From contig NZ_CP058990.1 of the NCBI RefSeq assembly GCF_019021925.1, forward strand, positions 248,001 through 312,000: DNA of 64,000 bases, written 5' to 3'. The position numbers and the translations under genes were made by a program. Below the pieces are notes generated by a model, which worked only from the letters and a program-made list of their open reading frames with translations, was not told the DNA's origin and searched no databases. Positions 1-64,000 of this stretch are shown piece by piece; position 1 is the first letter of the stretch, and each line of letters begins with the position of its first letter. The stretch is from Cellulophaga sp. HaHaR_3_176. GTDB taxonomy: Bacteria; Bacteroidota; Bacteroidia; Flavobacteriales; Flavobacteriaceae.

Positions 1-17
1 ATCGATTTTCTCATGGC

Positions 18-3000
18 TTATAGATCTAAAACGGTGAACATAAATTCAGAATCGTAACGGTCTCTATCAGTACCTCCGTTATCGTTGTCTCCAATAATAA
101 CCTCAAAACTTGTTGTTGTTTGACTATTATATGAAATACCAGGATCATCATTACCAACTCCGCCACGGCCTGGTTGTGATAATTGAATAATGTAGTTAGA
201 ATCGGAAGTAATACCAGTAGGTAATGTTACTCTGTAATGGCCATTACCTGTAAGTTTTGTAATCGTAATTCCACTTGTTCCTTTTATAATGATACCTGAT
301 GAAGAAATTTTAGCAAAGGCTTTAATCGGACTTTCATAAAATATTCCAGCATCAGAACCAGCGCTAATACTATTGTTTGCATCTGCACTAACTGTAGCAG
401 CAGGGGCAGGGTCTACCCAATCGGTGCCTGTTGCTGTAGAGCTTAATACTTGACCACTTGTTCCAGCATCACCATCTTTATCTTCAAAACTACCATCTAA
501 ACGCATATTGTTTGCAATATGTAAACTTTCATCAGGGGTATTTATACCAATACCAACATTTTGTGAAGCATCGATTATTAAAGCTTCTGTACCACCAGTA
601 CTAATACCGATTTTATCAGCGCCATCACTATATATACCTGTATTGCTATCGCTATTAAACCTATAAGCAGGTCCGTTAGCAGTACCATCAGCATTTGCAA
701 ATGATGTAGCTCTGACTTGACCAGATACTTGTAATTTATGAGTAGGGGTTTCAGTTCCAATTCCTAACCTTCTGTTTGCACTGTCCCAAAATAATTCGTC
801 GTTATCTTCTGTTGGTTCTCCTCCAGCACCTGCAAAAAATACAGATCCTGTTGTGCCAGAATGGTTAAGGCTGCTATTATCAACCCAGCTTACGGTTCCT
901 GAATTATCAGTTACTAAAGATTGGTTTGTGTTACCAGGTGTAATTTTAGCAGTAGTTATATTTGCATCGCTAATTTTAGCAGTGGTAACTGCATTATCGT
1001 TAAGGTCAATAGTAGTAATAGTGCCATCTGCAATTTTAGCAGTAGTTATGGCATTATCAGCAATTTCTAAACTCACGTTTGTAAATGTTGAATTTGCACC
1101 ACCTGTTACGTTTATATCACTAGATGTTAAATTACCGCTAGCCAATGCATCTACATAATTTTTTGTAGCAGCATCTTGTGCATTTGTTGGGTCATTTAAA
1201 TCTGTGATATTAAAATTACCCATTGATAAAGGACCTAACATGGCATCGCCATTTACGTTTACATATCGCGCATCATTAGTAGATATGTCAGTAGTAACTT
1301 CTTGCCAACCAGTAGCATCGTCAAATATAAAAGCAACACCGTTTCTATCTGCATTCGGGGCAACTTCTCCTGAAACAATATAGATGTCAGAATCGACTGC
1401 TGTAACTGGTAAATTAGCTTCTAAACCTGTGCTTGTACTTGATAGTATAACAGCTACGTTACCATTTGCAGCAGGTACAACGCCATTTACACTTCTTACA
1501 ATACTAGTAATATCATTAAATCCGCCAGCTTCATTTGTAAACCTAAGTGTGCCTTCTGAACCAGGAATATCACTTAATACTGTTATTGTCTCGTCTATTT
1601 CGACACTAGTTCCATTTGTTTCGGTTATTGTAGCTATTCTATTTCCTGCAATTACATCGGTAACTTCAAGAGCGTCTACTTCTAATGCTCCTGTAACTCC
1701 ATTTTGCGAAAGGCCTGTTCCTGCAACATCTGCATTAATTTTAGCAGCAGTAACGGTATCATCAGTAATACTTAAAACACCGGTATTTGTGATAGTGGCA
1801 TCACCAGAAATAACAGCTTCTTGAGCTGTATTTGCACCGCTACCAATAAAAATAGATCCGTTGGTTAATGTATTCGTTGCTGCCACTTGAGCATCAACAT
1901 AGGTTTTTACAGCTTGCTCCGTTGGGAAATCAGTATCAGAGTTATCTATTAAAGTTCCGTCTGTAGATTTGTTTGCAGTATCTTCTTTATCTGTTTGTAA
2001 TGCTAAAATATCAGCATCATTTAAAACAATATTTGCTTCATTAGCGTCTTCAGCAGCAATAGCTCTTGCTGTTTCTGCGGTAATAGCATCTTCATTTGCT
2101 TGTTCGGCCGCCGTTGCTCTTGTCGTTTCAGCAGCAATTTCAGCAGATTCTTCTAAGTCAGATAGGTTAACGCTTATTTCACTTGTTCCTTCAAAAATAG
2201 TAAGTAAACTCGATCCGTTTAAAACAGCACCTGTAATATCATCATCTTGTGCAATTGCATTGAATTGATTATCAACATATGTTTTTACGGCTAATTCGGT
2301 CGGGAATTTTACATTGGTAGCGTCTGCTAAAGTAATGTCTGTAGATTTGTTTGCAGTGTCTTCTTTATCTGTTTGTAATGCTAAAATATCAGCATCATTT
2401 AAAACAATGTTTGCTTCATTAGCGTCTTCAGCAGCAATAGCTCTTGCAGTTTCTGCGGTAATAGCATCTTCATTTGCTTGTTCGGCTGCCGTTGCTCTTG
2501 CCGTTTCAGCAGCAATATCAGCAGATTCTTCTAAGTCAGATAGGTTAACGGTAACATCAGTACCGCCTTCACTTATGGTTAAAACGCTAGTACTTGCATT
2601 TAACGCAGCACCTGTAATATCATCATCTTGCGCAATTGCACCAACTTGAGTATCAACATATGTTTTTACAGCTTGTTCCGTTGGGAAATCAGTATCAGAG
2701 TTATCTATTAAAGTTCCGTCTGTAGATTTGTTTGCAGTGTCTTCTTTATCTGTTTGTAATGCTAAAATATCAGCATCATTTAAAACGATGTTTGCTTCAT
2801 TAGCGTCTTCAGCAGCAATAGCTCTTGCAGTTTCTGCAGCAATATCAGCAGATTCTTCTAAGTCAGATAAGTTAACGGTAACATCAGTACCGCCTTCACT
2901 TATGGTTAAAACGCTAGTGCTTGCATTTAAAGCAGCACCTGTAATATCATCATCTTGTGCAATTGCACCAACTTGAGCATCAACATATGTTTTTACAGCT

Positions 3001-5243
3001 TGTTCCGTTGGAAAATCAGTATCAGAGTTATCTATTAAAGTTCCGTCTGTAGATTTGTTTGCAGTGTCTTCTTTATCTGTTTGTAATGCTAAAATATCAG
3101 CATCATTTAAAACGATGTTTGCTTCATTAGCGTCTTCAGCAGCAATAGCTCTTGCAGTTTCTGCGGTAATAGCATCTTCATTTGCTTGTTCGGCTGCCGT
3201 TGCTCTTGCCGTTTCAGCAGCAATATCAGCAGATTCTTCTAAATCAGATAAGTTTACGGGTATTGCAGTTGTACCTTCATTAATGGTTAAAACACTATTT
3301 ACGGCATTTAATGTAGCACCCGTAATATCATCATCTTGAGCAATTGCAGCAAGCTCTGTATCTACATAATTTTTTGTAGCTGCATCTTGTGGGTTTGCAG
3401 GGTCAGCAACTGAGCTGATCGTAAAATTACCCATAGCTAAAGGTCCGACCATAGCATCGCCATTTACATTTACATAACGAGCATCACTAGTCGATAAATC
3501 AGTTGTAACTTCTTGCCATCCATTTGGGTCATCATAAATAAAAGCAACTCCATTACGGTCTGCATTCGGAGCAACTTCACCAGAAACAATATAAATATCA
3601 GATTCATTTGCAGTTACAGGTCTGTCTGCTTCTATACCTGTTGAGGTACTAGAAAGTATTACGGCAACATTACCGTTTGCAGCAGGAGAAACTCCATTTA
3701 CACTACGTACAATATTAGATACATCACTAAAAGCACCATTTTCGTTTGTAAAACGTAAAGTAGACTCTGAGCCAGGTACTTCGGTTAAAGAAGTTATTGT
3801 TTCTTGAATTTGTACAGTCGTGCCATCAGCTTCTATAACTCTAGCAATTTCATGACCGTTAGTAATCACATTTGTAATATCTAATGCATCTACATCGAGT
3901 GCACCTGTCGCTATATTTTGAGTGATACCAATACCAGCAATGTCGGCATTTATTTTTTCGGCATTTACAGCATCATCTTCTATTGTTAAAAGCCCTGTAT
4001 TTGTAAGTGTGGCATCACCATTAACAACAACCTCTTGTGCGGTATTTGTATTATCACCTATATAAATAGATCCGTTTGCAAGGGTGTTTATTTCACTTAC
4101 TTGAGTGTCAACATATGTTTTTACGGCTTGCTCTGTGGGGAAATCGGTATCAGAATTATCTATTAAAGTACCGTCGGTAGATTTGTTTGCAGTATCTTCT
4201 TTATCTGTTTGTAATGCTAAAATATCAGCATCGTTTAAAATAATATTAGATTCGTTAGCATCTTCAGCCGCTGTTGCTCTTGCCGTTTCTGCGGTTATAG
4301 CATCTTCGTTAGCATCTTCAGCCGCTGTTGCTCTTGCCGTTTCTGCAGTAATAGCATCTTCATTTGCTTGTTCAGCTGCGGTAGCTCTTGCTGTTTCTGC
4401 GGTTATAGCATCAGTATTTGCTTGTTCAGCTGCCGTTGCTCGTGTGGTTTCTGCCGCAATAGCAGCAGATTCTTCTAAGTCTGATAAATTTACAGTAACA
4501 GCAGTTGTACCTTCGTTAATTGTTAAAACACTGGTAGGCGTATCTAAAGTAGCACTCGTAATATCATCATCTTGTGCCACTGAATTTACTTGACTATCAA
4601 CATATGTTTTTACGGCTTGCTCTGTTGGGAAATCGGTGTCAGAGTTATCTATTAATGTACCATCGGTAGATTTATTTGCGGTATCTTCCTTATTATTCTG
4701 CAAGGCTAAAATATCAGCATCGTTTGCAGCTTTTAATTGATCTATAGCTTCTTGTACGGTAATAGCAGGTAAACCAGATATTGAATTATCGTACGGGTTT
4801 GTGCTTGCATTTGTATCTATTAATATAGATGAAGCTCCGTTTGAAAAAGAGTATGTACCATCATTATTATTTAATAAGCTTGCCTTATTTATATTAACAG
4901 TAGTATTGTCTTCATTACTGTAACTAAAAGTACCATCGTTATTATCAGCGATAGTTGTTACGGTTTGCCCGCCAATAACATCTACACAAAGGCTGTTCCA
5001 TGCATTACTTCGGTATTGGAATAAACAATTCTCATCTAAATTGTACACTATAGCACCGTTAATAGGTGAAATAGCATTCATTTGAATAGTTGTTAAACGG
5101 GTTACAACAAGTACTTTAGAATTACTTTCAAGTTCTAGAATAGAGTTTGCATCAATAGTATTGATGTTGTCTCCGACTTTTACTTGACTATATGATGCGT
5201 TGATGGACAACGCAACAATAGCGAGGGGAATTAATATTTTCAT
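18..5243 (-). CDS. Giant tail-fibre-like repetitive exported protein
   Basis: A 1741-residue protein with an N-terminal signal peptide ending near SYSQ (residue 20). A short head follows that is common in Bacteroidota fibre-like proteins (VGDNINTIDANSILELES, then a PINGAIVYN motif, residues 20-90). Residues about 150-1240 are repeats of two kinds: alanine-rich helical units of about 18 residues (DAITAETARATAAEQANE) and units containing TDKEDTANKSTDG and FPTEQAVKTYVD. The C-terminal part (from about 1490) has LGIGTETPTHKLQVSG-like units typical of fibre tips. I see no recognisable T9SS C-terminal sorting domain, so export beyond the periplasm is uncertain. The architecture suggests a long surface or matrix fibre, but the function is unknown. 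A related 1178-residue protein lies upstream on the same strand, with a type B T9SS substrate between them. Confidence 0.85.
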   Translation of the reverse strand: MKILIPLAIVALSINASYSQVKVGDNINTIDANSILELESNSKVLVVTRLTTIQMNAISPINGAIVYNLDENCLFQYRSNAWNSLCVDVIGGQTVTTIADNNDGTFSYSNEDNTTVNINKASLLNNNDGTYSFSNGASSILIDTNASTNPYDNSISGLPAITVQEAIDQLKAANDADILALQNNKEDTANKSTDGTLIDNSDTDFPTEQAVKTYVDSQVNSVAQDDDITSATLDTPTSVLTINEGTTAVTVNLSDLEESAAIAAETTRATAAEQANTDAITAETARATAAEQANEDAITAETARATAAEDANEDAITAETARATAAEDANESNIILNDADILALQTDKEDTANKSTDGTLIDNSDTDFPTEQAVKTYVDTQVSEINTLANGSIYIGDNTNTAQEVVVNGDATLTNTGLLTIEDDAVNAEKINADIAGIGITQNIATGALDVDALDITNVITNGHEIARVIEADGTTVQIQETITSLTEVPGSESTLRFTNENGAFSDVSNIVRSVNGVSPAANGNVAVILSSTSTGIEADRPVTANESDIYIVSGEVAPNADRNGVAFIYDDPNGWQEVTTDLSTSDARYVNVNGDAMVGPLAMGNFTISSVADPANPQDAATKNYVDTELAAIAQDDDITGATLNAVNSVLTINEGTTAIPVNLSDLEESADIAAETARATAAEQANEDAITAETARAIAAEDANEANIVLNDADILALQTDKEDTANKSTDGTLIDNSDTDFPTEQAVKTYVDAQVGAIAQDDDITGAALNASTSVLTISEGGTDVTVNLSDLEESADIAAETARAIAAEDANEANIVLNDADILALQTDKEDTANKSTDGTLIDNSDTDFPTEQAVKTYVDTQVGAIAQDDDITGAALNASTSVLTISEGGTDVTVNLSDLEESADIAAETARATAAEQANEDAITAETARAIAAEDANEANIVLNDADILALQTDKEDTANKSTDITLADATNVKFPTELAVKTYVDNQFNAIAQDDDITGAVLNGSSLLTIFEGTSEISVNLSDLEESAEIAAETTRATAAEQANEDAITAETARAIAAEDANEANIVLNDADILALQTDKEDTANKSTDGTLIDNSDTDFPTEQAVKTYVDAQVAATNTLTNGSIFIGSGANTAQEAVISGDATITNTGVLSITDDTVTAAKINADVAGTGLSQNGVTGALEVDALEVTDVIAGNRIATITETNGTSVEIDETITVLSDIPGSEGTLRFTNEAGGFNDITSIVRSVNGVVPAANGNVAVILSSTSTGLEANLPVTAVDSDIYIVSGEVAPNADRNGVAFIFDDATGWQEVTTDISTNDARYVNVNGDAMLGPLSMGNFNITDLNDPTNAQDAATKNYVDALASGNLTSSDINVTGGANSTFTNVSLEIADNAITTAKIADGTITTIDLNDNAVTTAKISDANITTAKITPGNTNQSLVTDNSGTVSWVDNSSLNHSGTTGSVFFAGAGGEPTEDNDELFWDSANRRLGIGTETPTHKLQVSGQVRATSFANADGTANGPAYRFNSDSNTGIYSDGADKIGISTGGTEALIIDASQNVGIGINTPDESLHIANNMRLDGSFEDKDGDAGTSGQVLSSTATGTDWVDPAPAATVSADANNSISAGSDAGIFYESPIKAFAKISSSGIIIKGTSGITITKLTGNGHYRVTLPTGITSDSNYIIQLSQPGRGGVGNDDPGISYNSQTTTSFEVIIGDNDNGGTDRDRYDSEFMFTVLDL
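1960..4700 (-). repeat. Irregular tandem repeats (54 bp and about 327-381 bp) inside the fibre gene
   Basis: The motif GTAGATTTGTTTGCAGT starts at 1963, 2341, 2722 and 3049 (steps of 378, 381 and 327 bp) and recurs with GTAGATTTGTTTGCAGT at 4177. Between these, alanine-rich units of 54 bp vary in number from copy to copy. Step sizes differ by whole 54-bp units or close to it, which points to gain and loss of helical units by recombination or slippage. Confidence 0.8.
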
Positions 5244-5444
5244 AGCTGGTTAATGGTGTTTTTTATATGAAAATAGGAGATAACACCGTTTTAAAGAAAT
5301 AAAATGTTGTAAAATTCACGATTTTATATGCGAAAGTGTAAGTTATGTACTTACGTTTGTTGTAGGAAAAGTAACTATCGTTAAACAAAAAGCATCGTCA
5401 AACGGTTTTTAAGGGCGATATTTTTTTGGGGGAGATACATGAAA

Positions 5445-5486
5445 AAAGTCCTAAAAAAGAAAATAAATGTTCTTTTTTAGGACTTT
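5445..5486 (-). terminator. Intrinsic terminator after the type B T9SS protein gene
   Basis: A 17-bp inverted repeat (5445-5461 with 5470-5486) with an 8-base loop. On the minus strand the stem ends in AGGACTTTTTT, giving the U tract expected of an intrinsic terminator. It lies 24 bases past the stop codon at 5510 and separates that gene from the giant fibre gene downstream, which therefore probably has its own promoter in 5244-5440. Confidence 0.8.
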
Positions 5487-5509
5487 AGAAAAAATTGAAT
5501 AAAGCTCCT

Positions 5510-6664
5510 TTATGGCTGTGAGAGGTATAAAAAGCCTTGAAATTCGAAACCTAAATCGAACAGCTTTACAATATAAAAGTAAACACCAGCAGGTAACCCT
5601 GATTCTTGATTTAAAACAAAATTATCGGTATTAGAAATACCTACAAACTCATTCGTGTAATTTTCTTGTTGAAAAACTAGTAAACCATTACGGTCATACA
5701 GTTTTAAATTGTTGTTCGGTGATAGTTCTAACTCTTCAATAACTAAAGCATCATTAATACCGTCGCCGTTAGGTGATAAGTAAAAATTATCAATTAACAT
5801 TCTATCTTGTGGTACCAATAAACTTCCGATAGTTAAAATCTCATAATCATCGGGTGTAAATGTATCAGAGGTAATAATGCCAGCAGTAAGGGCATCGCCG
5901 CTTACAGCAGTGTTTCCTAAAATATCCCAAACACTAGTTTGCTTGTTCCAACCCACTACAAGTAGGTTTTCTATTTTTTCGGTAAGTGCTGCAATATCAC
6001 TTTGTGCATTCCATGAAATGGTTATGGTAGATGGTACACTGCCTTCTAACCTCCAAAACTCTTTCGTATTTACAAGATCTAACTGACGGTCTGTTTGCTC
6101 TGTAGAAAAAGAGGTTGTAAAAGACTCTGGTGTATTTGGGTTCTCGAAAAAGTATGCACACTTAGCAATTAGGTTTATGCTTTCAGAATTTAAAATTAAA
6201 GGGCGCAATTGAAATTCATCTCCGATAGGGAAAGAATATACTTGCTGATCGGTTACCAATGCATAGCCATCTACTTTTGAGGTTTCACTCTCGCCAATAT
6301 AAAAAGCATCTGCTAGTTGTGCGAAATAAATATCTTCTAAAGATTTATCTGTAATAATATCACCAAAAACAAAATTTGTAGCATTTTCAACGCTAACCGA
6401 TGTATTTAATATAACACCATATCTAGCATTAATTTCAAAATCATAAAAAACAGGTGTGGTACTGCCTTGTACACTTAAAAATCCATTGCCATAAAAACCA
6501 GCTAAACCTAAGTTTTGATCAAAAGGTGCATTGTTTATAAAATTGGTATGAAACCCAATACTGGCATTATCGTGTATTTGCATATTGCCTGCATGGTGCA
6601 ATGCCGTTTGCGCATTTGCCCAAACACCAACCAATAAACTTACTATGTAAATATAGTTTTTCAT
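5510..6664 (-). CDS. Exported protein with T9SS type B (gliding motility-associated) C-terminal domain
   Basis: About 384 residues. The ATG at 6664 is preferred over one 24 bases upstream because it gives a compact signal peptide (MKNYIYIVSLLVGVWANAQ) and leaves a 5-base gap after the preceding stop codon. The last 90 residues form a CHU_C/type B sorting domain: YLSPNGDGINDALVIEELE, then NLKLYDRNGLLVF and GVYFYIVKLFD. Such domains direct outer-membrane passage by T9SS, usually with a PorP/SprF partner. The middle of the protein is beta-rich without a recognised catalytic motif. It follows the 1178-residue fibre gene so closely that the two are almost certainly co-transcribed, which suggests a shared surface structure. 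Confidence 0.85.
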   Translation of the reverse strand: MKNYIYIVSLLVGVWANAQTALHHAGNMQIHDNASIGFHTNFINNAPFDQNLGLAGFYGNGFLSVQGSTTPVFYDFEINARYGVILNTSVSVENATNFVFGDIITDKSLEDIYFAQLADAFYIGESETSKVDGYALVTDQQVYSFPIGDEFQLRPLILNSESINLIAKCAYFFENPNTPESFTTSFSTEQTDRQLDLVNTKEFWRLEGSVPSTITISWNAQSDIAALTEKIENLLVVGWNKQTSVWDILGNTAVSGDALTAGIITSDTFTPDDYEILTIGSLLVPQDRMLIDNFYLSPNGDGINDALVIEELELSPNNNLKLYDRNGLLVFQQENYTNEFVGISNTDNFVLNQESGLPAGVYFYIVKLFDLGFEFQGFLYLSQP

Positions 6665-6669
6665 TTTTT

Positions 6670-9600
6670 TTAATTGATTTGTTGCCAAGCTGTACCGTCA
6701 CTTTGAAGTTGGGTAATGCCTGCAGGTAAAGGACTAGTTGTTGCACTAGAGCTATCTTCACCAAAACTATTTATGTAGGTTGTTATTGTAGCAGTTGCAG
6801 TTGTTGGTGTTTTAATTATATAAATTCTTCCAGTTGCTCCGTTTGCTGCTGGTAAAGTTATATTGTGATTACCATCAATTATTATAGTATGATGTGCTGC
6901 AGTAAGTGTTAAATCACCTGTAGTTTTTATTATTGCGGTTGAAAAGGAACCTTTAACCTGTAATGTAGAATTTGGATTTGTATTACCAGTTGCTGTAAAA
7001 TCGCCAATACCAATGTTTTGGTTATTACCTATTCGAATTGCTTCTGTACCTCCGGTAGAAACACCAATTTGATTTTGATACGGGAAATAAAAACCAGAAT
7101 CAGAATTAGTGTCATTAGAGAATCTATAAGAAGGTTCTCCTGCATTTCCATCAGAATTAAGTATACCTTGTGATCTTATAGCGCCAGCAACGTGTAGTTT
7201 ATTTGAAGGTAAGTTTGTAGTTGTATTAAACAATGCTCCGATACCAATGTTACCTGTTCCGTTATATACTAGATCGAAACCATTTAAATCATATGTTCTA
7301 TTCTCACCACTCGTTTGAGTAAGGTTTGTATTTGATAAGTTTTCAGTAGCAAAATCTTTCCAAGTAGCATTTCCAGAACCATCAGTAGTTAATACTTGAT
7401 CAGCATTACCAATATTGTTTGTTATTGTAAAAGCACCAATAGTTAAAGTTCCAGTTGTCGAAACATTTGCATCAAAAGTTGGTACTATTTTAGAACCTGC
7501 AATTGCAGCAGAAACATTTACATCACCGTTAACAATTGTTCCGTCTGCAATTTTATCAGATGTAATTGCATTGTCAGCAATTTTATCAGTAGATACATCT
7601 CCATCTTCAATAGAAAAAACCGTACCTGTTAAAGTTAAAGCCTCACCGGCAGTATATTCTGTATTAGCATCTGTAGGTAAAGCGGTCCAAGCCGTTGCAC
7701 CGGCAACAGTAGTTAAAACTTGACCATCTGTTCCACTAGGAGCAATTTTAACTTCGGTAACATTTGCATCTGCAATTTTAGCAGATGTAATTGCATTGTC
7801 AGCAATTTTATCAGTAGATACATCTCCATCTTCAATAGAAAAAACCGTACCTGTTAAAGTTAAAGCCTCACCGGCAGTATATTCTGTATTAGCATCTGTA
7901 GGTAAAGCGGTCCAAGCCGTTGCACCGGCAACAGTAGTTAAAACTTGACCATCTGTTCCACTAGGAGCAATTTTAACTTCGGTAACATTTGCATCTGCAA
8001 TTTTATCAGATGTAATTGCATTGTCAGCAATTTTATCAGTAGATACATCTCCATCTTCAATAGAAAAAACCGTACCTGTTAAAGTTAAAGCCTCACCGGC
8101 AGTATATTCTGTATTAGCATCTGTAGGTAAAGCGGTCCAAGCCGTTGCACCGGCAACAGTAGTTAAAACTTGACCATCTGTTCCACTAGGAGCAATTTTA
8201 ACTTCGGTAACATTTGCATCTGCAATTTTAGCAGATGTAATTGCATTGTCAGCAATTTTATCAGTAGATACATCTCCATCTTCAATAGAAAAAACCGTAC
8301 CTGTTAAAGTTAAAGCCTCACCGGCAGTATATTCTGTATTAGCATCTGTAGGTAAAGCGGTCCAAGCCGTTGCACCGGCAACAGTAGTTAAAACTTGACC
8401 ATCTGTTCCACTAGGAGCAATTTTAACTTCGGTAACATTTGCATCTGCAATTTTAGCAGATGTAATTGCATTGTCAGCAATTTTATCAGTAGATACATCT
8501 CCATCTTCAATAGAAAAAACCGTACCTGTTAAAGTTAAAGCCTCACCGGCAGTATATTCTGTATTAGCATCTGTAGGTAAAGCGGTCCAAGCCGTTGCAC
8601 CACCAACAGTAGTCAAAACTTCACCGTCATTCGTGCTAGGTTCAATTTTAGCTGGTGTGATACCTTCATCTTTTACTTGTAATTGTAATAAGGCGTTAAT
8701 TTCAACAGTGTCATCGTCTACAAAATCAGTTGCACTAAGCCAAGTAGGAGCTCCTGAAGGCCCTACAGCCAAAAAGCTACCTACGTTAGCAGGTGCATCG
8801 GCAATCTTATCTAATGTTACAGCATCATCAGCAATTTTTGTATTTGTAACCGCATTATCTGCTAATTCATTATCTGTAATACCGGCAGTACTAACCGCTA
8901 ATGTTAACGGGTCCGTAGTAGTTTCTGTTCCAGAAAGGGTTAATGTTGTATTACCAGGTGTTACACCAGTAACCTCATTACCAATAACACCATCTGTTTC
9001 TGTAATAGCTACAGAGCCTTGGTCAATTAGTTCCCAAGCCAAAGAAGTGTTATTATAACGTAGTATTTGATTATCATCAGTACCAGCAGCTAATTTTTCA
9101 GGAGTAATTGTGTTATCGGCAATATCATTAGTACTAATAGCACCATCTAAAATTTTATCGGTATTAATAGCATCATCAGCGATAGTTAATACCCCAGCGT
9201 TATCTAAAGTAGCATCACCACTTACTAATACTTGTTGTGCTACATCACCAATATCACCAACTAAAATAGTACCATCTGTTAAAGTATTTGTACTACCAAC
9301 AGCAGCATCTACATAGGCTTTAGTAGCAGCATCTTGATTATTAATTGGGTCAGCAACATTTATAAGTTTGCTTGTTGTGCCTAAATCTACATCAGCTGCA
9401 GCAGGAGCAAAACCACTTAGTGGTATGTTTGCTTTGTCTAGTTTAGCCTCAGTAACATTTGCGTCTAAAATTTTACTAGTAGTAATACCATCAACAGCAA
9501 CACTTAACGTAACTTCTCTTAAAAGAGCAACATCTGTTTCAGCACCTGTTACAGATATAGAACCATCTGAATTTAAAGGTCTACCGCTAACCGTTGTAAC

Positions 9601-10206
9601 ATCTAACGGGGCCCATGAAACAAGGCCACCAGCAGTGGTCTGTAGTACTGTACTTGCACCTCCAGGTTCAATTTTACGAGGTGTAATTGCTTCATCAGCA
9701 ATTTTAACACCACGTACGGCACCATCAGCAAGCTTGCTATTAGTAATAGCATCGTTTGCAATGTGTATCGCAGCAACAACACTAGGTTGTATGTTACTCC
9801 CGTTTATGGTCGAAACTTCAAAATTGTAAATGTTTTCATCATCAGGGTCTTGCGTTATTGATATGGTATTGCTGTTGTTTGGGTTACTAACAGCATCGCT
9901 CGTAAAGGTTAGTTTACTACCAAAAGCTTCGCAAATATTAATCCACACCCCATTACTATCAAAATAATGCAGACATTCTTCTTCTGTATTATAAATCATT
10001 GCACCTTCAATTGGCGAAATTGCCTCCATTTGTAGTGTCGTCATTCTCGGAATTACAAAGGCACCCGTAGTGCTTTCTAACTCTAAAACAGATGATGCAT
10101 CTATGGTTTGTGGGTTGGTACCAATTTTAACTTGTGCCGTAACAGCCAAAGTACTGGTAATTGATAAAATGAGGGTAACTATAAAATTTCTATAGAATGT
10201 TCGCAT
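6670..10206 (-). CDS. Large tail-fibre-like repetitive exported protein
   Basis: An 1178-residue protein with signal peptide (cleavage near TAQVKIG, about residue 25). It has the same N-terminal head as the 1741-residue protein downstream (TIDASSVLELEST, then SPIEGAMIYNTEEECLHY). Residues about 509-889 are five near-identical 75-residue repeats containing DKIADNAITSAKIADANV, QVLTTVAGATAWTALPTDAN and GEALTLTGTVFSIEDGD. The C-terminal part has fibre-tip-like units (SNKLHVAGAIRSQG, GGTEAIRIGNNQNIGIG). No T9SS sorting domain is visible at the C terminus. It is probably a paralogue of the 1741-residue protein, with surface or fibre function inferred only from architecture. The gene downstream, with a type B T9SS domain, begins 5 bases after its stop codon. 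Confidence 0.85.
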   Translation of the reverse strand: MRTFYRNFIVTLILSITSTLAVTAQVKIGTNPQTIDASSVLELESTTGAFVIPRMTTLQMEAISPIEGAMIYNTEEECLHYFDSNGVWINICEAFGSKLTFTSDAVSNPNNSNTISITQDPDDENIYNFEVSTINGSNIQPSVVAAIHIANDAITNSKLADGAVRGVKIADEAITPRKIEPGGASTVLQTTAGGLVSWAPLDVTTVSGRPLNSDGSISVTGAETDVALLREVTLSVAVDGITTSKILDANVTEAKLDKANIPLSGFAPAAADVDLGTTSKLINVADPINNQDAATKAYVDAAVGSTNTLTDGTILVGDIGDVAQQVLVSGDATLDNAGVLTIADDAINTDKILDGAISTNDIADNTITPEKLAAGTDDNQILRYNNTSLAWELIDQGSVAITETDGVIGNEVTGVTPGNTTLTLSGTETTTDPLTLAVSTAGITDNELADNAVTNTKIADDAVTLDKIADAPANVGSFLAVGPSGAPTWLSATDFVDDDTVEINALLQLQVKDEGITPAKIEPSTNDGEVLTTVGGATAWTALPTDANTEYTAGEALTLTGTVFSIEDGDVSTDKIADNAITSAKIADANVTEVKIAPSGTDGQVLTTVAGATAWTALPTDANTEYTAGEALTLTGTVFSIEDGDVSTDKIADNAITSAKIADANVTEVKIAPSGTDGQVLTTVAGATAWTALPTDANTEYTAGEALTLTGTVFSIEDGDVSTDKIADNAITSDKIADANVTEVKIAPSGTDGQVLTTVAGATAWTALPTDANTEYTAGEALTLTGTVFSIEDGDVSTDKIADNAITSAKIADANVTEVKIAPSGTDGQVLTTVAGATAWTALPTDANTEYTAGEALTLTGTVFSIEDGDVSTDKIADNAITSDKIADGTIVNGDVNVSAAIAGSKIVPTFDANVSTTGTLTIGAFTITNNIGNADQVLTTDGSGNATWKDFATENLSNTNLTQTSGENRTYDLNGFDLVYNGTGNIGIGALFNTTTNLPSNKLHVAGAIRSQGILNSDGNAGEPSYRFSNDTNSDSGFYFPYQNQIGVSTGGTEAIRIGNNQNIGIGDFTATGNTNPNSTLQVKGSFSTAIIKTTGDLTLTAAHHTIIIDGNHNITLPAANGATGRIYIIKTPTTATATITTYINSFGEDSSSATTSPLPAGITQLQSDGTAWQQIN
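7545..8669 (-). repeat. Five tandem 225-bp repeats
   Basis: AGATACATCTCCATCTTCAA starts at 7591, 7816, 8041, 8266 and 8491, an exact 225-bp period (75 codons). The copies that I compared differ by very few bases, for example ATC versus AGC, which switches Asp and Ala in the AITSDKI/AITSAKI segment. The last copy diverges after about 8600. Such identity implies recent expansion or ongoing homogenisation. Boundaries are approximate. Confidence 0.9.
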
Positions 10207-10321
10207 AAGTTTAAAAACTTATTAGGGGTTTATAAATGACTAAAGTACTATTTGCAAGAGAAACTACCTCTTTTATAAGTTAAAATGCAATTGCATTAGT
10301 TAAGTTGATGCATTACTGCAC

Positions 10322-10368
10322 TTTAACTACATTAAAAACAGATTTGTTTACTGTTTATTGTAGTTAAA
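10322..10368. other. Long hairpin at the 3' end of pepE
   Basis: TTTAACTACA (10322-10331) pairs with TGTAGTTAAA (10359-10368), and inside it AAACAG pairs with CTGTTT. The hairpin overlaps the pepE stop codon at 10364. It lacks a clear T tract on the minus strand, so it may be a weak terminator or mRNA 3' stabiliser. Confidence 0.45.
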
Positions 10369-11056
10369 AATGTAGGTTTTTTCCGTCAAAAGGAGCTTCG
10401 TTTTGTTTGAAAATTCGAGCATCAAAAGGGCCTTTTAAGGTGTGTTTTTCATCTTGCACGCGAATGTAGCTTCCTTCTCGTAAACCAACAACAGGTGTGG
10501 TGTTAAAAAAGTGAAATTCTTTAATTCTAGTAGCTCTAGTTTCTCCGTTATGTTTACTTGTTGGGTCAGGATCTAAATAATGTGCATTAATGTTATAATT
10601 AACCAACCCTAGAGTATCAAAACTAGGTGGGTAAACAATAGGCATATCATTTGTGTTTTGCATGTTTACACCTGCAATATTGCTACCTGCGCTAGTGCCT
10701 AGATATGGGGTACCTGCTTCAACCTTATCTTTTAAAAGGTGCATTAAACCTTGTTCATGCAATTGTTTTACCAATAAAAAAGTATTACCGCCACCAGTAA
10801 AAATACCTTCAGCATCTTCAATACCTTTAGCAAGCGAGGTATAGTTGTGTAAGCCAATTACACTTTTATTTATAGTAGTAAATGCTTTTGCAACAATAGC
10901 TGTATACGCATCATGTGTAATGCCACCTGGCCTAGCAAAGGGTATAAATGTTATTGTATGCTGATTTTTATAAAAATCTTTTAACTCGTCTAATAAATAA
11001 GCGAGGTAGTTTTCGCCAAATAAAGTAGAGGTGCTGGCAAGTATTAAATTTTTCAA
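10364..11056 (-). CDS. pepE: Dipeptidase E (alpha-aspartyl dipeptidase, peptidase family S51)
   Basis: A 230-residue cytoplasmic serine peptidase of the class I glutamine amidotransferase fold. In this family it cleaves dipeptides with N-terminal aspartate. The nucleophile elbow is GTSAGSN, with Ser122. GGGNTF at residues 88-93 is the conserved substrate loop, and His159 in NAHYLDPD is the likely catalytic base. Length matches the Salmonella-type enzyme. The gene stands alone: the fibre genes beyond it have their own leader region, and the plus-strand cluster diverges from it. Nothing unusual is seen in the active site. Confidence 0.92.
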   Translation of the reverse strand: MKNLILASTSTLFGENYLAYLLDELKDFYKNQHTITFIPFARPGGITHDAYTAIVAKAFTTINKSVIGLHNYTSLAKGIEDAEGIFTGGGNTFLLVKQLHEQGLMHLLKDKVEAGTPYLGTSAGSNIAGVNMQNTNDMPIVYPPSFDTLGLVNYNINAHYLDPDPTSKHNGETRATRIKEFHFFNTTPVVGLREGSYIRVQDEKHTLKGPFDARIFKQNEAPFDGKNLHF

Positions 11057-11221
11057 ATCGTTTTTTTTAAATGCAAATTAACAAAAGTTTAATGGTGCAT
11101 ATCTTTTTTTTAAAGGCAAGTTGCGTTTTCTTTATACGCAACTTTAGACTTACACAATTATTCTAGTATAAAAGAATTATCTTTATAGTACTTACGAATT
11201 ACAATAATATATAGTTTACTT

Positions 11222-11983
11222 ATGAAAAAAAAATTACTCCTAATACTTACCGTTTTTAGTGTTTTTTTTGGTTTTAGCCAAGATGATGAAGATGGTCGCG
11301 CACTTTTAAGAGGTAAAGTATTGTACAGAAACAGTAGCGTTCAAAACGAAAATGTAATTAATGTAACTACTGAAAAAGGAGTTATTACGAACAAACAGGG
11401 TGAATATGCCATTAATGTAAAACTAGGAGACGAACTTGTTTTTATGGCTCTAAACTACCAAATAGAGCGCGTATTTATTACCCAAGATATTTTAGATAAC
11501 AATAGGTTGGTTGTAGAAGTAAACGAAAAAGTTACCGAATTAGATGAGGTGGTTGTTGGCCCAGAAAACCAAGAAGCTTTTTTGAAACTTAAAAACGAAG
11601 AGTTTAAACAGTACACTTATGAAATTGACCGTACTACCGAAGTTGAAAATGTAGCCTTGTCAGAAGCAGAGCGCGGTATGCAAAACGGTTTGAATCTAAA
11701 AAATATTTATAAAGCTATAGCTAAAGGATTAAAAGGCGAAAATGGCGAGGTAGTAGAGCAAAAGAAGATGAAGGTTAGCGATGTGTTACGCCAAGTATAC
11801 GACGATTCTTTTTTTGTAAACGATTTGCAATTACCACAAGATAAAATAAACGCCTTTTTATATTATTGCGATTCTCGATTGCCAGAACAATCGCTATTGA
11901 AAAAAACAAATGAGTTTGAATTGATTGATTTTTTAGTAACTCAGAGTAAAGAATTTAAGAAGAGCATAAATGAAGATGAGTAA
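11222..11983 (+). CDS. Exported carboxypeptidase-regulatory-like domain protein (paralogue 1)
   Basis: A 253-residue protein with signal peptide (MKKKLLLILTVFSVFFGFSQ). Residues about 25-110 form a CarboxypepD_reg-like beta-sandwich (GKVLYRNSSVQNENVINVT, TNKQGEYAINVKLGDELVF), ending in a TELDEVVVG segment like those seen before TonB-dependent receptor plugs. The remaining 140 residues are mostly helical and have no motif I recognise. Two paralogues follow directly, and the next gene overlaps this one by 8-14 bases, so translation is probably coupled. A DUF6702 protein and an M1 peptidase complete the run. The likely location is periplasm or outer-membrane periplasmic face; the function is unknown. 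Confidence 0.8.
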   Translation: MKKKLLLILTVFSVFFGFSQDDEDGRALLRGKVLYRNSSVQNENVINVTTEKGVITNKQGEYAINVKLGDELVFMALNYQIERVFITQDILDNNRLVVEVNEKVTELDEVVVGPENQEAFLKLKNEEFKQYTYEIDRTTEVENVALSEAERGMQNGLNLKNIYKAIAKGLKGENGEVVEQKKMKVSDVLRQVYDDSFFVNDLQLPQDKINAFLYYCDSRLPEQSLLKKTNEFELIDFLVTQSKEFKKSINEDE

Positions 11984-12788
11984 ACTATTTTTTGTTTGCT
12001 TTTTTATAGGTGTTGGTGTTGTAAATGCTCAAGATTTATTCAATAAAGAAATTAGTGGTAAAGTGTCTAGTGCCGACGGTGATGTTGCAGCTACACATGT
12101 ATTAAACATAACTTCTGATAAATTTGCAATTACAGATATTGATGGTGATTTTAAAATAGAAGCAAAGCTTAATGATACTTTGGTATTTTCGGCAGTACAA
12201 TTTAAAAGAAAAGAGATTGTAGTAACTACCGATATTTTAGCCACAAAAAGTATTGTTATATATGTAGAGCCTGCAATGAATGTGCTTGAAGAAATTGTGG
12301 TAATGCCTTATAATTTATCGGGCGATTTATCGCGAGATGCACAAAATGGTAGGCCCGTGATAGTCGCATCAACATTAGGGCTGCCAAACTCTTTCGTAAC
12401 CCGAAAAACAAAAGCAGAACGAGATTATATGCAAGCGAAATCTGGCGGTTTTTTGAGTCCCACAGCATTATTAAACATGTTAACAGGTAGGCGAAAAGAT
12501 ACTAGAGAGCGTATGATAAGAGAGCAGACTTATGCCAGAACAGAACGTGTTCGTGATTTTTATTCGGAGTATGCTTACAAGAACGAATTGAATATAGAAG
12601 AAGGTAAAATTGACGATTTTATGTACTTCTGTGAAGTAGACCCTAGGTTTCCAGGAATTGTAGATACACATGATAAAATAAAGATTTGGGAGTTTTTGCG
12701 CAACAAAAGCGTATTATACCGAAAAAATAATAATATAGAAACACCAGAAGGTTTTAATATAACAGCAGCAGATTTTAAAAAGGAGTGA
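11970..12788 (+). CDS. Exported carboxypeptidase-regulatory-like domain protein (paralogue 2)
   Basis: A 272-residue protein of the same family as the genes on either side. The start is either ATG 11970 or, more likely, ATG 11976 (MSKLFFVCFFIGVGVVNAQ, a clean signal peptide). Both lie inside the end of the previous gene. Residues 25-105 form the regulatory-like beta domain (GKVSSADGDVAATHVLNI, LNDTLVFSAVQFKRKEI). It ends with LEEIVVMPYNLSGDLSRDAQ, almost identical to the matching segment of paralogue 3. The C-terminal helical half contains many Arg/Lys (TGRRKDTRERMIREQ). Strong likeness to paralogue 3 shows a tandem duplication. No catalytic residues were recognised. Confidence 0.8.
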   Translation: MKMSKLFFVCFFIGVGVVNAQDLFNKEISGKVSSADGDVAATHVLNITSDKFAITDIDGDFKIEAKLNDTLVFSAVQFKRKEIVVTTDILATKSIVIYVEPAMNVLEEIVVMPYNLSGDLSRDAQNGRPVIVASTLGLPNSFVTRKTKAERDYMQAKSGGFLSPTALLNMLTGRRKDTRERMIREQTYARTERVRDFYSEYAYKNELNIEEGKIDDFMYFCEVDPRFPGIVDTHDKIKIWEFLRNKSVLYRKNNNIETPEGFNITAADFKKE

Positions 12789-12812
12789 AGTAACCTTTAA
12801 CCTAAATATCAT

Positions 12813-13619
12813 TTGACAAGCCAACTCAAATTTAGTGTACTACTTACTTGCATACTCATTTGTTTTGTGAGCAATGCACAAGAGCAAACTGTTTTTTTGC
12901 GAGGTAATGTAAAAGTTGAGCATAATGATGTAGATGGTATTCACGTACAAAACACGACTACCCAAAAAGCTACAATTACCGATGCCTATGGTTATTTTTC
13001 GATACCAGTACGTTTAAATGATACCCTCGTTTTTTCAGCAATACAACTACAAGAGAAAAAATTTACCATCACCCAAACCTTATTAGCTACAAAAAGTATT
13101 GTTGTACTAATGCAAGAGGCCGAAAATGCATTAGATGAAGTAGTGGTTATGCCGTATAACTTATCGGGCGATTTATCAAAAGATGCAAATAATTTAAAAC
13201 AAGATGTAGTTACATCAGTATCATTAGGTTTACCTAATGCGTTTATGAAAAAGAGAACCCATGAAGAACTTCAGCTAGAAGAAGCAGATAGGGGAGTGAT
13301 GTTCATTGTAACGCCAATTGGTTTTATAATTAATACACATAAATTATTAAATAGAATATCTGGACGAACAGCAATGTTAGAAAAAGCCGTTGTGAATTAC
13401 GATAATGATGCTCTGATTGATGAACTAATATCGTATTACCCAGATGATGTTTTAGAGCGAGATTTAAAAATACCAGCTTCTGATGTACATAAGTTTAGAT
13501 ATTATTGCGAAACAGATGCTACTTTTAAAACTTTAATGGAAGAAAAAGATCTTTTAAAAATTTGGAATTTTTTAGATGATAAGAGTGTTACTTTTTTAGA
13601 GAACAACGAAGTAGAATAA
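12813..13619 (+). CDS. Exported carboxypeptidase-regulatory-like domain protein (paralogue 3), TTG start
   Basis: A 268-residue protein that begins at TTG (12813). No ATG gives an intact signal peptide, whereas TTG yields MTSQLKFSVLLTCILICFVS followed by NAQ, a normal exported start. The domain order is the same as in paralogue 2: beta domain at residues 25-105 (TDAYGYFSIPVRLNDTLVFS), then LDEVVVMPYNLSGDLSKDAN and a helical tail. It sits 24 bases after paralogue 2, so it belongs to the same transcript. A rare start codon could lower its expression relative to its neighbours. The function is unknown. Confidence 0.8.
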   Translation: MTSQLKFSVLLTCILICFVSNAQEQTVFLRGNVKVEHNDVDGIHVQNTTTQKATITDAYGYFSIPVRLNDTLVFSAIQLQEKKFTITQTLLATKSIVVLMQEAENALDEVVVMPYNLSGDLSKDANNLKQDVVTSVSLGLPNAFMKKRTHEELQLEEADRGVMFIVTPIGFIINTHKLLNRISGRTAMLEKAVVNYDNDALIDELISYYPDDVLERDLKIPASDVHKFRYYCETDATFKTLMEEKDLLKIWNFLDDKSVTFLENNEVE

Positions 13620-13667
13620 CTTATTTTTGGCACACCATTTGTTTTAAAAACGATATAATAACAAAGA

Positions 13668-14174
13668 ATGAAAACATTAAAAAAAAGCCTATTACTACTA
13701 GTATTGCCATTAATAGCATTTACCGCAGCACATAAATTTTACGTAAGTGTTACCAATGTTATGTATTCAGATAAAGATGAAGCCATACAAATTACAACGC
13801 GTATTTTTATTGATGATTTAGAAAAAGCGCTTGAAGAAAGGTATGAGGTCTCTACAAAAATGGCAACTAAAAAAGAAATAGAAGATGTTGATTATTACGT
13901 TGAAAAATACCTGAAATCTAAGTTTTTAGTTTTTTTAGATGGAACGCAGAAAGAATATACATATATAGGTAAAAAGTACGATAATGATGTGATTGTTTGT
14001 TACATAGAAGTTGCAAATGTTAAAATGGCTACACTAAAATCTATCGCAATCATAAACGAGGTATTAACGGGTATGTTTGATGAGCAGCAGAATGTTGTTC
14101 ATTTTAAGCTAAATAATGAAAAGAAAAGCTACGTATTAGGTAGAGAAAATAATAAAGGAATGTTAAACTTCTAA
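13668..14174 (+). CDS. DUF6702 family exported protein
   Basis: A 168-residue protein with a signal peptide (residues 1-20) and the sequence AAHKFYVSVTNVMYSDKDEA, followed by TTRIFIDDLEKALEERY. I recognise this pattern as DUF6702, a small periplasmic family of Bacteroidota. It is commonly found just upstream of an M1 metallopeptidase, as here (67 bases between the genes). It has no catalytic motif. The consistent pairing suggests that it assists or is co-regulated with the peptidase, but that is inference. Confidence 0.75.
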   Translation: MKTLKKSLLLLVLPLIAFTAAHKFYVSVTNVMYSDKDEAIQITTRIFIDDLEKALEERYEVSTKMATKKEIEDVDYYVEKYLKSKFLVFLDGTQKEYTYIGKKYDNDVIVCYIEVANVKMATLKSIAIINEVLTGMFDEQQNVVHFKLNNEKKSYVLGRENNKGMLNF

Positions 14175-14240
14175 AAATACGTTAATAGATTCTTAAAAAA
14201 GCTTTATTTTTCGCAACGACTAATTAAATTAATCTCATAT

Positions 14241-16550
14241 ATGTACAAGATCAAGTATTGCTTTATGGCATTATTGTTTGTAGCGACGACTATACTTAGC
14301 GCGCAAGAACAAGATGCTAAAGAAAAAACTGCGCCACATGGCAATGTAAATAAGTTTAAACAAATGTATGAAGAGTTTTCTACTCCGAATACATACAGAT
14401 CAGCATCAGGAGCTCCAGGTCCAAATTATTATCAGCAACAAGCCGATTATAAAATGGATATTACTTTGGACGACAAGAATGCTAAAATCTACGGAGAAGA
14501 AACAATTACCTACATTAATAACTCGCCAGATAATTTAGAGTTTTTATGGTTACAGTTAGATCAAAATGTTCGTACAAAAGATACTAAGGCTAAATTAAAA
14601 AACGGATCATCAGTACCTGTTGCAAATACAGTAGAAACTTTTGCAAAAGCGTATATGAAAGAAAATTTTGATGGTGGTTTTAATATCGAGTTTGTAAAAG
14701 ACTCAAACGGTAAGGCATTGCCTTATACCATCAACCAAACCATGATGCGTATTGATTTGCCAACACCATTAAAAAGTAAAGATCAAATTTCTTTTTCTGT
14801 AAAATGGAATTATAACATACCTGATCATACTGTTGATAGAGCAAGATCTGGTTATGAGTTTTTTCCGGAAGATGGTAACCGCGCCTATGTAATTGCACAA
14901 TTCTTTCCTAGAATGGCAGTATACAGCGATGTTGAAGGATGGCAGAACCACCAATTTTGGGGTAACGGCGAATTTGCTTTACCATTTGGTGATTACGATG
15001 TAAATATTACAGTACCTGCAGATCATATTTTAGATGCAACAGGAGATTTACAAAACATGAAAGATGTTTTTTCTAAAGAAATGATTGGCCGTTATGAAAT
15101 GGCTAAAAAATCTTTTGATAAGCCAGTTATAATTGTAACACAAGCAGAAGCAGAAGCAGCAGAAAAAGGTTTTTCTGAAAAAACAAAAACATGGAAGTTT
15201 AAGGCTAAAAATGTTAGAGATTACGGTTTTGCAACCTCTCGTAAGTTTATCTGGGATATGCAAAATGTAAAATTAGGAAATGGAAAAACGTCTATGGCGG
15301 TTTCTTTATACCCTAAAGAAGGTAACCCATTATGGGAAGAGTATTCTACAAAAGCAGTAGCACATACATTACGTTCGTACTCTGCACATACTTTTGATTA
15401 CCCATATTCAAAAGCAATATCGGTACATGCAAAAAACCAAGGTATGGAGTACCCGATGATTTGCTGGAACTACGGTAGACCAGAAAAAGATGGTACCTAT
15501 TCTGATAGAGTAAAATACGGGATGATTAGTGTGATTATACATGAAGTAGGTCATAACTTTTTTCCAATGATTGTAAATTCTGATGAACGCCAATGGGGTT
15601 GGATGGATGAAGGTTTAGATACTTTTATGCAATACATGGCAGAGCAAGAATTCGGAGAAGCATTTCCTGAAGCAATTGCTCCAAATGATAAATACCCATC
15701 ACGAAGAGGTGAGCCATCTAAAATTGTAGACTACATGAGTGGTGATCAAGATTTTATTGCTCCAATTATGTCAAATCCTGAAAATGTTTATCAATTAGGG
15801 AACAATGCATACGGTAAGCCAGCAACAGCATTAAATATTTTAAGAGAAACAGTAATGGGTAGAGAGTTATTTGACCATGCTTTTAAAACATATGCTCACA
15901 GATGGATGTTTAAGCACCCTAGTCCTGAAGATTTCTTTAGAACAATGGAAGATGCTTCGGCAGTAGATTTAGATTACTATTGGAGAGGCTGGTTCTACAG
16001 TACTGAATTTGTAGATATAGGTGTTTCAAGTGTTAAAAAATATGTAGTATCTGATAAGCCAACTGCAAAAATGAAAGAATATGCAGCGGCAAGAAATCAG
16101 AATATAAAAGATTTACCACCATTAGTGTATTTAGCTGAAGAAGGTACAGAAGATTATAATGAAAAATCGAATGGTAAATTACCATCAGAAATTTCTAAGC
16201 CTTTAAAAGAATTTATGATGGATAACATGACTGCTGAAGAAAGAGCAGCAGTTAAAGAGCCTAAATTCTTTTACGAAGTTACTTTTAACAAGCCAGGTGG
16301 TATACCAATGCCACTTATTGTAGAGTACACGTATGGTGATGGTACAATGGAAACAATTACCTACCCAGCTGAAATTTGGAGAAAGAATGATAAAGAGATT
16401 TCTTATGTATTATCATTACAAAAAGAGTTGGTAAGTGTAGTCGTAGATCCGAAGGCAGAAACTGCTGATATTGATACTACAAATAACTCTTGGCCTAAAA
16501 AAGATGTTCAGTCTGATTTTGATAAATTTAAAGGAAGTCAAAAAAACTAA
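14241..16550 (+). CDS. Exported M1 family zinc metallopeptidase
   Basis: A 769-residue exported aminopeptidase-like enzyme with a signal peptide ending near ILSAQ (residue 22). The gluzincin zinc site is complete: HEVGH at residues 434-438 and Glu457 in WMDEGLDTF, the exact HEXXH-x18-E spacing. QGMEYPM upstream replaces the GAMEN exopeptidase motif. The N-terminal half is the beta-rich M1 domain and the C terminus lacks a T9SS sorting domain, so a periplasmic location is likely. The last residues (SDFDKFKGSQKN) are polar. The gene ends the plus-strand run with the three paralogues and DUF6702 and is followed by a strong terminator. Confidence 0.9.
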   Translation: MYKIKYCFMALLFVATTILSAQEQDAKEKTAPHGNVNKFKQMYEEFSTPNTYRSASGAPGPNYYQQQADYKMDITLDDKNAKIYGEETITYINNSPDNLEFLWLQLDQNVRTKDTKAKLKNGSSVPVANTVETFAKAYMKENFDGGFNIEFVKDSNGKALPYTINQTMMRIDLPTPLKSKDQISFSVKWNYNIPDHTVDRARSGYEFFPEDGNRAYVIAQFFPRMAVYSDVEGWQNHQFWGNGEFALPFGDYDVNITVPADHILDATGDLQNMKDVFSKEMIGRYEMAKKSFDKPVIIVTQAEAEAAEKGFSEKTKTWKFKAKNVRDYGFATSRKFIWDMQNVKLGNGKTSMAVSLYPKEGNPLWEEYSTKAVAHTLRSYSAHTFDYPYSKAISVHAKNQGMEYPMICWNYGRPEKDGTYSDRVKYGMISVIIHEVGHNFFPMIVNSDERQWGWMDEGLDTFMQYMAEQEFGEAFPEAIAPNDKYPSRRGEPSKIVDYMSGDQDFIAPIMSNPENVYQLGNNAYGKPATALNILRETVMGRELFDHAFKTYAHRWMFKHPSPEDFFRTMEDASAVDLDYYWRGWFYSTEFVDIGVSSVKKYVVSDKPTAKMKEYAAARNQNIKDLPPLVYLAEEGTEDYNEKSNGKLPSEISKPLKEFMMDNMTAEERAAVKEPKFFYEVTFNKPGGIPMPLIVEYTYGDGTMETITYPAEIWRKNDKEISYVLSLQKELVSVVVDPKAETADIDTTNNSWPKKDVQSDFDKFKGSQKN

Positions 16551-16575
16551 GAAGATTATTTTAAAATAGTTGTTT

Positions 16576-16618
16576 AAACCCCATTTTCGATACATTCGAA
16601 AATGGGGTTTCTTATTTG
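16576..16618 (+). terminator. Intrinsic terminator after the M1 peptidase
   Basis: A perfect 15-bp stem (16576-16590 with 16596-16610) around a TACAT loop, followed by a T-rich tail. It ends the transcript that starts near 11.2 kb and isolates tatA. Confidence 0.88.
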
Positions 16619-16682
16619 TTAAATGTTTAAATATAGCATGTAGGTTTTCGTATTTTTTTTATTACACTCACAAACTTCTCTT

Positions 16683-16690
16683 TATATTTG
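16683..16690 (+). promoter_or_regulatory. Probable -7 promoter element of tatA
   Basis: TATATTTG matches the Bacteroidota -7 consensus TAnnTTTG exactly. It ends 4 bases before ATG 16695, so transcription from it would give an almost leaderless mRNA for that codon, or a short leader if ATG 16707 is the true start. No good TTTG -33 box lies at the usual distance. Confidence 0.4.
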
Positions 16691-16694
16691 TATC

Positions 16695-16976
16695 ATGTAT
16701 ACGACTATGTTTTTATTTATCAGTGGTGCAGAGATATTCTTCATCATGTTTATAGTGGTTATGGTCTTCGGAGCCGATAAGATTCCTGATATAGCAAAAG
16801 GTTTAGGGAAAGGTATGCGTCAACTAAAAGATGCTACAGAAGATATTAAGCAAGAAATACAGAAAAGTGCTGACAAGCAAGGAATTGATACAAACTTCAC
16901 TAAGGATATTAAAAAAGAAATAGAAAAGGTTAAAGAAAGCGTTAATGAAGTTACTGGCGTAATTAAGAGAAAGTAA
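16695..16976 (+). CDS. tatA: Sec-independent protein translocase subunit TatA/E
   Basis: A 93-residue TatA-type protein. It has a short N-terminal membrane helix (FLFISGAEIFFIMFIVVMVF), the FG hinge (VFGADKIPDIAKGLGKGMRQ) and an amphipathic helix that continues into a charged tail. It forms the channel part of the twin-arginine translocase in the inner membrane. ATG 16707 (MFLFISG) would give a more typical start, and the promoter element ending at 16690 favours it slightly. TatC is not in the window. The PAP2 gene starts 4 bases after the stop codon, so the two are co-transcribed. Confidence 0.9.
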   Translation: MYTTMFLFISGAEIFFIMFIVVMVFGADKIPDIAKGLGKGMRQLKDATEDIKQEIQKSADKQGIDTNFTKDIKKEIEKVKESVNEVTGVIKRK

Positions 16977-16979
16977 TAT

Positions 16980-17552
16980 ATGCTCGAAAAATTGTTAACC
17001 TGGGATAGGGAAACTTTTATTTATTTGAATAGTCTCGGTATTGAAAAATACGATCACTTTTGGAGCTTTGCGACAAATATTTCTACTTGGATTCCTCTTT
17101 ACGTATTATTTGCTTACCTGTTACTTACTAAAAAACCCAACAAAGAAGACTGGCGAAAATTTGCCACTGTATTTCTAATGCTAATTTTTGTTTTAGCATT
17201 AACAGGCATCACTAAAGAGTGGGTGGGTAGGTTGCGACCTAGTATCGACGAAAATATAAATACATTAATACGCATCGTAAAAGCATCAAACGGATTCAGT
17301 TTTTTTTCAGGCCATTCTGCTTTTTCATTCTCCTTAACAACAATAATAGTCTTGTTTTTAAAACATAAATACAAGTGGGTATGGGTATTTTATATATGGC
17401 CATTTTTTTTAGCCTTTAGCCGTATTTATGTAGGTGTACATTATCCAGTAGATTTAATTACAGGAGCCACTGTAGGCATCTTATCTGCAAACCTTTTTGT
17501 TGCTATTTACCTTAGGTTTATAGCACACGACTCATCGTTAAGCCATCTCTAA
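16980..17552 (+). CDS. PAP2 superfamily phosphatase, integral membrane
   Basis: A 190-residue membrane phosphatase with the three PAP2 motifs in order: KEWVGRLRP (79-87), FSGH (109-112, Phe in place of the usual Pro, catalytic His112) and SRIYVGVHYPVD (147-158, His154 nucleophile and Asp158). About five hydrophobic segments surround them. Family members hydrolyse undecaprenyl diphosphate or lipid phosphates at the periplasmic side of the membrane. The substrate cannot be told from sequence. It follows tatA directly, and its last 35 bases overlap the end of the convergent methyltransferase gene. Confidence 0.88.
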   Translation: MLEKLLTWDRETFIYLNSLGIEKYDHFWSFATNISTWIPLYVLFAYLLLTKKPNKEDWRKFATVFLMLIFVLALTGITKEWVGRLRPSIDENINTLIRIVKASNGFSFFSGHSAFSFSLTTIIVLFLKHKYKWVWVFYIWPFFLAFSRIYVGVHYPVDLITGATVGILSANLFVAIYLRFIAHDSSLSHL

Positions 17553-18159
17553 CAGGTAATAAAACGGTTTCTACTCTAGGGTCTTCTTTTAGTTTTTTAT
17601 TATAATCTAATAAAATTTTAGTGGCTTTATCTTTTGGGTCTAAAGGCTCTACCACTTTCCCAGACCAAAGTACATTGTCAGATAATATAATACTACCAGG
17701 CCTAACCTTTTTCATAACAGCTTCAAAATACAAATCGTAACTTGTTTTTTGCGCATCAATAAAAACCAAATCAAATATTATATCTAATTCGGGGATCACC
17801 TGTAATGCATCACCTGTATGTTGTATTATTTGGTTTCCGAATCCGCTTTTGTCAAAATAACGGCGTTGCATACTGTTTAATTCTTCATTTACATCAATAG
17901 TGTGTAATGCACCATTTTTTTGTAAACCTTCAGCAAGGCATATTGCAGAGTAGCCAGTGTAGGTGCCAATTTCTAAAATATGCTTAGGGTTTAGCAGTTT
18001 TGAAAACATACTTAATACTCTACCTTGAAAATGACCCGTAATCATTCGAGGTTGAATTACTTTTAGGTGTGTTTCGCGCGTAAGTTCTTTTAAAACTTCA
18101 GGTTCGTTTTCAGAACTATTGGCAATGTAATCCTCTAATAAAGGTGATAGAAAATGCAT
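17518..18159 (-). CDS. Class I SAM-dependent O-methyltransferase (COMT-like, family 3)
   Basis: A 213-residue cytoplasmic methyltransferase. Motif I is HILEIGTYTGYSAICLAEGL, the acidic residue binding the ribose follows in HTIDVNEE, and VFIDAQKTSYDLYFEAV carries the metal-binding Asp typical of caffeoyl-CoA/catechol O-methyltransferases. Length is usual for the bacterial family. The natural acceptor is not predictable. The gene converges on, and overlaps, the PAP2 gene by 35 bases. An exact -7 element (CAAAAATA on the plus strand, 18174-18181) lies just upstream of its start. Confidence 0.87.
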   Translation of the reverse strand: MHFLSPLLEDYIANSSENEPEVLKELTRETHLKVIQPRMITGHFQGRVLSMFSKLLNPKHILEIGTYTGYSAICLAEGLQKNGALHTIDVNEELNSMQRRYFDKSGFGNQIIQHTGDALQVIPELDIIFDLVFIDAQKTSYDLYFEAVMKKVRPGSIILSDNVLWSGKVVEPLDPKDKATKILLDYNKKLKEDPRVETVLLPVRDGLTMSRVL

Positions 18160-18218
18160 GAGTGTTATTTTGGCAAAAATAGATATTAAATAGTAACTTG
18201 AAAAAAACTATTTTGTAA

Positions 18219-18707
18219 ATGAGTGATATACGTATTCGGACTGCAACATTAAATGATTTGCCTATTCTTTTAAATTTTGAACAAAGTATTGTAAAAGCAG
18301 AACGCCCTTTTGATGTTACTTTGGCTGCAGACCCAATTAGTTATTATGATATTGAAACCTTACTCTCAGATACAAATAGTAAAGTTGTAGTTGCTACAGA
18401 TGGTGAAAAGATAGTAGGCAGTGGTTTTGGAGTTATTAAAAATGCAAGTAATTATTTAGAACATGACACCTATGCAAACTTTCATTTTATGTATGTAGAC
18501 CTCGATTATAGAGGTAAAGGTATTAATGCTTTAATTATAGATGATTTAAAAAAATGGGCAAATGCACAAGGAATTTTTGAAATACGCCTTACTGTTTATA
18601 ATGATAATATAGCTGCAATAAAGGCTTATGAAAAAGTAGGTTTTAAAAAGCATATTATTGAAATGCGTTTGGAGCAATCTTCTACAAATACCCATCACTT
18701 AAATTAA
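18219..18707 (+). CDS. GNAT family N-acetyltransferase
   Basis: A 162-residue single-domain GNAT protein. The acetyl-CoA pyrophosphate loop is DYRGKGINALI (RGKGI at 98-102). It is preceded by the beta-4 strand FHFMYVDLD and followed by IFEIRLTVYNDNIAAIKAYEKVGFK, a standard C-terminal arrangement. The substrate is unknown. It lies 37 bases upstream of kynureninase on the same strand, so the two probably share a transcript, but a role in the kynurenine pathway is not implied. Confidence 0.85.
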   Translation: MSDIRIRTATLNDLPILLNFEQSIVKAERPFDVTLAADPISYYDIETLLSDTNSKVVVATDGEKIVGSGFGVIKNASNYLEHDTYANFHFMYVDLDYRGKGINALIIDDLKKWANAQGIFEIRLTVYNDNIAAIKAYEKVGFKKHIIEMRLEQSSTNTHHLN

Positions 18708-18744
18708 ATTTGAAATCGTAATTTTGAAAAAAAGAAAATTGTCC

Positions 18745-20013
18745 ATGGAGTTTCAGAACACTTTAGAGTTTGCTCAAAAATTAGATAAAGAAGATAAATT
18801 ACATTCGTATAGAGATGAGTTTTATTTTCCGAAAGTAAATGGTAAGCAAGTAATTTATTTTACAGGAAACTCACTAGGCTTGCAACCTAAGCGAACAAAA
18901 AAGTTTGTTGATGAAGTAATGACTGATTGGGCAGAATTGGCTGTAGAAGGTCATTTTCATGCCGATAAATCTTGGTGGGATTATCATGAACGATTGGCAG
19001 CGCCATTGGCAAAAGTAGTAGGTGCAAAAACGGAAGAGGTTTCGGTAATGAATACCTTATCTGTAAATCTGCACTTATTAATGGTTTCCTTTTACAGACC
19101 TACTCAAAAAAGATTTAAAATTTTATGTGAAGAAAAGGCCTTTCCGTCTGATCAATATATGCTTAAAAGTCAAGTTCGCTTTCACGGTTTAAACCCAGAT
19201 GATGCTATTGTTGAAGTTAAAAAGCGTGAAGGAGAAAACCATTGGAGAACAGAAGATGTTTTAGCAAAAATTAAAGAAGTTGGAGACGAATTGGCATTAG
19301 TTTTAATAGGCGGTGTAAACTATTATAACGGGCAAGTTTTTGATATGGAAACCATTACAAAAGCGGGTAAAGATGCTGGTGCTTTTGTAGGTTGGGATTT
19401 GGCTCATGGTGTAGGTAATGTGGCTCTTAAATTAAACGAATGGGGAGCAGATTTTGCTGCTTGGTGTAGTTATAAGTATATGAATAGTGGCCCAGGGCAC
19501 GCTTCTGGGATATACATAAATGAAAAATATTTAGGAAAAGAAGACATACCTAGATTTGAAGGCTGGTGGGGAACTAAAAAAGAAACTCGGTTTTTAATGA
19601 AACCAGAGTTTGAGCCAATGGAAAATGCTGATGCTTGGCAAATTAGTAATGCACCCATTTTAGCGATGGCACCTTATTTAGCCTCTTTAGAAATGTTTGA
19701 AGAAGTAGGTATGGAAGTTTTAATTGAAAAAAGAACTACAATTGTAGCTTATTTAGAGTTTATACTTCATGAAATTGATGCTGAGGTAGATGGCTCTTTT
19801 GAGATTATTACACCTGCAGATAGAGGTTGCCAGTTATCTGTTTTTTTACACGGACACGGAAAAGAGTTATTCGATTTTTTAATGAAAAATGGCGTAATTA
19901 CCGATTGGAGAGAACCGAATGTAATTCGTTTAGCGCCAGCACCATTTTATTGCTCTTATGAAGATATGTACCGATTTGGTCAGCTTTTAAAGAAAGGCAT
20001 TTTAGAGAAGTAG
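18745..20013 (+). CDS. kynU: Kynureninase (PLP-dependent)
   Basis: The enzyme cleaves L-kynurenine or 3-hydroxykynurenine to (3-hydroxy)anthranilate and alanine. In this organism it would feed de novo NAD synthesis together with the kynurenine 3-monooxygenase at 33350. ATG 18745 (MEFQNTLEFAQKLDKEDKL) is preferred to an upstream in-frame TTG at 18724, which would only add a lysine-rich extension; this gives 422 residues, the usual length. The PLP lysine is Lys244 in WCSYKYMNSGPGHASG. YFTGNSLGLQPKRTKKF and DLAHGVGNVALKLNEWGADF are characteristic family blocks. No defects are seen. Confidence 0.95.
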   Translation: MEFQNTLEFAQKLDKEDKLHSYRDEFYFPKVNGKQVIYFTGNSLGLQPKRTKKFVDEVMTDWAELAVEGHFHADKSWWDYHERLAAPLAKVVGAKTEEVSVMNTLSVNLHLLMVSFYRPTQKRFKILCEEKAFPSDQYMLKSQVRFHGLNPDDAIVEVKKREGENHWRTEDVLAKIKEVGDELALVLIGGVNYYNGQVFDMETITKAGKDAGAFVGWDLAHGVGNVALKLNEWGADFAAWCSYKYMNSGPGHASGIYINEKYLGKEDIPRFEGWWGTKKETRFLMKPEFEPMENADAWQISNAPILAMAPYLASLEMFEEVGMEVLIEKRTTIVAYLEFILHEIDAEVDGSFEIITPADRGCQLSVFLHGHGKELFDFLMKNGVITDWREPNVIRLAPAPFYCSYEDMYRFGQLLKKGILEK

Positions 20014-20035
20014 ATAACAAACAGCTAAATTTTAA

Positions 20036-20104
20036 ATGAAATCACTAAGGCTAATTCTCTCTACCCTCGTTATTTTAGGCCAGCTTGGATTTTTGCTAGT
20101 TTAA
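20036..20104 (+). CDS. Possible 22-residue hydrophobic peptide
   Basis: A very short open frame (MKSLRLILSTLVILGQLGFL plus two residues) follows kynU by 22 bases and is preceded by an A/T-rich start region. It looks like an isolated membrane or signal segment. It may be a genuine small peptide, a remnant of a longer exported protein, or chance. The terminator begins 17 bases after it. Confidence 0.25.
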   Translation: MKSLRLILSTLVILGQLGFLLV

Positions 20105-20120
20105 ATTTACTATTTGATAC

Positions 20121-20156
20121 TAGGAGCTTCTTTTATTTTAAAAAAAGAAGCTCCTA
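20121..20156. terminator. Bidirectional terminator between kynU and the lipoprotein gene
   Basis: Perfect 14-bp arms, TAGGAGCTTCTTTT (20121-20134) and AAAAGAAGCTCCTA (20143-20156), with A/T tails on both sides. It sits between two convergent genes and can end transcripts from both. Confidence 0.88.
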
Positions 20157-20162
20157 AAATTA

Positions 20163-20843
20163 TTACTTTACTTCTAAACCTGTAAAGTGTAAATTAAAAT
20201 TGCCTTCTGCATTTTTATGTGTTTGTGCAATTTTCAAACCATTTAACTCTTTGTAATCTTCCCAAGTTGTAGCCATAGAAGGTTCTGTCTGGTTTCCTTT
20301 TCTAAAAACCCATTCTTTTATGATGTAGTCATCGTTAAAATAAAAGTCATAAGCATCACCTGGCGTATAACCACCTTCATTGCTATAAACAATAGTAAGT
20401 TTTTGCATTTGATTTTTGCTTATTGGAGCTTCAGTAGTGGTTGCATGTTCGTATTTAAAATTGTTTTGATCCCAAATTAATTGGTAAGGAGCAAGCAACC
20501 AAAACTTATCATTTATAAAACCTCCATTTGTTTTTTTAGTAATACTATCTAACAAATTTCTATTATATCTAATGGTTTCTTTAGCATCTTTTGCAGTCAC
20601 ATCATTTTCTTTAATATGCCAAATCCAATCACGCTCAAAGTGTGTTGTATCTCTTTCCACATTAAAAGTAAATTTTATTTCGTTTACTTTTTTCCAGTTT
20701 TCAAAACCATGAGCAAAAGCAACCTTTTCTAAAATTGTTTTTTCAACCTTAGGAATAGCAGCAGTTTCTTCTTGCTTTTTATCGTCTTTGCAGCTAACAA
20801 CTATAAGCACAAAAAGAAGTGCTAGGCTAGTAATTTTTTTCAT
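20163..20843 (-). CDS. Lipoprotein of unknown function (DUF6503-like)
   Basis: A 226-residue protein starting with a lipoprotein signal peptide (MKKITSLALLFVLIVVSCKD, lipid-modified Cys18). The mature part begins with an acidic/lysine linker and then FAHGFENWKKVNEIKFTFNV, with many aromatic residues and beta strands. The pattern resembles DUF6503 lipoproteins of Bacteroidota, but this assignment is from memory and moderate. A beta-barrel-like lipid or ligand carrier fold is possible. An exact -7 promoter element lies 18 bases upstream. Confidence 0.75.
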   Translation of the reverse strand: MKKITSLALLFVLIVVSCKDDKKQEETAAIPKVEKTILEKVAFAHGFENWKKVNEIKFTFNVERDTTHFERDWIWHIKENDVTAKDAKETIRYNRNLLDSITKKTNGGFINDKFWLLAPYQLIWDQNNFKYEHATTTEAPISKNQMQKLTIVYSNEGGYTPGDAYDFYFNDDYIIKEWVFRKGNQTEPSMATTWEDYKELNGLKIAQTHKNAEGNFNLHFTGLEVK

Positions 20844-20860
20844 TTTTGAGCGTTTTTAAT

Positions 20861-20868
20861 CAAAGATA
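20861..20868 (-). promoter_or_regulatory. -7 promoter element of the DUF6503-like lipoprotein gene
   Basis: CAAAGATA on the plus strand reads TATCTTTG on the minus strand, an exact TAnnTTTG match, 18 bases before the start codon. The -33 position has only a TTTA-like box about 22 bases further up. Confidence 0.5.
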
Positions 20869-20964
20869 ACGGCTTTTATAGTATAAAATTTAAATCGGTA
20901 AGTTTTTGAGCGTTATAAATCCCGATAATTTGATTAATTTTGATATTCAATAAGATTTTAAAAA

Positions 20965-21513
20965 ATGAGTTCAAAAAAAGGAAAAATACAAGAGGCTATA
21001 GACGAAAAAATGTTAGAAGAGCGCAAGGTCTTCCTTTGGGGAATGGTTGATGACGATTCTGCAAAGCATGTTATTGATCGTTTATTGTACTTAGATATGC
21101 AAAACGATAAAGAGATACAATTGTACATTAATAGTCCTGGAGGTTATGTTACTTCTGGTTTTGCAATGTATGATACTATTAAATCTTTAAAAAGTCCGGT
21201 TTCGACAATTTGTACTGGTTTAGCAGCATCAATGGGATCTATACTTTTATCTGTTGGAAAAAAAGGTAGACGTTTTATTCAACCACATGCACAGGTGATG
21301 ATTCACCAACCTAGTGGAGGGGCAAGAGGTCAGGCTTCAAATATAGAAATACAGGCTAAAGAGATTATTAAAACAAAAGAGCTTAGTGCAAGAATACTAG
21401 CTGATAATTGTGGTCAAGATTACGATCGTGTTATGAAAGATTTTGATAGAGATTACTGGATGGGAGCTGAAGAGTCTATCGCATACGGTATTGTAGATGG
21501 TATTTTAGAATAG
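20965..21513 (+). CDS. ClpP-like ATP-dependent Clp protease proteolytic subunit
   Basis: A 182-residue ClpP-fold serine protease. The catalytic triad is intact: Ser89 in GLAASMGSIL, His114 in VMIHQPSGG and Asp163 in FDRDYWMGAEE. The oxyanion strand INSPGGYVTSGFAMYDTI is present. It is shorter at the N terminus than canonical ClpP and lies next to neither tig nor clpX, so it is probably the second ClpP paralogue common in Flavobacteriia and not the housekeeping one. It may form mixed rings with ClpP. A TAATTTTG -7-like element lies at 20935-20942. Confidence 0.85.
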   Translation: MSSKKGKIQEAIDEKMLEERKVFLWGMVDDDSAKHVIDRLLYLDMQNDKEIQLYINSPGGYVTSGFAMYDTIKSLKSPVSTICTGLAASMGSILLSVGKKGRRFIQPHAQVMIHQPSGGARGQASNIEIQAKEIIKTKELSARILADNCGQDYDRVMKDFDRDYWMGAEESIAYGIVDGILE

Positions 21514-21535
21514 AAATTCTAAAGACATTATAAAT

Positions 21536-21572
21536 AAAAAAGTCCTTTACTAATTTAGTAAAGGACTTTTTT
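21536..21572. terminator. Bidirectional terminator between clpP-like and OmpA genes
   Basis: AGTCCTTTACTAA and TTAGTAAAGGACT form a 13-bp perfect stem (21541-21567), flanked by A and T tracts that extend it in both directions. Confidence 0.88.
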
Positions 21573-21588
21573 ATTTTATGGAGTGATT

Positions 21589-23547
21589 TTATTTTGCTGT
21601 AGATACAATTACACCTTTTTTAATTTGAATAATAGGAAACTCTGTTCTTCTATTTAATTCTAATTCTTCAGGAGTACAATCTTGTTTGCTAGTACACTTA
21701 TTTATAGTTCTTCTTTTGCCATAACCTTTATAAGATTGAATATGATCTTTAGAAACCCCATGCGCTATTAAATATTCATAACTAGATTTTGCTCTACTTT
21801 CAGAAAGGGCATCGTTGTATCTGTCACTACCAACAGGGTCGGTATGTGCTTCTAATTTAATTATTAAATCTGGGTATGTTTCTGTCATAACTTTAACAAC
21901 CTTATCAAGTTCTAAAGCAGCATCAGGCCTTATATCACTTTTGTTAAAATCAAAATAGATTTTTTTTAAGTTAGCAAGTGTTTTCAAATCTAAAATAGGA
22001 TCCAAAGTAAAATCTTCACGAATAATTTTCTCAGAATTTTTAACTTTAGAAGTGGTGAAGAATATATTTTTATGAGGATGGGTTCTTCTAACCGCTTCCA
22101 TCATATAATTTGCTTTTCTATTAACAGGCATTCTGTAGTATCCATTCTTGTCAGTAGTGGTTTGGGTTACAAAAGTATTTGTTGTTTGGTCAAATAATTT
22201 TATAACTACACTATCTAAAGGTTGGTTGTTTATACCATCATGTACATAGCCTTCAAGGTCTAAAGAAGGTGTGAATTTAAATTTGTAAATATCATCACCA
22301 CCTTTTCCTCCATCTCTGTTAGAGCTAATGTAGCCATCAATTCCGTTAGCGTGTCCAAAGTATCCGAAATCATCGCTTGAGCTATTAATAGGTGTTCCTA
22401 AATTTATAACATCGACAATTTCATCTTCTTGATTTGATATCGTAGAGTAAACATCGAGTTGCCCAAAACCAACATGCCCGTCTGAAGAGAAAAATAATTT
22501 ACCTTCTTCATTTAAAAACGGAAACATTTCATTTCCTTCTGTATTTACTTTTGGTCCTAAATTTACCGGGTTTCCGATAATTCCGCCACGTTCATGAATA
22601 GCAGAATAGTAAATGTCTGTACCTCCATAGCCTCCAGGTCTATCTGACGTGTAATAAATTCTTGTTCTCGCTTTATTAACTGTAGGGTGACCTGTAGAGA
22701 AATAATCGCTATTTATTTTAAGGTTGGCATTTACTTTCCACTCTCCATCTATCAAAGCAGCACGATAAATTTTTAAATTTATTTCTTTTTTAGAACCGTA
22801 CCCTTCTTTTTTATCGTAATAGTTATTTCTAGTGAAATAAACGATAGTACTATCTTTATGATTTGTTGAAAATGTTATTGAACTTTCGTGAAATTTCGTG
22901 TTGATATCGCCTTCTATTTTTTTAGGCACAGACATCGGGTTGTTTTCTTTAACCTGGTAAATATCTAACCAAGGTTCTTCATTCCAACCATATACATCTT
23001 TATTAGAGTTATCAATTCTAGAAGATGCAAAATATAGATTGTCTTTGTCAATAAAAACTCCAAAATCACTCTCGCTAGAGTTAAATGAAACAGACTCTAC
23101 ATCATAACGTTGTCTACTATTAAAAACAATAGAAGCTAAGTTTCCATCTTTTAAAAATCGATCAACTCTAGAATCATTTTTATTAAATTTTCGATATTTT
23201 TTCAACCACTTTTCAGCTTCTTTTCTTTGGCCATCACTGTATAAAGCCATTCCGTATTTAAAATAATAATCAGGAGGAAGCATAGGATCGTTTATTACCG
23301 CTTCAAAATGCGGAATAGATTTTTTAAAATCTCTAATTAATAAATAACATTCTGCAAGTTGTTGGTGTGCATATTGCGTGTTTCTGTCATCTTCAACCAT
23401 CTTTTCATATTCACCAATAGCTTTGATGTATGAAAATTGACTAAAATAATAATCCGCTTTTTTTTGAATACCCAATTGTGCAATTGAAAATTGACTTTGG
23501 AAAAATAATAAGCCAGCGAATAAGATTATATTTTTTGATATGTTCAT
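21589..23547 (-). CDS. OmpA family protein with PD40 beta-propeller repeats
   Basis: An outer-membrane-associated protein of about 652 residues. The ATG at 23547 (MNISKNIILFAGLLFFQSQF) gives a typical signal peptide; an ATG 15 bases upstream would also be possible. Domain order: TPR-like helices (residues about 25-130), PD40/WD40-like propeller repeats (KARTRIYYTSDRPGGYGGTD, NEEGKLFFSSDG; about 165-420), a carboxypeptidase-regulatory-like segment, and a C-terminal OmpA domain (KIYFDFNKSDIRPDAALELD, peptidoglycan-binding, last 120 residues). This architecture commonly follows PorP/SprF genes next to type B T9SS adhesins, as here. It probably anchors the secretion/adhesin assembly to peptidoglycan. 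Confidence 0.9.
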   Translation of the reverse strand: MNISKNIILFAGLLFFQSQFSIAQLGIQKKADYYFSQFSYIKAIGEYEKMVEDDRNTQYAHQQLAECYLLIRDFKKSIPHFEAVINDPMLPPDYYFKYGMALYSDGQRKEAEKWLKKYRKFNKNDSRVDRFLKDGNLASIVFNSRQRYDVESVSFNSSESDFGVFIDKDNLYFASSRIDNSNKDVYGWNEEPWLDIYQVKENNPMSVPKKIEGDINTKFHESSITFSTNHKDSTIVYFTRNNYYDKKEGYGSKKEINLKIYRAALIDGEWKVNANLKINSDYFSTGHPTVNKARTRIYYTSDRPGGYGGTDIYYSAIHERGGIIGNPVNLGPKVNTEGNEMFPFLNEEGKLFFSSDGHVGFGQLDVYSTISNQEDEIVDVINLGTPINSSSDDFGYFGHANGIDGYISSNRDGGKGGDDIYKFKFTPSLDLEGYVHDGINNQPLDSVVIKLFDQTTNTFVTQTTTDKNGYYRMPVNRKANYMMEAVRRTHPHKNIFFTTSKVKNSEKIIREDFTLDPILDLKTLANLKKIYFDFNKSDIRPDAALELDKVVKVMTETYPDLIIKLEAHTDPVGSDRYNDALSESRAKSSYEYLIAHGVSKDHIQSYKGYGKRRTINKCTSKQDCTPEELELNRRTEFPIIQIKKGVIVSTAK

Positions 23548-23629
23548 TTTTTTGAGTGCCATGAGAACATTTTTTTATTTTTAATTAAAAGTCAAAACGT
23601 TAGTTTATACTTTTATAAGTAATTGGTTT

Positions 23630-24532
23630 TTAGAAATATCTAGGAGATTTAATAGGACCTTTTGATGGTTTTTTAAATTCGTATATAAGTATTATTTCAT
23701 GGGTACCGCCAGTATAAGCACGAACAGCACTTGTTGGTAAATCGTAGGCATACCCAATTCTGAAATCTTTAGAAATTTGATAATCTGCCATAGCTCCAAA
23801 ATTAGAAGCATCATTAAATCTGTAAGAAGCACCTAACCAAAACTTTTCATGAAACAAAAAACTAGCCGTTAAATCATAAGTTACAGGCGCTCCGTTAGTG
23901 AACTTTGTAATTACTGTAGGCTTGAACTTTGTATTTTCAGAAACATCAAAAACTAACCCTCCAATTGCATAGTAACTATTACGTTCAAGATTCGTAAACT
24001 CACCTTCATTTAAGTCTGTATTTAAAATTCTTGGAACAGATATACCTCCGTACCATCTGTTAGAGCCAATAAAAAAACCAGCTCCAAAATTTGGATTCCA
24101 TAGGCTTGTATTGCTTGTAGCCATATCAAACACATCTGGGTCATTAAGGTTATAGTTTGTAAAACCAGCTTTTAAACCAAAAGACATTTTTACTTCACTA
24201 GTTAAAAGAACAGTGTATGAAAAATCACCATAGATATAATTAGAACTTTCATCACCCAAATCATCACGGATGTAAGAAAAACCAATACCTATTTTTTCGT
24301 TCTTTATAGGTGAATGAATGGATAGGGTAGTTGTTTGTGGGTTGCCTTCTAAACCAGCCCATTGATTTCTATGTAAAGCAGTAACATTTAAAGCTTCTCT
24401 ACTACCAGCATAAGCAGGGTTTACAGAGATTGTATTGTACATGTACTGAGTAAATTGAGGTAATTGTTGCGCGTTAGAAACTAACCCTATAAACAAGGTA
24501 ATAGCAATTAGATACTCTTTGTGAATCTTCAT
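23630..24532 (-). CDS. PorP/SprF family type IX secretion membrane protein
   Basis: A 300-residue outer-membrane beta-barrel protein with a signal peptide (to NAQQ, residue 23) and the family signature QLPQFTQYMYNTISVNPAYA, followed by GSREALNVTALHRNQWAGLEG. Family members such as SprF of Flavobacterium johnsoniae are needed for secretion or surface attachment of specific T9SS type B substrates. It lies just downstream of the 2672-residue adhesin with a type B domain, its probable client, though a terminator lies between them. The OmpA/PD40 gene follows 68-82 bases later and is likely co-transcribed. Confidence 0.92.
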   Translation of the reverse strand: MKIHKEYLIAITLFIGLVSNAQQLPQFTQYMYNTISVNPAYAGSREALNVTALHRNQWAGLEGNPQTTTLSIHSPIKNEKIGIGFSYIRDDLGDESSNYIYGDFSYTVLLTSEVKMSFGLKAGFTNYNLNDPDVFDMATSNTSLWNPNFGAGFFIGSNRWYGGISVPRILNTDLNEGEFTNLERNSYYAIGGLVFDVSENTKFKPTVITKFTNGAPVTYDLTASFLFHEKFWLGASYRFNDASNFGAMADYQISKDFRIGYAYDLPTSAVRAYTGGTHEIILIYEFKKPSKGPIKSPRYF

Positions 24533-24716
24533 TTTTTTTTAGGTTAAGTCAAGTTTCTTAAAGTATTATTACTTGGGTTTAATACTCATTACAAAGAAAG
24601 CGTTTACTTACTTTTTTAAGTAAAATAGTTGTTTAATGACTGTTAAAATTCGTTCTGATACACGTGTGTCGATGAAGTGTAAAGTTCTATAGATGTATAT
24701 GTTAGAGTCTATAAAT

Positions 24717-24764
24717 AAAATAGCCATTACTACTTCTGTTATTGAAGTGGTAATGGCTATTTTT
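24717..24764 (-). terminator. Intrinsic terminator after the Calx-beta adhesin gene
   Basis: An 18-bp stem (24719-24736 with 24744-24761, one G-T wobble) followed by a T-rich tail on the minus strand. It separates the adhesin transcript from porP/sprF-ompA, so these two must have another promoter within 24533-24716. Confidence 0.8.
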
Positions 24765-24784
24765 AAAATTTCATGAGTATTTTT

Positions 24785-27700
24785 TTATTCAGTACTTACA
24801 TATATATAACCGTTTAGAGGTTCTAAGTCTGATCCATTTATATTTATAATAAAGTAATACGTACCTGTTGGCAAATGTGTTGAGCTACCAAATGATTTGT
24901 TAGGTGCAAAACCTCCCCAATCGTTTTGGTAATCTTTACCTTCATAAACTTTATTACCCCATCTGTTAAATATCATTACATCAAAAGTGTAGTTGCAATA
25001 TTCAACTCCTGTAATTTCAAAAGTATCATTTCTGCCATCGTTGTTTGGTGTTACTGCTTTAGAAGTAATTATTTTACTAGCATCACAAGTAACACAATCA
25101 CTATTTGTAATAATTGTAAAATCTACATAATATTTACAAGTACCGTCAGTAGAGCTATACTCTATTTTGTATTCATCAATTTCTAAATCGGCAGGGTTAA
25201 ATATACTTCCTTCAATTGTGGTGTTTCCACTGATTAATACAAACTGACCATTAGTATCAAAACCTGCAGGTAAGAAGTTTATCAAATCAATAGCGTCATC
25301 TTCAACACAAATATCAATAAACACTTCTTCAAGTTGAGGTTGCATTACAAAAATAATCTGCTCAAATGTTTCAGTATTATTACATGAATCAGTTACAATC
25401 CATGATCTAATAATCATATAATCATTAGTTGTGTCTGAAGCATTTTGAATTTCTTCAGAAAATACAACATCAAAATTGTCACAACCACCAGAGAATGTAA
25501 GTTGTGGTACATCAGGAATTTCATCACCACAAATGATAGTTACTTCTTTGTCATAAGGACTAGATGTAATTGGCCCAGTAGGAGGCACCGTTATTGTTTG
25601 TGTAGTAGTTGTTGTATTTCCGGCACAATCTGACGCTGTCCAGGTTCTTGTTATTACATAACCAGTGGCACAATTACGATCGTTAGTCGCTGTTTCTTCA
25701 AAAACAACATCAATATCCGTATCACACGTATCAACTGCAGTTAAAATAGCAGCATCGGGAACTTCGTTACAAGCAACAGTAATATCTTGAGGTATGTTTT
25801 CAACAAACGTTGGTGCAACAGTGTCTTCTATTGTAATAACCTGAATATGTGTACGCACATTACCTACGCAATCAGTAATAACCCAAGTTCTTGTTATCGT
25901 ATATTCAATTGCACAATCATCATCTTGACCTTCAATATTTTCTGAATATGTTACTGTGATTAAACAAGTGCTATTAGATGTGATATCTTCAGCATCAGGA
26001 ATAGTATCACATGATTCTATTGTAATATCTTCAGGGTAATTTTCATTGCCATCATTATCAATGATGTTAACATTAGCGGTATCATTAGCTAAAATGTTTA
26101 CCACGTCAGTAGATATGTTCGTTAATATCACTGAGAAGTTTTCAACATTTTCTATTGCAATATCATCTATAATAGCAATTGTAATTACTTGAGTATTATT
26201 ATTAGTACTTCCGAAAGTTACTGTTTGTGTGTTTTGAGCAATACCTGAATAATCTAAACCATCAACAGCAGTACCGTTAGTGGTATAGAATTCTACCGTG
26301 AATTCATCTTGCACATCAGCATTTAGAACAACGTTTAAAGAAACTGTACCAGCATCTTCATTAACATCAATCGACGTAACATCAAACTGAACACCTAATG
26401 ATGAGTCACTATCATCATTAATGATAGTAGCAGTAGCCGTGTTAGACGTAGTTCCATCTACAAAACCAGTAACAAAACCGTTAGCTGTTGAAATGTTATT
26501 TAAAAGAAATGTAAAGTTTTCATCAGATTCTATAACGGTATCTTCTGTAATTTCGATAGCTACAGATTGAGATTTAGAACTGTTCGTGAATTGTAACGTA
26601 CCATTATTCTGTGTAAAGTCATTAGCATAGGTTGCAGATCCTTCAGCTGTTTGGTAGTCAACAGAAACAGTTTCACCTGCAGGAATATCACCTGTATAAG
26701 TAACCTCAAAAGAAAGTGTAACATTTTCACTAGTTGCATCACCTTCTAACGTACTATATGTAGCATTAGAAAAAGCAATACCATCACCAGGCGCTGCATT
26801 ATCATCATTAATGATAGTAGCAGTAGCCGTGTTAGACGTAGTTCCATCAACAAAACCAGTAACAAAACCGTTAGCTGTTGAAATGTTATTTAAAAGAAAT
26901 GTAAAGTTTTCATCAGATTCTATAACGGTATCTTCTGTAATTTCGATAGCTACAGATTGAGATTTAGAACTGTTCGTGAATTGTAACGTACCATTATTCT
27001 GTGTAAAGTCATTAGCATATGTTGCAGATCCTTCAGCTGTTTGGTAGTCAACAGAAACAGTTTCACCCGCAGGAATATCACCTGTATAAGTAACCTCAAA
27101 AGAAAGTGTAACATTATCACTAGTTGCATCACCTTCTAATGTACTGTATGTAGCATTAGAAAAAGCAATACCATCACCAGGCGCTGCATTATCATCATTA
27201 ATGATAGTAGCAGTGGCCGTGTTAGACGTAGCACCATCAACAAAACCAGTAACAAAACCGTTAGCTGTTGAAATGTTATTTAAAAGAACTGTAAAATTCT
27301 CATCAGATTCTATAACGGTATCTTCTGTAACTTCGATAGCTACAGATTGAGATTTAGAACTGTTCGTGAATTGTAACGTACCATTATTCTGTGTAAAGTC
27401 ATTAGCATAGGTTGCAGATCCTTCAGCTGTTTGGTAGTCAACAGAAACAGTTTCACCTGCAGGAATATCACCTGTATAAGTAACCTCAAAAGAAAGTGTA
27501 ACATTTTCACTAGTTGCATCACCTTCTAACGTACTATATGTAGCATTAGAAAAAGCAATACCATCACCAGGCGCTGCATTATCATCATTAATGATAGTAG
27601 CAGTAGCCGTGTTAGACGTAGTTCCATCAACAAAACCAGTAACAAAACCGTTAGCTGTTGAAATGTTATTTAAAAGAACTGTAAAGTTTTCATCAGATTC

Positions 27701-30700
27701 TATAACGGTATCTTCTGTAATTTCGATAGCTACAGATTGAGATTTAGAACTGTTCGTGAATTGTAAGGTACCATTATTCTGTGTAAAGTCATTAGCATAG
27801 GTTGCAGATCCTTCAGCTGTTTGGTAGTCAACAGAAACAGTTTCACCCGCAGGAATATCACCTGTATAAGTAACCTCAAAAGAAAGTGTAACATTTTCGC
27901 TAGTTGCATCACCTTCTAACGTACTATATGTAGCATTAGAAAAAGCAATACCATCACCAGGCGCTGCATTATCATCATTAATGATAGTAGCAGTAGCCGT
28001 GTTAGACGTAGCACCATCAACAAAACCAGTAACAAATCCGTTAGCTGTTGAAATGTTGTTTAAAAGAACTGTAAAATTCTCATCAGATTCTATAACGGTA
28101 TCTTCTGTAACTTCGATAGCTACAGATTGAGATTTAGAACTGTTCGTGAATTGTAAGGTACCATTATTCTGTGTAAAGTCATTAGCATAGGTTGCAGATC
28201 CTTCAGCTGTTTGGTAGTCAACAGAAACAGTTTCACCCGCAGGAATATCACCTGTATAAGTAACCTCAAAAGAAAGTGTAACATTTTCGCTAGTTGCATC
28301 ACCTTCTAACGTACTATATGTAGCATTAGAAAAAGCAATACCATCACCAGGCGCTGCATTATCATCATTGATAATAGTAGCAGTAGCCGTGTTAGACGTA
28401 GTTCCATCAACAAAACCAGTAACAAAACCGTTAGCTGTTGAAATGTTATTTAAAAGAACTGTAAAGTTTTCATCAGATTCTATAACGGTATCTTCTGTAA
28501 TTTCGATAGCTACAGATTGAGATTTAGAACTGTTCGTGAATTGTAAGGTACCATTATTCTGTGTAAAGTCATTAGCATAGGTTGCAGATCCTTCAGCTGT
28601 TTGGTAGTCAACAGAAACAGTTTCACCTGCAGGAATATCACCTGTATAAGTAACCTCAAAAGAAAGTGTAACATTTTCGCTAGTTGCATCACCTTCTAAC
28701 GTACTATATGTAGCATTAGAAAAAGCAATACCATCACCAGGCGCTGCATTATCATCATTAATGATAGTAGCAGTGGCCGTGTTAGACGTAGCACCATCAA
28801 CAAAACCAGTAACAAAACCGTTAGCTGTTGAAATATTATTTAAAAGAACTGTAAAGTTTTCATCAGATTCTATAACGGTATCTTCTGTAACTTCGATAGC
28901 TACAGATTGAGATTTAGAACTGTTCGTGAATTGTAAGGTACCATTATTCTCTGTAAAGTCATTAGCATAGGTTGCAGATCCTTCAGCTGTTTGGTAGTCA
29001 ACAGAAACAGTTTCACCTGCAGGAATATCACCTGTATAAGTAACCTCAAAAGAAAGTGTAACATTTTCGCTAGTTGCATCACCTTCTAATGTACTGTATG
29101 TAGCATTAGAAAAAGCAATACCATCACCAGGCGCTGCATTGTCGTTGTCAGTAATAGTACCTATACCTGTGTTATCTGTAAATGTAGCTATACCATCATT
29201 GTGACTTAGAATAACATTAAATGTTTCCGTAGGTTCAATAAAGCTATCGTCAATTGTCGCAACATCAAAAGTTACAGTAGTTGAATTAGCGCTTAAAATT
29301 AAATTAGTAGGCCCCGAATAATCACTATTAATTGTTGTATTATTTGTGTAAGTCAAATCTAGAGCAATGTCTTGCGGAATTGTATTAGACGCTGTAATTG
29401 TGAATGTAATAGCATTACCTTCGATAGCTGATGCATTATTAATACTTAACTCAGGAGCAACATATAAGGTAGCTTTATTTGTGCTAGTTTCAGGCGAACA
29501 TAAATTTTCACTATCTGTAGCGACTAATTGATATTCATATGAATTATAAGTAGTTGTTATATTAGTCAGGTTTAAAGTCGTAGTAGTAGCTCCACTATAT
29601 ATACCGCCATTGGTGATTGCATTCCAAGAAGCACCATTATCAGTACTTACCAACCATTGATACGTTAATCCAGTTCCTGAAAAGGCACCAGTAAAAGAAG
29701 TTGAACCATTATTAAGAACAATAGCATCAACTGGTTGTGTGGTTACACTAACTATTTGGTTAGGCGTAATAACTCTAGAATGGTTTCCTGTATATCCTCC
29801 TTGACCAGTAACTAAACCAGTAGCATCAACACTTACAGGAGAATTTCCTAAATAACCATCAGCATCAGGATCAGTATGACCTGCTTCAATTGCATCAACA
29901 CAAGCATCACCATCACTATCATTATCAAAGTGATCAGGTAAGCTATCTCCGTCTGTATTTTGTTCAAGACATGAAGACACGCGTACTGCAAAATCATCAA
30001 AAACAGAATAGGATACATTTCCATCATTTTGTTGATTATATGCATAAATACGAACGGTATATGTTGTGTTTTCTTCAAGATTGAATTTAACTCCTATAGG
30101 TGTTAAATCGAAAAATTCAGAAATACCATCGCTTGGGTAGTGAATACGAATATCAGAATTTAATAATACTGAGGTTGCAAAATTATCTTTTGATATTGCT
30201 ATAGCAGCATCATAAGCATTACCTACAGTGGTACCATCAGAATTTCTATACCAGTTTAGCCCCATACGTTCAATAGTAGGGCTAATTAGATTAGATGCAG
30301 TCGTAAAGCTAACTTCAACATACTCACTTTGCTGGCGAGCATCTACATAGTTATCAGAACTTAAGCTTGTTAACTGTAATTCAGACCCAGGCGTTGCACT
30401 GTTTAAACCACTACCAACACTAACATTTGAAATGTTTGATGTAAGCCAGTTTGTAATAGCAGGGTTCTGAACAAAATCATTTGTTTTTGTTCCGCTTGGA
30501 GAATTAAATTCCCATGCAAAATAATCATCGTTGATGCATTCTTCGGCTTCATTAGCATCAGTAATACCATCATTATCATCATCTAAATCAGTAATATCAT
30601 CGATACCATCATTATCATTATCGTTATCGTTATCTTCAATTATAATAATTGGATTTGATAATGAAAAAATGATATTTGGAGCAAGAGCATTAGCGAATAA

Positions 30701-32803
30701 TGGTGCTGTACCTGTGTAGCTAGGTGAAACAAAAAATTGTTCGGTATTCTCAGCAACTGTATCATCGTTAATACTGAAATTTTCAGTTAAAATTTGCCTA
30801 TCTGTACCGCTAAAAGTTAGTGTAGCAGAATTACCAGTATAATCAGATGGTTGTATTGCACTTCCGTTACTTAATGTATAGTTGATATTAAAAGGATTTT
30901 GAGTAGTGCCATCAAGCGTAAATGTGTAAGGAATACTTCCAACATCTTCTTTAACCATTAAACTTTCAACAATTATAATAGCAACATCATTGTCGTGTAT
31001 TCTAAGCGCACTTTTTTCCGTGTTTATACCAACTCTAGAAGGTCCAGAACCGTATTTAGTTGCTTCAGCGCTATTTCTAGATTTTATACCATGAAACTCT
31101 TCAGATGATTCTACTAATTCATCATCAATAGTAGGGATTGGAATGAAAATTTCAGTACCTGCTGCAGAATTACGAGGAAAAGAAACGGTAGTATTAAAAC
31201 CATTGAAATCTAATCCGTTAGTTGCAGGATGTGTAGATGTAGCATCTTCTAAAACATTAAAATCAATATTATAAGACTCTTCTATACCTACATATTGTTG
31301 GCCACTAGAATTTGTATCAGTCGATAAAAATAATCGATATTGTATTGTTCCACCTTCAGTAATATCATAATTACCACCTGTTACGTATGCAATATCGGTA
31401 TCAATTATAGTTCCTATACCTTCGCCATCATCAACTGTTGCTAAAGAGCTTGAGGTGCTAATATTAATACTAAAATTTTGCTGTGTAGCCTCTACCCAGT
31501 CATCATCAATAGCAGCTACATTAAAGGAAACACTACTAGCGTTAGCAGGTAGAGTTACAGTTGTAGGACCATTATAATCAGCATTTGTTGTTGTATTGTT
31601 TGAATATGCTAAATTAATTACAATAGGTTGGTTTGCAGGACTAGGGTTTGTGATTGTAAAAACTAAATTATCACCCTCAACAGCTGAAGCATCATTAATT
31701 GAAAGTTCAGAAGGGCTTGGGTTAACAGTTATACTAACTGTTGATGTGTCGCAAACAGATTGGTTTGGAGCAGGTAAACATACTTGAACTGTGAAAGTAT
31801 CTGTACCTATAAATCCAGCATTTGGTATATATGAAAAAGAACCATCAGTATTAACTGATAGAGACCCATTTGAAGGAGAAGAGTTTTCTGTATAAACAGA
31901 ACCTACTGGAGTATTGTCATTGGTAGCAACATTGCCATTAAATACTTTTTCGAAGTCCGTATCAAATGTATCATCTATAGCATATGTTTGCAAAAGGAAA
32001 AATTTACCATCACCATGATCTTGGGTTGCACCAATATATTTTATTGATGTTATTATAGATCCTGTAGGTGCAATGCTAGATAGTTCATACATGGCTATAC
32101 CAATAGCAGATCCATTATCATTAACTCTACCACTATTCCAATAATCAGAAGTGGCAGTGTTTGGTGGGGCTTGTGGGCCAGCACTTCCCATTCGGTTTCC
32201 ATTTCTAATAAATGTAGTACCTAACAATTGCTCAGCTCCACCACCAACTGGTGTCCCATACATTTCAACATATAAACAGTTATTTCCAGCTCTTTCTGTA
32301 ACAGCTAAAATCCCATCTGCATTTGATGGAATACCTGGGTTGTAACGAATAGTTTGTACTTGAGAATTTGTTGTATTTACCTTACTAGAATCTTCACAAA
32401 AATCATCTCCATTATTATAGGATTCAAAATAATGGTTTAAGTTTAGAGATTGGTAAGCAAGTATAGCTTCATCACTCCAGTTGCTACTGTCACTTCCGCT
32501 AACAATTTCACTACCATTTTTATTAATAACATTTTCTGAATGGCCACTAGGTCCAACTGAAGTTAGTTCATATGAAGAGGGTACTACAAAAGTGGTATAA
32601 TCAAATCCGTTAATAGTAATCGTAGCTATTGTAGCAGGATCGTCATTATTAGATTGGTTGTCAGCCCAATTAAATGTAACACCAGTATTAATTCCTTGTG
32701 AAAAAATAGTTGTGCTAAAACCTAAAAATAAGAATAAAATTAAAAGACGGATAAGTCCGGTAGGTTTTTTCTTGTAATGTCGATTTGGAGTAAAATTATG
32801 CAT
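24785..32803 (-). CDS. Giant Calx-beta repeat adhesin with T9SS type B C-terminal domain
   Basis: A 2672-residue cell-surface protein. After a signal peptide (to TTIFSQ, about residue 36) it has a cadherin/Ig-like segment (GSFSYIPNAGFIGTDTFTVQ), Calx-beta domains, two calcium-binding thrombospondin type 3-like stretches (about 721-758 with DNDNDNDGIDDITDLDDDND, and about 948-984), seven nearly identical 130-residue Calx-beta repeats (about 1222-2131), HYR-like domains rich in Cys (about 2254-2480), and a type B sorting domain (about 2575-2672; VTPNNDGRNDTFEITGVEYC, FNRWGNKVYEG). It is exported by T9SS and probably extends from the surface as a calcium-stiffened rod, in the manner of SprB-like adhesins. 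PorP/SprF and OmpA partners lie downstream. Confidence 0.93.
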   Translation of the reverse strand: MHNFTPNRHYKKKPTGLIRLLILFLFLGFSTTIFSQGINTGVTFNWADNQSNNDDPATIATITINGFDYTTFVVPSSYELTSVGPSGHSENVINKNGSEIVSGSDSSNWSDEAILAYQSLNLNHYFESYNNGDDFCEDSSKVNTTNSQVQTIRYNPGIPSNADGILAVTERAGNNCLYVEMYGTPVGGGAEQLLGTTFIRNGNRMGSAGPQAPPNTATSDYWNSGRVNDNGSAIGIAMYELSSIAPTGSIITSIKYIGATQDHGDGKFFLLQTYAIDDTFDTDFEKVFNGNVATNDNTPVGSVYTENSSPSNGSLSVNTDGSFSYIPNAGFIGTDTFTVQVCLPAPNQSVCDTSTVSITVNPSPSELSINDASAVEGDNLVFTITNPSPANQPIVINLAYSNNTTTNADYNGPTTVTLPANASSVSFNVAAIDDDWVEATQQNFSINISTSSSLATVDDGEGIGTIIDTDIAYVTGGNYDITEGGTIQYRLFLSTDTNSSGQQYVGIEESYNIDFNVLEDATSTHPATNGLDFNGFNTTVSFPRNSAAGTEIFIPIPTIDDELVESSEEFHGIKSRNSAEATKYGSGPSRVGINTEKSALRIHDNDVAIIIVESLMVKEDVGSIPYTFTLDGTTQNPFNINYTLSNGSAIQPSDYTGNSATLTFSGTDRQILTENFSINDDTVAENTEQFFVSPSYTGTAPLFANALAPNIIFSLSNPIIIIEDNDNDNDNDGIDDITDLDDDNDGITDANEAEECINDDYFAWEFNSPSGTKTNDFVQNPAITNWLTSNISNVSVGSGLNSATPGSELQLTSLSSDNYVDARQQSEYVEVSFTTASNLISPTIERMGLNWYRNSDGTTVGNAYDAAIAISKDNFATSVLLNSDIRIHYPSDGISEFFDLTPIGVKFNLEENTTYTVRIYAYNQQNDGNVSYSVFDDFAVRVSSCLEQNTDGDSLPDHFDNDSDGDACVDAIEAGHTDPDADGYLGNSPVSVDATGLVTGQGGYTGNHSRVITPNQIVSVTTQPVDAIVLNNGSTSFTGAFSGTGLTYQWLVSTDNGASWNAITNGGIYSGATTTTLNLTNITTTYNSYEYQLVATDSENLCSPETSTNKATLYVAPELSINNASAIEGNAITFTITASNTIPQDIALDLTYTNNTTINSDYSGPTNLILSANSTTVTFDVATIDDSFIEPTETFNVILSHNDGIATFTDNTGIGTITDNDNAAPGDGIAFSNATYSTLEGDATSENVTLSFEVTYTGDIPAGETVSVDYQTAEGSATYANDFTENNGTLQFTNSSKSQSVAIEVTEDTVIESDENFTVLLNNISTANGFVTGFVDGATSNTATATIINDDNAAPGDGIAFSNATYSTLEGDATSENVTLSFEVTYTGDIPAGETVSVDYQTAEGSATYANDFTQNNGTLQFTNSSKSQSVAIEITEDTVIESDENFTVLLNNISTANGFVTGFVDGTTSNTATATIINDDNAAPGDGIAFSNATYSTLEGDATSENVTLSFEVTYTGDIPAGETVSVDYQTAEGSATYANDFTQNNGTLQFTNSSKSQSVAIEVTEDTVIESDENFTVLLNNISTANGFVTGFVDGATSNTATATIINDDNAAPGDGIAFSNATYSTLEGDATSENVTLSFEVTYTGDIPAGETVSVDYQTAEGSATYANDFTQNNGTLQFTNSSKSQSVAIEITEDTVIESDENFTVLLNNISTANGFVTGFVDGTTSNTATATIINDDNAAPGDGIAFSNATYSTLEGDATSENVTLSFEVTYTGDIPAGETVSVDYQTAEGSATYANDFTQNNGTLQFTNSSKSQSVAIEVTEDTVIESDENFTVLLNNISTANGFVTGFVDGATSNTATATIINDDNAAPGDGIAFSNATYSTLEGDATSDNVTLSFEVTYTGDIPAGETVSVDYQTAEGSATYANDFTQNNGTLQFTNSSKSQSVAIEITEDTVIESDENFTFLLNNISTANGFVTGFVDGTTSNTATATIINDDNAAPGDGIAFSNATYSTLEGDATSENVTLSFEVTYTGDIPAGETVSVDYQTAEGSATYANDFTQNNGTLQFTNSSKSQSVAIEITEDTVIESDENFTFLLNNISTANGFVTGFVDGTTSNTATATIINDDSDSSLGVQFDVTSIDVNEDAGTVSLNVVLNADVQDEFTVEFYTTNGTAVDGLDYSGIAQNTQTVTFGSTNNNTQVITIAIIDDIAIENVENFSVILTNISTDVVNILANDTANVNIIDNDGNENYPEDITIESCDTIPDAEDITSNSTCLITVTYSENIEGQDDDCAIEYTITRTWVITDCVGNVRTHIQVITIEDTVAPTFVENIPQDITVACNEVPDAAILTAVDTCDTDIDVVFEETATNDRNCATGYVITRTWTASDCAGNTTTTTQTITVPPTGPITSSPYDKEVTIICGDEIPDVPQLTFSGGCDNFDVVFSEEIQNASDTTNDYMIIRSWIVTDSCNNTETFEQIIFVMQPQLEEVFIDICVEDDAIDLINFLPAGFDTNGQFVLISGNTTIEGSIFNPADLEIDEYKIEYSSTDGTCKYYVDFTIITNSDCVTCDASKIITSKAVTPNNDGRNDTFEITGVEYCNYTFDVMIFNRWGNKVYEGKDYQNDWGGFAPNKSFGSSTHLPTGTYYFIININGSDLEPLNGYIYVSTE
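26411..29140 (-). repeat. Seven tandem 390-bp Calx-beta repeats
   Basis: The 390-bp unit (130 codons) recurs seven times without a break, for example at GCTGCATTATCATCATTAAT near 26793, 27183, 27573 and onward in steps of 390. Copies differ at only a handful of positions, including alternation of GTTCCATC and GCACCATC (Thr/Ala) and ACATTTTCAC/GC. The alternation in neighbouring copies suggests that pairs of units (780 bp) were duplicated together. Confidence 0.93.
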
Positions 32804-33349
32804 AGGCTAAAATATTTGGGAGATAATCGTTTCCGAAAAATTTGAAGTGTTATTTGATGATCAGTAGGTTTTTATTGAGGTACAAATAAAAGATATGTTA
32901 AAAATATTTTGTTAATTTTTTCTATTGATAACGCCTATTATCGATTAAAGACCTTCAATTCGTTTAAGTGTATTTTTAATCTGATATGTGCATTTAAGAT
33001 AGTAAAGTGTAAAATCGATGAACTACTTTTATTTTCTTTGAACTACTTTTAAATTGTTGGTGATTAGTCTTTTGAATGTTTATTTTTTTAAGTTTTAACA
33101 AGTGTTTTGGTTGTTGAAAAAAATGTTTATTTAAGGGAAATGAAACCTTAATTAATGTTCAACAAATTCTCTTTTTGTTTGAAAAAGAGGAAATTGACCA
33201 TTGTTTTAATTGATGATTATTTTTTAATTTTTGTGATAATAAATTAAAAAGTAAAGCTTTATGGTATTAGAGCTCATCTAAAATGTAATATATAAGATAG
33301 AGTGAATCTATTTTAGTAAATTTATAGCCTCTTATATTTTAACAATTAG
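32804..33349. promoter_or_regulatory. 546-bp AT-rich divergent intergenic region with a direct repeat
   Basis: This stretch separates the adhesin and kmo, which are transcribed away from each other. I find no open frame with coding character and no RNA gene. TGAACTACTTTTA occurs twice, at 33019-33031 and 33039-33051, exactly 20 bases apart (two helical turns), which is a plausible operator. TAAATTTA near 33318 is a poor -7 box for kmo. Most of the rest is A/T-rich and featureless. Confidence 0.4.
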
Positions 33350-34690
33350 ATGAAATACACACCAAAAGAAATTGCAATAATAGGTTCAGGTTTAGTGGGG
33401 TCATTATTGGCAATATATCTTAAGAAATTTGGTCATAAAATTACAGTTTTCGATCGTAGACCTGATATTCGAAATATCAAATTTTCGGGTCGTTCTATAA
33501 ATTTAGCAATGAGTAATAGAGGATGGAATGCTTTAGAAGAAGCCGGTATTGACTCTGAAATTAAAGAAATTGCAATTCCTTTAGATAAGCGTGCAATGCA
33601 TGTAAATGGTAAGCCAGAATATTACCAGAAGTATGGTAAAGAAGGCGAGGCTATATGGTCAATTTCTCGAGGCGTATTAAATCGTAAGATGATTGATTTA
33701 GCAGAAGAAGCTGGTGTAGAGTTTAGATTTGAAGAAAAAGTTTGGGATGTAGACTTACCTGAGGCTAAGTTGTATACCGGAGAAACCGAAAAAGGAGAAT
33801 GGCAAGAGTATAAATACGATTTGATATTTGGCTGCGATGGAGCTTTTTCTAGAGTTCGCCATAAAATGCAAAGACGTAGTAGGTTTGATTATTCTCAAGA
33901 TTTTATTGATGTAGGTTATAAAGAATTATCTATTGCGCCCAATGATGATGGTACACACAAATTAGATAAAAATTCTTTTCATATATGGCCGAGAGGAAAG
34001 TTTATGTTGATTGCAATGCCAAATTTAGACGGTAGCTTTACGTGTACACTTTTTATGCCTTTTGAAGGTGATATCTCTTTTGAAAATATTAAGACTAAAG
34101 AAGAAGCTAAAAACTTCTTTAAAACTCACTTTCCGAACGTGAGGCATGATATTGAAAATATAACAGATGATTTTTTCAAGAACCCAACAAGTGCAATGGT
34201 AACTATGAAATGTTTTCCTTGGACATATTGGGATAAGGTTGCTTTAGTAGGCGACTCGGCACATGCCGTAGTCCCGTTTTATGGGCAAGGTATGAATGCA
34301 GGTTTTGAAGATATATTTACATTGAATGAAATTATAAAAAAACATGGAGATGATTGGCGTTCTATATTTTCAGAATATGAGAATATTAGAAAGCCTAATG
34401 CAGATGCTATAGCAGAACTTAGTTATCGAAATTTTGTGGAAATGAGCAGTAAAACTGCAGATCCAAAATTTTTACTTCAAAAAAAGATAGAGAAATATTT
34501 TGCATCAAAACATCCAGAAAAATGGGTTCCTGCATATTCAAGAGTTACTTTTTCTGATAAACCATATGCAGAGGCGCTAGCAGAAGGTGATTTTCAAGAG
34601 GAAATTATGCAGAAAGTAATGAAGCTTGATGCTATTGAAGAAAAATGGGATAGCACAGAGGTGGAAAATTACATCTTGAGCTTGCTTTAA
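33350..34690 (+). CDS. kmo: Kynurenine 3-monooxygenase (FAD-dependent)
   Basis: A 446-residue class A flavin monooxygenase that hydroxylates L-kynurenine to 3-hydroxykynurenine using NADPH and O2. The Rossmann motif is IIGSGLVGSLLAIYL (Gly12, Gly14, Gly17), the DG motif is FGCDGAFSRVR and the FAD ribityl-binding GD motif is LVGDSAHAVVPFYGQGMN (Asp302). RRPDIRNIKFSGRSINLA is characteristic of KMO. The strong C-terminal membrane anchor of the mitochondrial enzyme is absent, as expected in bacteria. With kynU it supports quinolinate/NAD synthesis from tryptophan, but the two genes are 13 kb apart with the adhesin locus between. Confidence 0.95.
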   Translation: MKYTPKEIAIIGSGLVGSLLAIYLKKFGHKITVFDRRPDIRNIKFSGRSINLAMSNRGWNALEEAGIDSEIKEIAIPLDKRAMHVNGKPEYYQKYGKEGEAIWSISRGVLNRKMIDLAEEAGVEFRFEEKVWDVDLPEAKLYTGETEKGEWQEYKYDLIFGCDGAFSRVRHKMQRRSRFDYSQDFIDVGYKELSIAPNDDGTHKLDKNSFHIWPRGKFMLIAMPNLDGSFTCTLFMPFEGDISFENIKTKEEAKNFFKTHFPNVRHDIENITDDFFKNPTSAMVTMKCFPWTYWDKVALVGDSAHAVVPFYGQGMNAGFEDIFTLNEIIKKHGDDWRSIFSEYENIRKPNADAIAELSYRNFVEMSSKTADPKFLLQKKIEKYFASKHPEKWVPAYSRVTFSDKPYAEALAEGDFQEEIMQKVMKLDAIEEKWDSTEVENYILSLL

Positions 34691-34712
34691 AATATATAGA
34701 ATTTCTTGAATA

Positions 34713-34747
34713 AAAAAAACCATCTACAAAATGTAGATGGTTTTTTT
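34713..34747. terminator. Bidirectional terminator between kmo and the coiled-coil gene
   Basis: A 16-bp stem AAAAAAACCATCTACA / TGTAGATGGTTTTTTT with an AAA loop. It has T tracts in both directions and lies between convergent genes. Confidence 0.9.
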
Positions 34748-34764
34748 ATGGAATGTATTTTGTA

Positions 34765-35544
34765 TTAAAGTTTAGAAAAAAGAGTTTGCATTTTTTCTTG
34801 CTCTTCTTCTGCTAAAACAGGATCTACTAATATACGACCACTGTGCTCATCAGTAATAATTTTTTTACGAGAAGCTATTTCTACTTGCACCTGAGGTGGA
34901 ATAGTAAAGAAAGAACCACCAGAAGCACCTCTTTCAATAGCAACAACAGCTAAACCGTTTTTAACGTTATTTCTGATACGTTTATATGCAGTAACTAAAC
35001 GTTCTTCAATATTTTTTTGATACTCATCAGATTTAATTAAAAGAGCTTTTTCTTCTTTTTCAGTTTCTGCTAGAATAGCACTTAATTCACTCTTTTTATG
35101 CTTTAAGTGAGTTTCGCGATCTGAGTAACGCTCTTTAGTATTAGAAATCACAGATTTCTTTTGGTCTATTTGAGCTTTAAATTCTTTGATATTTTTTTCA
35201 GCAAGTTGAATTTCTAATTCTTGAAATTCAACCTCTTTAGTAATAGAGTTAAACTCTCTACTGTTACGAACATTTTTTTGTTGTTCGGTATATTTTTTCA
35301 TTAATGTCTTAGCATCATCAATCATGTTCTTTTTGCCAGTGATCTCATAATTAATAGTTTCGATATCAGTCTTTAACTTTTCCATTCTAGTTTTTAGACC
35401 TAATACTTCGTCTTCTAAGTCTTCGACTTCTAAAGGTAATTCACCTCTTATATTACGTATTTCATCAACTCTAGAATCAATTAATTGCAAATCGTATAAT
35501 GCTCTTAACTTCTGTTCTACTGTAGTTTCTGTTTTTGCTGCCAT
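34765..35544 (-). CDS. Coiled-coil protein of the C4 zinc-ribbon (CT398/DUF164-like) family, cysteine-free
   Basis: A 259-residue protein. Residues about 10-185 form a long antiparallel coiled-coil hairpin rich in Glu and Lys. The C-terminal segment GASGGSFFTIPPQVQVEI and IITDEHSGRILVDP aligns with the zinc-ribbon domain of the family, where paired CxxC motifs normally sit around LPPQ and before GRIL. Here no cysteine occurs anywhere in the protein, so zinc cannot be bound in the usual way. The NIF3 gene ends 3 bases upstream of its start, a pairing common in Bacteroidota. The function is poorly known; a role near RNA polymerase or flagellar-type complexes is proposed for relatives. Confidence 0.82.
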   Translation of the reverse strand: MAAKTETTVEQKLRALYDLQLIDSRVDEIRNIRGELPLEVEDLEDEVLGLKTRMEKLKTDIETINYEITGKKNMIDDAKTLMKKYTEQQKNVRNSREFNSITKEVEFQELEIQLAEKNIKEFKAQIDQKKSVISNTKERYSDRETHLKHKKSELSAILAETEKEEKALLIKSDEYQKNIEERLVTAYKRIRNNVKNGLAVVAIERGASGGSFFTIPPQVQVEIASRKKIITDEHSGRILVDPVLAEEEQEKMQTLFSKL

Positions 35545-35547
35545 ATA

Positions 35548-36642
35548 TTAAAAATACTTGATGGGATTTGTTTTACTTTCCGATAAACGGACTGCAAAAT
35601 TAGGGATTTTTTTTGTAAGATAGTCAACTAATAAATTTTTTGTAAACTGCTCAGTTTCATAGTGTCCAATATCAGCTATAATCATTTTACCTTCTGCTTC
35701 ATAAAATTGATGATATTTAAGGTCTGAAGATATAAAAACATCAGCATTTGCTTGCTTTGCAGCGTTTATGGCAAAAGCTCCACTACCGCCTAAAACAGCT
35801 ACTTTTTTTATTCTTTTATTTAATAGTTTAGAATGTCTGATACACGAAACATTCATTTTTTCTTTTAAAAATGTCAAAAAAGCTTCTTCATCTAGGTCTT
35901 TATCTAGCTCACCAATCATTCCGATACCAATATTTTGATTATTGTTCTCTAGAGTTATAATTTCATAAGCAACCTCTTCGTAAGGGTGATTTTGTTTTAG
36001 TGTGTTTATTATTTTTTCTTCTAAAGCTTTTTCAAATGTTATATTAATTTGACATTCGTTTTCAAAATGTGTTTCTCCAATTTTTCCAATTGTCGGTTTT
36101 GCATTTTCTTCGGCTTTAAAGCTGCCAATACCATTTATACTAAAACTACAATTACTATAGTTGCCAATATTACCAGCACCAATTTCAAACAATTTTTCTT
36201 TTAACTCTTGCGCATTTTTTTCAGGAACATAAGTGGTAAGCTTTTTAATAGTGCTTTTTTGTGGTATTAAAATTTTGGTATTTGTTAAGCCTAAAACTTC
36301 ACACATTTTATAATTGACTCCTTTTATAGCGTTATCTAAAGCTGTATGCATGCTATAAATAGCAATATTATTTTGAATGGCTTTTATAACAACTCTTTGT
36401 ACATAAGTACTACCCGTTATTTTCTTTAGCCCTCCAAAAATAATAGGATGAAAACTAATAATTAGATTACATTTTTTTTCGATTGCTTCGTCAACAACAT
36501 TTTCTAAAGTATCTAGAGTTACTAATACGCCTGATACTTCGGTATTATAGTCGCCAACTAAAAGGCCAACATTATCAAAATCTTCAGCATAAGCTAACGG
36601 AGCCAGTTCTTCAAGTATGTTGGTTATCTGCTTTACAATCAT
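35548..36642 (-). CDS. NIF3-like dinuclear metal centre protein
   Basis: A 364-residue protein of the NIF3/YqfO family, which forms hexameric toroids with a two-metal site. Metal ligands are visible at LIISFHPIIFGGLKKITG (His65) and near the C terminus in IADIGHYETEQF (His and Glu). The insert of about 130 residues between the halves corresponds to the PII-like domain of the long YqfO type. It is sometimes annotated as GTP cyclohydrolase I type 2, but this activity is uncertain. The coiled-coil gene follows 3 bases after its stop, so the two are co-transcribed. lpxK diverges only 51 bases upstream. Confidence 0.88.
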   Translation of the reverse strand: MIVKQITNILEELAPLAYAEDFDNVGLLVGDYNTEVSGVLVTLDTLENVVDEAIEKKCNLIISFHPIIFGGLKKITGSTYVQRVVIKAIQNNIAIYSMHTALDNAIKGVNYKMCEVLGLTNTKILIPQKSTIKKLTTYVPEKNAQELKEKLFEIGAGNIGNYSNCSFSINGIGSFKAEENAKPTIGKIGETHFENECQINITFEKALEEKIINTLKQNHPYEEVAYEIITLENNNQNIGIGMIGELDKDLDEEAFLTFLKEKMNVSCIRHSKLLNKRIKKVAVLGGSGAFAINAAKQANADVFISSDLKYHQFYEAEGKMIIADIGHYETEQFTKNLLVDYLTKKIPNFAVRLSESKTNPIKYF

Positions 36643-36693
36643 TTTATAAGTTTATCTGTTTTTCAAAGATAAAATATTATATTTTCGTTATCG

Positions 36694-37701
36694 ATGCAAG
36701 TACTAAGAATATTAGGTTTTCCAATTTCAATAATTTACGCACTTGTAGTTTACGTGCGTAATTTTTTATTTGATATAGGTTTTTTTAAATCAAAAGAATT
36801 TAAAACACCATTAATTTGTGTTGGTAACTTAAGTGCAGGTGGTACAGGTAAAACACCTATGATTGAACTTTTGGTTGAAACGTTTAAAAAAGAGTATAAG
36901 CCTGCTGTTTTAAGTAGGGGTTATGGAAGAAAATCTATTGGTTTTCAAAAAGCAGGCGAAGCAAGTACTGTAGAGATATTAGGAGATGAGCCTTTTCAAA
37001 TTCATTCAAAATTTCCTGATTTAATAGTAGCAGTAGATGCAGATAGAAAAAAAGGTATTCAATTATTAGAAGATAACGATGCACCAGATATTATTTTTTT
37101 AGATGATGCTTATCAGCATAGGAAAGTAAAACCTAGTTTTTCAATTTTGCTAACAGCGCATGATAATTTGTATTTTAAAGATTGGTATTTACCAACAGGA
37201 AACTTAAGAGATTCAAAAAAAGAAGTGAATAGGGCAGACGTAGTAGTTGTAACAAAATGCCCTAAAACGATTACGGAAGCTGAGCAGAATATAATTATAA
37301 AAGAGATTGACCCTAAAAAAAATCAACAAGTTTTATTTAGTTATTTAGAGTATGATTCAGAATTAAAAGGCTTAAAAGAGAAGTTTACTTTGGCTGATTT
37401 AAAAAGTAAAAAAATAACTTTAGTTACAGGTATTGCTAACCCAGACCCTTTACTTAATTATTTAAGTGAAAAGGGAGTTGTTGTTGAGCATTTAAAATAT
37501 AGAGATCATCATTTTTTTTCAGAGAATGAAATCACTGTTTTTAATAGTAAGGGCTTTGTATTAACTACTGAAAAAGATTACGTTAGGTTAAAAGGTCTTG
37601 TTAAAAACTTAGCTTATATAGCAATAAAACATCAATTTAAAAATGATGGGCATGTAATCTTAAAACAAGCTATAGAAAACTCTATGAATAAAGAGGCTTA
37701 G
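36694..37701 (+). CDS. lpxK: Tetraacyldisaccharide 4'-kinase
   Basis: A 335-residue inner-membrane-associated kinase that phosphorylates the 4' position of the lipid A disaccharide, the sixth step of lipid A synthesis. The P-loop is VGNLSAGGTGKTPM (44-56) after a hydrophobic N-terminal helix. VLSRGYGRKSIGF, VAVDADRKKGI and IIFLDDAYQHRKVKPSFSIL are family blocks. Length matches the family. It diverges from the NIF3 gene with a very short shared promoter region. Its last 20 bases overlap the convergent hybrid kinase gene. Confidence 0.93.
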   Translation: MQVLRILGFPISIIYALVVYVRNFLFDIGFFKSKEFKTPLICVGNLSAGGTGKTPMIELLVETFKKEYKPAVLSRGYGRKSIGFQKAGEASTVEILGDEPFQIHSKFPDLIVAVDADRKKGIQLLEDNDAPDIIFLDDAYQHRKVKPSFSILLTAHDNLYFKDWYLPTGNLRDSKKEVNRADVVVVTKCPKTITEAEQNIIIKEIDPKKNQQVLFSYLEYDSELKGLKEKFTLADLKSKKITLVTGIANPDPLLNYLSEKGVVVEHLKYRDHHFFSENEITVFNSKGFVLTTEKDYVRLKGLVKNLAYIAIKHQFKNDGHVILKQAIENSMNKEA

Positions 37702-39901
37702 GGTGGTAAATGTTTTCTCCAATTTTCTGATAAAACACTTCTGGTTTAAATGGTTTGGTAACAACATCATTACAACCTGCTGCATAAAAGCTTTCTAAAC
37801 TATCATCTAAAGATATTGCTGTTAGTGCAATAATTGGGGTGTATATGTTAAATTTTCGGATAAGAATAGTAGCCTCTTCACCACTAATACCTGGCATATG
37901 AATATCCATAAGAACAGCATCGTATTTGTTTTGAGAAACCATTTCTACAGCATCAGTACCGTTACTGGCAATATCACAAGTCATGTCTTTTTTAAGTAAC
38001 ATTTTCTTGGTAATTACTTGGTTAATTTTATTGTCTTCGACAATAAGTAAATGTAAACCTTCAAATTTATAATCTTCATTTTCATTTTCAATTTCAAAAG
38101 CAATATCATTAATAATTCCTTTTTTGCAGACCATATTAATCTCAAAAAAGAAGGAGCTACCTTCTCCTAAAGTACTTTTTAAGTTTATTTTACTTTTAAA
38201 AAGGCCTAGAAGACTTTTTACAATAGTTAGCCCAAGTCCTGTGCCTCCGTATTCTCTATTAATTTGTATAGAACCTTGCTCAAAACTATTAAAGATATTA
38301 TTTACTTGATCTTCAGCAATACCAATACCATTATCTTTCACTTCAAAGTAAATAGTGACATTATCATCTACCTTATTGGCAAGTTTAGTTATAACTTTAA
38401 CTTCTCCTTTTTTAGTAAATTTTAATGCGTTGCCAACTAGGTTTATTAAAATCTGAGATAATTTCATCGAATCACTCAAAAGATTTTTAGGTATATTTTC
38501 GTCGTACTCTAAAGTTATTTTCGTTTTATTTTCTTTAGCACTTTGTTGTAGAGAGCTGATAACTTCAGACAAAACCTTTTTTAGGTTAAATTCTGAATTT
38601 ACAGGCTCTAACTTATCGGCATCAATTTTATTTAATTGAAGTATGTCGTTAATAAAGCTTAAAAGATAATCGCCAGAGAATTTTAAAGCCTTTAAGTGTT
38701 CTTTTTGACTATCGTTAGGGTTTTCATCTAACAATAAATGGGTTAAACCTGTAACGGCATATAGCGGTGTTCTAAGCTCATGACTAACTGTAGATAAAAA
38801 TGTAGTCTTAGTTTCCATTGCTTTTACAGCGGCATCTCTAGAGGCTTCTAATTCGTAATTTTTTGTTTGTAATAAGTCGTTAGTTTTTAATTTTATTTGA
38901 TTGTTTCTGTATAACGAAATAGCTAAAAGAGATATTATTGTTAAAAAAGCAGATGTCAAAATTGCAGTAATTTGAGTTCTACTTCCAGATTCTTTTAACT
39001 CTTCAATTTCTTTATCCTGAGTATTAATAACATCATTCATTAATGAGAATTGAATGTTATTAGCGCTTTTTGATTCTGATGAAATTTTTGATTCATTAAA
39101 AATTGAATCCTTTATTTGGAGTAAGTTATTACTGTATAATAATGCTGGTTCAAAATTATTTAATTCTTGATGTGCAGAAATTAAAAAACGATTTAATTCA
39201 AGAATTTCATTAAAATAGCTATTTTTTTCAGCTAATAATAAACCTTCTTTAGCATAATCAATACTAGTTAAGGTGTTTTCTTTTTTTTGTTCTAAAATAG
39301 ATAAGCCTATATATGCTCTTGTAGCTATGTAGTCTTTTTCGATTAAATCGTTATTTGTAATTAATGAATTGAAATTTTTAGCAGCTTCATTAAATTTTGG
39401 TAATTCTAAATAAATAAAACCTTTCATTAATAAGATATGTAATGTCAGGTTTCTTTCATTAGTCATCTGAGCAGCTCTGTTCAGTTCGTAATTAGATTGG
39501 TAAAATTTTTGCCCTTTATATAGGTATAAAGCGTCTATGTATATATGTACAGCATTACCATATGGGTATTCTGTTTCTTTTAGTAAAAGCTCTGCGCGAT
39601 CCCAAAAAACAATTGACTGATCATCTTTATTTAATTTATTATAAAGTAATGCAAACTCATGATAGCAGTCAATAATTGATTTTGAATCATTAATTTCTTC
39701 GGCAAGTTTTAGTGCTTTTTCTAAAGAAATGAGTGCTTGATCAATTTTATCTTGGTTTTTAAAATCTCTAGAATTATAAAAATAATTGTCAATTATTTTT
39801 TTTTCAGAAAGATTCTCTTGAGAAAATACAAGCTGAAGACCAACTACAAAAAGTAAAAGGAAGTTTAAAAAAAACTTTATGTATGTGAACTCTTTTTTCA
39901 A
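37682..39901 (-). CDS. Hybrid sensor histidine kinase with TPR sensor region and receiver domain, TTG start
   Basis: A 739-residue membrane protein. It begins with TTG (39901) to give the signal sequence FFLNFLLLFVVGLQLVFSQ. Residues about 30-290 are TPR-like helices in the periplasm, followed by one transmembrane segment (about 309-331). HisKA has phospho-acceptor His374 (FLSTVSHELRTPLYAVTG), HATPase_c has DNGIGIA (523-529) and GTGLGL (553-558), and a C-terminal receiver domain carries Asp666 (VLMDIHMPG) and Lys716. No DNA-binding output domain is present, so a separate HPt or regulator would be needed. The TTG overlaps the TGA of gap (TTGA), which implies translational coupling. Confidence 0.9.
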   Translation of the reverse strand: MKKEFTYIKFFLNFLLLFVVGLQLVFSQENLSEKKIIDNYFYNSRDFKNQDKIDQALISLEKALKLAEEINDSKSIIDCYHEFALLYNKLNKDDQSIVFWDRAELLLKETEYPYGNAVHIYIDALYLYKGQKFYQSNYELNRAAQMTNERNLTLHILLMKGFIYLELPKFNEAAKNFNSLITNNDLIEKDYIATRAYIGLSILEQKKENTLTSIDYAKEGLLLAEKNSYFNEILELNRFLISAHQELNNFEPALLYSNNLLQIKDSIFNESKISSESKSANNIQFSLMNDVINTQDKEIEELKESGSRTQITAILTSAFLTIISLLAISLYRNNQIKLKTNDLLQTKNYELEASRDAAVKAMETKTTFLSTVSHELRTPLYAVTGLTHLLLDENPNDSQKEHLKALKFSGDYLLSFINDILQLNKIDADKLEPVNSEFNLKKVLSEVISSLQQSAKENKTKITLEYDENIPKNLLSDSMKLSQILINLVGNALKFTKKGEVKVITKLANKVDDNVTIYFEVKDNGIGIAEDQVNNIFNSFEQGSIQINREYGGTGLGLTIVKSLLGLFKSKINLKSTLGEGSSFFFEINMVCKKGIINDIAFEIENENEDYKFEGLHLLIVEDNKINQVITKKMLLKKDMTCDIASNGTDAVEMVSQNKYDAVLMDIHMPGISGEEATILIRKFNIYTPIIALTAISLDDSLESFYAAGCNDVVTKPFKPEVFYQKIGENIYHPKPLYS

Positions 39902-40911
39902 ATGTATCCCTTAGTATTTAATAAGTTGATTAAATCGATAACTCTACTGCTGTATCCAGTTTCGTTGTCATACCATCCTATAATTTTAACCATTTTTCCA
40001 ATAACAGAAGTCATCAAAGAATCAAACGTACAAGAATAATAACTATTGTTTACATCGATAGAAACTATAGGGTCTTCAGTGTAATAAAGTATGTTTTTTA
40101 AAGAATTCTCTGAAATATCCTTAAAAGCTTGATTTATCTCTAATATAGAGGTTTCTCTTTTAACATTAAAAGTTATATCTGTTAAAGAGTTATTCGGTAC
40201 AGGAACGCGTATGCCACAACCACCAATTAGGCCATCTAATTCAGGGAATATTTTTGATAACGCTTTTGCAGCGCCAGTTGTTGTAGGTACAATAGATTGT
40301 CCTGCAGCTCTAGATCTTCTTAAATCTCTATGTGGCTGATCATGTAAGCTTTGATCGGTAGTGTATGAGTGAATAGTAGTTATATATGCTTGCTCAACGC
40401 CACATAAGTCTTTTATAACTTTAATCATTGGTGCTGCATTATTAGTGGTACATGATGCATTTGATATGATATCATCACTACTAATTAAAATATGTTCGTT
40501 AACTCCTAGAACAACCATTTTTATAGCGTCATCATCAGGTGGCACAGAAAGAATAACTTTTTTAGCACCATTTTTTAAATGAAAACTAAGTTCTTCTTTT
40601 GTCTTAAATTTTCCTGTGGCTTCTACAACAATGTCAACATTGTGTTTTTTCCAATTAATTAGTTCAGGTGATTTTTTTTGAGAAAAATATATAGGTGTTT
40701 GATTGTCAATAGATATTGAATCTTCCGTATGTGATATTTGGGAAGGAAGAACACCATGTATACTATCGTATTTTAATAAATGCGATAATGTTTTGGTATC
40801 CGCCAAATCATTAACAGCAACAACCTTAATGTTGGGATGGTTTTGTAGCAGTCTAAATAACGTTCTACCTATTCTGCCAAACCCATTAATGCCAATATTT
40901 ATTTGTCTCAT
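39898..40911 (-). CDS. gap: Type I glyceraldehyde-3-phosphate dehydrogenase
   Basis: A 337-residue enzyme converting glyceraldehyde-3-phosphate to 1,3-bisphosphoglycerate. It has the NAD-binding INGFGRIGRTLFRLL motif with Asp35 (suggesting NAD preference), the catalytic SNASCTTNN (Cys154) and His181 in TTIHSYTTDQ, and WYDNETGYSSR near the C terminus. All key residues are present. It may be one of several GAPDH paralogues. What is odd is its partner: the downstream hybrid histidine kinase overlaps its stop codon, and lipA lies upstream with a 67-base gap, so gap may be read from the lipA transcript or from its own promoter. Confidence 0.93.
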   Translation of the reverse strand: MRQINIGINGFGRIGRTLFRLLQNHPNIKVVAVNDLADTKTLSHLLKYDSIHGVLPSQISHTEDSISIDNQTPIYFSQKKSPELINWKKHNVDIVVEATGKFKTKEELSFHLKNGAKKVILSVPPDDDAIKMVVLGVNEHILISSDDIISNASCTTNNAAPMIKVIKDLCGVEQAYITTIHSYTTDQSLHDQPHRDLRRSRAAGQSIVPTTTGAAKALSKIFPELDGLIGGCGIRVPVPNNSLTDITFNVKRETSILEINQAFKDISENSLKNILYYTEDPIVSIDVNNSYYSCTFDSLMTSVIGKMVKIIGWYDNETGYSSRVIDLINLLNTKGYI

Positions 40912-40978
40912 ATTTAAAATAACCTGTTGATATCATTTCAGATTACTATAGAATGATGAAAACAGGCTTGCTTTAGCT

Positions 40979-41854
40979 TTAATTAATATGTTTATGAGCT
41001 TTATATGATGATCTTACTAATGCACCGCTTTCTACATGTCTAAAGCCCATTTTAAGGCCAATTTCTTCATATTTCTTAAATTGCTCAGGAGTTATAAACT
41101 CTTTTACAGGCAAATGCTTTTTACTAGGTTGTAAGTATTGACCAATAGTAATTACATCAACATTTACATCTCTCAAATCTTGCATTGTTTGTATTACCTC
41201 TTCTTCAAGTTCGCCTAAACCAAGCATGATACCAGATTTGGTTCTGTTAATTCCGTTAGCTCTTAAGTACCTAAGCACTTCTAAGCTTCTTTCATATTTA
41301 GCTTGTATACGAACTTCTCTAGTTAGTCTTTTTACTGTTTCCATGTTGTGTGATACAACTTCTGGGTTTACAGCAATTATTCTATCTAAGTGAGTTTCTA
41401 TTCCTTGAAAGTCAGGTATTAAAGTTTCTAATGTAGTCGTAGGGTTCATTCTTCGAATAGCATTCACAGTTTCTGCCCAAATTATAGAGCCCATGTCTTT
41501 AATATCATCTCTATCTACAGATGTTATTACAGCATGCTTAATACTCATAATTTTTATAGAACGAGCAACTTTTTCAGGCTCTTCCCAATCTACATCTTCC
41601 GGTCTTCCTGTTTTAACACCACAAAAACCACAAGAACGAGTACAAACATTTCCTAAAATCATGAATGTAGCTGTACCTTCTCCCCAGCATTCACCCATAT
41701 TAGGGCAACTTCCAGAGGTGCATATTGTATGTAAATTATATTTATCTACTAAACCTCTAAGTTGCGTGTATTTTTTTCCAGTAGGGAGTTTTACACGTAA
41801 CCATTTCGGTTTTCCTTTTGGTGGTGAAACACTTTCTATTGAGGTATTGCTCAT
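40979..41854 (-). CDS. lipA: Lipoyl synthase (radical SAM)
   Basis: A 291-residue radical SAM enzyme that inserts two sulfurs into octanoyl groups on lipoyl domains. The auxiliary cluster cysteines are in [12 protein letters not shown], and the radical SAM CxxxCxxC motif is in [11 protein letters not shown]; a C-terminal [14 protein letters not shown] supplies the conserved serine ligand. ATG 41854 (MSNTSIES) is preferred to an adjacent in-frame TTG. An exact -7 promoter element lies 16 bases upstream. The gap gene follows 67 bases after its stop. Confidence 0.95.
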
Positions 41855-41869
41855 CAATCAATTTTTATG

Positions 41870-41877
41870 CAAATATA
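41870..41877 (-). promoter_or_regulatory. -7 promoter element of lipA
   Basis: CAAATATA on the plus strand reads TATATTTG on the minus strand, an exact TAnnTTTG, 16 bases upstream of ATG 41854. A TTTA box 17 bases further up (41895-41898) is a fair -33 element. Confidence 0.55.
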
Positions 41878-41968
41878 CAAACAATTTTAGGTTCTAAATT
41901 GTTATAAGAGTGTTAGAATATAGAATGATTATAATGTGTAAGTGATGACAGAAAAAGTTAAGTATTTA

Positions 41969-42535
41969 TTATGATACGTTTCCTTTAATAGCTGCGGCAA
42001 GTAATTTTTTTGCTCTTAAAAGTTTTACTTTCACATTATTAATAGGCTCGTTTAAGGCTGTTGCAATTTCGGCATAGCTAAGCTCATTAAAATATCTAAG
42101 ATTTATCACTTTTTGATAATGGGGTTTTAAGCCTTTAATGTGTTCAAGAAGGGTAGCAAGATTTTGCTGATGAATTAATTGATCTTCAGCAGATGGGCTA
42201 TCGTCTAAGATTTTTTTAATCTCATCAGCTCCAGGTGATGTTTTGTCAAGAATGTTTCTTTTACTCTTTCTAATTAAATCTACATGAATATTTTTAGATA
42301 TAGTAATTAACCAAGTTTTAAATTGATATGTATCATCAAACGTATGTAGTTTGTCAAATGCTTTAGAAAAAGTTTGAACAGTAATGTCTTCTGCATCATT
42401 TTCGTTTTTAGTACGTTGTAGTTGAAAACTAAAAACATCATTCCAGAAAGTATCTAATAAATTACTAAAAGCAATTTGGTTGCCTAATTTTGCTTTCGCA
42501 ATAGTTTTTAATAAATTCTCTTTGGTATTGTCCAA
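41969..42535 (-). CDS. ECF-type RNA polymerase sigma factor
   Basis: A 188-residue sigma factor with region 2 (DAEDITVQTFSKAFDKLHTF, then FKTWLITISKNIHVDLIRK) and region 4 (GLKPHYQKVINLRYFNELSY, AEIATALNEPINNVKVKLLR). No anti-sigma gene adjoins it directly. The nearest neighbour is a 66-residue membrane protein upstream. CAAAGCTA at 42554-42561 gives an exact TAGCTTTG -7 element on its strand. Its regulon is unknown. Confidence 0.88.
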   Translation of the reverse strand: MDNTKENLLKTIAKAKLGNQIAFSNLLDTFWNDVFSFQLQRTKNENDAEDITVQTFSKAFDKLHTFDDTYQFKTWLITISKNIHVDLIRKSKRNILDKTSPGADEIKKILDDSPSAEDQLIHQQNLATLLEHIKGLKPHYQKVINLRYFNELSYAEIATALNEPINNVKVKLLRAKKLLAAAIKGNVS

Positions 42536-42573
42536 TATGTGGTGTTAAAAGCTCAAAGCTATAAAATTATATT

Positions 42574-42774
42574 TTAAGCAGTAGCTTCATTCTTGCAATC
42601 TTGCTCCTCTGGTAATTTACCGCAGTAGCCACAAGCTTCACCATCTTTGTTTAAATATGGATTTTGACTAGCACAAGTGCCTGCAAATTTACCATCTTTT
42701 TTAGACCATATTTTTATTGCAATACCAGCAAATGCAAGTGCTAAAAGTCCTATTGTTAATAATACTAATTTCAT
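42574..42774 (-). CDS. Small membrane protein with a four-cysteine motif
   Basis: A 66-residue protein with one N-terminal transmembrane helix (MKLVLLTIGLLALAFAGIAI). A short tail follows with CASQNPYLNKDGEACGYCG and a final Cys, four cysteines that could bind metal. It resembles small membrane anchors encoded near sigma factors in Flavobacteriia, which often carry the NPYLNKDGEACGYCGK-like tail. Its function is unknown. An exact -7 element (TAACTTTG on the minus strand, 42790-42797) lies just upstream, so it may be transcribed independently. Confidence 0.75.
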   Translation of the reverse strand: MKLVLLTIGLLALAFAGIAIKIWSKKDGKFAGTCASQNPYLNKDGEACGYCGKLPEEQDCKNEATA

Positions 42775-42825
42775 TATAAAATATTTCTACAAAGTTACAA
42801 AAATATTATTTTTCAATGAAGGTAA

Positions 42826-43584
42826 TTAATAAGCAATATTTGCAACAATATTATCAACTGTAGGAGTTTCGTTACCACCTTCTTTTTCGATAGTAATATA
42901 GCCAACACCATTTTTAGCATAAGGCATTTCTAGTAAGTTGTCATTATCATTAACTTCTTTAATAACACCTAAATCTAACATTTGACCGTTAACTTCTGCC
43001 CACATTTGAAAACACTGACCTTCTTCTAATTCAGGAAGGTTTTGAACATTGATGTACGATAATTTCTTAACAGGATTAACGTAAGCAACAGCTTTTAAGT
43101 TTTTAGCTTTTCTGTTACCCATTACGGTATACTTTCGTGTTTGAGGATTGTTGAGAACAATAAATTGATTTCTAACATCTTCCAAACGTTGCTTCATATC
43201 TTCTTCTAAAAGCTTTATTTGATTTGTTACAACAGTATTCTCCTCTTGTAAATTTACATTTTGGTTGTAGAAAAAGTAAGTTGCACCAGCAAATAGAAAA
43301 GCAACGAAACTAGCTGCAATAGCATAGCTCATAAATTTTCTTTTAGATGAGTTCTGTGCTTTTATTTTTTGAAGTATTTGTTCTTTTAATCCTTCAGGTG
43401 CTTTAACAGCATATGATTTTGCAAACTCTTCTAAGTTGTCTTGCAATTCATTATATGCTTTTCTAACCTCAGGATGTATTGCAATATAACGTTCTACTTG
43501 AAGTGTTTCTGTTTCAGTAGTAGCATCTAATAAATACTTTTCTAAAAGATCGCTGTCTAAGAATGTTTTAATTTTATCTTTCAT
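42826..43584 (-). CDS. Anti-sigma factor (RskA-like)
   Basis: A 252-residue membrane protein. The N-terminal part (LEKYLLDATTETETLQVERY) resembles the cytoplasmic sigma-binding zinc-less anti-sigma domain. One transmembrane helix spans about residues 84-106 (FMSYAIAASFVAFLFAGATY). The periplasmic C-terminal RskA domain includes YTVMGNRKAKNLKAVAYVNP and CFQMWAEVNGQMLDLGVIKE. It follows the sigma factor gene by 4 bases and so forms a sigma/anti-sigma operon. It would hold that sigma factor inactive at the membrane until a signal triggers release. Confidence 0.9.
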   Translation of the reverse strand: MKDKIKTFLDSDLLEKYLLDATTETETLQVERYIAIHPEVRKAYNELQDNLEEFAKSYAVKAPEGLKEQILQKIKAQNSSKRKFMSYAIAASFVAFLFAGATYFFYNQNVNLQEENTVVTNQIKLLEEDMKQRLEDVRNQFIVLNNPQTRKYTVMGNRKAKNLKAVAYVNPVKKLSYINVQNLPELEEGQCFQMWAEVNGQMLDLGVIKEVNDNDNLLEMPYAKNGVGYITIEKEGGNETPTVDNIVANIAY

Positions 43585-43588
43585 AATA

Positions 43589-44155
43589 TCACCCTATTAA
43601 ACATATTAATAATACAACTAATGATGGCTCTATGTATATTTTACGTAATTCACGTAAACCAATTTTTAATCTAGATTTTATAGTGCCTAGCGGAATATCT
43701 AATTCTTCACTAGCTTCTTGTTGTGTCATCCCTTCAAAAAAAAGAGCTTCAAGAACAGTTTTGTATTTAGAATCTATTTTTAATAGATTCTCTTTCATGT
43801 CTAAAAAATCGGGATTAATACCATCAATACCTAACTTATATACGTCAGAAACATCTATTTGGATTTCTTTTTCTGTTTTTGTTTTTCTGCTTCTTAATTT
43901 GTCTATAGCTGTGTTTCTTGTAATACGAAATAGCCAAGTAAATAGTTTTGCTTTTGTAGGGTCGTAGCTATCTGCTTTTTTCCAAATTTTCACAAAACTT
44001 TCTTGAAGCACATCTTGTGCCAAGTCTTCATCTTTTACAACTTTATAGGCAACACCAAACAAAGTATCGCTATAATTTTCATAAAGTAAAGAGATCGCTT
44101 TTTCGTTACGTTCTTGTAGAAGTTCAACAATATGGTTTTCAAGTAATACGCTCAT
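43589..44155 (-). CDS. ECF-type RNA polymerase sigma factor (SigK-like), partner of RskA-like anti-sigma
   Basis: A 188-residue sigma factor with region 2 (DEDLAQDVLQESFVKIWKKA, AKLFTWLFRITRNTAIDKLR) and region 4 (FEGMTQQEASEELDIPLGTI followed by KSRLKIGLRELRK). The last residues are hydrophobic (VVLLICLIG). The RskA-like gene follows 4 bases downstream. The pair is the ECF type often tied to envelope or redox stress. A TAAATTTG -7 element lies 75 bases upstream. Confidence 0.9.
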   Translation of the reverse strand: MSVLLENHIVELLQERNEKAISLLYENYSDTLFGVAYKVVKDEDLAQDVLQESFVKIWKKADSYDPTKAKLFTWLFRITRNTAIDKLRSRKTKTEKEIQIDVSDVYKLGIDGINPDFLDMKENLLKIDSKYKTVLEALFFEGMTQQEASEELDIPLGTIKSRLKIGLRELRKIYIEPSLVVLLICLIG

Positions 44156-44229
44156 GAAAAAGTTTAATTAAAAAAAATCACGGTTTGAGAAATCTAAAAT
44201 GAATTTTCTTACGTAATTATTAAGTAACG

Positions 44230-44237
44230 CAAATTTA
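44230..44237 (-). promoter_or_regulatory. -7 promoter element of the sigma/anti-sigma operon
   Basis: CAAATTTA on the plus strand reads TAAATTTG on the minus strand, an exact TAnnTTTG, giving a leader of about 70 bases. The -33 box is weak (CAAT at 44253-44256). Confidence 0.45.
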
Positions 44238-44326
44238 TAAAATTGATTGTTACAATTAGAAATTCAATTTCGAATAAGTGAGCGACTGGTTATCGCCCAC
44301 TTTATTTTTGGTTAGTTTGGTTTGGT

Positions 44327-44354
44327 ATAACCCTGGTTTTTTAGCCAGGGTTAT
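44327..44354 (-). terminator. Hairpin directly after murB
   Basis: ATAACCCTGG pairs with CCAGGGTTAT around an 8-base loop; it starts at the base after the murB stop codon. The minus strand has no clear T tract after it, so termination may be weak or factor-dependent. Confidence 0.5.
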
Positions 44355-45371
44355 TTATTTTATAATATTAACTTCGGGAAATATACGAATATTGAACTGT
44401 TTTTCAACCTCTTCTATTATTTGATAGGCAAGATCTATTATTTCTTTACCACTAGCATTGTTATAATTTACGAGTACTAAGGCTTGGTTTTTGTGAACAC
44501 CAGCATCGCCAAATCGTTTTCCTTTAAAGCCACATTTTTCAATTAACCAGCCAGCAGGAATTTTATATTCATTATCTGATACTTTATAAAAAGGAGCGTC
44601 TGGGTTATTAGCTATAAACTGTTCGAAAACATTTACAGCTACTATTGGGTTTTTAAAAAAGCTCCCACTGTTACCTAATTCTTTTGGGTCAGGTAATTTA
44701 CTTTGTCTGATTGCTATTACAGCATTCGAAACATCTTTTAAAGTAGGGTTTGTAATATTGTTAGCTTCTAACTCTTTATCTATAGAACCATAAGATGTAT
44801 TTAGTTGATGGTTTCTTTTCGTGAGTTTAAAATTTACAGAAACAATAATATATTTTCCTTTTCCTTCATTTTTAAAGAAAGACTCTCGGTATCCAAAATT
44901 GCATTCTTCTTTAGTGAAGACTTTTATTTTCTGCGTGCTAATTTCCATAGCTTCACATGATGTAAAAGAATCTTTTAGCTCAACACCATAAGCGCCAATA
45001 TTCTGAATAGGAGAGGTGCCTACTTTACCTGGTATTAGTGACATGTTTTCTAAACCACCATAATTTTGATCAAGAGTCCATAAAACAAAGTCATGCCAGT
45101 TTTCTCCAGCCATAACTTTTAATATAATATCGTCTTCCGTTTCAGAAACTATTACTTTGCCTTTTATATTTATATAAAGTACTAAAGCATCAATATCTTT
45201 AGTTAAAAGCATATTGCTTCCACCACTAATTATAAATTTATTCGAATAGGCTTCTAGCTGTAATGCTTTTGATAACGTTTCTAAAGATGAAATTTCACAA
45301 AAATGTTTAGCACAGACATCAATACCGAATGTATTATATTTCTTTAAAGATAGATTCTTATGAATTTTCAT
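44355..45371 (-). CDS. murB: UDP-N-acetylmuramate dehydrogenase
   Basis: A 338-residue FAD enzyme that reduces UDP-GlcNAc-enolpyruvate to UDP-MurNAc, an early peptidoglycan step in the cytoplasm. KYNTFGIDVCAKHF at the N terminus, the FAD-binding FIISGGSNMLLTKD, the substrate Arg in FGYRESFFKNEG, the catalytic Ser in LGNSGSFFKNPIV and the final Glu in IRIFPEVNII mark a type I MurB. Its first 14 bases overlap the end of the aminotransferase gene, so the two are co-translated. Confidence 0.94.
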   Translation of the reverse strand: MKIHKNLSLKKYNTFGIDVCAKHFCEISSLETLSKALQLEAYSNKFIISGGSNMLLTKDIDALVLYINIKGKVIVSETEDDIILKVMAGENWHDFVLWTLDQNYGGLENMSLIPGKVGTSPIQNIGAYGVELKDSFTSCEAMEISTQKIKVFTKEECNFGYRESFFKNEGKGKYIIVSVNFKLTKRNHQLNTSYGSIDKELEANNITNPTLKDVSNAVIAIRQSKLPDPKELGNSGSFFKNPIVAVNVFEQFIANNPDAPFYKVSDNEYKIPAGWLIEKCGFKGKRFGDAGVHKNQALVLVNYNNASGKEIIDLAYQIIEEVEKQFNIRIFPEVNIIK

Positions 45372-46560
45372 TAAGATAATATGTTTTTAAAGCTTCACTT
45401 AAAATATGAATAGCTCTTTTAAGTATTTCTTTTTCTAATACGTAAGCAATTCTTATTTGATTTTTGCCTAACCCTTCAGTAGCATAAAAGCCAGCAGCAG
45501 GGGCAACCATAACAGTTTCATTATTAACTGAAAAATCTTCTAAAAGCCATTGCGCAAATGTATCAGAATTTTTTATAGGAAGCTCAACAATGCAATAAAA
45601 AGCACCTTGAGGCATTATGACTTTTACTCCTGAAATTTTATTTAACTCATTTATCAGTACATTTCTTCGCTCAACATATTCTAAAATAACCTCGTCAAAA
45701 TAGCTTTGTGGCGTATTTAGTGCAGCTTCACTTGCAATTTGCGCATAGCTTGGTGGTGACAATCTCGCCTGCATAAATTTAAGGATTGTATTTTTTAACG
45801 CTTTATTTTTAGTAACAACACAACCAATTCTAGCGCCACACATACTATATCTTTTAGATACAGAGTCTATTACAATTGCGTGTTGTTCTAAATTATCTTC
45901 TTCTAATACGGAGTAGTGTTTTTTGCCATCGTAAACAAACTCTCTATAAACTTCATCTACTATAAAAAATAAATCATGCTTTTTTACAAGTTGAGATAAT
46001 TGCTGTATTTCTTCTTTACTATATAAATATCCAGTTGGGTTGTTTGGGTTACAAATTAAAATTCCCTTTGTTTTTGAGGTAATTGATTTCTCAAAAGCAG
46101 CAATTTCAGGTAAAGCAAAGCCAGTTTCTATTTTAGAAACTATCGGTGTTACTTTTACACCAAATGCAGTCGAAAAACTATTGTAGTTTGCATAAAATGG
46201 CTCAGGTACAATTATTTCGTCATCATTGTCAGCAATACTACCTATAACAAATGATAAAGCTTCAGATGCTCCTGTGGTTATCAGTAAATCATCTGCAGAT
46301 ATATTTATATTATGCTTTGAGTAATAAGCAGCAAGTTTTTGTCGGTATTCATTAGAGCCTTCTGTTTTACTATAACTAAGTGTAGAAATCGTGTTGTTTT
46401 TAACAGCATCAAGCGCTACTTGAGGTGTTTTAATATCAGGTTGGCCTATGTTTAGGTGAATAACATTTATACCTCTAAGCTTTGCAGCCTCGGCATAAGG
46501 TACCAGTTTCCTAATTGGAGACTCAGGCATCGAGAGCCCTTTTTTTGATATTACTGGCAT
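45358..46560 (-). CDS. Class I/II PLP-dependent aminotransferase (aspartate aminotransferase-like)
   Basis: A 400-residue fold-type I aminotransferase. The PLP lysine is Lys236 in IDSVSKRYSMCGARIGCVV. Other conserved blocks are NIGQPDIKTP near the N terminus, ICNPNNPTGYLYSKEE and the substrate-carboxylate Arg in NQIRIAYVLE. It most resembles aspartate/branched aminotransferases of the AspC/AspB subgroup, and the exact amino acid specificity is open. The end of the gene overlaps murB by 14 bases. Upstream, the DUF1573 gene is set apart by a terminator. Confidence 0.88.
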   Translation of the reverse strand: MPVISKKGLSMPESPIRKLVPYAEAAKLRGINVIHLNIGQPDIKTPQVALDAVKNNTISTLSYSKTEGSNEYRQKLAAYYSKHNINISADDLLITTGASEALSFVIGSIADNDDEIIVPEPFYANYNSFSTAFGVKVTPIVSKIETGFALPEIAAFEKSITSKTKGILICNPNNPTGYLYSKEEIQQLSQLVKKHDLFFIVDEVYREFVYDGKKHYSVLEEDNLEQHAIVIDSVSKRYSMCGARIGCVVTKNKALKNTILKFMQARLSPPSYAQIASEAALNTPQSYFDEVILEYVERRNVLINELNKISGVKVIMPQGAFYCIVELPIKNSDTFAQWLLEDFSVNNETVMVAPAAGFYATEGLGKNQIRIAYVLEKEILKRAIHILSEALKTYYLNENS

Positions 46561-46654
46561 ATGCTATATTTTTTGCAAAAATGCAGAATCATTATTAACT
46601 AGGCAATATGTGAATTGGGAATTTTAATTTTTTAGCTAAAAAAAATGTTATAAA

Positions 46655-46687
46655 AAAAGCCCTAACAAAATGTCAGGGCTTTTAAAT
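46655..46687 (-). terminator. Intrinsic terminator after the DUF1573 gene
   Basis: AAAAGCCCT (46655-46663) pairs with AGGGCTTTT (46675-46683), with an inner 3-bp stem and one mismatch. On the minus strand the stem is followed by a run of T. Confidence 0.78.
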
Positions 46688-46704
46688 AATAATATTGAGA
46701 TTGG

Positions 46705-47097
46705 TTATTGAGCCATTGCAGCATCTTTAACTTCTCCTTTAATTTTTAATACAGTGGTAGGAGTGTCAGCATTAGAAATTACAGTAATTGCTTTTCTGAT
46801 AGCACCAACTCTGTTTGTATCATATTTAACTTTTATCTTACCCACTTTACCTGGTAAAATTGGATCTTTTGGCTTTTCAGGAATTGTACATCCACAGCTA
46901 GAACTAACTTTGCTAATAATTAATGGAGCATCTCCAGTGTTTGTGAATTCAAATACACGAACTCCGTCAGATCCTTTTTGGATTTCTCCGTAATCTACAG
47001 TGTCAGACTTAAAATTGATTTTTGCAGTTTTTTCCTGCGCGTTTAGGCTAATCCCTAATAGTCCAATAAATAAAACTAGTACTATTTTCTTCATCAT
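46705..47097 (-). CDS. DUF1573 domain exported protein
   Basis: A 130-residue protein with a signal peptide (to LNAQ, about residue 21) and a single Ig-like DUF1573 domain. The hallmark segment is NTGDAPLIISKVSSSCGCTI, followed by PEKPKDPILPGKVGKIKVKY. Such small periplasmic or surface proteins are abundant in Bacteroidota, and their function is unknown. It is transcribed divergently from valS, with a clear promoter of its own at 47118-47148. Confidence 0.88.
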   Translation of the reverse strand: MMKKIVLVLFIGLLGISLNAQEKTAKINFKSDTVDYGEIQKGSDGVRVFEFTNTGDAPLIISKVSSSCGCTIPEKPKDPILPGKVGKIKVKYDTNRVGAIRKAITVISNADTPTTVLKIKGEVKDAAMAQ

Positions 47098-47117
47098 TTT
47101 TAGTTTTGGGTGAGGTT

Positions 47118-47148
47118 CAAATGTAACTATTTTGATATGAACCTCAAA
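47118..47148 (-). promoter_or_regulatory. Promoter of the DUF1573 gene
   Basis: On the minus strand TTTG (plus CAAA, 47145-47148) is followed by 19 bases and TACATTTG (plus 47118-47125). Both boxes match the Bacteroidota consensus exactly. The leader would be about 15 bases. Confidence 0.72.
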
Positions 47149-47153
47149 ATTCT

Positions 47154-47183
47154 TTTGTTATCTGATAACGTTACTTATTTTTG
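47154..47183 (+). promoter_or_regulatory. Promoter of valS with a palindrome in the spacer
   Basis: TTTG (47154-47157), an 18-base spacer, and TATTTTTG (47176-47183) form an exact consensus promoter. The perfect palindrome GTTATC-T-GATAAC (47157-47169) lies between the boxes, where a bound repressor would block transcription. The predicted leader to ATG 47285 is about 95 bases. Confidence 0.68.
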
Positions 47184-47284
47184 TTTCGTATTTCAAAATG
47201 AATAAAAAGAATAACATTTAACATTTCACATCTTTTAACCATCTAGAAGATACAAAACTTATAAAACAAAAACTGTACCAAAAT

Positions 47285-49915
47285 ATGGAAATAGCATCAA
47301 AATACGAACCTCAGAAAGTAGAAAAACATTGGTATGATTACTGGATGAGTAATGGTTATTTTCATTCTACGCCTGATGAAAGAGAACCTTATACAATTGT
47401 AATTCCTCCGCCAAATGTAACGGGAGTATTACATATGGGGCATATGATGAATAATACACTTCAAGATGTTTTAATTAGAAGAGCAAGATTGATGGGTAAA
47501 AATGCATGTTGGGTACCTGGTACAGATCATGCATCAATTGCAACTGAAGCTAAGGTTGTGGCAAAATTAAAAGAACAAGGAATTAATAAAGCCGATTTAA
47601 CTCGTGAAGAGTTTTTAAAACATGCTTGGGATTGGACAGATGAATATGGAGGCGTAATACTTGATCAATTAAAAAAATTAGGTTGTTCCTGCGATTGGGA
47701 TCGTACAAAGTTTACATTAGATGATAATATGTCAGCTTCTGTAATTAAAGTTTTTGTTGATTTGTTCGAAAAAGGACTTATTTACCGTGGTTTTAGAATG
47801 GTAAACTGGGATCCTGAAGCGCAAACAACACTTTCAGATGAAGAAGTAATTCATGAAGAAAAACAAGGGTTACTTTATTATTTAGAATACCAAATTGAAG
47901 GTTCTGACGAAAAAGTTACTATTGCAACTACAAGACCAGAAACTATATTAGGTGATACTGCAATTTGTATTAACCCAGAAGATGAGCGTTATGCACATTT
48001 ACGAGGAAAAAAAGCGATAGTTCCGTTAAGCGGTCGTACGATACCTATTATAGAAGATGAATATGTTGATGTTGAATTTGGAACAGGATGTTTAAAAGTT
48101 ACACCTGCTCACGATATAAATGATAAAGCACTAGGAGAAAAGCATAATTTAGAAATTATCGATATTTTTAATGCTAATGCAACGTTAAACCACCACGGTT
48201 TACATTATGAAGGTAAAGATCGTTTTGTAGTACGTAAAGAAATTTCTAAAGAATTAGAAGAAAAAGGCTTTTTAGTTAAAACAGAAAGTCACCTAAATAA
48301 AGTAGGAACATCAGAAAGAACAAAAGCTGTAATTGAACCAAGATTATCAGATCAATGGTTTTTAAAAATGGAACAACTTGCTGAACCTGCTATTAAAGCA
48401 GTTTTAGAAACAGGAGATGTAAAATTGTTTCCTAAAAAGTTTGAAAACACATACCGTCATTGGATGGAAAATGTTCGTGATTGGAATATTTCTCGTCAAT
48501 TATGGTGGGGACAACAGATACCTGCATATTATTATGGAGAAGGTGCTGAAGATTTTGTAGTTGCAGAAAGTAAAGAAGAAGCGTTAAAAAAAGCTATAGC
48601 AAAAACAGGAAATAAGGCATTATCAGCATCAGATCTTAAGCAAGATGAAGATGCTTTAGATACATGGTTCTCATCTTGGTTATGGCCAATTAGTGTGTTT
48701 AATGGTATTTTAGAACCAGAAAATAAAGAAATAGAATATTATTACCCAACAAACGATTTAGTTACTGGACCAGATATTTTATTTTTCTGGGTAGCTCGTA
48801 TGATCGTTTCTGGATATGAATATAGAGATGAAAAACCATTTCAAAATGTATACTTAACAGGTTTAGTACGTGATAAGCAACGTAGAAAAATGTCTAAGTC
48901 ATTAGGGAATTCACCAGATGCATTAGGCCTTATAGAACAATATGGTGCAGATGGTGTTCGTGTTGGTTTGTTGTTGAGTTCGGCTGCAGGTAACGATTTA
49001 ATGTTTGATGAAGCATTATGTCAGCAAGGGAAAAACTTTGCAAACAAAATATGGAACGGTTTCCGTTTGGTACAAGGTTGGGAAGTTGCAGATTTGCCAC
49101 AACCAGAAGCTTCTAAATTAGGAATAGAATGGTATAAATCTAAATTTGCTCAAACACTTTTAGAAATTGAAGACCACTTTAGTAAATACAGAATTTCTGA
49201 TGCATTAATGGCAATTTATAAGTTAGTTTGGGATGATTACAGTTCTTGGTTATTAGAAATTGTAAAACCAGCTTACCAACAACCTATAGATAAAACTACG
49301 TTTGATGAGGTTATTGCAATTTTTGAAGATAATTTAAAGTTATTACATCCTTTTATGCCATTTTTAACAGAAGAAATCTGGCAACATATTACAGAGCGTA
49401 CGCCCGACCAAGCTTTAGTTATTGCTAAATGGCCAGAAGCTACTGTGATAAATGAAGATTTAATTTCAGGTTTTGATTTTGCTGCAGAGGTAATAGCAGG
49501 AGTAAGAACAATAAGAAAGCAAAAAAATATTCCGATGAAAGAATATTTAGAGCTTTCAGCATTAAATGAAGGTGATATAGCGAACGATTGGGATGTTATC
49601 ATAAAAAAACTAACCAATGTTTCTGAAATTACATATGTAAAAGAAGCTGTAGAAGGGGCACTTTCATTCAGAGTAAAAAGTAATGAATACTTTATACCAA
49701 TTAGCGGTGCTATTGACGTTGATGCCGAAATAAAAAAGATTCAAGAAGAATTAAAATATACAAAAGGTTTTTTAATGTCCGTTCAGAAAAAACTATCAAA
49801 CGAGCGTTTTGTTAGTAATGCTCCAGAACAAGTAATAACAATAGAACGTAAAAAACAGTCTGATGCAGAGGCAAAGATTGAGACTTTAGAAAAGAGTTTA
49901 GCAAGTTTACAATAA
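47285..49915 (+). CDS. valS: Valine--tRNA ligase
   Basis: An 876-residue class I aminoacyl-tRNA synthetase that charges tRNA-Val. The HIGH-type motif is [16 protein letters not shown] (HMGH at 50-53) and KMSKS is at 535-539 in [16 protein letters not shown]. The editing (CP1) domain between them includes [20 protein letters not shown] and [20 protein letters not shown]. The anticodon-binding domain follows, and the last 65 residues form the typical C-terminal coiled coil. Length is normal. The FAH-family gene follows 19 bases after the stop. The leader of about 95 bases is long enough for regulation, but I recognise no T-box. Confidence 0.96.
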
Positions 49916-49934
49916 CAACATTAATTATATACAA

Positions 49935-50546
49935 ATGAAAATTATAGCAATTGGTAAAAATTACGTTAATGACGTAAGTGAAAAGCCATCAGAAAAGGTA
50001 ACTCCAGTAATTTTTACAAAAGCAGATTCTTCGCTTTTAGAAAATAACAATGATTTGGTAATGCCATCTTTTTCTGATGATCTTTGGTATGAGGCAGAAT
50101 TAGCATTTAGAATTGGTAAAACGTGTAAAAATGCAACAGTAGCTAATGCATTAGATTTTGTTGATGCAGTAACATTATCAAACGATATTACAGCTAAAGA
50201 CGTAATGGCTGCAAGTAGAGAAAATAAAGGACCTTGGGCGTTAGGTAAAGGTTTTGATGGCTCAACACCGATAGCTACTTTTTTTCCAATAGCAGATTTT
50301 TCAGATGTACAGAATATTAATTTTTCGTTTGAAGTAAATGGAGAAGAGAAACAAAAAGGAAATAGTTCTTTGATGATTACATCTCTTACCGATTTTATTG
50401 TTTACGTTTCAATGTTTATGACATTAAACCCTGGCGATATTCTTTTATCAGGTACACCTGCGCATGGTGTTGGTAAAATAAATAAAGGGGATGTTATGGT
50501 TGGTTATTTAGAAGGTAAAAAGGTTTTAGAAACTAAAGCCGTTTAG
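49935..50546 (+). CDS. Fumarylacetoacetate hydrolase family protein
   Basis: A 203-residue single-domain FAH-fold protein. Metal ligands are in DLWYEAELAFRIGKTC (Glu pair) and TLSNDITAKDVMAASRENKG (Asp). The GKGFDGSTPI and GDILLSGTPAHGVGKI segments are typical of the FAHD1/YcgM group, which acts as acylpyruvate hydrolase or oxaloacetate decarboxylase. The precise substrate is unknown. It is probably read with valS (19-base gap), as is often seen in Flavobacteriia, and is closed by a strong terminator. Confidence 0.88.
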   Translation: MKIIAIGKNYVNDVSEKPSEKVTPVIFTKADSSLLENNNDLVMPSFSDDLWYEAELAFRIGKTCKNATVANALDFVDAVTLSNDITAKDVMAASRENKGPWALGKGFDGSTPIATFFPIADFSDVQNINFSFEVNGEEKQKGNSSLMITSLTDFIVYVSMFMTLNPGDILLSGTPAHGVGKINKGDVMVGYLEGKKVLETKAV

Positions 50547-50562
50547 TAAATAACAAAACAAT

Positions 50563-50597
50563 AAAAAGCCCTATTCTTTTAAAGAATAGGGCTTTTT
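50563..50597. terminator. Bidirectional terminator after the FAH-family gene
   Basis: A 17-bp stem AAAAAGCCCTATTCTTT / AAAGAATAGGGCTTTTT with T tracts on both strands, between convergent genes. Confidence 0.9.
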
Positions 50598-50634
50598 GTT
50601 ATTATACAAGTAGCTTATTTATATTAAATGAAGA

Positions 50635-51474
50635 TTATCTACCTCCGTACGACTTTAAATCAAGTAAACACTCAGGGTCTAAATCAGGTACTTGACCATT
50701 TTTAGCAGTAAGCATTTTTGCCATTGCAGAACCAAATTGTAATTCAGCAAGCATTAAGCAACCTTCTTGATTACAATGTTGATTTCCAATTTCATTTCCG
50801 TCTTCATCTGTAGTAATGCCTTCATGTGGGTTAACCATTTCATTAGCTATATGTACTAATCCAAAAAGGTGACCAAATTCATGTAATAATGTTGCAGTCT
50901 CTACGGTTGCATCATTAATAAAAACACTTTTACCGGCTAAATCTCTAATGGTAGATTCAAACATTACCATAGATGTGTTTCTGTAAACAGCACCTAGTGT
51001 AACCAAATCTTCTTCAGGTTCATCTTCAGCAGAAGGTGAGTCCGAAAAATAAATATAAACAGCAATTGTTTTTCCGATGTTATATGCGGTTCTGTTTTCT
51101 AATTCTAAATCAGCAATTTCTTGAAGTGTTAAGCTCTCTTTATCAGGAGAAGGCACTTCTAAATATTCAATTTCTATATTCTCTTTAAAAGTACGTTCTG
51201 TTAAATACTCAACTAGATCATCTACAGCTTGTGTGGTAGGTTTAAAGCCAGAAGGATATGCAATTTGTAAAAGTAACGTGTCAAAATCAGTGTTCGATAA
51301 TAAATCAGAGGCAGAAGTGCCTGTATCTTTCAGGTTTGTATTTTTATCAATACTTGTTGGTGATTGATTTGTATTAGTATTTTCTGTATCAGTATCTGTT
51401 GATGTACTTTGTTTTGAACAATTAAAAACTAATAAAAGGGATAAAAACAGGAATACAATATAACTCTTTTTCAT
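50635..51474 (-). CDS. Lipoprotein metalloprotease-like protein (HExxHxxGxxH)
   Basis: A 279-residue lipoprotein. The ATG at 51474 starts MKKSYIVFLFLSLLLVFNCS with the lipobox Cys at about residue 19; an in-frame ATG 18 bases upstream only lengthens the basic part. A Thr/Asn/Ser-rich linker follows (residues 20-55). The zinc motif LLHEFGHLFGLVHIANE is the full metzincin HExxHxxGxxH, and NEMVNPHEG and GNQHCNQEGCLMLAE follow, the latter holding a possible Met-turn (CLML). It probably acts at the outer membrane or cell surface. Its substrate is unknown. Confidence 0.85.
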   Translation of the reverse strand: MKKSYIVFLFLSLLLVFNCSKQSTSTDTDTENTNTNQSPTSIDKNTNLKDTGTSASDLLSNTDFDTLLLQIAYPSGFKPTTQAVDDLVEYLTERTFKENIEIEYLEVPSPDKESLTLQEIADLELENRTAYNIGKTIAVYIYFSDSPSAEDEPEEDLVTLGAVYRNTSMVMFESTIRDLAGKSVFINDATVETATLLHEFGHLFGLVHIANEMVNPHEGITTDEDGNEIGNQHCNQEGCLMLAELQFGSAMAKMLTAKNGQVPDLDPECLLDLKSYGGR

Positions 51475-51533
51475 GGCATCATCATTTAACATTAAGTCTT
51501 TTAGGTATTTACGGTAACGTGCCTAAAAGGGTT

Positions 51534-52250
51534 CTATTGCAAATTAAGAGTAAGTTTCGCTAAATAATCATAATGTTCTCCTTCTTTTAACATTTCACAA
51601 TTAAAATTATTTGCAATTGCGGCTCTTTGTAATGTATTGTAATCTAAATAAAGCCAATCAAACTCATCTCCTTTTTCATCTTTATATTGCATGGTAAAAG
51701 TTACTTCTCCATAGTACGTATTCTGGTCCGAAATCCAATAGCCACCATCTTCGTCTTCTTCATACATATAAATAATATCACTAGAATCTAATATAATTTG
51801 CCCATTTGGTTTTAGGATTGTTTTTAAATGGTTGAAAAATTTATTGATATACTCTAACTTTCCAACAATACCGATACCGTTCATTAATAATAGCAAAGTA
51901 TCAAACTTTTCATCTTTATAGTTATAAATATCAGAACAGATAGCTTTTTTTAGACCTCGCTCTTTACAAACTTCTATAGCACCTTCAGAGTAGTCTAGTG
52001 CAATAACATCAAAACCTTTGTTTTGCAGATAAAGACTATGGCTACCTGCGCCACAACCAATATCTAACACATTACCTTTGCAGATTTGCAATGCCTTTTG
52101 CTCAAGTAAGGGCATTTCTTTAAAATTACGGAATAAATAGTTGAGGGGAATAAAGTCTTCCTCATCTAACGATGAAAAAGTTTTTATATCTGTAGTGCTT
52201 TTTTTGTTATGAAAGTCTAAAACTGCTTTCCCAAGAATATCAGTTGCCAT
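51534..52250 (-). CDS. Class I SAM-dependent methyltransferase
   Basis: A 238-residue cytoplasmic methyltransferase. Motif I is NVLDIGCGAGSHSLYLQNKG, followed by VIALDYSEGAIEVCKERGLK (acidic loop) and DTLLLLMNGIGIVGKLEYIN. The C-terminal half has many Tyr and acidic residues (IYMYEEDEDGGYWISDQNTY). The acceptor is unknown. The short spacing to the upstream divergent DUF2059 gene means they share a 64-base promoter region. The lipoprotein metalloprotease gene follows 59 bases later. Confidence 0.85.
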   Translation of the reverse strand: MATDILGKAVLDFHNKKSTTDIKTFSSLDEEDFIPLNYLFRNFKEMPLLEQKALQICKGNVLDIGCGAGSHSLYLQNKGFDVIALDYSEGAIEVCKERGLKKAICSDIYNYKDEKFDTLLLLMNGIGIVGKLEYINKFFNHLKTILKPNGQIILDSSDIIYMYEEDEDGGYWISDQNTYYGEVTFTMQYKDEKGDEFDWLYLDYNTLQRAAIANNFNCEMLKEGEHYDYLAKLTLNLQ

Positions 52251-52314
52251 TTAATTCGTAATTTGCAGCAAAAATCAGATAATAATATAACTAACAAAAA
52301 TAAATTTTACACAG

Positions 52315-52830
52315 ATGATGTCTATTAATAAAATAGTTGCAATTTTTTTCATGGTAACTATAACTAGTTGTGCACAAGAAAAAACGTATAACGAAGATGT
52401 AATTAGTTACTTGAACTCAAACGGAACATCATCACAATATGAGTTTGCTTACGATGAATTATTGAAAATGTTAGAAGATAAATTTCCGAAAACAAAAGAG
52501 AATTCTAAAAGTTGGGAATTTTTAGATAATAATAAAGAAAAATATGTAGCAGAAATGACAAGTTCACTTGTGCCGGTTTATCAAAAAAACTTCACAGAAG
52601 AAGAACTAAAAAAAATGGCTGATTTTTACAGAAGTCCTACTGGTAAGCAATTAACAGCTGATCGATCTAAAATGACAGAAGATCAAAAAAATAAATTAAA
52701 TGATTTTTATAAATCAGAAATTGGAAAGAAAATTATTGATAAACAACCTGTTTTATCAAAAGATATAGCTGTAGTTTCAGAAAATTGGAGTAGAGATTTG
52801 TATGAAACAGCGCTTAGCTTATTAAAGTAA
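52315..52830 (+). CDS. DUF2059 domain exported protein
   Basis: A 171-residue protein whose signal sequence (MMSINKIVAIFFMVTITSCA) ends in a lipobox-like TSCA, so it is probably a lipoprotein. The DUF2059 hallmark is ELKKMADFYRSPTGKQLTAD, repeated in a weaker form (KLNDFYKSEIGKKIIDKQP). Helical family proteins of this type occur in the periplasm of many Gram-negatives without a known role. The stop codon overlaps the start of the YkgJ-type gene by one base (TAATG), so the two are translationally coupled. Confidence 0.85.
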   Translation: MMSINKIVAIFFMVTITSCAQEKTYNEDVISYLNSNGTSSQYEFAYDELLKMLEDKFPKTKENSKSWEFLDNNKEKYVAEMTSSLVPVYQKNFTEEELKKMADFYRSPTGKQLTADRSKMTEDQKNKLNDFYKSEIGKKIIDKQPVLSKDIAVVSENWSRDLYETALSLLK

Positions 52831-53324
52831 TGGAAGAATTTTTAAAACAATTACCAAAACTAGCTAAAGACAAACAAAACGAGAATAAGAAGTTTTTTGC
52901 GAAGCTAAAAAAAAAGCCACCTAAAAACTTAGATTATACGATGCAAGAACTGCATGAAGATGAGTTTGAAAGAACAGATTGTTTAACTTGTGCAAACTGC
53001 TGTAAAACTACGGGGCCACTTTTTACAAATTCAGATGTAGAGCGTATTGCTAAATCATTCAGGCAAAAACCGCAACAGTTTATTGAACAATATTTACGAA
53101 TAGATGAAGAAAACGATTATGTGTTGCAACAAGTACCTTGTACTTTTTTAGACGCAGATAATTATTGTTCTATTTATGATGTGCGACCAAAAGCTTGCCG
53201 AGAGTTCCCACATACAGACCGTAAAAAGTTTCAACAAATAAGCAATCTAACTATAAAAAATGTAGCTATTTGCCCTGCAGCTTTTAATATTGTTGAAGAG
53301 ATGAAAAAGAGAATAAAAGTATAA
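52830..53324 (+). CDS. YkgJ family cysteine-cluster protein
   Basis: A 164-residue cytoplasmic protein. Cysteines occur in DCLTCANCCKTTGPLFTNSD (Cys51, 54, 57, 58), then VPCTFLDADNYCSIYDVRPK and KACREFPH, and a final Cys in VAICPAAF. This is the Fe-S or zinc-binding CxxCxxCC family (UPF0153/YkgJ). The N-terminal 45 residues are lysine-rich helices. Its function is not established. It starts on the last base of the DUF2059 gene. Confidence 0.87.
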   Translation: MEEFLKQLPKLAKDKQNENKKFFAKLKKKPPKNLDYTMQELHEDEFERTDCLTCANCCKTTGPLFTNSDVERIAKSFRQKPQQFIEQYLRIDEENDYVLQQVPCTFLDADNYCSIYDVRPKACREFPHTDRKKFQQISNLTIKNVAICPAAFNIVEEMKKRIKV

Positions 53325-53365
53325 TAGAAAATCGTATTTATTTTTAAATAACTCAGTCTTTGAAA

Positions 53366-54289
53366 TTACCGCCAATTAATTTTCATGAAGTTTTTCTTTT
53401 TAATAAAATTTTTAGGTATTTTTTCTAAAATTTCGACTCTTAAGGCTTCTATTAAATTATCTTTTGAAAACGAATGATGTACAACGATACTGACCTCTCT
53501 AATTGGTTTAGGATCGCTAAAGTTGATACAGCTACCACTATCTCTTTTGTTAATCGCCATTTCAGGTACCAGTGTAAAACCACCATAATTGTCTACCATT
53601 TTTTTTAAAGCTTCAATAGATCCACTTTGAAATTTAATGCTTTTATTGTTGTTTGAATTATTACAAATATTTAAAACTTGGTTTCTAAAGCAATGTCCGT
53701 TTTCTAAAAGCCAAACATCATTTAACGATTCAACATCTTGTGTCGATATAGTTTTCTTATTATCGAGTTCTTCATTTTTTTGACCATAAAAAACAAATGG
53801 CTCGTTGTAAAGTTTAACCTCTCTGATAAAAGGCTCATTTAATGGTGTTACTAAAATGCCAATATCTATTTCTTTTTTCTGCAATGCCGAAATAATAGAT
53901 TCAGATTGCATTTCTTCAATTTTTAAAATAGAGTTAGGGTATTTTTCAGAAAAAGAACCTGAAATTAAAGGAATAAGATAAGGGGATATGGTTGGTATTA
54001 TTCCCATTCTAAATTCACCTTCTAAATTATTAAGCTCAGTACTAACCATATTTTTCAATTCGCCTACTTCACGTAAAATAACTTTTGCTTTTCTAACAAA
54101 CATTTCACCTAAATCAGTCGGTCGAAAAGGAGATTTACTCTTGTCAAAAATTGTAAAGCCTATTTCGTCTTCTAGTTTTTTAACTTGAATAGTAATAGTT
54201 GGTTGCGTTACAAAACACTTTTCGGCAGCGGTTACAAAATGCCTATACGTGTCTAAGGCAATTACATATTCGAGTTGTTGTAATGTCAT
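53366..54289 (-). CDS. oxyR: OxyR-type LysR family hydrogen peroxide sensor
   Basis: A 307-residue LysR-type regulator. The winged helix occupies residues 1-60 (LEYVIALDTYRHFVTAAEKC, TQPTITIQVKKLEDEIG). The sensor domain carries Cys200 and Cys209 in ENGHCFRNQVLNICNN, the same spacing and context as the redox disulfide pair of E. coli OxyR. It is divergent from the exported catalase, the classic target. The 90-base region between the genes holds promoters for both and a 7-bp inverted repeat that may be its binding site. Confidence 0.9.
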   Translation of the reverse strand: MTLQQLEYVIALDTYRHFVTAAEKCFVTQPTITIQVKKLEDEIGFTIFDKSKSPFRPTDLGEMFVRKAKVILREVGELKNMVSTELNNLEGEFRMGIIPTISPYLIPLISGSFSEKYPNSILKIEEMQSESIISALQKKEIDIGILVTPLNEPFIREVKLYNEPFVFYGQKNEELDNKKTISTQDVESLNDVWLLENGHCFRNQVLNICNNSNNNKSIKFQSGSIEALKKMVDNYGGFTLVPEMAINKRDSGSCINFSDPKPIREVSIVVHHSFSKDNLIEALRVEILEKIPKNFIKKKNFMKINWR

Positions 54290-54309
54290 TCTTATTGATT
54301 TTGTTAATA

Positions 54310-54317
54310 CAAATATA
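54310..54317 (-). promoter_or_regulatory. -7 promoter element of oxyR
   Basis: CAAATATA on the plus strand reads TATATTTG on the minus strand, an exact TAnnTTTG, 21 bases before the oxyR start codon. A good -33 box is not seen. Confidence 0.55.
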
Positions 54318-54322
54318 AAAAC

Positions 54323-54360
54323 TATTAATTTGATTAATAAGGTGGTGCTGTAGATATTTG
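54323..54360 (+). promoter_or_regulatory. Catalase promoter with overlapping inverted repeat
   Basis: TTTG (54329-54332), a 20-base spacer and GATATTTG (54353-54360, one mismatch to TAnnTTTG) form a promoter for the catalase gene. The inverted repeat TATTAAT-TTG-ATTAATA (54323-54339) is centred on the TTTG box and lies just upstream of the oxyR -7 element. It is a plausible OxyR operator acting on both genes. Confidence 0.5.
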
Positions 54361-54379
54361 CTCCATCATAAAAATTAAG

Positions 54380-55912
54380 ATGAAGATGAAATTATTATTT
54401 ACGGCAATAGCCTTATCGATTGGGCTTGCAACTTTTGCACAAAACAAAGGCTCAGAAACATTAATGACTACGAATAATGGGGCGCCAGTTGGAGATAACC
54501 AGAATTCTAAAACAGTTGGCGAATATGGTCCAGTTTTATTAGAAGATATCCATTTAGTAGAAAAATTAGCAGCTTTTGATAGAGAGCGTATTCCAGAGCG
54601 TGTAGTACACCCAAGAGGCGCAGGAGCTTCTGGTTATTTTGAAGCAACTAAAGATATGTCTGAATATACAAGAGCGGTATTATTTGCTGAGGTAGGTAAA
54701 AAAACGGATTTAGCGGCTCGTTTTTCTACAGTGATACATGGCAAAGGATCTCCAGAAACAGCAAGAGACCCAAGAGGTTTTGCAGTTAAATTTTATACAG
54801 AGCAAGGTAATTATGATATTGTTGGTAACAACTTACCTATATTTTTTATTAGAGATGCTATAAAATTCCCAGATATGGTTCACTCTTTAAAACCATCACC
54901 AGAAACAAACAAGCAAGACCCTAATCGTTTTTTCGATTTCTTTTCTAATGTACCAGAGGCAACACATATGCTTACAAGGTTGTATACCGATTTAGGAATA
55001 CCTAAAGGTTACCAATTTATGAATGGGAGTAGTGTGCATGGTTACAAATGGATTAATAAAGCAGGTAAGGTAACCTATGTGAAATATTCATGGGTATCTA
55101 AGCAAGGAGAGCATAATTTAACTGTAGAAGAAGCTGCAGTACAACAAGGAAAAGATTGGCAACATGCAACGGTAAGCTTAAGAAAAGATATTGCTGATAA
55201 GAATTACCCACAGTGGGATTTGTATGTGCAAATGATTAAGCCTGAAGATATTCATTCTTTCGATTTTTGGCCTTTAGATGCTACTAAAGATTGGCCAGCA
55301 GATAAAATTGAAAAAATTAAAATTGGTACAATGACGTTGAACCAAAACCCTGTAAATTATTTTGAGCAAGTAGAAAGTATAGCTTTCTCTCCAGGAGCTT
55401 TAATACCAGGTGTTGAACCATCAGAAGATAAATTATTACAAGGGCGTTTATTCTCTTATTTTGATACTCAAAGACATAGGCTAGGACCTAATTTTCAACA
55501 ATTAACAATAAACAAACCATTAGAAGATCCGAAGAATTACAATTCAGATAGCTGGAGTAGTTATGGTAATAAAAAGTTTGAAAATCCTGATGTAAATTAC
55601 CAACCAAGTAGCAGATCGACTTTAGCTGAAGATATGCAGTACAAACAATCTGAAACTACACTTACTGATGTAACTATTACTCAAAAGAAAATTACAAAAA
55701 CAAATGATTTTGCTCAGCCTGGCGATTTTTACAGATCACTTACAAAGCAGCAAAAAGATAATTTAATTAAAAATTTAACTGGAGATTTAGGTCAGGTAAC
55801 TGATAAAAATATTCAAATGAAAATGATTACATATTTCTATAAATCAGACAGAGACTACGGAATGCGTGTAGCTGAAGCTTTAGGCTTTTCTGCTAAAGAT
55901 TTTAGAAATTAA
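54380..55912 (+). CDS. Exported monofunctional heme catalase
   Basis: A 510-residue catalase converting hydrogen peroxide to water and oxygen. The signal peptide MKMKLLFTAIALSIGLATFA implies a periplasmic location. The distal heme residues are His77 (ERVVHPRGAGASGYFE) and Asn150 (DIVGNNLPIFFIRD), and the proximal ligand is Tyr360 in GRLFSYFDTQRHRLGPNF. Size fits the small-subunit clade. OxyR lies divergently upstream and an exported ankyrin protein follows. A similar catalase-ankyrin pair (KatB-AnkB) is known from Pseudomonas, where the ankyrin protein supports catalase activity. Confidence 0.94.
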   Translation: MKMKLLFTAIALSIGLATFAQNKGSETLMTTNNGAPVGDNQNSKTVGEYGPVLLEDIHLVEKLAAFDRERIPERVVHPRGAGASGYFEATKDMSEYTRAVLFAEVGKKTDLAARFSTVIHGKGSPETARDPRGFAVKFYTEQGNYDIVGNNLPIFFIRDAIKFPDMVHSLKPSPETNKQDPNRFFDFFSNVPEATHMLTRLYTDLGIPKGYQFMNGSSVHGYKWINKAGKVTYVKYSWVSKQGEHNLTVEEAAVQQGKDWQHATVSLRKDIADKNYPQWDLYVQMIKPEDIHSFDFWPLDATKDWPADKIEKIKIGTMTLNQNPVNYFEQVESIAFSPGALIPGVEPSEDKLLQGRLFSYFDTQRHRLGPNFQQLTINKPLEDPKNYNSDSWSSYGNKKFENPDVNYQPSSRSTLAEDMQYKQSETTLTDVTITQKKITKTNDFAQPGDFYRSLTKQQKDNLIKNLTGDLGQVTDKNIQMKMITYFYKSDRDYGMRVAEALGFSAKDFRN

Positions 55913-55933
55913 AAACTATTCATCCATGAAGAA

Positions 55934-55966
55934 GGGGGAGGCATTTTATGCTTCTTCCTTTTTTTT
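55934..55966 (+). terminator. Terminator between catalase and ankyrin genes
   Basis: An 11-bp stem with G-U wobbles (GGGGGAGGCAT / ATGCTTCTTCC, TTT loop) followed by eight T. It may be partially read through to supply the ankyrin gene, which lacks an evident promoter of its own. Confidence 0.7.
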
Positions 55967-55977
55967 AAATTCATATT

Positions 55978-56493
55978 ATGAAATATATAATAATAGTAGT
56001 CTTTTTTACTTATAGCATTGTAGCACAATCGCAATCAGTTTTTGAAGCATCAAGAGAAGGGAGTATTGATACGTTAGAAGCATTATACCGTATAAATAAT
56101 GACACTTTAAATGCCGTAGATAGTAAAGGTTTTACACCTTTAATTTTGTCAACATATAACAGCCAAGCTGCGGCAGTAACATTTTTATTAAATAAAAATG
56201 TTGATATAAATGCTAAAGATGTATCTGGTAATACAGCACTAATGGGGGTTTGTTTTAAAGGTAATTTCGAAATTGCCAAAATGCTTATTGATAACGGAGC
56301 TAATGTAAATCAACAAAATTATAACAATGCAACAGCATTAATATATGCGAGTACATTTGGTCATTTAGATATTGTTACATATTTACTTCAAAAAGGGGCA
56401 GATAAAGAGATTATAGATAGCAGAGGTAATACGGCTTTAAAACATGCTCAAATGCAAGGAAACGACGAGATAGAAGCACTCTTAAAGTTTTAG
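55978..56493 (+). CDS. Exported ankyrin repeat protein
   Basis: A 171-residue protein with a signal peptide (MKYIIIVVFFTYSIVAQSQS) and about four ankyrin repeats: SKGFTPLILSTYNSQAAAVT, VSGNTALMGVCFKGNFEIAK, YNNATALIYASTFGHLDIVT and SRGNTALKHAQMQGNDEIEA. It follows the exported catalase by 65 bases. In Pseudomonas aeruginosa AnkB sits in the periplasm and is required for full KatB activity, so a similar partnership is inferred here. A terminator stands between the genes, so expression levels may differ. Confidence 0.88.
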   Translation: MKYIIIVVFFTYSIVAQSQSVFEASREGSIDTLEALYRINNDTLNAVDSKGFTPLILSTYNSQAAAVTFLLNKNVDINAKDVSGNTALMGVCFKGNFEIAKMLIDNGANVNQQNYNNATALIYASTFGHLDIVTYLLQKGADKEIIDSRGNTALKHAQMQGNDEIEALLKF

Positions 56494-56604
56494 AATAACA
56501 AGTTGTAATTGTGAAAGTTAATATGTTCAGGCTTAACTGTATTTTTACAATACGGTCAGGTTACTTTTTAGCTAATTTAAGCCTGAATATGTTATTAATT
56601 TTGT

Positions 56605-57013
56605 CTAGCTGTTGCAATTCTCTATTAAATAACCATTTAAGTCTCCTTAAAAATTTTCGCCACCAAACTCTCCTTACTCTTTTTCAATTAATTCTTTTTC
56701 GGGCAATACCATTTCAAATATGGTATCACCAATAAGCTTATCAAGCTCTTAAGAACTTAGTGTTTTATTCTTTTCAATAAAATCACAAACCTCTTAAGAA
56801 ATATTTTTAACAGATTGATTACTTGCAGTTATATTCAGAATTTGAAACCTTCTGCATTATTCTCGAAAATATAGGGCAGTTTTTGGCAGTTTCTATTGTT
56901 AAATGTTCACTAATCAATTAAGCAATTTCTAAATCTGATTTATTAAGGTAAGTCGTGCTATGTTCGTTATTTAACTCAAGTAGAATTTTATTGTTATTCT
57001 TAATAAACTTCAT
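56605..57013 (-). pseudogene. Probable decayed gene of unknown family
   Basis: From ATG 57013 the minus strand reads MKFIKNNNKILLELNNEHST, then SDLEIA, a TAA, and LISEHLTIETAKNCPIFSRI. After one frameshift near 56825 it continues as SNQSVKNIS, TAA, EVCDFIEKNKTLSS, TAA, ELDKLIGDTIFEMVLPEKEL and GEFGGENF. The peptide has the composition of real flavobacterial protein, but at least five in-frame stops and a frameshift rule out expression. I do not recognise the family. A caveat is that AT-rich DNA offers such readings by chance more often than GC-rich DNA. Confidence 0.4.
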
Positions 57014-57104
57014 TCAATTTCAAACACATTTTATTAGACAGGAGTTCAATATTCGAGTTTTGAAAGTACCCTGTATCAGTAAATACGATAAATAGAATAA
57101 AGAT

Positions 57105-57295
57105 TCTTAGTAAATTTCCCATGTTTATATTCTATAAATTCAGATACAATTAATGCTTATAGTTACGAATATGAAAACAATAGCTACGAAAACAAATTAC
57201 TTTTTGATGATTACTACCTCCCACTTACATTAGATAAGAAAAAGGATGTTTTTACAACCTATAGGAGTTGTAAAATGTTAATATATAAATATTAG
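57105..57295 (+). pseudogene. Open 3' remnant of a plus-strand gene
   Basis: A 63-codon open frame without a start codon, closed by a stop in frame upstream and ending at TAG 57293-57295. It reads NFPCLYSINSDTINAYSYEY, then LLFDDYYLPLTLDKKKDVF. Tyr- and Asp-rich text of this kind looks like the C-terminal part of a lost protein. It lies 6 bases before the LRR gene, so it might also reflect an alternative upstream frame. Confidence 0.35.
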
Positions 57296-57301
57296 ATAGT
57301 T

Positions 57302-57895
57302 ATGGAACAATTAGATTTAGTTAATGAAGATTACTCTTTTAAAGAATTTGATGACAGTATAGGAATTGTAGATTATATAGGTAAATCTACCGATATTGTA
57401 ATACCAGATTATATAAATGATAAGCCAGTACGTTACATATTTAAAGAAGCTTTTTGTGAAAAAGGTATTAAATCTGTAACGTTACCGAGTTTTCTGGAGC
57501 ATTTAGGTGAAGATGTTTTTTATAAAAATGAAATTAAAGAAGTAATAATACCAGCAAAATTAACGGAAATTGGTGGCGGTGCTTTTGGAAGAAACAAAAT
57601 TGAAAAACTTGTCTTCAAATCTGATATTAAATTTTTACCTATGTTTTGCTTTGTAGGCAATGCACTTACAAGTTTAGAGTTGCCAGAAAGTTTAACTAGC
57701 TTATCTAACGACTGTTTTGCAGAGAATGATTTTGTAGAGCTAACCATTCCGGAGCATTTAACGGATATAACGGGTGATTGTTTTGGAAACAATAAAAAGC
57801 TAAATAAAGTAATACTACCAGAAAAATTTGAAAGTAATAAACATAGTATTTTTCGTGGCTGCGATTTAGAAAATATTACGTTTGAAGTAATTTAA
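57302..57895 (+). CDS. BspA-type leucine-rich repeat protein (LRR_5)
   Basis: A 197-residue protein made of about seven repeats of 23 residues of the BspA/LRR_5 type, such as IKSVTLPSFLEHLGEDVFYK, IKEVIIPAKLTEIGGGAFGR and LTSLELPESLTSLSNDCFAE. It has no signal peptide and no T9SS sorting domain, unlike most surface BspA proteins, so it is probably cytoplasmic or a truncated derivative of a larger surface protein. It lies beyond decayed sequence and ends at a strong terminator. Its function is unknown. Confidence 0.8.
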   Translation: MEQLDLVNEDYSFKEFDDSIGIVDYIGKSTDIVIPDYINDKPVRYIFKEAFCEKGIKSVTLPSFLEHLGEDVFYKNEIKEVIIPAKLTEIGGGAFGRNKIEKLVFKSDIKFLPMFCFVGNALTSLELPESLTSLSNDCFAENDFVELTIPEHLTDITGDCFGNNKKLNKVILPEKFESNKHSIFRGCDLENITFEVI

Positions 57896-57916
57896 CCTTT
57901 GCAGTTTTTAATGCAT

Positions 57917-57950
57917 ATGGCTGTCCTGAAATTTCGGGGCAGCCATTTTT
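57917..57950 (+). terminator. Intrinsic terminator after the LRR gene
   Basis: ATGGCTGTCCTGAAA pairs with TTTCGGGGCAGCCAT (two G-U wobbles), followed by a T tract. Confidence 0.8.
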
Positions 57951-58227
57951 ATATTTTCACATTTCTTCTTAAAAAATGTTTAGAAGACTATCTAAACTTA
58001 TTGTGGAGTGTTTATTGTAAAAAAATGAATAAGCTGAACGGCTAATTTTAAATAGCCAATTGTAGTGGCTACCTGCGGGTTGTGTTTATAATGGGTTTAG
58101 TTTAAATTTATATAGAATAGGCAGGCTTTAGTAGTTGGTAAGCTATCTTTAATAAATAAAAAGAAAAGCAAAAAATGTGTTGTACTTGTATAAAATCATA
58201 TCTTTATTTTGAACTAAATAGGGTAGC
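57951..58227. other. Intergenic region with two mutually exclusive hairpins
   Basis: No coding frame is visible. GGCTA-ATTTTAAA-TAGCC and TAGCCA-ATTGTAG-TGGCTA (about 58040-58071) share the TAGCC segment and cannot form together, an arrangement seen in attenuators. No T tract follows, so a regulatory role is speculative. Confidence 0.3.
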
Positions 58228-58560
58228 ATGAAGCAAAAGTTAATAGTTATAGGAATCATTTTTTTTACAATGTTAGTGTATTCTTGCGGAGAAAAACTAG
58301 CTCTTGATCAACAAGTGATAAAGGATATTTCGGATATTAAAAAAATTAAGAAGTGCAATAATGTTCCTGAAGATGCTGAAGTTACAAATGTGACTTTTGG
58401 AAACTTAAACCCAACACCAGGTACCAATATGTATGTTGTTTTTGTAGAATATGATTATACCTTAAGTGGTAAAATCACACATGTAGAAAATTCATATGTA
58501 TATTTTAAACGTGGAGAATCTTATGATTTTTCAGATGTAGTTGGTGGGTGCGATAATTAA
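58228..58560 (+). CDS. Small lipoprotein of unknown function
   Basis: A 110-residue protein with a lipoprotein signal peptide (IIFFTMLVYSCGEK, Cys at residue 20). The mature part is short and beta-rich (EVTNVTFGNLNPTPGTNMYV, then VFVEYDYTLSGKITHVENSY) with a second Cys pair (KKCNNV and GGCDN) that could form a disulfide. I do not recognise the family. It sits alone among small orphan genes. Confidence 0.75.
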   Translation: MKQKLIVIGIIFFTMLVYSCGEKLALDQQVIKDISDIKKIKKCNNVPEDAEVTNVTFGNLNPTPGTNMYVVFVEYDYTLSGKITHVENSYVYFKRGESYDFSDVVGGCDN

Positions 58561-58619
58561 GCCGGTACCAACGCAACTTATTTTTTCACATACTTTTTCA
58601 AACGGTTTGTAAATTTTTT

Positions 58620-59231
58620 CTATTCTTTAGTAGGAAATTGATGCCCTGTAGATTTCCAATAAGGAATTTGAGATATCAAAAAGGTTGTATTTGAAATTGT
58701 ACCTTTTTCATCTATTCTAATTTTGTTAACAGTGCCTTTGTAATATAATTCTAAGAAAGTACTTTTTAAACCACCAGACCATAGTTGCTCACTTTCAAAT
58801 AGAATTTTATAACTAGACGGTTGTATACCTTCATTACTCAATAACTTTTTGAATTCTGCTAAGCTTAATCGTTTATTTACTCGCTTGCCATTATCGTAAA
58901 CCCATTTAGTAAGGTTTCTTCTTATTCTAATTTCTGATTTAGATATCGTATCAATCTCAACGTTACTCTCTATTTTATATTTCTCTACTATTTCATCCCA
59001 AGCATTATATATTGTTTTACGATTATCTCGTTTTTCCCTAAGTTTAATAGGTAAATTAGAGTATGCTTGATTCCAACCTTTATTGAGGGAATTATATGGT
59101 GTTTGCTTTTTTATAGAATCTAAGTCTTTTAAATAGTTACTTGTCACTAAAAAACTTACTTCAGTTTTTGATGAATTACAAGAAGTAGCAAATAGAATTA
59201 TAAAACAGCTTTTAATAATAAATTTGAACAT
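58620..59231 (-). CDS. Lipoprotein of unknown function
   Basis: A 203-residue protein starting MFKFIIKSCFIILFATSCNS, a lipoprotein signal with Cys18. The mature part is basic with RRNLTKWVYDNGKRVNKRLS and a YYKGTVNKIRIDEKGTISNT beta segment. I recognise no family and no catalytic motif. The gene is 95 bases downstream of a small membrane-protein gene on the same strand and may share its transcript. Confidence 0.72.
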   Translation of the reverse strand: MFKFIIKSCFIILFATSCNSSKTEVSFLVTSNYLKDLDSIKKQTPYNSLNKGWNQAYSNLPIKLREKRDNRKTIYNAWDEIVEKYKIESNVEIDTISKSEIRIRRNLTKWVYDNGKRVNKRLSLAEFKKLLSNEGIQPSSYKILFESEQLWSGGLKSTFLELYYKGTVNKIRIDEKGTISNTTFLISQIPYWKSTGHQFPTKE

Positions 59232-59326
59232 TATCTGATTTTTTTTCAGTTTTGTTTTTCTATTTTACTTAGCCTATTTACAATAACCATTATTTTAATG
59301 GAGCCTCTGTTTTTATAACTAAATCT

Positions 59327-59686
59327 TTATAATTTTTTTCGAATTAATGCATAATAAATTCCGAACATTAATATTAAAATAAATTCAGAGGTAACAAAGG
59401 AAATTAAGAAATTCAAAAAATTTGAGCTACTGTAACTAAGATACATTAGTATTGCTGTAAATAGTCCGAAAGTGCTCCAAAAATAATATTTTAATGATGT
59501 TTTAGAAATTCCGAATGATAATGCTATAGCAAACAATAAAGAGGCTAATAACATCATAAAACCATAACCATCATCATTATTTTCTAAAGCTTCGATACTT
59601 ATATAGCCTATTAATAAGGTGCCTACTATTGCAATAAATATAATAAATGGGTCCATTATATTTGAGTTTTCAGTTTTTTGCGTCAT
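59327..59686 (-). CDS. Small integral membrane protein
   Basis: A 119-residue protein with four hydrophobic segments (DPFIIFIAIVGTLLIGYISI, FMMLLASLLFAIALSFGI, YFWSTFGLFTAILMYLSY and FVTSEFILILMFGIYYALI) and a basic C terminus. I recognise no family. It starts 18 bases after the remains of an SH3-domain gene on the same strand. Confidence 0.65.
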   Translation of the reverse strand: MTQKTENSNIMDPFIIFIAIVGTLLIGYISIEALENNDDGYGFMMLLASLLFAIALSFGISKTSLKYYFWSTFGLFTAILMYLSYSSSNFLNFLISFVTSEFILILMFGIYYALIRKKL

Positions 59687-59704
59687 TTTTTATTTTAATT
59701 GTTA

Positions 59705-59932
59705 CTAATAATTTTTAGATCCTTTATTGTCAAAAGTTATATCTTTTTTTGTTCAGATTTAATTGTTTCTAATTTAGAATTAGAATAAAATTTTTCCAGT
59801 AATTTCAGATTTTAAGTTAGATTCTTTTCTGATATTTAAACCATTTTCAGCTGTTACGTTATAGATTTCTTGACTATAGGTTTTAGTCATAAACAGTAAA
59901 ATAATAATTAAAAAAAAGCTGCTTTTTTTCAT
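59705..59932 (-). pseudogene. Frameshifted exported SH3-domain protein
   Basis: ATG 59932 opens a 50-codon frame: a signal peptide (MKKSSFFLIIILLFMTKTYS) and the start of a bacterial SH3 domain (YNVTAENGLNIRKESNLKSE), stopping at TAA 59780. One base later in frame the reading continues YSNSKLETIKSEQK, and after a second shift in a run of seven A it reads KDITFDNKGSKNY before TAG. Both shifts fall in homopolymers (T4 and A7). Together the pieces form most of an SH3_3-type domain lacking its last strand. It begins 8 bases after the left end of the repeat element at 59940. Confidence 0.7.
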
Positions 59933-59939
59933 AATTATT

Positions 59940-60290
59940 GCTAATGTATACCTATTATTAGTAATGGACTAAATGTAGTAAGCTTTCGGTTATTACTTAG
60001 CCAAATCTTATGTATTGTGTTTTAATTTTTCTCATTTAATACCAAATCAAAAGATTTGGCAATCTTAGAAATTTAGCAGAAACCTTTCGATAGTTCAGAC
60101 TAATTTTCTTGCCTAAGGCTAAATCTATAAGATTTAACGACTTCAAAATGGTACACAACCTACAAAACAAATAATTAAAGTAAGTTTTAAATATTTATTC
60201 ATTATTTAACTTCAGATTTTTCATAATAAAGCACAACATTAAGTGAAAATCATTTGTTTTTTACCGCTGTTATTTGTTGCCAAATGTTTA
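59940..60290 (-). repeat. Cassette-like intergenic element, copy A (composite)
   Basis: Related to the element at 63169-63370. On the minus strand it begins with the stop codon of the M16 peptidase gene (TAAACATTTGGCAACAA) and ends near CATTAGCAAT. It shares with copy B: TTTGGCAACAA/TTTTGTAACAA at the gene end, CGAAAGG (plus CCTTTCG, 60083), a hairpin CCAAATC-AAAA-GATTTGG (60042-60059), CTAAGTAAT (plus ATTACTTAG, 59992) and TTAGCAA at the far end. It is about 150 bp longer than B because it contains a second hairpin (60120-60136) and a 19-codon lipoprotein start. Confidence 0.55.
60143..60202 (-). pseudogene. Tiny lipoprotein signal-peptide remnant
   Basis: ATG 60202 reads MNKYLKLTLIICFVGCVPF and stops at TGA. 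This is a complete lipoprotein signal (lipobox FVGC) with almost nothing after it, enclosed in repeat element A. It is probably the 5' end of a gene lost by deletion. Confidence 0.4.
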
Positions 60291-63119
60291 CTCCTCATTT
60301 AAAAGTATTGGTTTTCCAAAACCTAGGCCTTCTAGTTTTTTCATTTGAGTTTCTGCGTCACCAACTACAAGATAAATCATTTTACTTGCCTTTAAATAGT
60401 TCTCAACTAAGTTTTTTATGTCTTTAACGGTCAATGCTTTTACAATAGCTTCACGTTGTTTTGCGTAATCAGCATCAAAACCAAAATTACTGATGTTATT
60501 AAGCATATTTAATTTTGAACGTAATGTTTCAAAAGCTCTAGCATTACTTTTAATCATAAAACCTTTTGTGACTTCTAGATCATTTTCTGTATAGTTTTTA
60601 CCATAATTATCTAGTATGTCTTTTATTAAACTTGCAGACTCAAAAGTAACATTAGAACGCACGCCACTTTCGATGGTGAAAGCTCCTTTTATTCTAGATC
60701 CTGAAAAATTAGACCTAATACCATAAGTATATCCTTTTCCTTCACGTAATTGTTGTGTTAATTGAGAAGCAAAACCACCACCACCAAGACGGTAATTCAT
60801 AATAGTTGCAGGATAATAATCAATATCTGTAGCTGCTAAAGCCGGATATCCAAAACGTAATATAGATTGCTTAGCGCCTGGTACATCGTAAAAATATACT
60901 TGAGATTTCTTTGGTGATTTTAATTCGGGTAGTTCTGGAAAAGTAATATCCTTTACCGCCCAATTATCATTTATATCAGATAAAGATGCTATTACTTGAG
61001 ATTCAGAAATATCACCAACAATATGAAACTTTGTAATAGAAGGTGACATATTTGTGTTGTAGTACTGTTTTAAATCATCAATTGAAATTGAGTTTACAGA
61101 TGCTTCTGTACCACTACCATTGTTTGATAATATGTGATCTTCGCCATAAATAAGTTTTGCATAAGCATTAGTAGCAATACTGTTTGGATTCGCTTTTTGT
61201 TGCTCAATTTGACTTAAGATACTCTGCTTTGTTAAATCAAATTCTTTTTCGTCCCAACGTGGTTCTAACAAAATTTCTTTTACTAATACCATTGTTTTTG
61301 CGTAGTTCTTTGCTAATGAATTTCCTGAAATAATAACAGCTTCGTCGGTTGCATATGCATTTATTGAGGCACCAAGGCTTTCAATGGCATTCTCTAACTG
61401 TTCTGGTGTTTTGTTTTTTGTGCCTTTAGTTAATAAATCAGCTAGAAGATTTGAGACTCCAACTTTATTCGCATTTTCTAACAATAAGCCACCTTTTATT
61501 TGCATTTCAAACTGCACTAATGGCACTTCATTGTTTTCTATACCATATACAACTATGCCAGATGATAATTCATCTTTCCATATGCTAGGTGCTTTTACAT
61601 CAGGACTCTCTCCATAAGGAGGTTCAATACTTCTATCGAAACTAGAAGGTGTTTTTTCGTAAGTTGCTGCAATACTTGCATCAAATTGTTCTTCTGCACC
61701 TTCAATAATTTTTTCTTCAACAACATCTGCTAATGTTGAGTTTTGTAATGCTAGATCCACTTGATTTTTAGGAACAAAACTTGTCGCTACCAAATGTTTG
61801 CCTTTAATATATGTATTATAAACACGCATCACATCTTCTGGTGTAACGGCAAGAATATTTTTAACATCTTGGTTAATAAAAGCTGGATCACCTGCAAATA
61901 TTTCATATTGTGCTAATTGTGCACCTTTTCCTAAAACACTAGATAAACTATTATAAAAATCTGTTTCTTGACCAGCTTTAATTCGATCTAGATCTTTTAT
62001 TGATATACCATTCGCTTCAAAATCAGAAAGTGCTTTAAAAATTGCATCTTCAACTTTATCTAAATCAGTATCAGAAAAAGCTGTGGTTTGGAGCATAAAT
62101 TGGCCAGCAATTTCAGAATTATATTGAAACATATCGACACCATCAGTAAGTTGTTCATCTTCTACAAGTGTTTTGTAAAGTGGTGCTTTTTTACCTTGAG
62201 ATAAATACGTTGCTAAAACTTCTAAAGCATATGAGTCTGGATGGTACTGATATACAGAAGGCCATGTTAAATTTAATTGAGGTAAACGTGCAAACTTATC
62301 TTCGTAATATAATTTTTTAGTTGCGCTTAAAACAGCTGGTTGTTTTTCCATTTTAGGAATATCTTCACCACGTTTTATATCATTAAAATACTTTTCAACC
62401 CATTGCTTAGCTTGTGCAGTATCAAAGTCTCCTGCAATGGTTAAAGTAACGTTATTTGGTACATACCATCTATTAAAAAAGTCTTTTACGTCTTGTAATG
62501 TTGCATTTTGTAAATCTTCTAAAGAGCCAATAACTGTCCAGCTATAAGGATGACCTTTAGGATATAAATTATCTCCTACAACTTTAAAAGTATGACCATA
62601 TGGTCGATTGTCTACGCTTTGCCTTTTTTCATTTTTTACGACCTGCTTTTCTTTGGATAGTACTTGATCAGTAACCGTATTAATAAAGTAACCCAATTTG
62701 TCTGCTTCTGCCCAAATCATTTTTTCTAAGGCGTCTTTCGGAACCGTTTGTAAATAATTAGTTCTGTCTCTATTTGTAGAGCCATTAGCACCTGAGCCCC
62801 CGATACGAGCACTCATTTTATCGAGCCCACCTTTACCTAAGTTTTCAGATTCTAAGAATAACAAGTGTTCAAATAAATGTGCAAATCCAGTGCGACCTTC
62901 TATTTCACGTGCAGAACCAACATGGCTGGTTAGTGACACAGCTACTACAGGATCTGACCTGTCAATATGTAAGATGACTTGCAAGCCGTTGTCTAAGGTG
63001 AATTTTTCAAAATCTACTTTAAACTCTTTTGTTTCAGCAATTTTGTCTTGATTATCTTTACAAGATGTCAATGTAATAAACATCAATAAAGTGAATGTTA
63101 ATAGCTTAAATAGACGCAT
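60288..63119 (-). CDS. M16 family zinc metallopeptidase lipoprotein (insulinase/pitrilysin-like)
   Basis: A 943-residue protein with two M16 halves. The signal peptide (MRLFKLLTFTLLMFITLTSC) ends in a lipobox with Cys20. The inverted zinc motif HxxEH is HLFEH (residues 81-85) in RTGFAHLFEHLLFLESENLG. The second half (from about residue 500; VQFEMQIKGGLLLENANKVG) lacks the motif, as usual for the inactive partner half. Such proteins cleave peptides in the periplasm or at the outer membrane. It lies between two copies of the intergenic element, and its stop codon is the first codon of copy A. Confidence 0.92.
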   Translation of the reverse strand: MRLFKLLTFTLLMFITLTSCKDNQDKIAETKEFKVDFEKFTLDNGLQVILHIDRSDPVVAVSLTSHVGSAREIEGRTGFAHLFEHLLFLESENLGKGGLDKMSARIGGSGANGSTNRDRTNYLQTVPKDALEKMIWAEADKLGYFINTVTDQVLSKEKQVVKNEKRQSVDNRPYGHTFKVVGDNLYPKGHPYSWTVIGSLEDLQNATLQDVKDFFNRWYVPNNVTLTIAGDFDTAQAKQWVEKYFNDIKRGEDIPKMEKQPAVLSATKKLYYEDKFARLPQLNLTWPSVYQYHPDSYALEVLATYLSQGKKAPLYKTLVEDEQLTDGVDMFQYNSEIAGQFMLQTTAFSDTDLDKVEDAIFKALSDFEANGISIKDLDRIKAGQETDFYNSLSSVLGKGAQLAQYEIFAGDPAFINQDVKNILAVTPEDVMRVYNTYIKGKHLVATSFVPKNQVDLALQNSTLADVVEEKIIEGAEEQFDASIAATYEKTPSSFDRSIEPPYGESPDVKAPSIWKDELSSGIVVYGIENNEVPLVQFEMQIKGGLLLENANKVGVSNLLADLLTKGTKNKTPEQLENAIESLGASINAYATDEAVIISGNSLAKNYAKTMVLVKEILLEPRWDEKEFDLTKQSILSQIEQQKANPNSIATNAYAKLIYGEDHILSNNGSGTEASVNSISIDDLKQYYNTNMSPSITKFHIVGDISESQVIASLSDINDNWAVKDITFPELPELKSPKKSQVYFYDVPGAKQSILRFGYPALAATDIDYYPATIMNYRLGGGGFASQLTQQLREGKGYTYGIRSNFSGSRIKGAFTIESGVRSNVTFESASLIKDILDNYGKNYTENDLEVTKGFMIKSNARAFETLRSKLNMLNNISNFGFDADYAKQREAIVKALTVKDIKNLVENYLKASKMIYLVVGDAETQMKKLEGLGFGKPILLNEE

Positions 63120-63168
63120 AAAGGTGTTTTTTACTTCTGTATTGAATTACTTATAGTCATAAATATTT

Positions 63169-63370
63169 GCTAACGTCTCGTATAAGAAACGTAGGGCAGG
63201 TGATAAGCAATTTCGTTTCGATTTATTACTTAGCTAAATGTAGATATTTTGCTTTTATTTTTTTTACTTAAATGCCTAAATTTTATATTTAGCGGACTTT
63301 GTTAATATTCACAGACCTTTCGGTTTAGCACAAAAGCCCTATGTTTTTTATTCATTGTTACAAAACGTTA
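63169..63370 (-). repeat. Cassette-like intergenic element, copy B
   Basis: A 202-bp element between a small lipoprotein gene and the M16 gene. On the minus strand it opens with the stop codon of the lipoprotein frame (TAACGTTTTGTAACAA) and ends with GACGTTAGC. The TAACG/CGTTA ends are inverted, as are GCCCTA (63336) and TAGGGC (63192). It contains CCTTTCG (63316), a hairpin CTAAAT-TTTAT-ATTTAG (63276-63292) and ATTACTTAG (63225), with spacings within one base of those in copy A. Its overall form (TAAC...GTTA ends, internal pairing) recalls integron attC sites, but it is longer and no integrase is in the window. Confidence 0.6.
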
Positions 63371-63788
63371 TTTCTCACAATTAAGCTCAAATGGAAAATT
63401 TTTCCAATTACTATCTATATTTTTCCTTATTCTTAATTCTAATTTATCGTTTTGATAATTACTACTCTCTAATACACAAATTATATCATCTGTTTGACAA
63501 CCTATATATTTTGAACCAAAATTACAATCATCATCTGTACTTTTAAAATCCCTAGAGGTTTCTCTTGTTTCTTTATAAAAGAAATAATTAACTTTTAAGT
63601 TATTATTGATGTTGGCACAAATATTAAGTTCAGAATAAGAGTATTTAATTATTTTAGAATAAAGAGAATCAATATTTTTTTTATTAGTTTTTTTCATTTT
63701 TTAGATGAAAGAAAATAGTATCTTCTGAACAAGAAGATACGAAAAAACATAATAATATTATCTTGATAAAGTTTATTCTAATTCTCAT
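63368..63788 (-). pseudogene. Frameshifted small lipoprotein gene
   Basis: ATG 63788 opens a lipoprotein signal frame (MRIRINFIKIILLCFFVSSC followed by SEDTIFFHLKNEKN) that stops at 63684. A second frame, shifted by one base and overlapping it (ATG 63697), continues for 109 residues: NIDSLYSKIIKYSYSELNIC, DDDCNFGSKYIGCQTDD, and ends at NFPFELNCEK. The junction lies in runs of seven and eight A. The simplest reading is one lipoprotein of about 140 residues broken by a one-base indel. The downstream frame alone would lack any export signal despite several cysteines. The stop codon belongs to repeat element B. Confidence 0.6.
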
Positions 63789-63844
63789 AATACAAATTCA
63801 AATTTTTTTCAAATTCAAACTCTGTTACAAAAGGTTTATAATTT

Positions 63845-63965
63845 CTAGTATGCTGTAAAACAAACCATTAAGTTTATTGTTGATCCTTCTTGAAATTTAT
63901 AAGTACTATCTTCTATAATAGATTGATAGTCCAGAATATTCTGTTTGTAATCAGTAAAAATAACC
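63845..63965 (-). pseudogene. Possible 3' fragment of a further minus-strand gene
   Basis: Reading the minus strand towards TAG 63845-63847 gives IFTDYKQNILDYQSIIEDST, then YKFQEGSTINLMVCFTAY. A stop lies in frame just upstream, so this is either a remnant or the end of a gene frameshifted near the window edge. The family is unknown. Confidence 0.3.
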
Positions 63966-64000
63966 AATTACTTAAGTAATTGAAAAATGAAACCGCCTTA

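Follow-up and report, generated by a model that had tools for sequence, protein, structure and literature searches.

The palindromic elements on either side of an M16 peptidase gene in a 64,000-nt stretch of DNA from Cellulophaga sp. HaHaR_3_176 (hereafter the window) are, with a probability that we put at roughly nine in ten, attC-type sites of a chromosomal integron-like system found in Flavobacteriaceae and other Bacteroidota and comprising a XerA-like integrase, an attI and cassette arrays. Sequence comparison points to this through G|TT boundaries, pairing of a cassette's 5' end with the beginning of the site it carries, exact duplication of a unit and first cassettes that vary. The architecture is that of an integron, in that a tyrosine recombinase adjoins attI and the array consists of ORFs and attC sites in one orientation with box pairing; we regard the system as a Flavobacteriaceae integron variant with a XerA-like integrase and without canonical IntI. 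A sequence-only reading of the window had already suggested a sedentary cassette system of Flavobacteriaceae or else a widespread repeat with another role, and the cassette suggestion is supported by the further copies, their orientation, the recombinase at array heads and the exact duplication of a unit.

The two elements of the window, A and B, flank the M16 gene in the same orientation, both in the sequence and by model matches (Table 1), and they share the CCTTTCG and ATTACTTAG blocks and a central hairpin, as had been proposed. Site B is not a chance match, since blastn against its own genome returned 45 rows, the five closest copies being 86-89% identical over 195-210 bp. As units the elements fared differently: B is exactly one site, whereas A is made up of the short site of the M16 cassette and the decayed core of another site. 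The elements had also been thought to supply the stop codon of the preceding gene as their first codon; the TAA does lie close to the site but outside its core, ending 12 nt (M16) and 11 nt (109-aa ORF) short of the C in the AAC core, and among 121 cassettes the median for the 110 ORFs on the same strand is 14 nt. The inverted ends TAACG/CGTTA read in B turned out to be partly coincidental, the true outer boxes being TTGTAAC and CGTTAGC. The M16 ORF starts 55 nt past G|, and its gene is one cassette of an array that has partly decayed and lies far from the integrase; the 109-aa ORF upstream of site B had no Pfam match.

Table 1 Features of the window and the integrase of the same genome (window positions unless stated otherwise)
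Feature	Position	Strand	Basis and remarks
Site B, attC-like	63174..63357	-	184 nt; crossover G 63174; left AAC core C 63357; covariance model R1, 218.8 bits (site B is among the 12 copies used to build R1)
5' box of M16 cassette, TTAGCAAATATT, after G|	63162..63173	-	start box of next site matched 7/9, own 6/9
Left (R''-like) box of site B	63358..63369	-	box comparison
M16 peptidase ORF, 943 aa, cassette gene	60288..63119	-	Pfam PF05193/PF00675
Short attC-like site, end of M16 cassette (element A, part 1)	60237..60276	-	R1 15.2 bits, E 0.16, weak; box match to B 7/9
Left box of short site, reverse complement TTGCCAAATGTT	60277..60288	-	box comparison
Decayed attC-like core of second site (element A, part 2)	59972..60091	-	R1 54.1 bits, model positions 56-183 only
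Decayed right box ACA|TTAGCAATAATT, then 50-aa ORF	59933..59944	-	read from sequence and ORF list
109-aa ORF, cassette gene of the unit of site B	63368..63697	-	ORF list
XerA-like tyrosine recombinase, 375 aa	own genome 1863972-1865096	+	co-oriented with array, then attI-like site

The covariance model R1, built from 12 copies, found further sites in 67 of the 100 relatives examined, the own genome among them, and in 57 of the 61 genomes of the same family. The own genome (3.80 Mb) holds 59 sites at E<=0.01, with shadows removed and the 12 copies counted, in about 13 clusters of single orientation; all 59 lie on the minus strand below 1.66 Mb and on the plus strand above 1.838 Mb, and mostly unrelated genes lie between them. 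Each site is an imperfect palindrome with a median length of 183-184 nt, although the own-genome lengths reach down to 82 nt at the 5th percentile and 173 nt at the 25th, and several sites in other families measure about 100-170 nt. The tight length of 183-185 nt seen in other genomes comes from the best-scoring 150 of 201 rows, a biased sample, and is not counted as support for a folded site; the odds rest on covariation and boxes and are unchanged. In the alignment 85.9% of cells were paired versus 31-43% when it was slid, and both sides changed in 35 of 48 pairs. Over 9-12 nt the crossover box reads G|TTRNNNNNMATT; the canonical R' box GTTRRRY is not kept (13 of 185 sites versus 16 expected from column composition). 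Folding preference between the strands was weak, the bottom strand folding better at 42 and the top strand at 12 of 55 sites; top-strand mismatches numbered 85 A.C versus 110 G.T, A.C being the more frequent in 15 sites and the less frequent in 27, a count that tells in part against the bottom strand.

Pairing between consecutive sites argues that they behave as integron attC sites, since the bases that follow the crossover G|TT of site n complement the start of site n+1 and not that of site n. Scored at positions 3-9, the 47 consecutive pairs of the own genome gave 240 of 329 matches versus 122 after permutation (sd 9; maximum 159 in 20000 permutations). Matches of 8/9 or 9/9 were found in 26 of these pairs, while 21 fell under 8/9, owing to decay, insertion sequences or sites that were missed or called falsely. 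Eighteen pairs from the named genomes yielded 97/126 versus 45 (sd 6.4), a value reached by 0 of 20000 permutations, with 8/9 or 9/9 in 12, and 119 pairs from nine further genomes of the genus yielded 674/833 versus 317 (sd 17; maximum 381 in 5000 permutations), 70 of them perfect. Pairing of a site with its own other end was rejected, as it gave 342 matches in the same nine genomes, against the same permuted 317.

In 121 cassette units the longest ORF lay on the array strand 110 times and on the opposite strand six times, and was absent from five; a single ORF covered a median of 94% of the unit in the cassettes examined, and some cassette proteins match immunity and phage-defence families. 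One whole gene-plus-site unit is duplicated exactly at the crossovers, a 700-bp cassette identical exactly between them (707 identical bases). Gain, loss or duplication of cassettes as units at the crossover, judged by comparative evidence, is sharp in one of six duplicates compared, the other five having no sharp left border, and is seen in all seven same-genus platform comparisons: in these blastn comparisons homology runs through the integrase and attI and ends 6 nt before to 25 nt after G|, and platforms that are 96.6% identical bear different first cassettes. With dnaA taken as origin, arrays tend to read away from it, though not always; among the matches listed, counted by eye, 42 of 53 in eight genomes do so. 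By genome, again among the matches listed, the counts are 8/8 (G010), 7/7 (G005), 3/3 (G031), 8/9 (G013), 2/3 (G014) and 10/13 (G000), with no such bias in G002 and G015 (2/5 each) and no row for G049; in G000 the strand flips at 1.66-1.84 Mb, whereas dnaA lies at 1.99 Mb.

Whether a tyrosine recombinase, IntI or other, is encoded near the copies had been proposed as a test; one does head arrays, and it is not IntI. Its attI consists of a palindrome, about 5-7 nt and then G|TT, the palindrome being clear, with arms of 7-11, in 12 of the 15 attI listed; the G|TT box after the integrase stop matched the first detected site at 8/9 at least in 13 of 20 loci and failed in seven, compared with 7 of 378 controls. 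All 27 model matches in named integrase loci lie downstream of the integrase and co-directional with it, and come from 10 of the 41 loci searched. The other 31 have a related recombinase without a model match, and 14 phage records also carry one (all under 60% identity), so relatives of the enzyme are not all integron enzymes. Integrases of a long group carry about 107 additional aa at the N terminus. The best PDB match of the integrase was 4a8e (154 bits), which we take to be Pyrococcus XerA; NF040815 was reached by four of six integrases tested and also by the XerD of the own genome (221; cut-off 220), and is therefore not specific.

A canonical integron, in which an undetected true IntI moves the cassettes, would have an identical layout of integrase, attI and attC array, and proteins that pass the IntI cut-off do occur in 105 of 395 genomes sampled from the wider phylum. 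Yet TIGR02249 passed its cut-off in none of the 100 relatives, own genome included, its matches being split near profile positions 180 and 238, and a true IntI acting in trans was rejected on the same count. The four PF00589 matches of the own genome are a XerC-like protein, XerD, the 375-aa integrase and a 406-aa protein (no NCBIfam match at 1e-20). The integrase lacks the additional segment of about 42 aa (I2) of IntI, 2a3v aligning in two pieces around the gap; the motif distance, where found, is 58-59 in its group (63 in one) versus 100 in five IntI; and in a quick tree, with 33 of 97 inner branches unresolved, 21 IntI rows form one clade (SH-aLRT 100) with all 55 integrase-group rows outside it. 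We hold a canonical integron to be highly improbable. Still less weight falls to a dispersed mobile repeat (MITE or REP-like) or an RNA terminator or 3'-UTR element placed after genes. Such elements could equally be palindromic, intergenic, multi-copy and near stop codons, but a repeat that inserts itself should have two matching ends of its own, whereas each right box here pairs with the following site; the identity of the cleanest duplicate is bounded at G|TT, and window positions 50000-64000 contain no Rfam match at gathering score. On the box test and the unit duplication we reject this explanation.

The most probable alternative, though we consider it unlikely, is that the sites are ordinary double-stranded Xer-type sites at which both strands are exchanged, the palindrome being only a pair of binding sites. 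It would suit a XerA-like enzyme without the IntI segment, the absence from Xer proteins of the I2 domain for single-stranded substrates (excerpted text of PMC7790495) and the variable site length, with a quarter of own-genome sites below 173 nt. Against it, the inner stems (helices 3 and 4), far from the crossover, show compensatory change in 17 of 23 pairs, in an alignment that had been fitted to structure, and box position 10 keeps a constant A/C mismatch in 28 of the 32 own-genome pairs that matched. The sites might also be remnants of past activity in a system that no longer moves, as the decayed window array and integrases in pieces at the array head (222 + 168 aa in G010, 162 aa in G015) would suggest; but 31 of 31 integrase rows in relatives (E<=1e-70) are free of internal stops, one duplicate cassette is 100% identical and near-identical platforms differ in their first cassettes, which makes a dead relic improbable.

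A cassette consists mostly of a single ORF together with an imperfect palindrome, its site, about 184 nt long. If the sites are of attC type, the recombinase would cut at G|TT, cassettes would pass through a circular form, and attC would act as a single strand folded on itself, possibly the bottom strand. We lean, with some reserve, towards integron-type capture having arisen in a second recombinase lineage or predating IntI, with an I2-less XerA-like enzyme that recombines folded single-stranded attC with attI and keeps up arrays as large as superintegrons in Flavobacteriaceae and other Bacteroidota.

The Vibrio superintegron has an integrase, attI, long one-orientation arrays, the crossover G|TT and mostly single-ORF cassettes that are complementary at the 5' end to the beginning of their own attC, and its cassettes hold diverse orphan and immunity or defence genes. 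The system described here is like such sedentary chromosomal integrons with IntI in layout, arrays, G|TT, cassette pairing and gene content, but its integrase is without the IntI segment and outside the IntI clade, its box is G|TTRNNNNNMATT and not GTTRRRY, its median site is 183-184 nt and its arrays occur at about 13 places. The integrase has its best PDB match among XerA/Xer recombinases, from which linkage to attI and cassette arrays and, in the long group, the N-terminal part set it apart. In XerC/XerD-dif modules, XerC and XerD act on dif-like sites of 28 bp; the sites here are palindromes with a median of 183-184 nt, and XerC-like and XerD proteins are encoded elsewhere in the genome. 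Treponema chromosomal integrons have an integrase likewise transcribed toward attI, in the cassette direction, but the excerpted text of PMC3607928 names their gene intI, in contrast to the XerA-like enzyme here.

A complete integron has been reported in Bacteroidetes, for example in Salinibacter ruber M1 (PMC9024848), and reviews list Bacteroidota among integron-bearing phyla (PMC2426708, PMC8618304); in the excerpted text of these sources the descriptions, which set those integrons apart, rest on IntI or canonical attC and name no Flavobacteriaceae. In searches of the open-access PMC literature, no listed title or abstract opening describes the present system. IntI is the hallmark by which integrons are identified, and its extra segment has been described as the innovation enabling recombination of single-stranded attC (excerpted text of PMC7790495). 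An integron architecture without I2 makes integron origin testable, and such gene capture may have arisen twice or may be more ancient than supposed; surveys that require IntI or canonical attC would overlook a large pool of cassettes in Bacteroidota. The comparison extends to xerD-tet(X3) on Acinetobacter plasmids, where no attC model match follows tet(X3). There the 'xerD' (CDS 4043-4708 of L161, 221 aa) is a fragment 57-58% identical to a piece of this integrase, with an attI-like palindrome after it and G|TT immediately ahead of tet(X3), which offers an explanation of 'xerD' as a piece of such an integron whose first cassette position is taken by tet(X3).

Judged by their architecture and comparative behaviour, the attC-like arrays of Cellulophaga sp. 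HaHaR_3_176 and the 375-aa XerA-like recombinase that heads one of them appear to work like an integron. A blastn search of the genome with element B as query gave 45 rows, and a covariance model built on 12 copies (R1) gave 74. After removal of shadows, that is, opposite-strand rows overlapping a stronger palindromic match, 59 R1 rows with E<=0.01 remained in about 13 clusters, the 12 model copies counted, and each of the 59 is in minus orientation if it lies below 1.66 Mb and in plus orientation if it lies above 1.838 Mb. The sequence-only reading, which saw in elements A and B, either side of an M16 peptidase gene, two copies of a repeat in the same orientation, was mostly right; element A is not a single copy, however, but a composite of a short site at the end of the M16 unit and the decayed core of another site. 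R1 sites were found in 67 of 100 genomes, including 57 of 61 of the same family, some genomes having one weak match; at most about 22 sites were scored in any one genome.

Features of the attC-like system and its recombinases
Feature	Replicon	Coordinates	Strand	Remarks
Element B, attC-like site	window	63174-63357	minus	184-nt imperfect palindrome
375-aa integrase	own genome	1863972-1865096		directly upstream of an array
XerC-like protein	own genome			284 bits, under cut-off 335
XerD	own genome			330 bits, cut-off 329.6
406-aa PF00589 protein	own genome			no NCBIfam match at 1e-20
tet(X3) context	p34AB, Acinetobacter baumannii (locus L161)	4640-4960 and 6020-6260		integrase fragment, attI-like palindrome and G|TT

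In an integron a cassette opens, past G|TT, with bases complementary to the beginning of its own attC, so the right box of a site (the bases after its crossover) is expected to match the left box (at the start) of the next site and not its own. Box positions 3-9 were compared by permutation. For 47 same-strand pairs less than 4 kb apart in the own genome, weak model rows kept, 240 of 329 positions matched against a permuted mean of 122 (sd 9, maximum 159 in 20000); the mean match over seven positions was 5.1 with the next site and 3.0 with the own site, and 26 of the 47 pairs reached 8/9 or 9/9 over positions 1-9. Position 10 was a fixed A/C mismatch in 28 of 32 well-matched pairs. Eighteen pairs from named genomes, including Aequorivita sinensis, Winogradskyella ursingii and Algibacter onchidii, gave 97/126 matches (permuted 45, sd 6.4; 0/20000 permutations as high), with 12 pairs at 8/9 or 9/9 and all three Rufibacter pairs among the six misses. 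Nine of ten further genomes in the same genus yielded 119 pairs, some skipping a site because the best 150 of 201 rows were aligned; here 674/833 positions matched against 317 (sd 17) and 70 pairs were perfect at 9/9.

Among 121 box-matched units the longest ORF, covering a median 94% of the unit, lay on the array strand in 110 and on the opposite strand in 6, and was absent from 5. Same-strand ORFs started a median 24 nt past G| and stopped 14 nt short of the AAC core; the proposal that the element supplies the stop codon thus holds for the stop's proximity to the site, but the codon falls just outside the core. One 700-bp unit in the relative G013 occurs in two copies, with 707 bp identical, from 4 bp before to 3 bp after the crossovers. 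In five other duplicates (94-97% identity) the right end lay 5-8 nt past the right crossover, and the left border was not sharp, since similarity carried on for 82-451 nt within the site or unit before it. Kinship among cassette proteins was rare: 14 pairs were related, and a single insertion-sequence protein accounts for six of these. A scan of 101 of the 114 located ORFs (insertion-sequence, repeated and opposite-strand ORFs excluded) gave matches to 76 Pfam families, of which, among 25 listed, 17 occurred once and 8 twice; they include GNAT acetyltransferases, Imm70, Imm26, SMI1/KNR4, the Beta-lactamase family, ankyrin and many DUFs. Cassette ORFs also matched 36 PADLOC models, HamB, UzuA and PD-Lambda-2_B among those listed; all such names are family labels with functions only predicted.

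In 14 of 15 rows (two rows being one place) an IS3-like element of about 1.31 kb, with HTH_Tnp_1 and rve ORFs and the end TGACCCGTCCTG, lay exactly 13 nt past the crossover G|; the fifteenth row has A for that G. The element followed the cassette direction in every row (own genome G000, L031-L046; relatives G010, L166/L167; G014, L168/L171; G005, L176). It is an insertion sequence targeting attC/attI.

Across 55 sites, 85.9% of cells were paired (31-43% in slid controls) and covariation was 0.324 (controls 0.027-0.051), in an alignment fitted to the structure and so favouring the paired fold; both sides had changed in 35 of 48 pairs. As bottom strand 42 of the 55 folded better, and non-Watson-Crick counts gave no support for the bottom strand. 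Recombination via a folded single strand is thus likely.

The genome has four PF00589 matches, among them the 375-aa enzyme, a tyrosine recombinase encoded next to an array that is not IntI. Its relatives occur at E<=1e-70 in 28 of 100 genomes; a repeat search at 1e-40 found one in 13 of 14 genomes, fragmented but still heading the array in G010 and G015, divergent in others, and none in G036. Past the integrase stop there is commonly a palindrome, with only a few nt between it and the G|TT that follows. Palindrome arms measured 7-11 bp in 12 of 15 attI and were not seen in three (L097, L100, L109), and inspection by eye found no attI-like site past the stop in L067, L070, L071, L077 and L078. 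The attI box matched the first detected site at 8/9 or better in 13 of 20 loci (controls 7/378), and at 9/9 for the first cassette of the own genome. In 41 named or plasmid loci, R1 gave 27 matches in 10 loci, all downstream of the integrase and co-directional. Platforms (integrase plus attI) of the same genus were 75-97% identical by blastn, and similarity stopped 6 nt before to 25 nt after G|, as computed from the integrase/attI loci, in 7/7 comparisons; the platform is thus inherited while first cassettes differ. Box pairing, units and integrase with attI together support the cassette-system interpretation.

In G014 (C1:1-72152) an array of superintegron type spans about 70 kb, headed by its own integrase and attI, its sites all on one strand save one palindromic shadow. 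Integrases of a second group (L072, L073, L074, L075, L080), about 305 aa in length, do not have the long N-terminal part; they too are accompanied by attI-like palindromes, and a site downstream in L080 matches attI 8/9. By eye, attI-like inverted repeats with G|TT were seen behind related integrases from Cytophagales and gut Bacteroidales (L104 Mediterranea, L108 Parabacteroides distasonis, L093, L098, L139), where the search for R1-type attC found no site.

On Acinetobacter plasmids, a 'xerD' fragment directly upstream of tet(X3) is 57-58% identical to the 375-aa integrase, and an attI-like palindrome precedes the gene, as does a G|TT whose G lies 18 positions ahead of it; a 201-bp segment of this context recurs in 50 plasmid records. 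The box past tet(X3) matched 6/9 by eye, near the level of unrelated boxes, and R1 found no attC there. As a lead, tet(X3) is likely a first-position cassette of such a XerA-like integron. PMC7494873 gives the order xerD-tet(X3)-res, and a term search of it returned neither integron, integrase nor cassette. Of the plasmids CP012862 and CP012866 of Persicobacter sp. JZB09, one carries an integrase of 43% identity and the other an attC-like site of 81% identity, so that the system may also reside on plasmids; among phage records there was no match to the attC-like site.

How does the enzyme compare with IntI? The structure 4a8e aligned with it unbroken and with the best score. Against 2a3v (IntI4) the alignment fell into two pieces, only about 27 residues standing opposite chain residues 173 to 242. 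NCBIfam scored it 227 for XerA-type NF040815 (cut-off 220), a model that is not specific since XerD of the own genome also scores 221, and 202 for integron integrase TIGR02249, under its cut-off of 265. No protein in the 100 relatives reached the latter cut-off; their matches, scored by piece, break near profile 180 and 238, and whole-protein scores of 189-209 are likewise below it. In 395 genomes of the phylum, 105 had proteins over the cut-off, and of 107 with a match at 1e-55 none was of the same family or order and one of the same class. The spacing between the KDR-type and HxLRH motifs was 58-59 (once 63) in those members of the enzyme's group that matched the patterns, many giving no match, and 100 in the five IntI where they were found. 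A quick tree of 100 rows united the IntI rows in a single clade (support 100) at the end of a long branch, with the 55 rows of the enzyme's group outside it and 33 of 97 inner branches open. Canonical IntI integrons differ from this system in three of the features tested, IntI segment, clade and box, and it is best called a new integron variant with an integrase lineage of its own.
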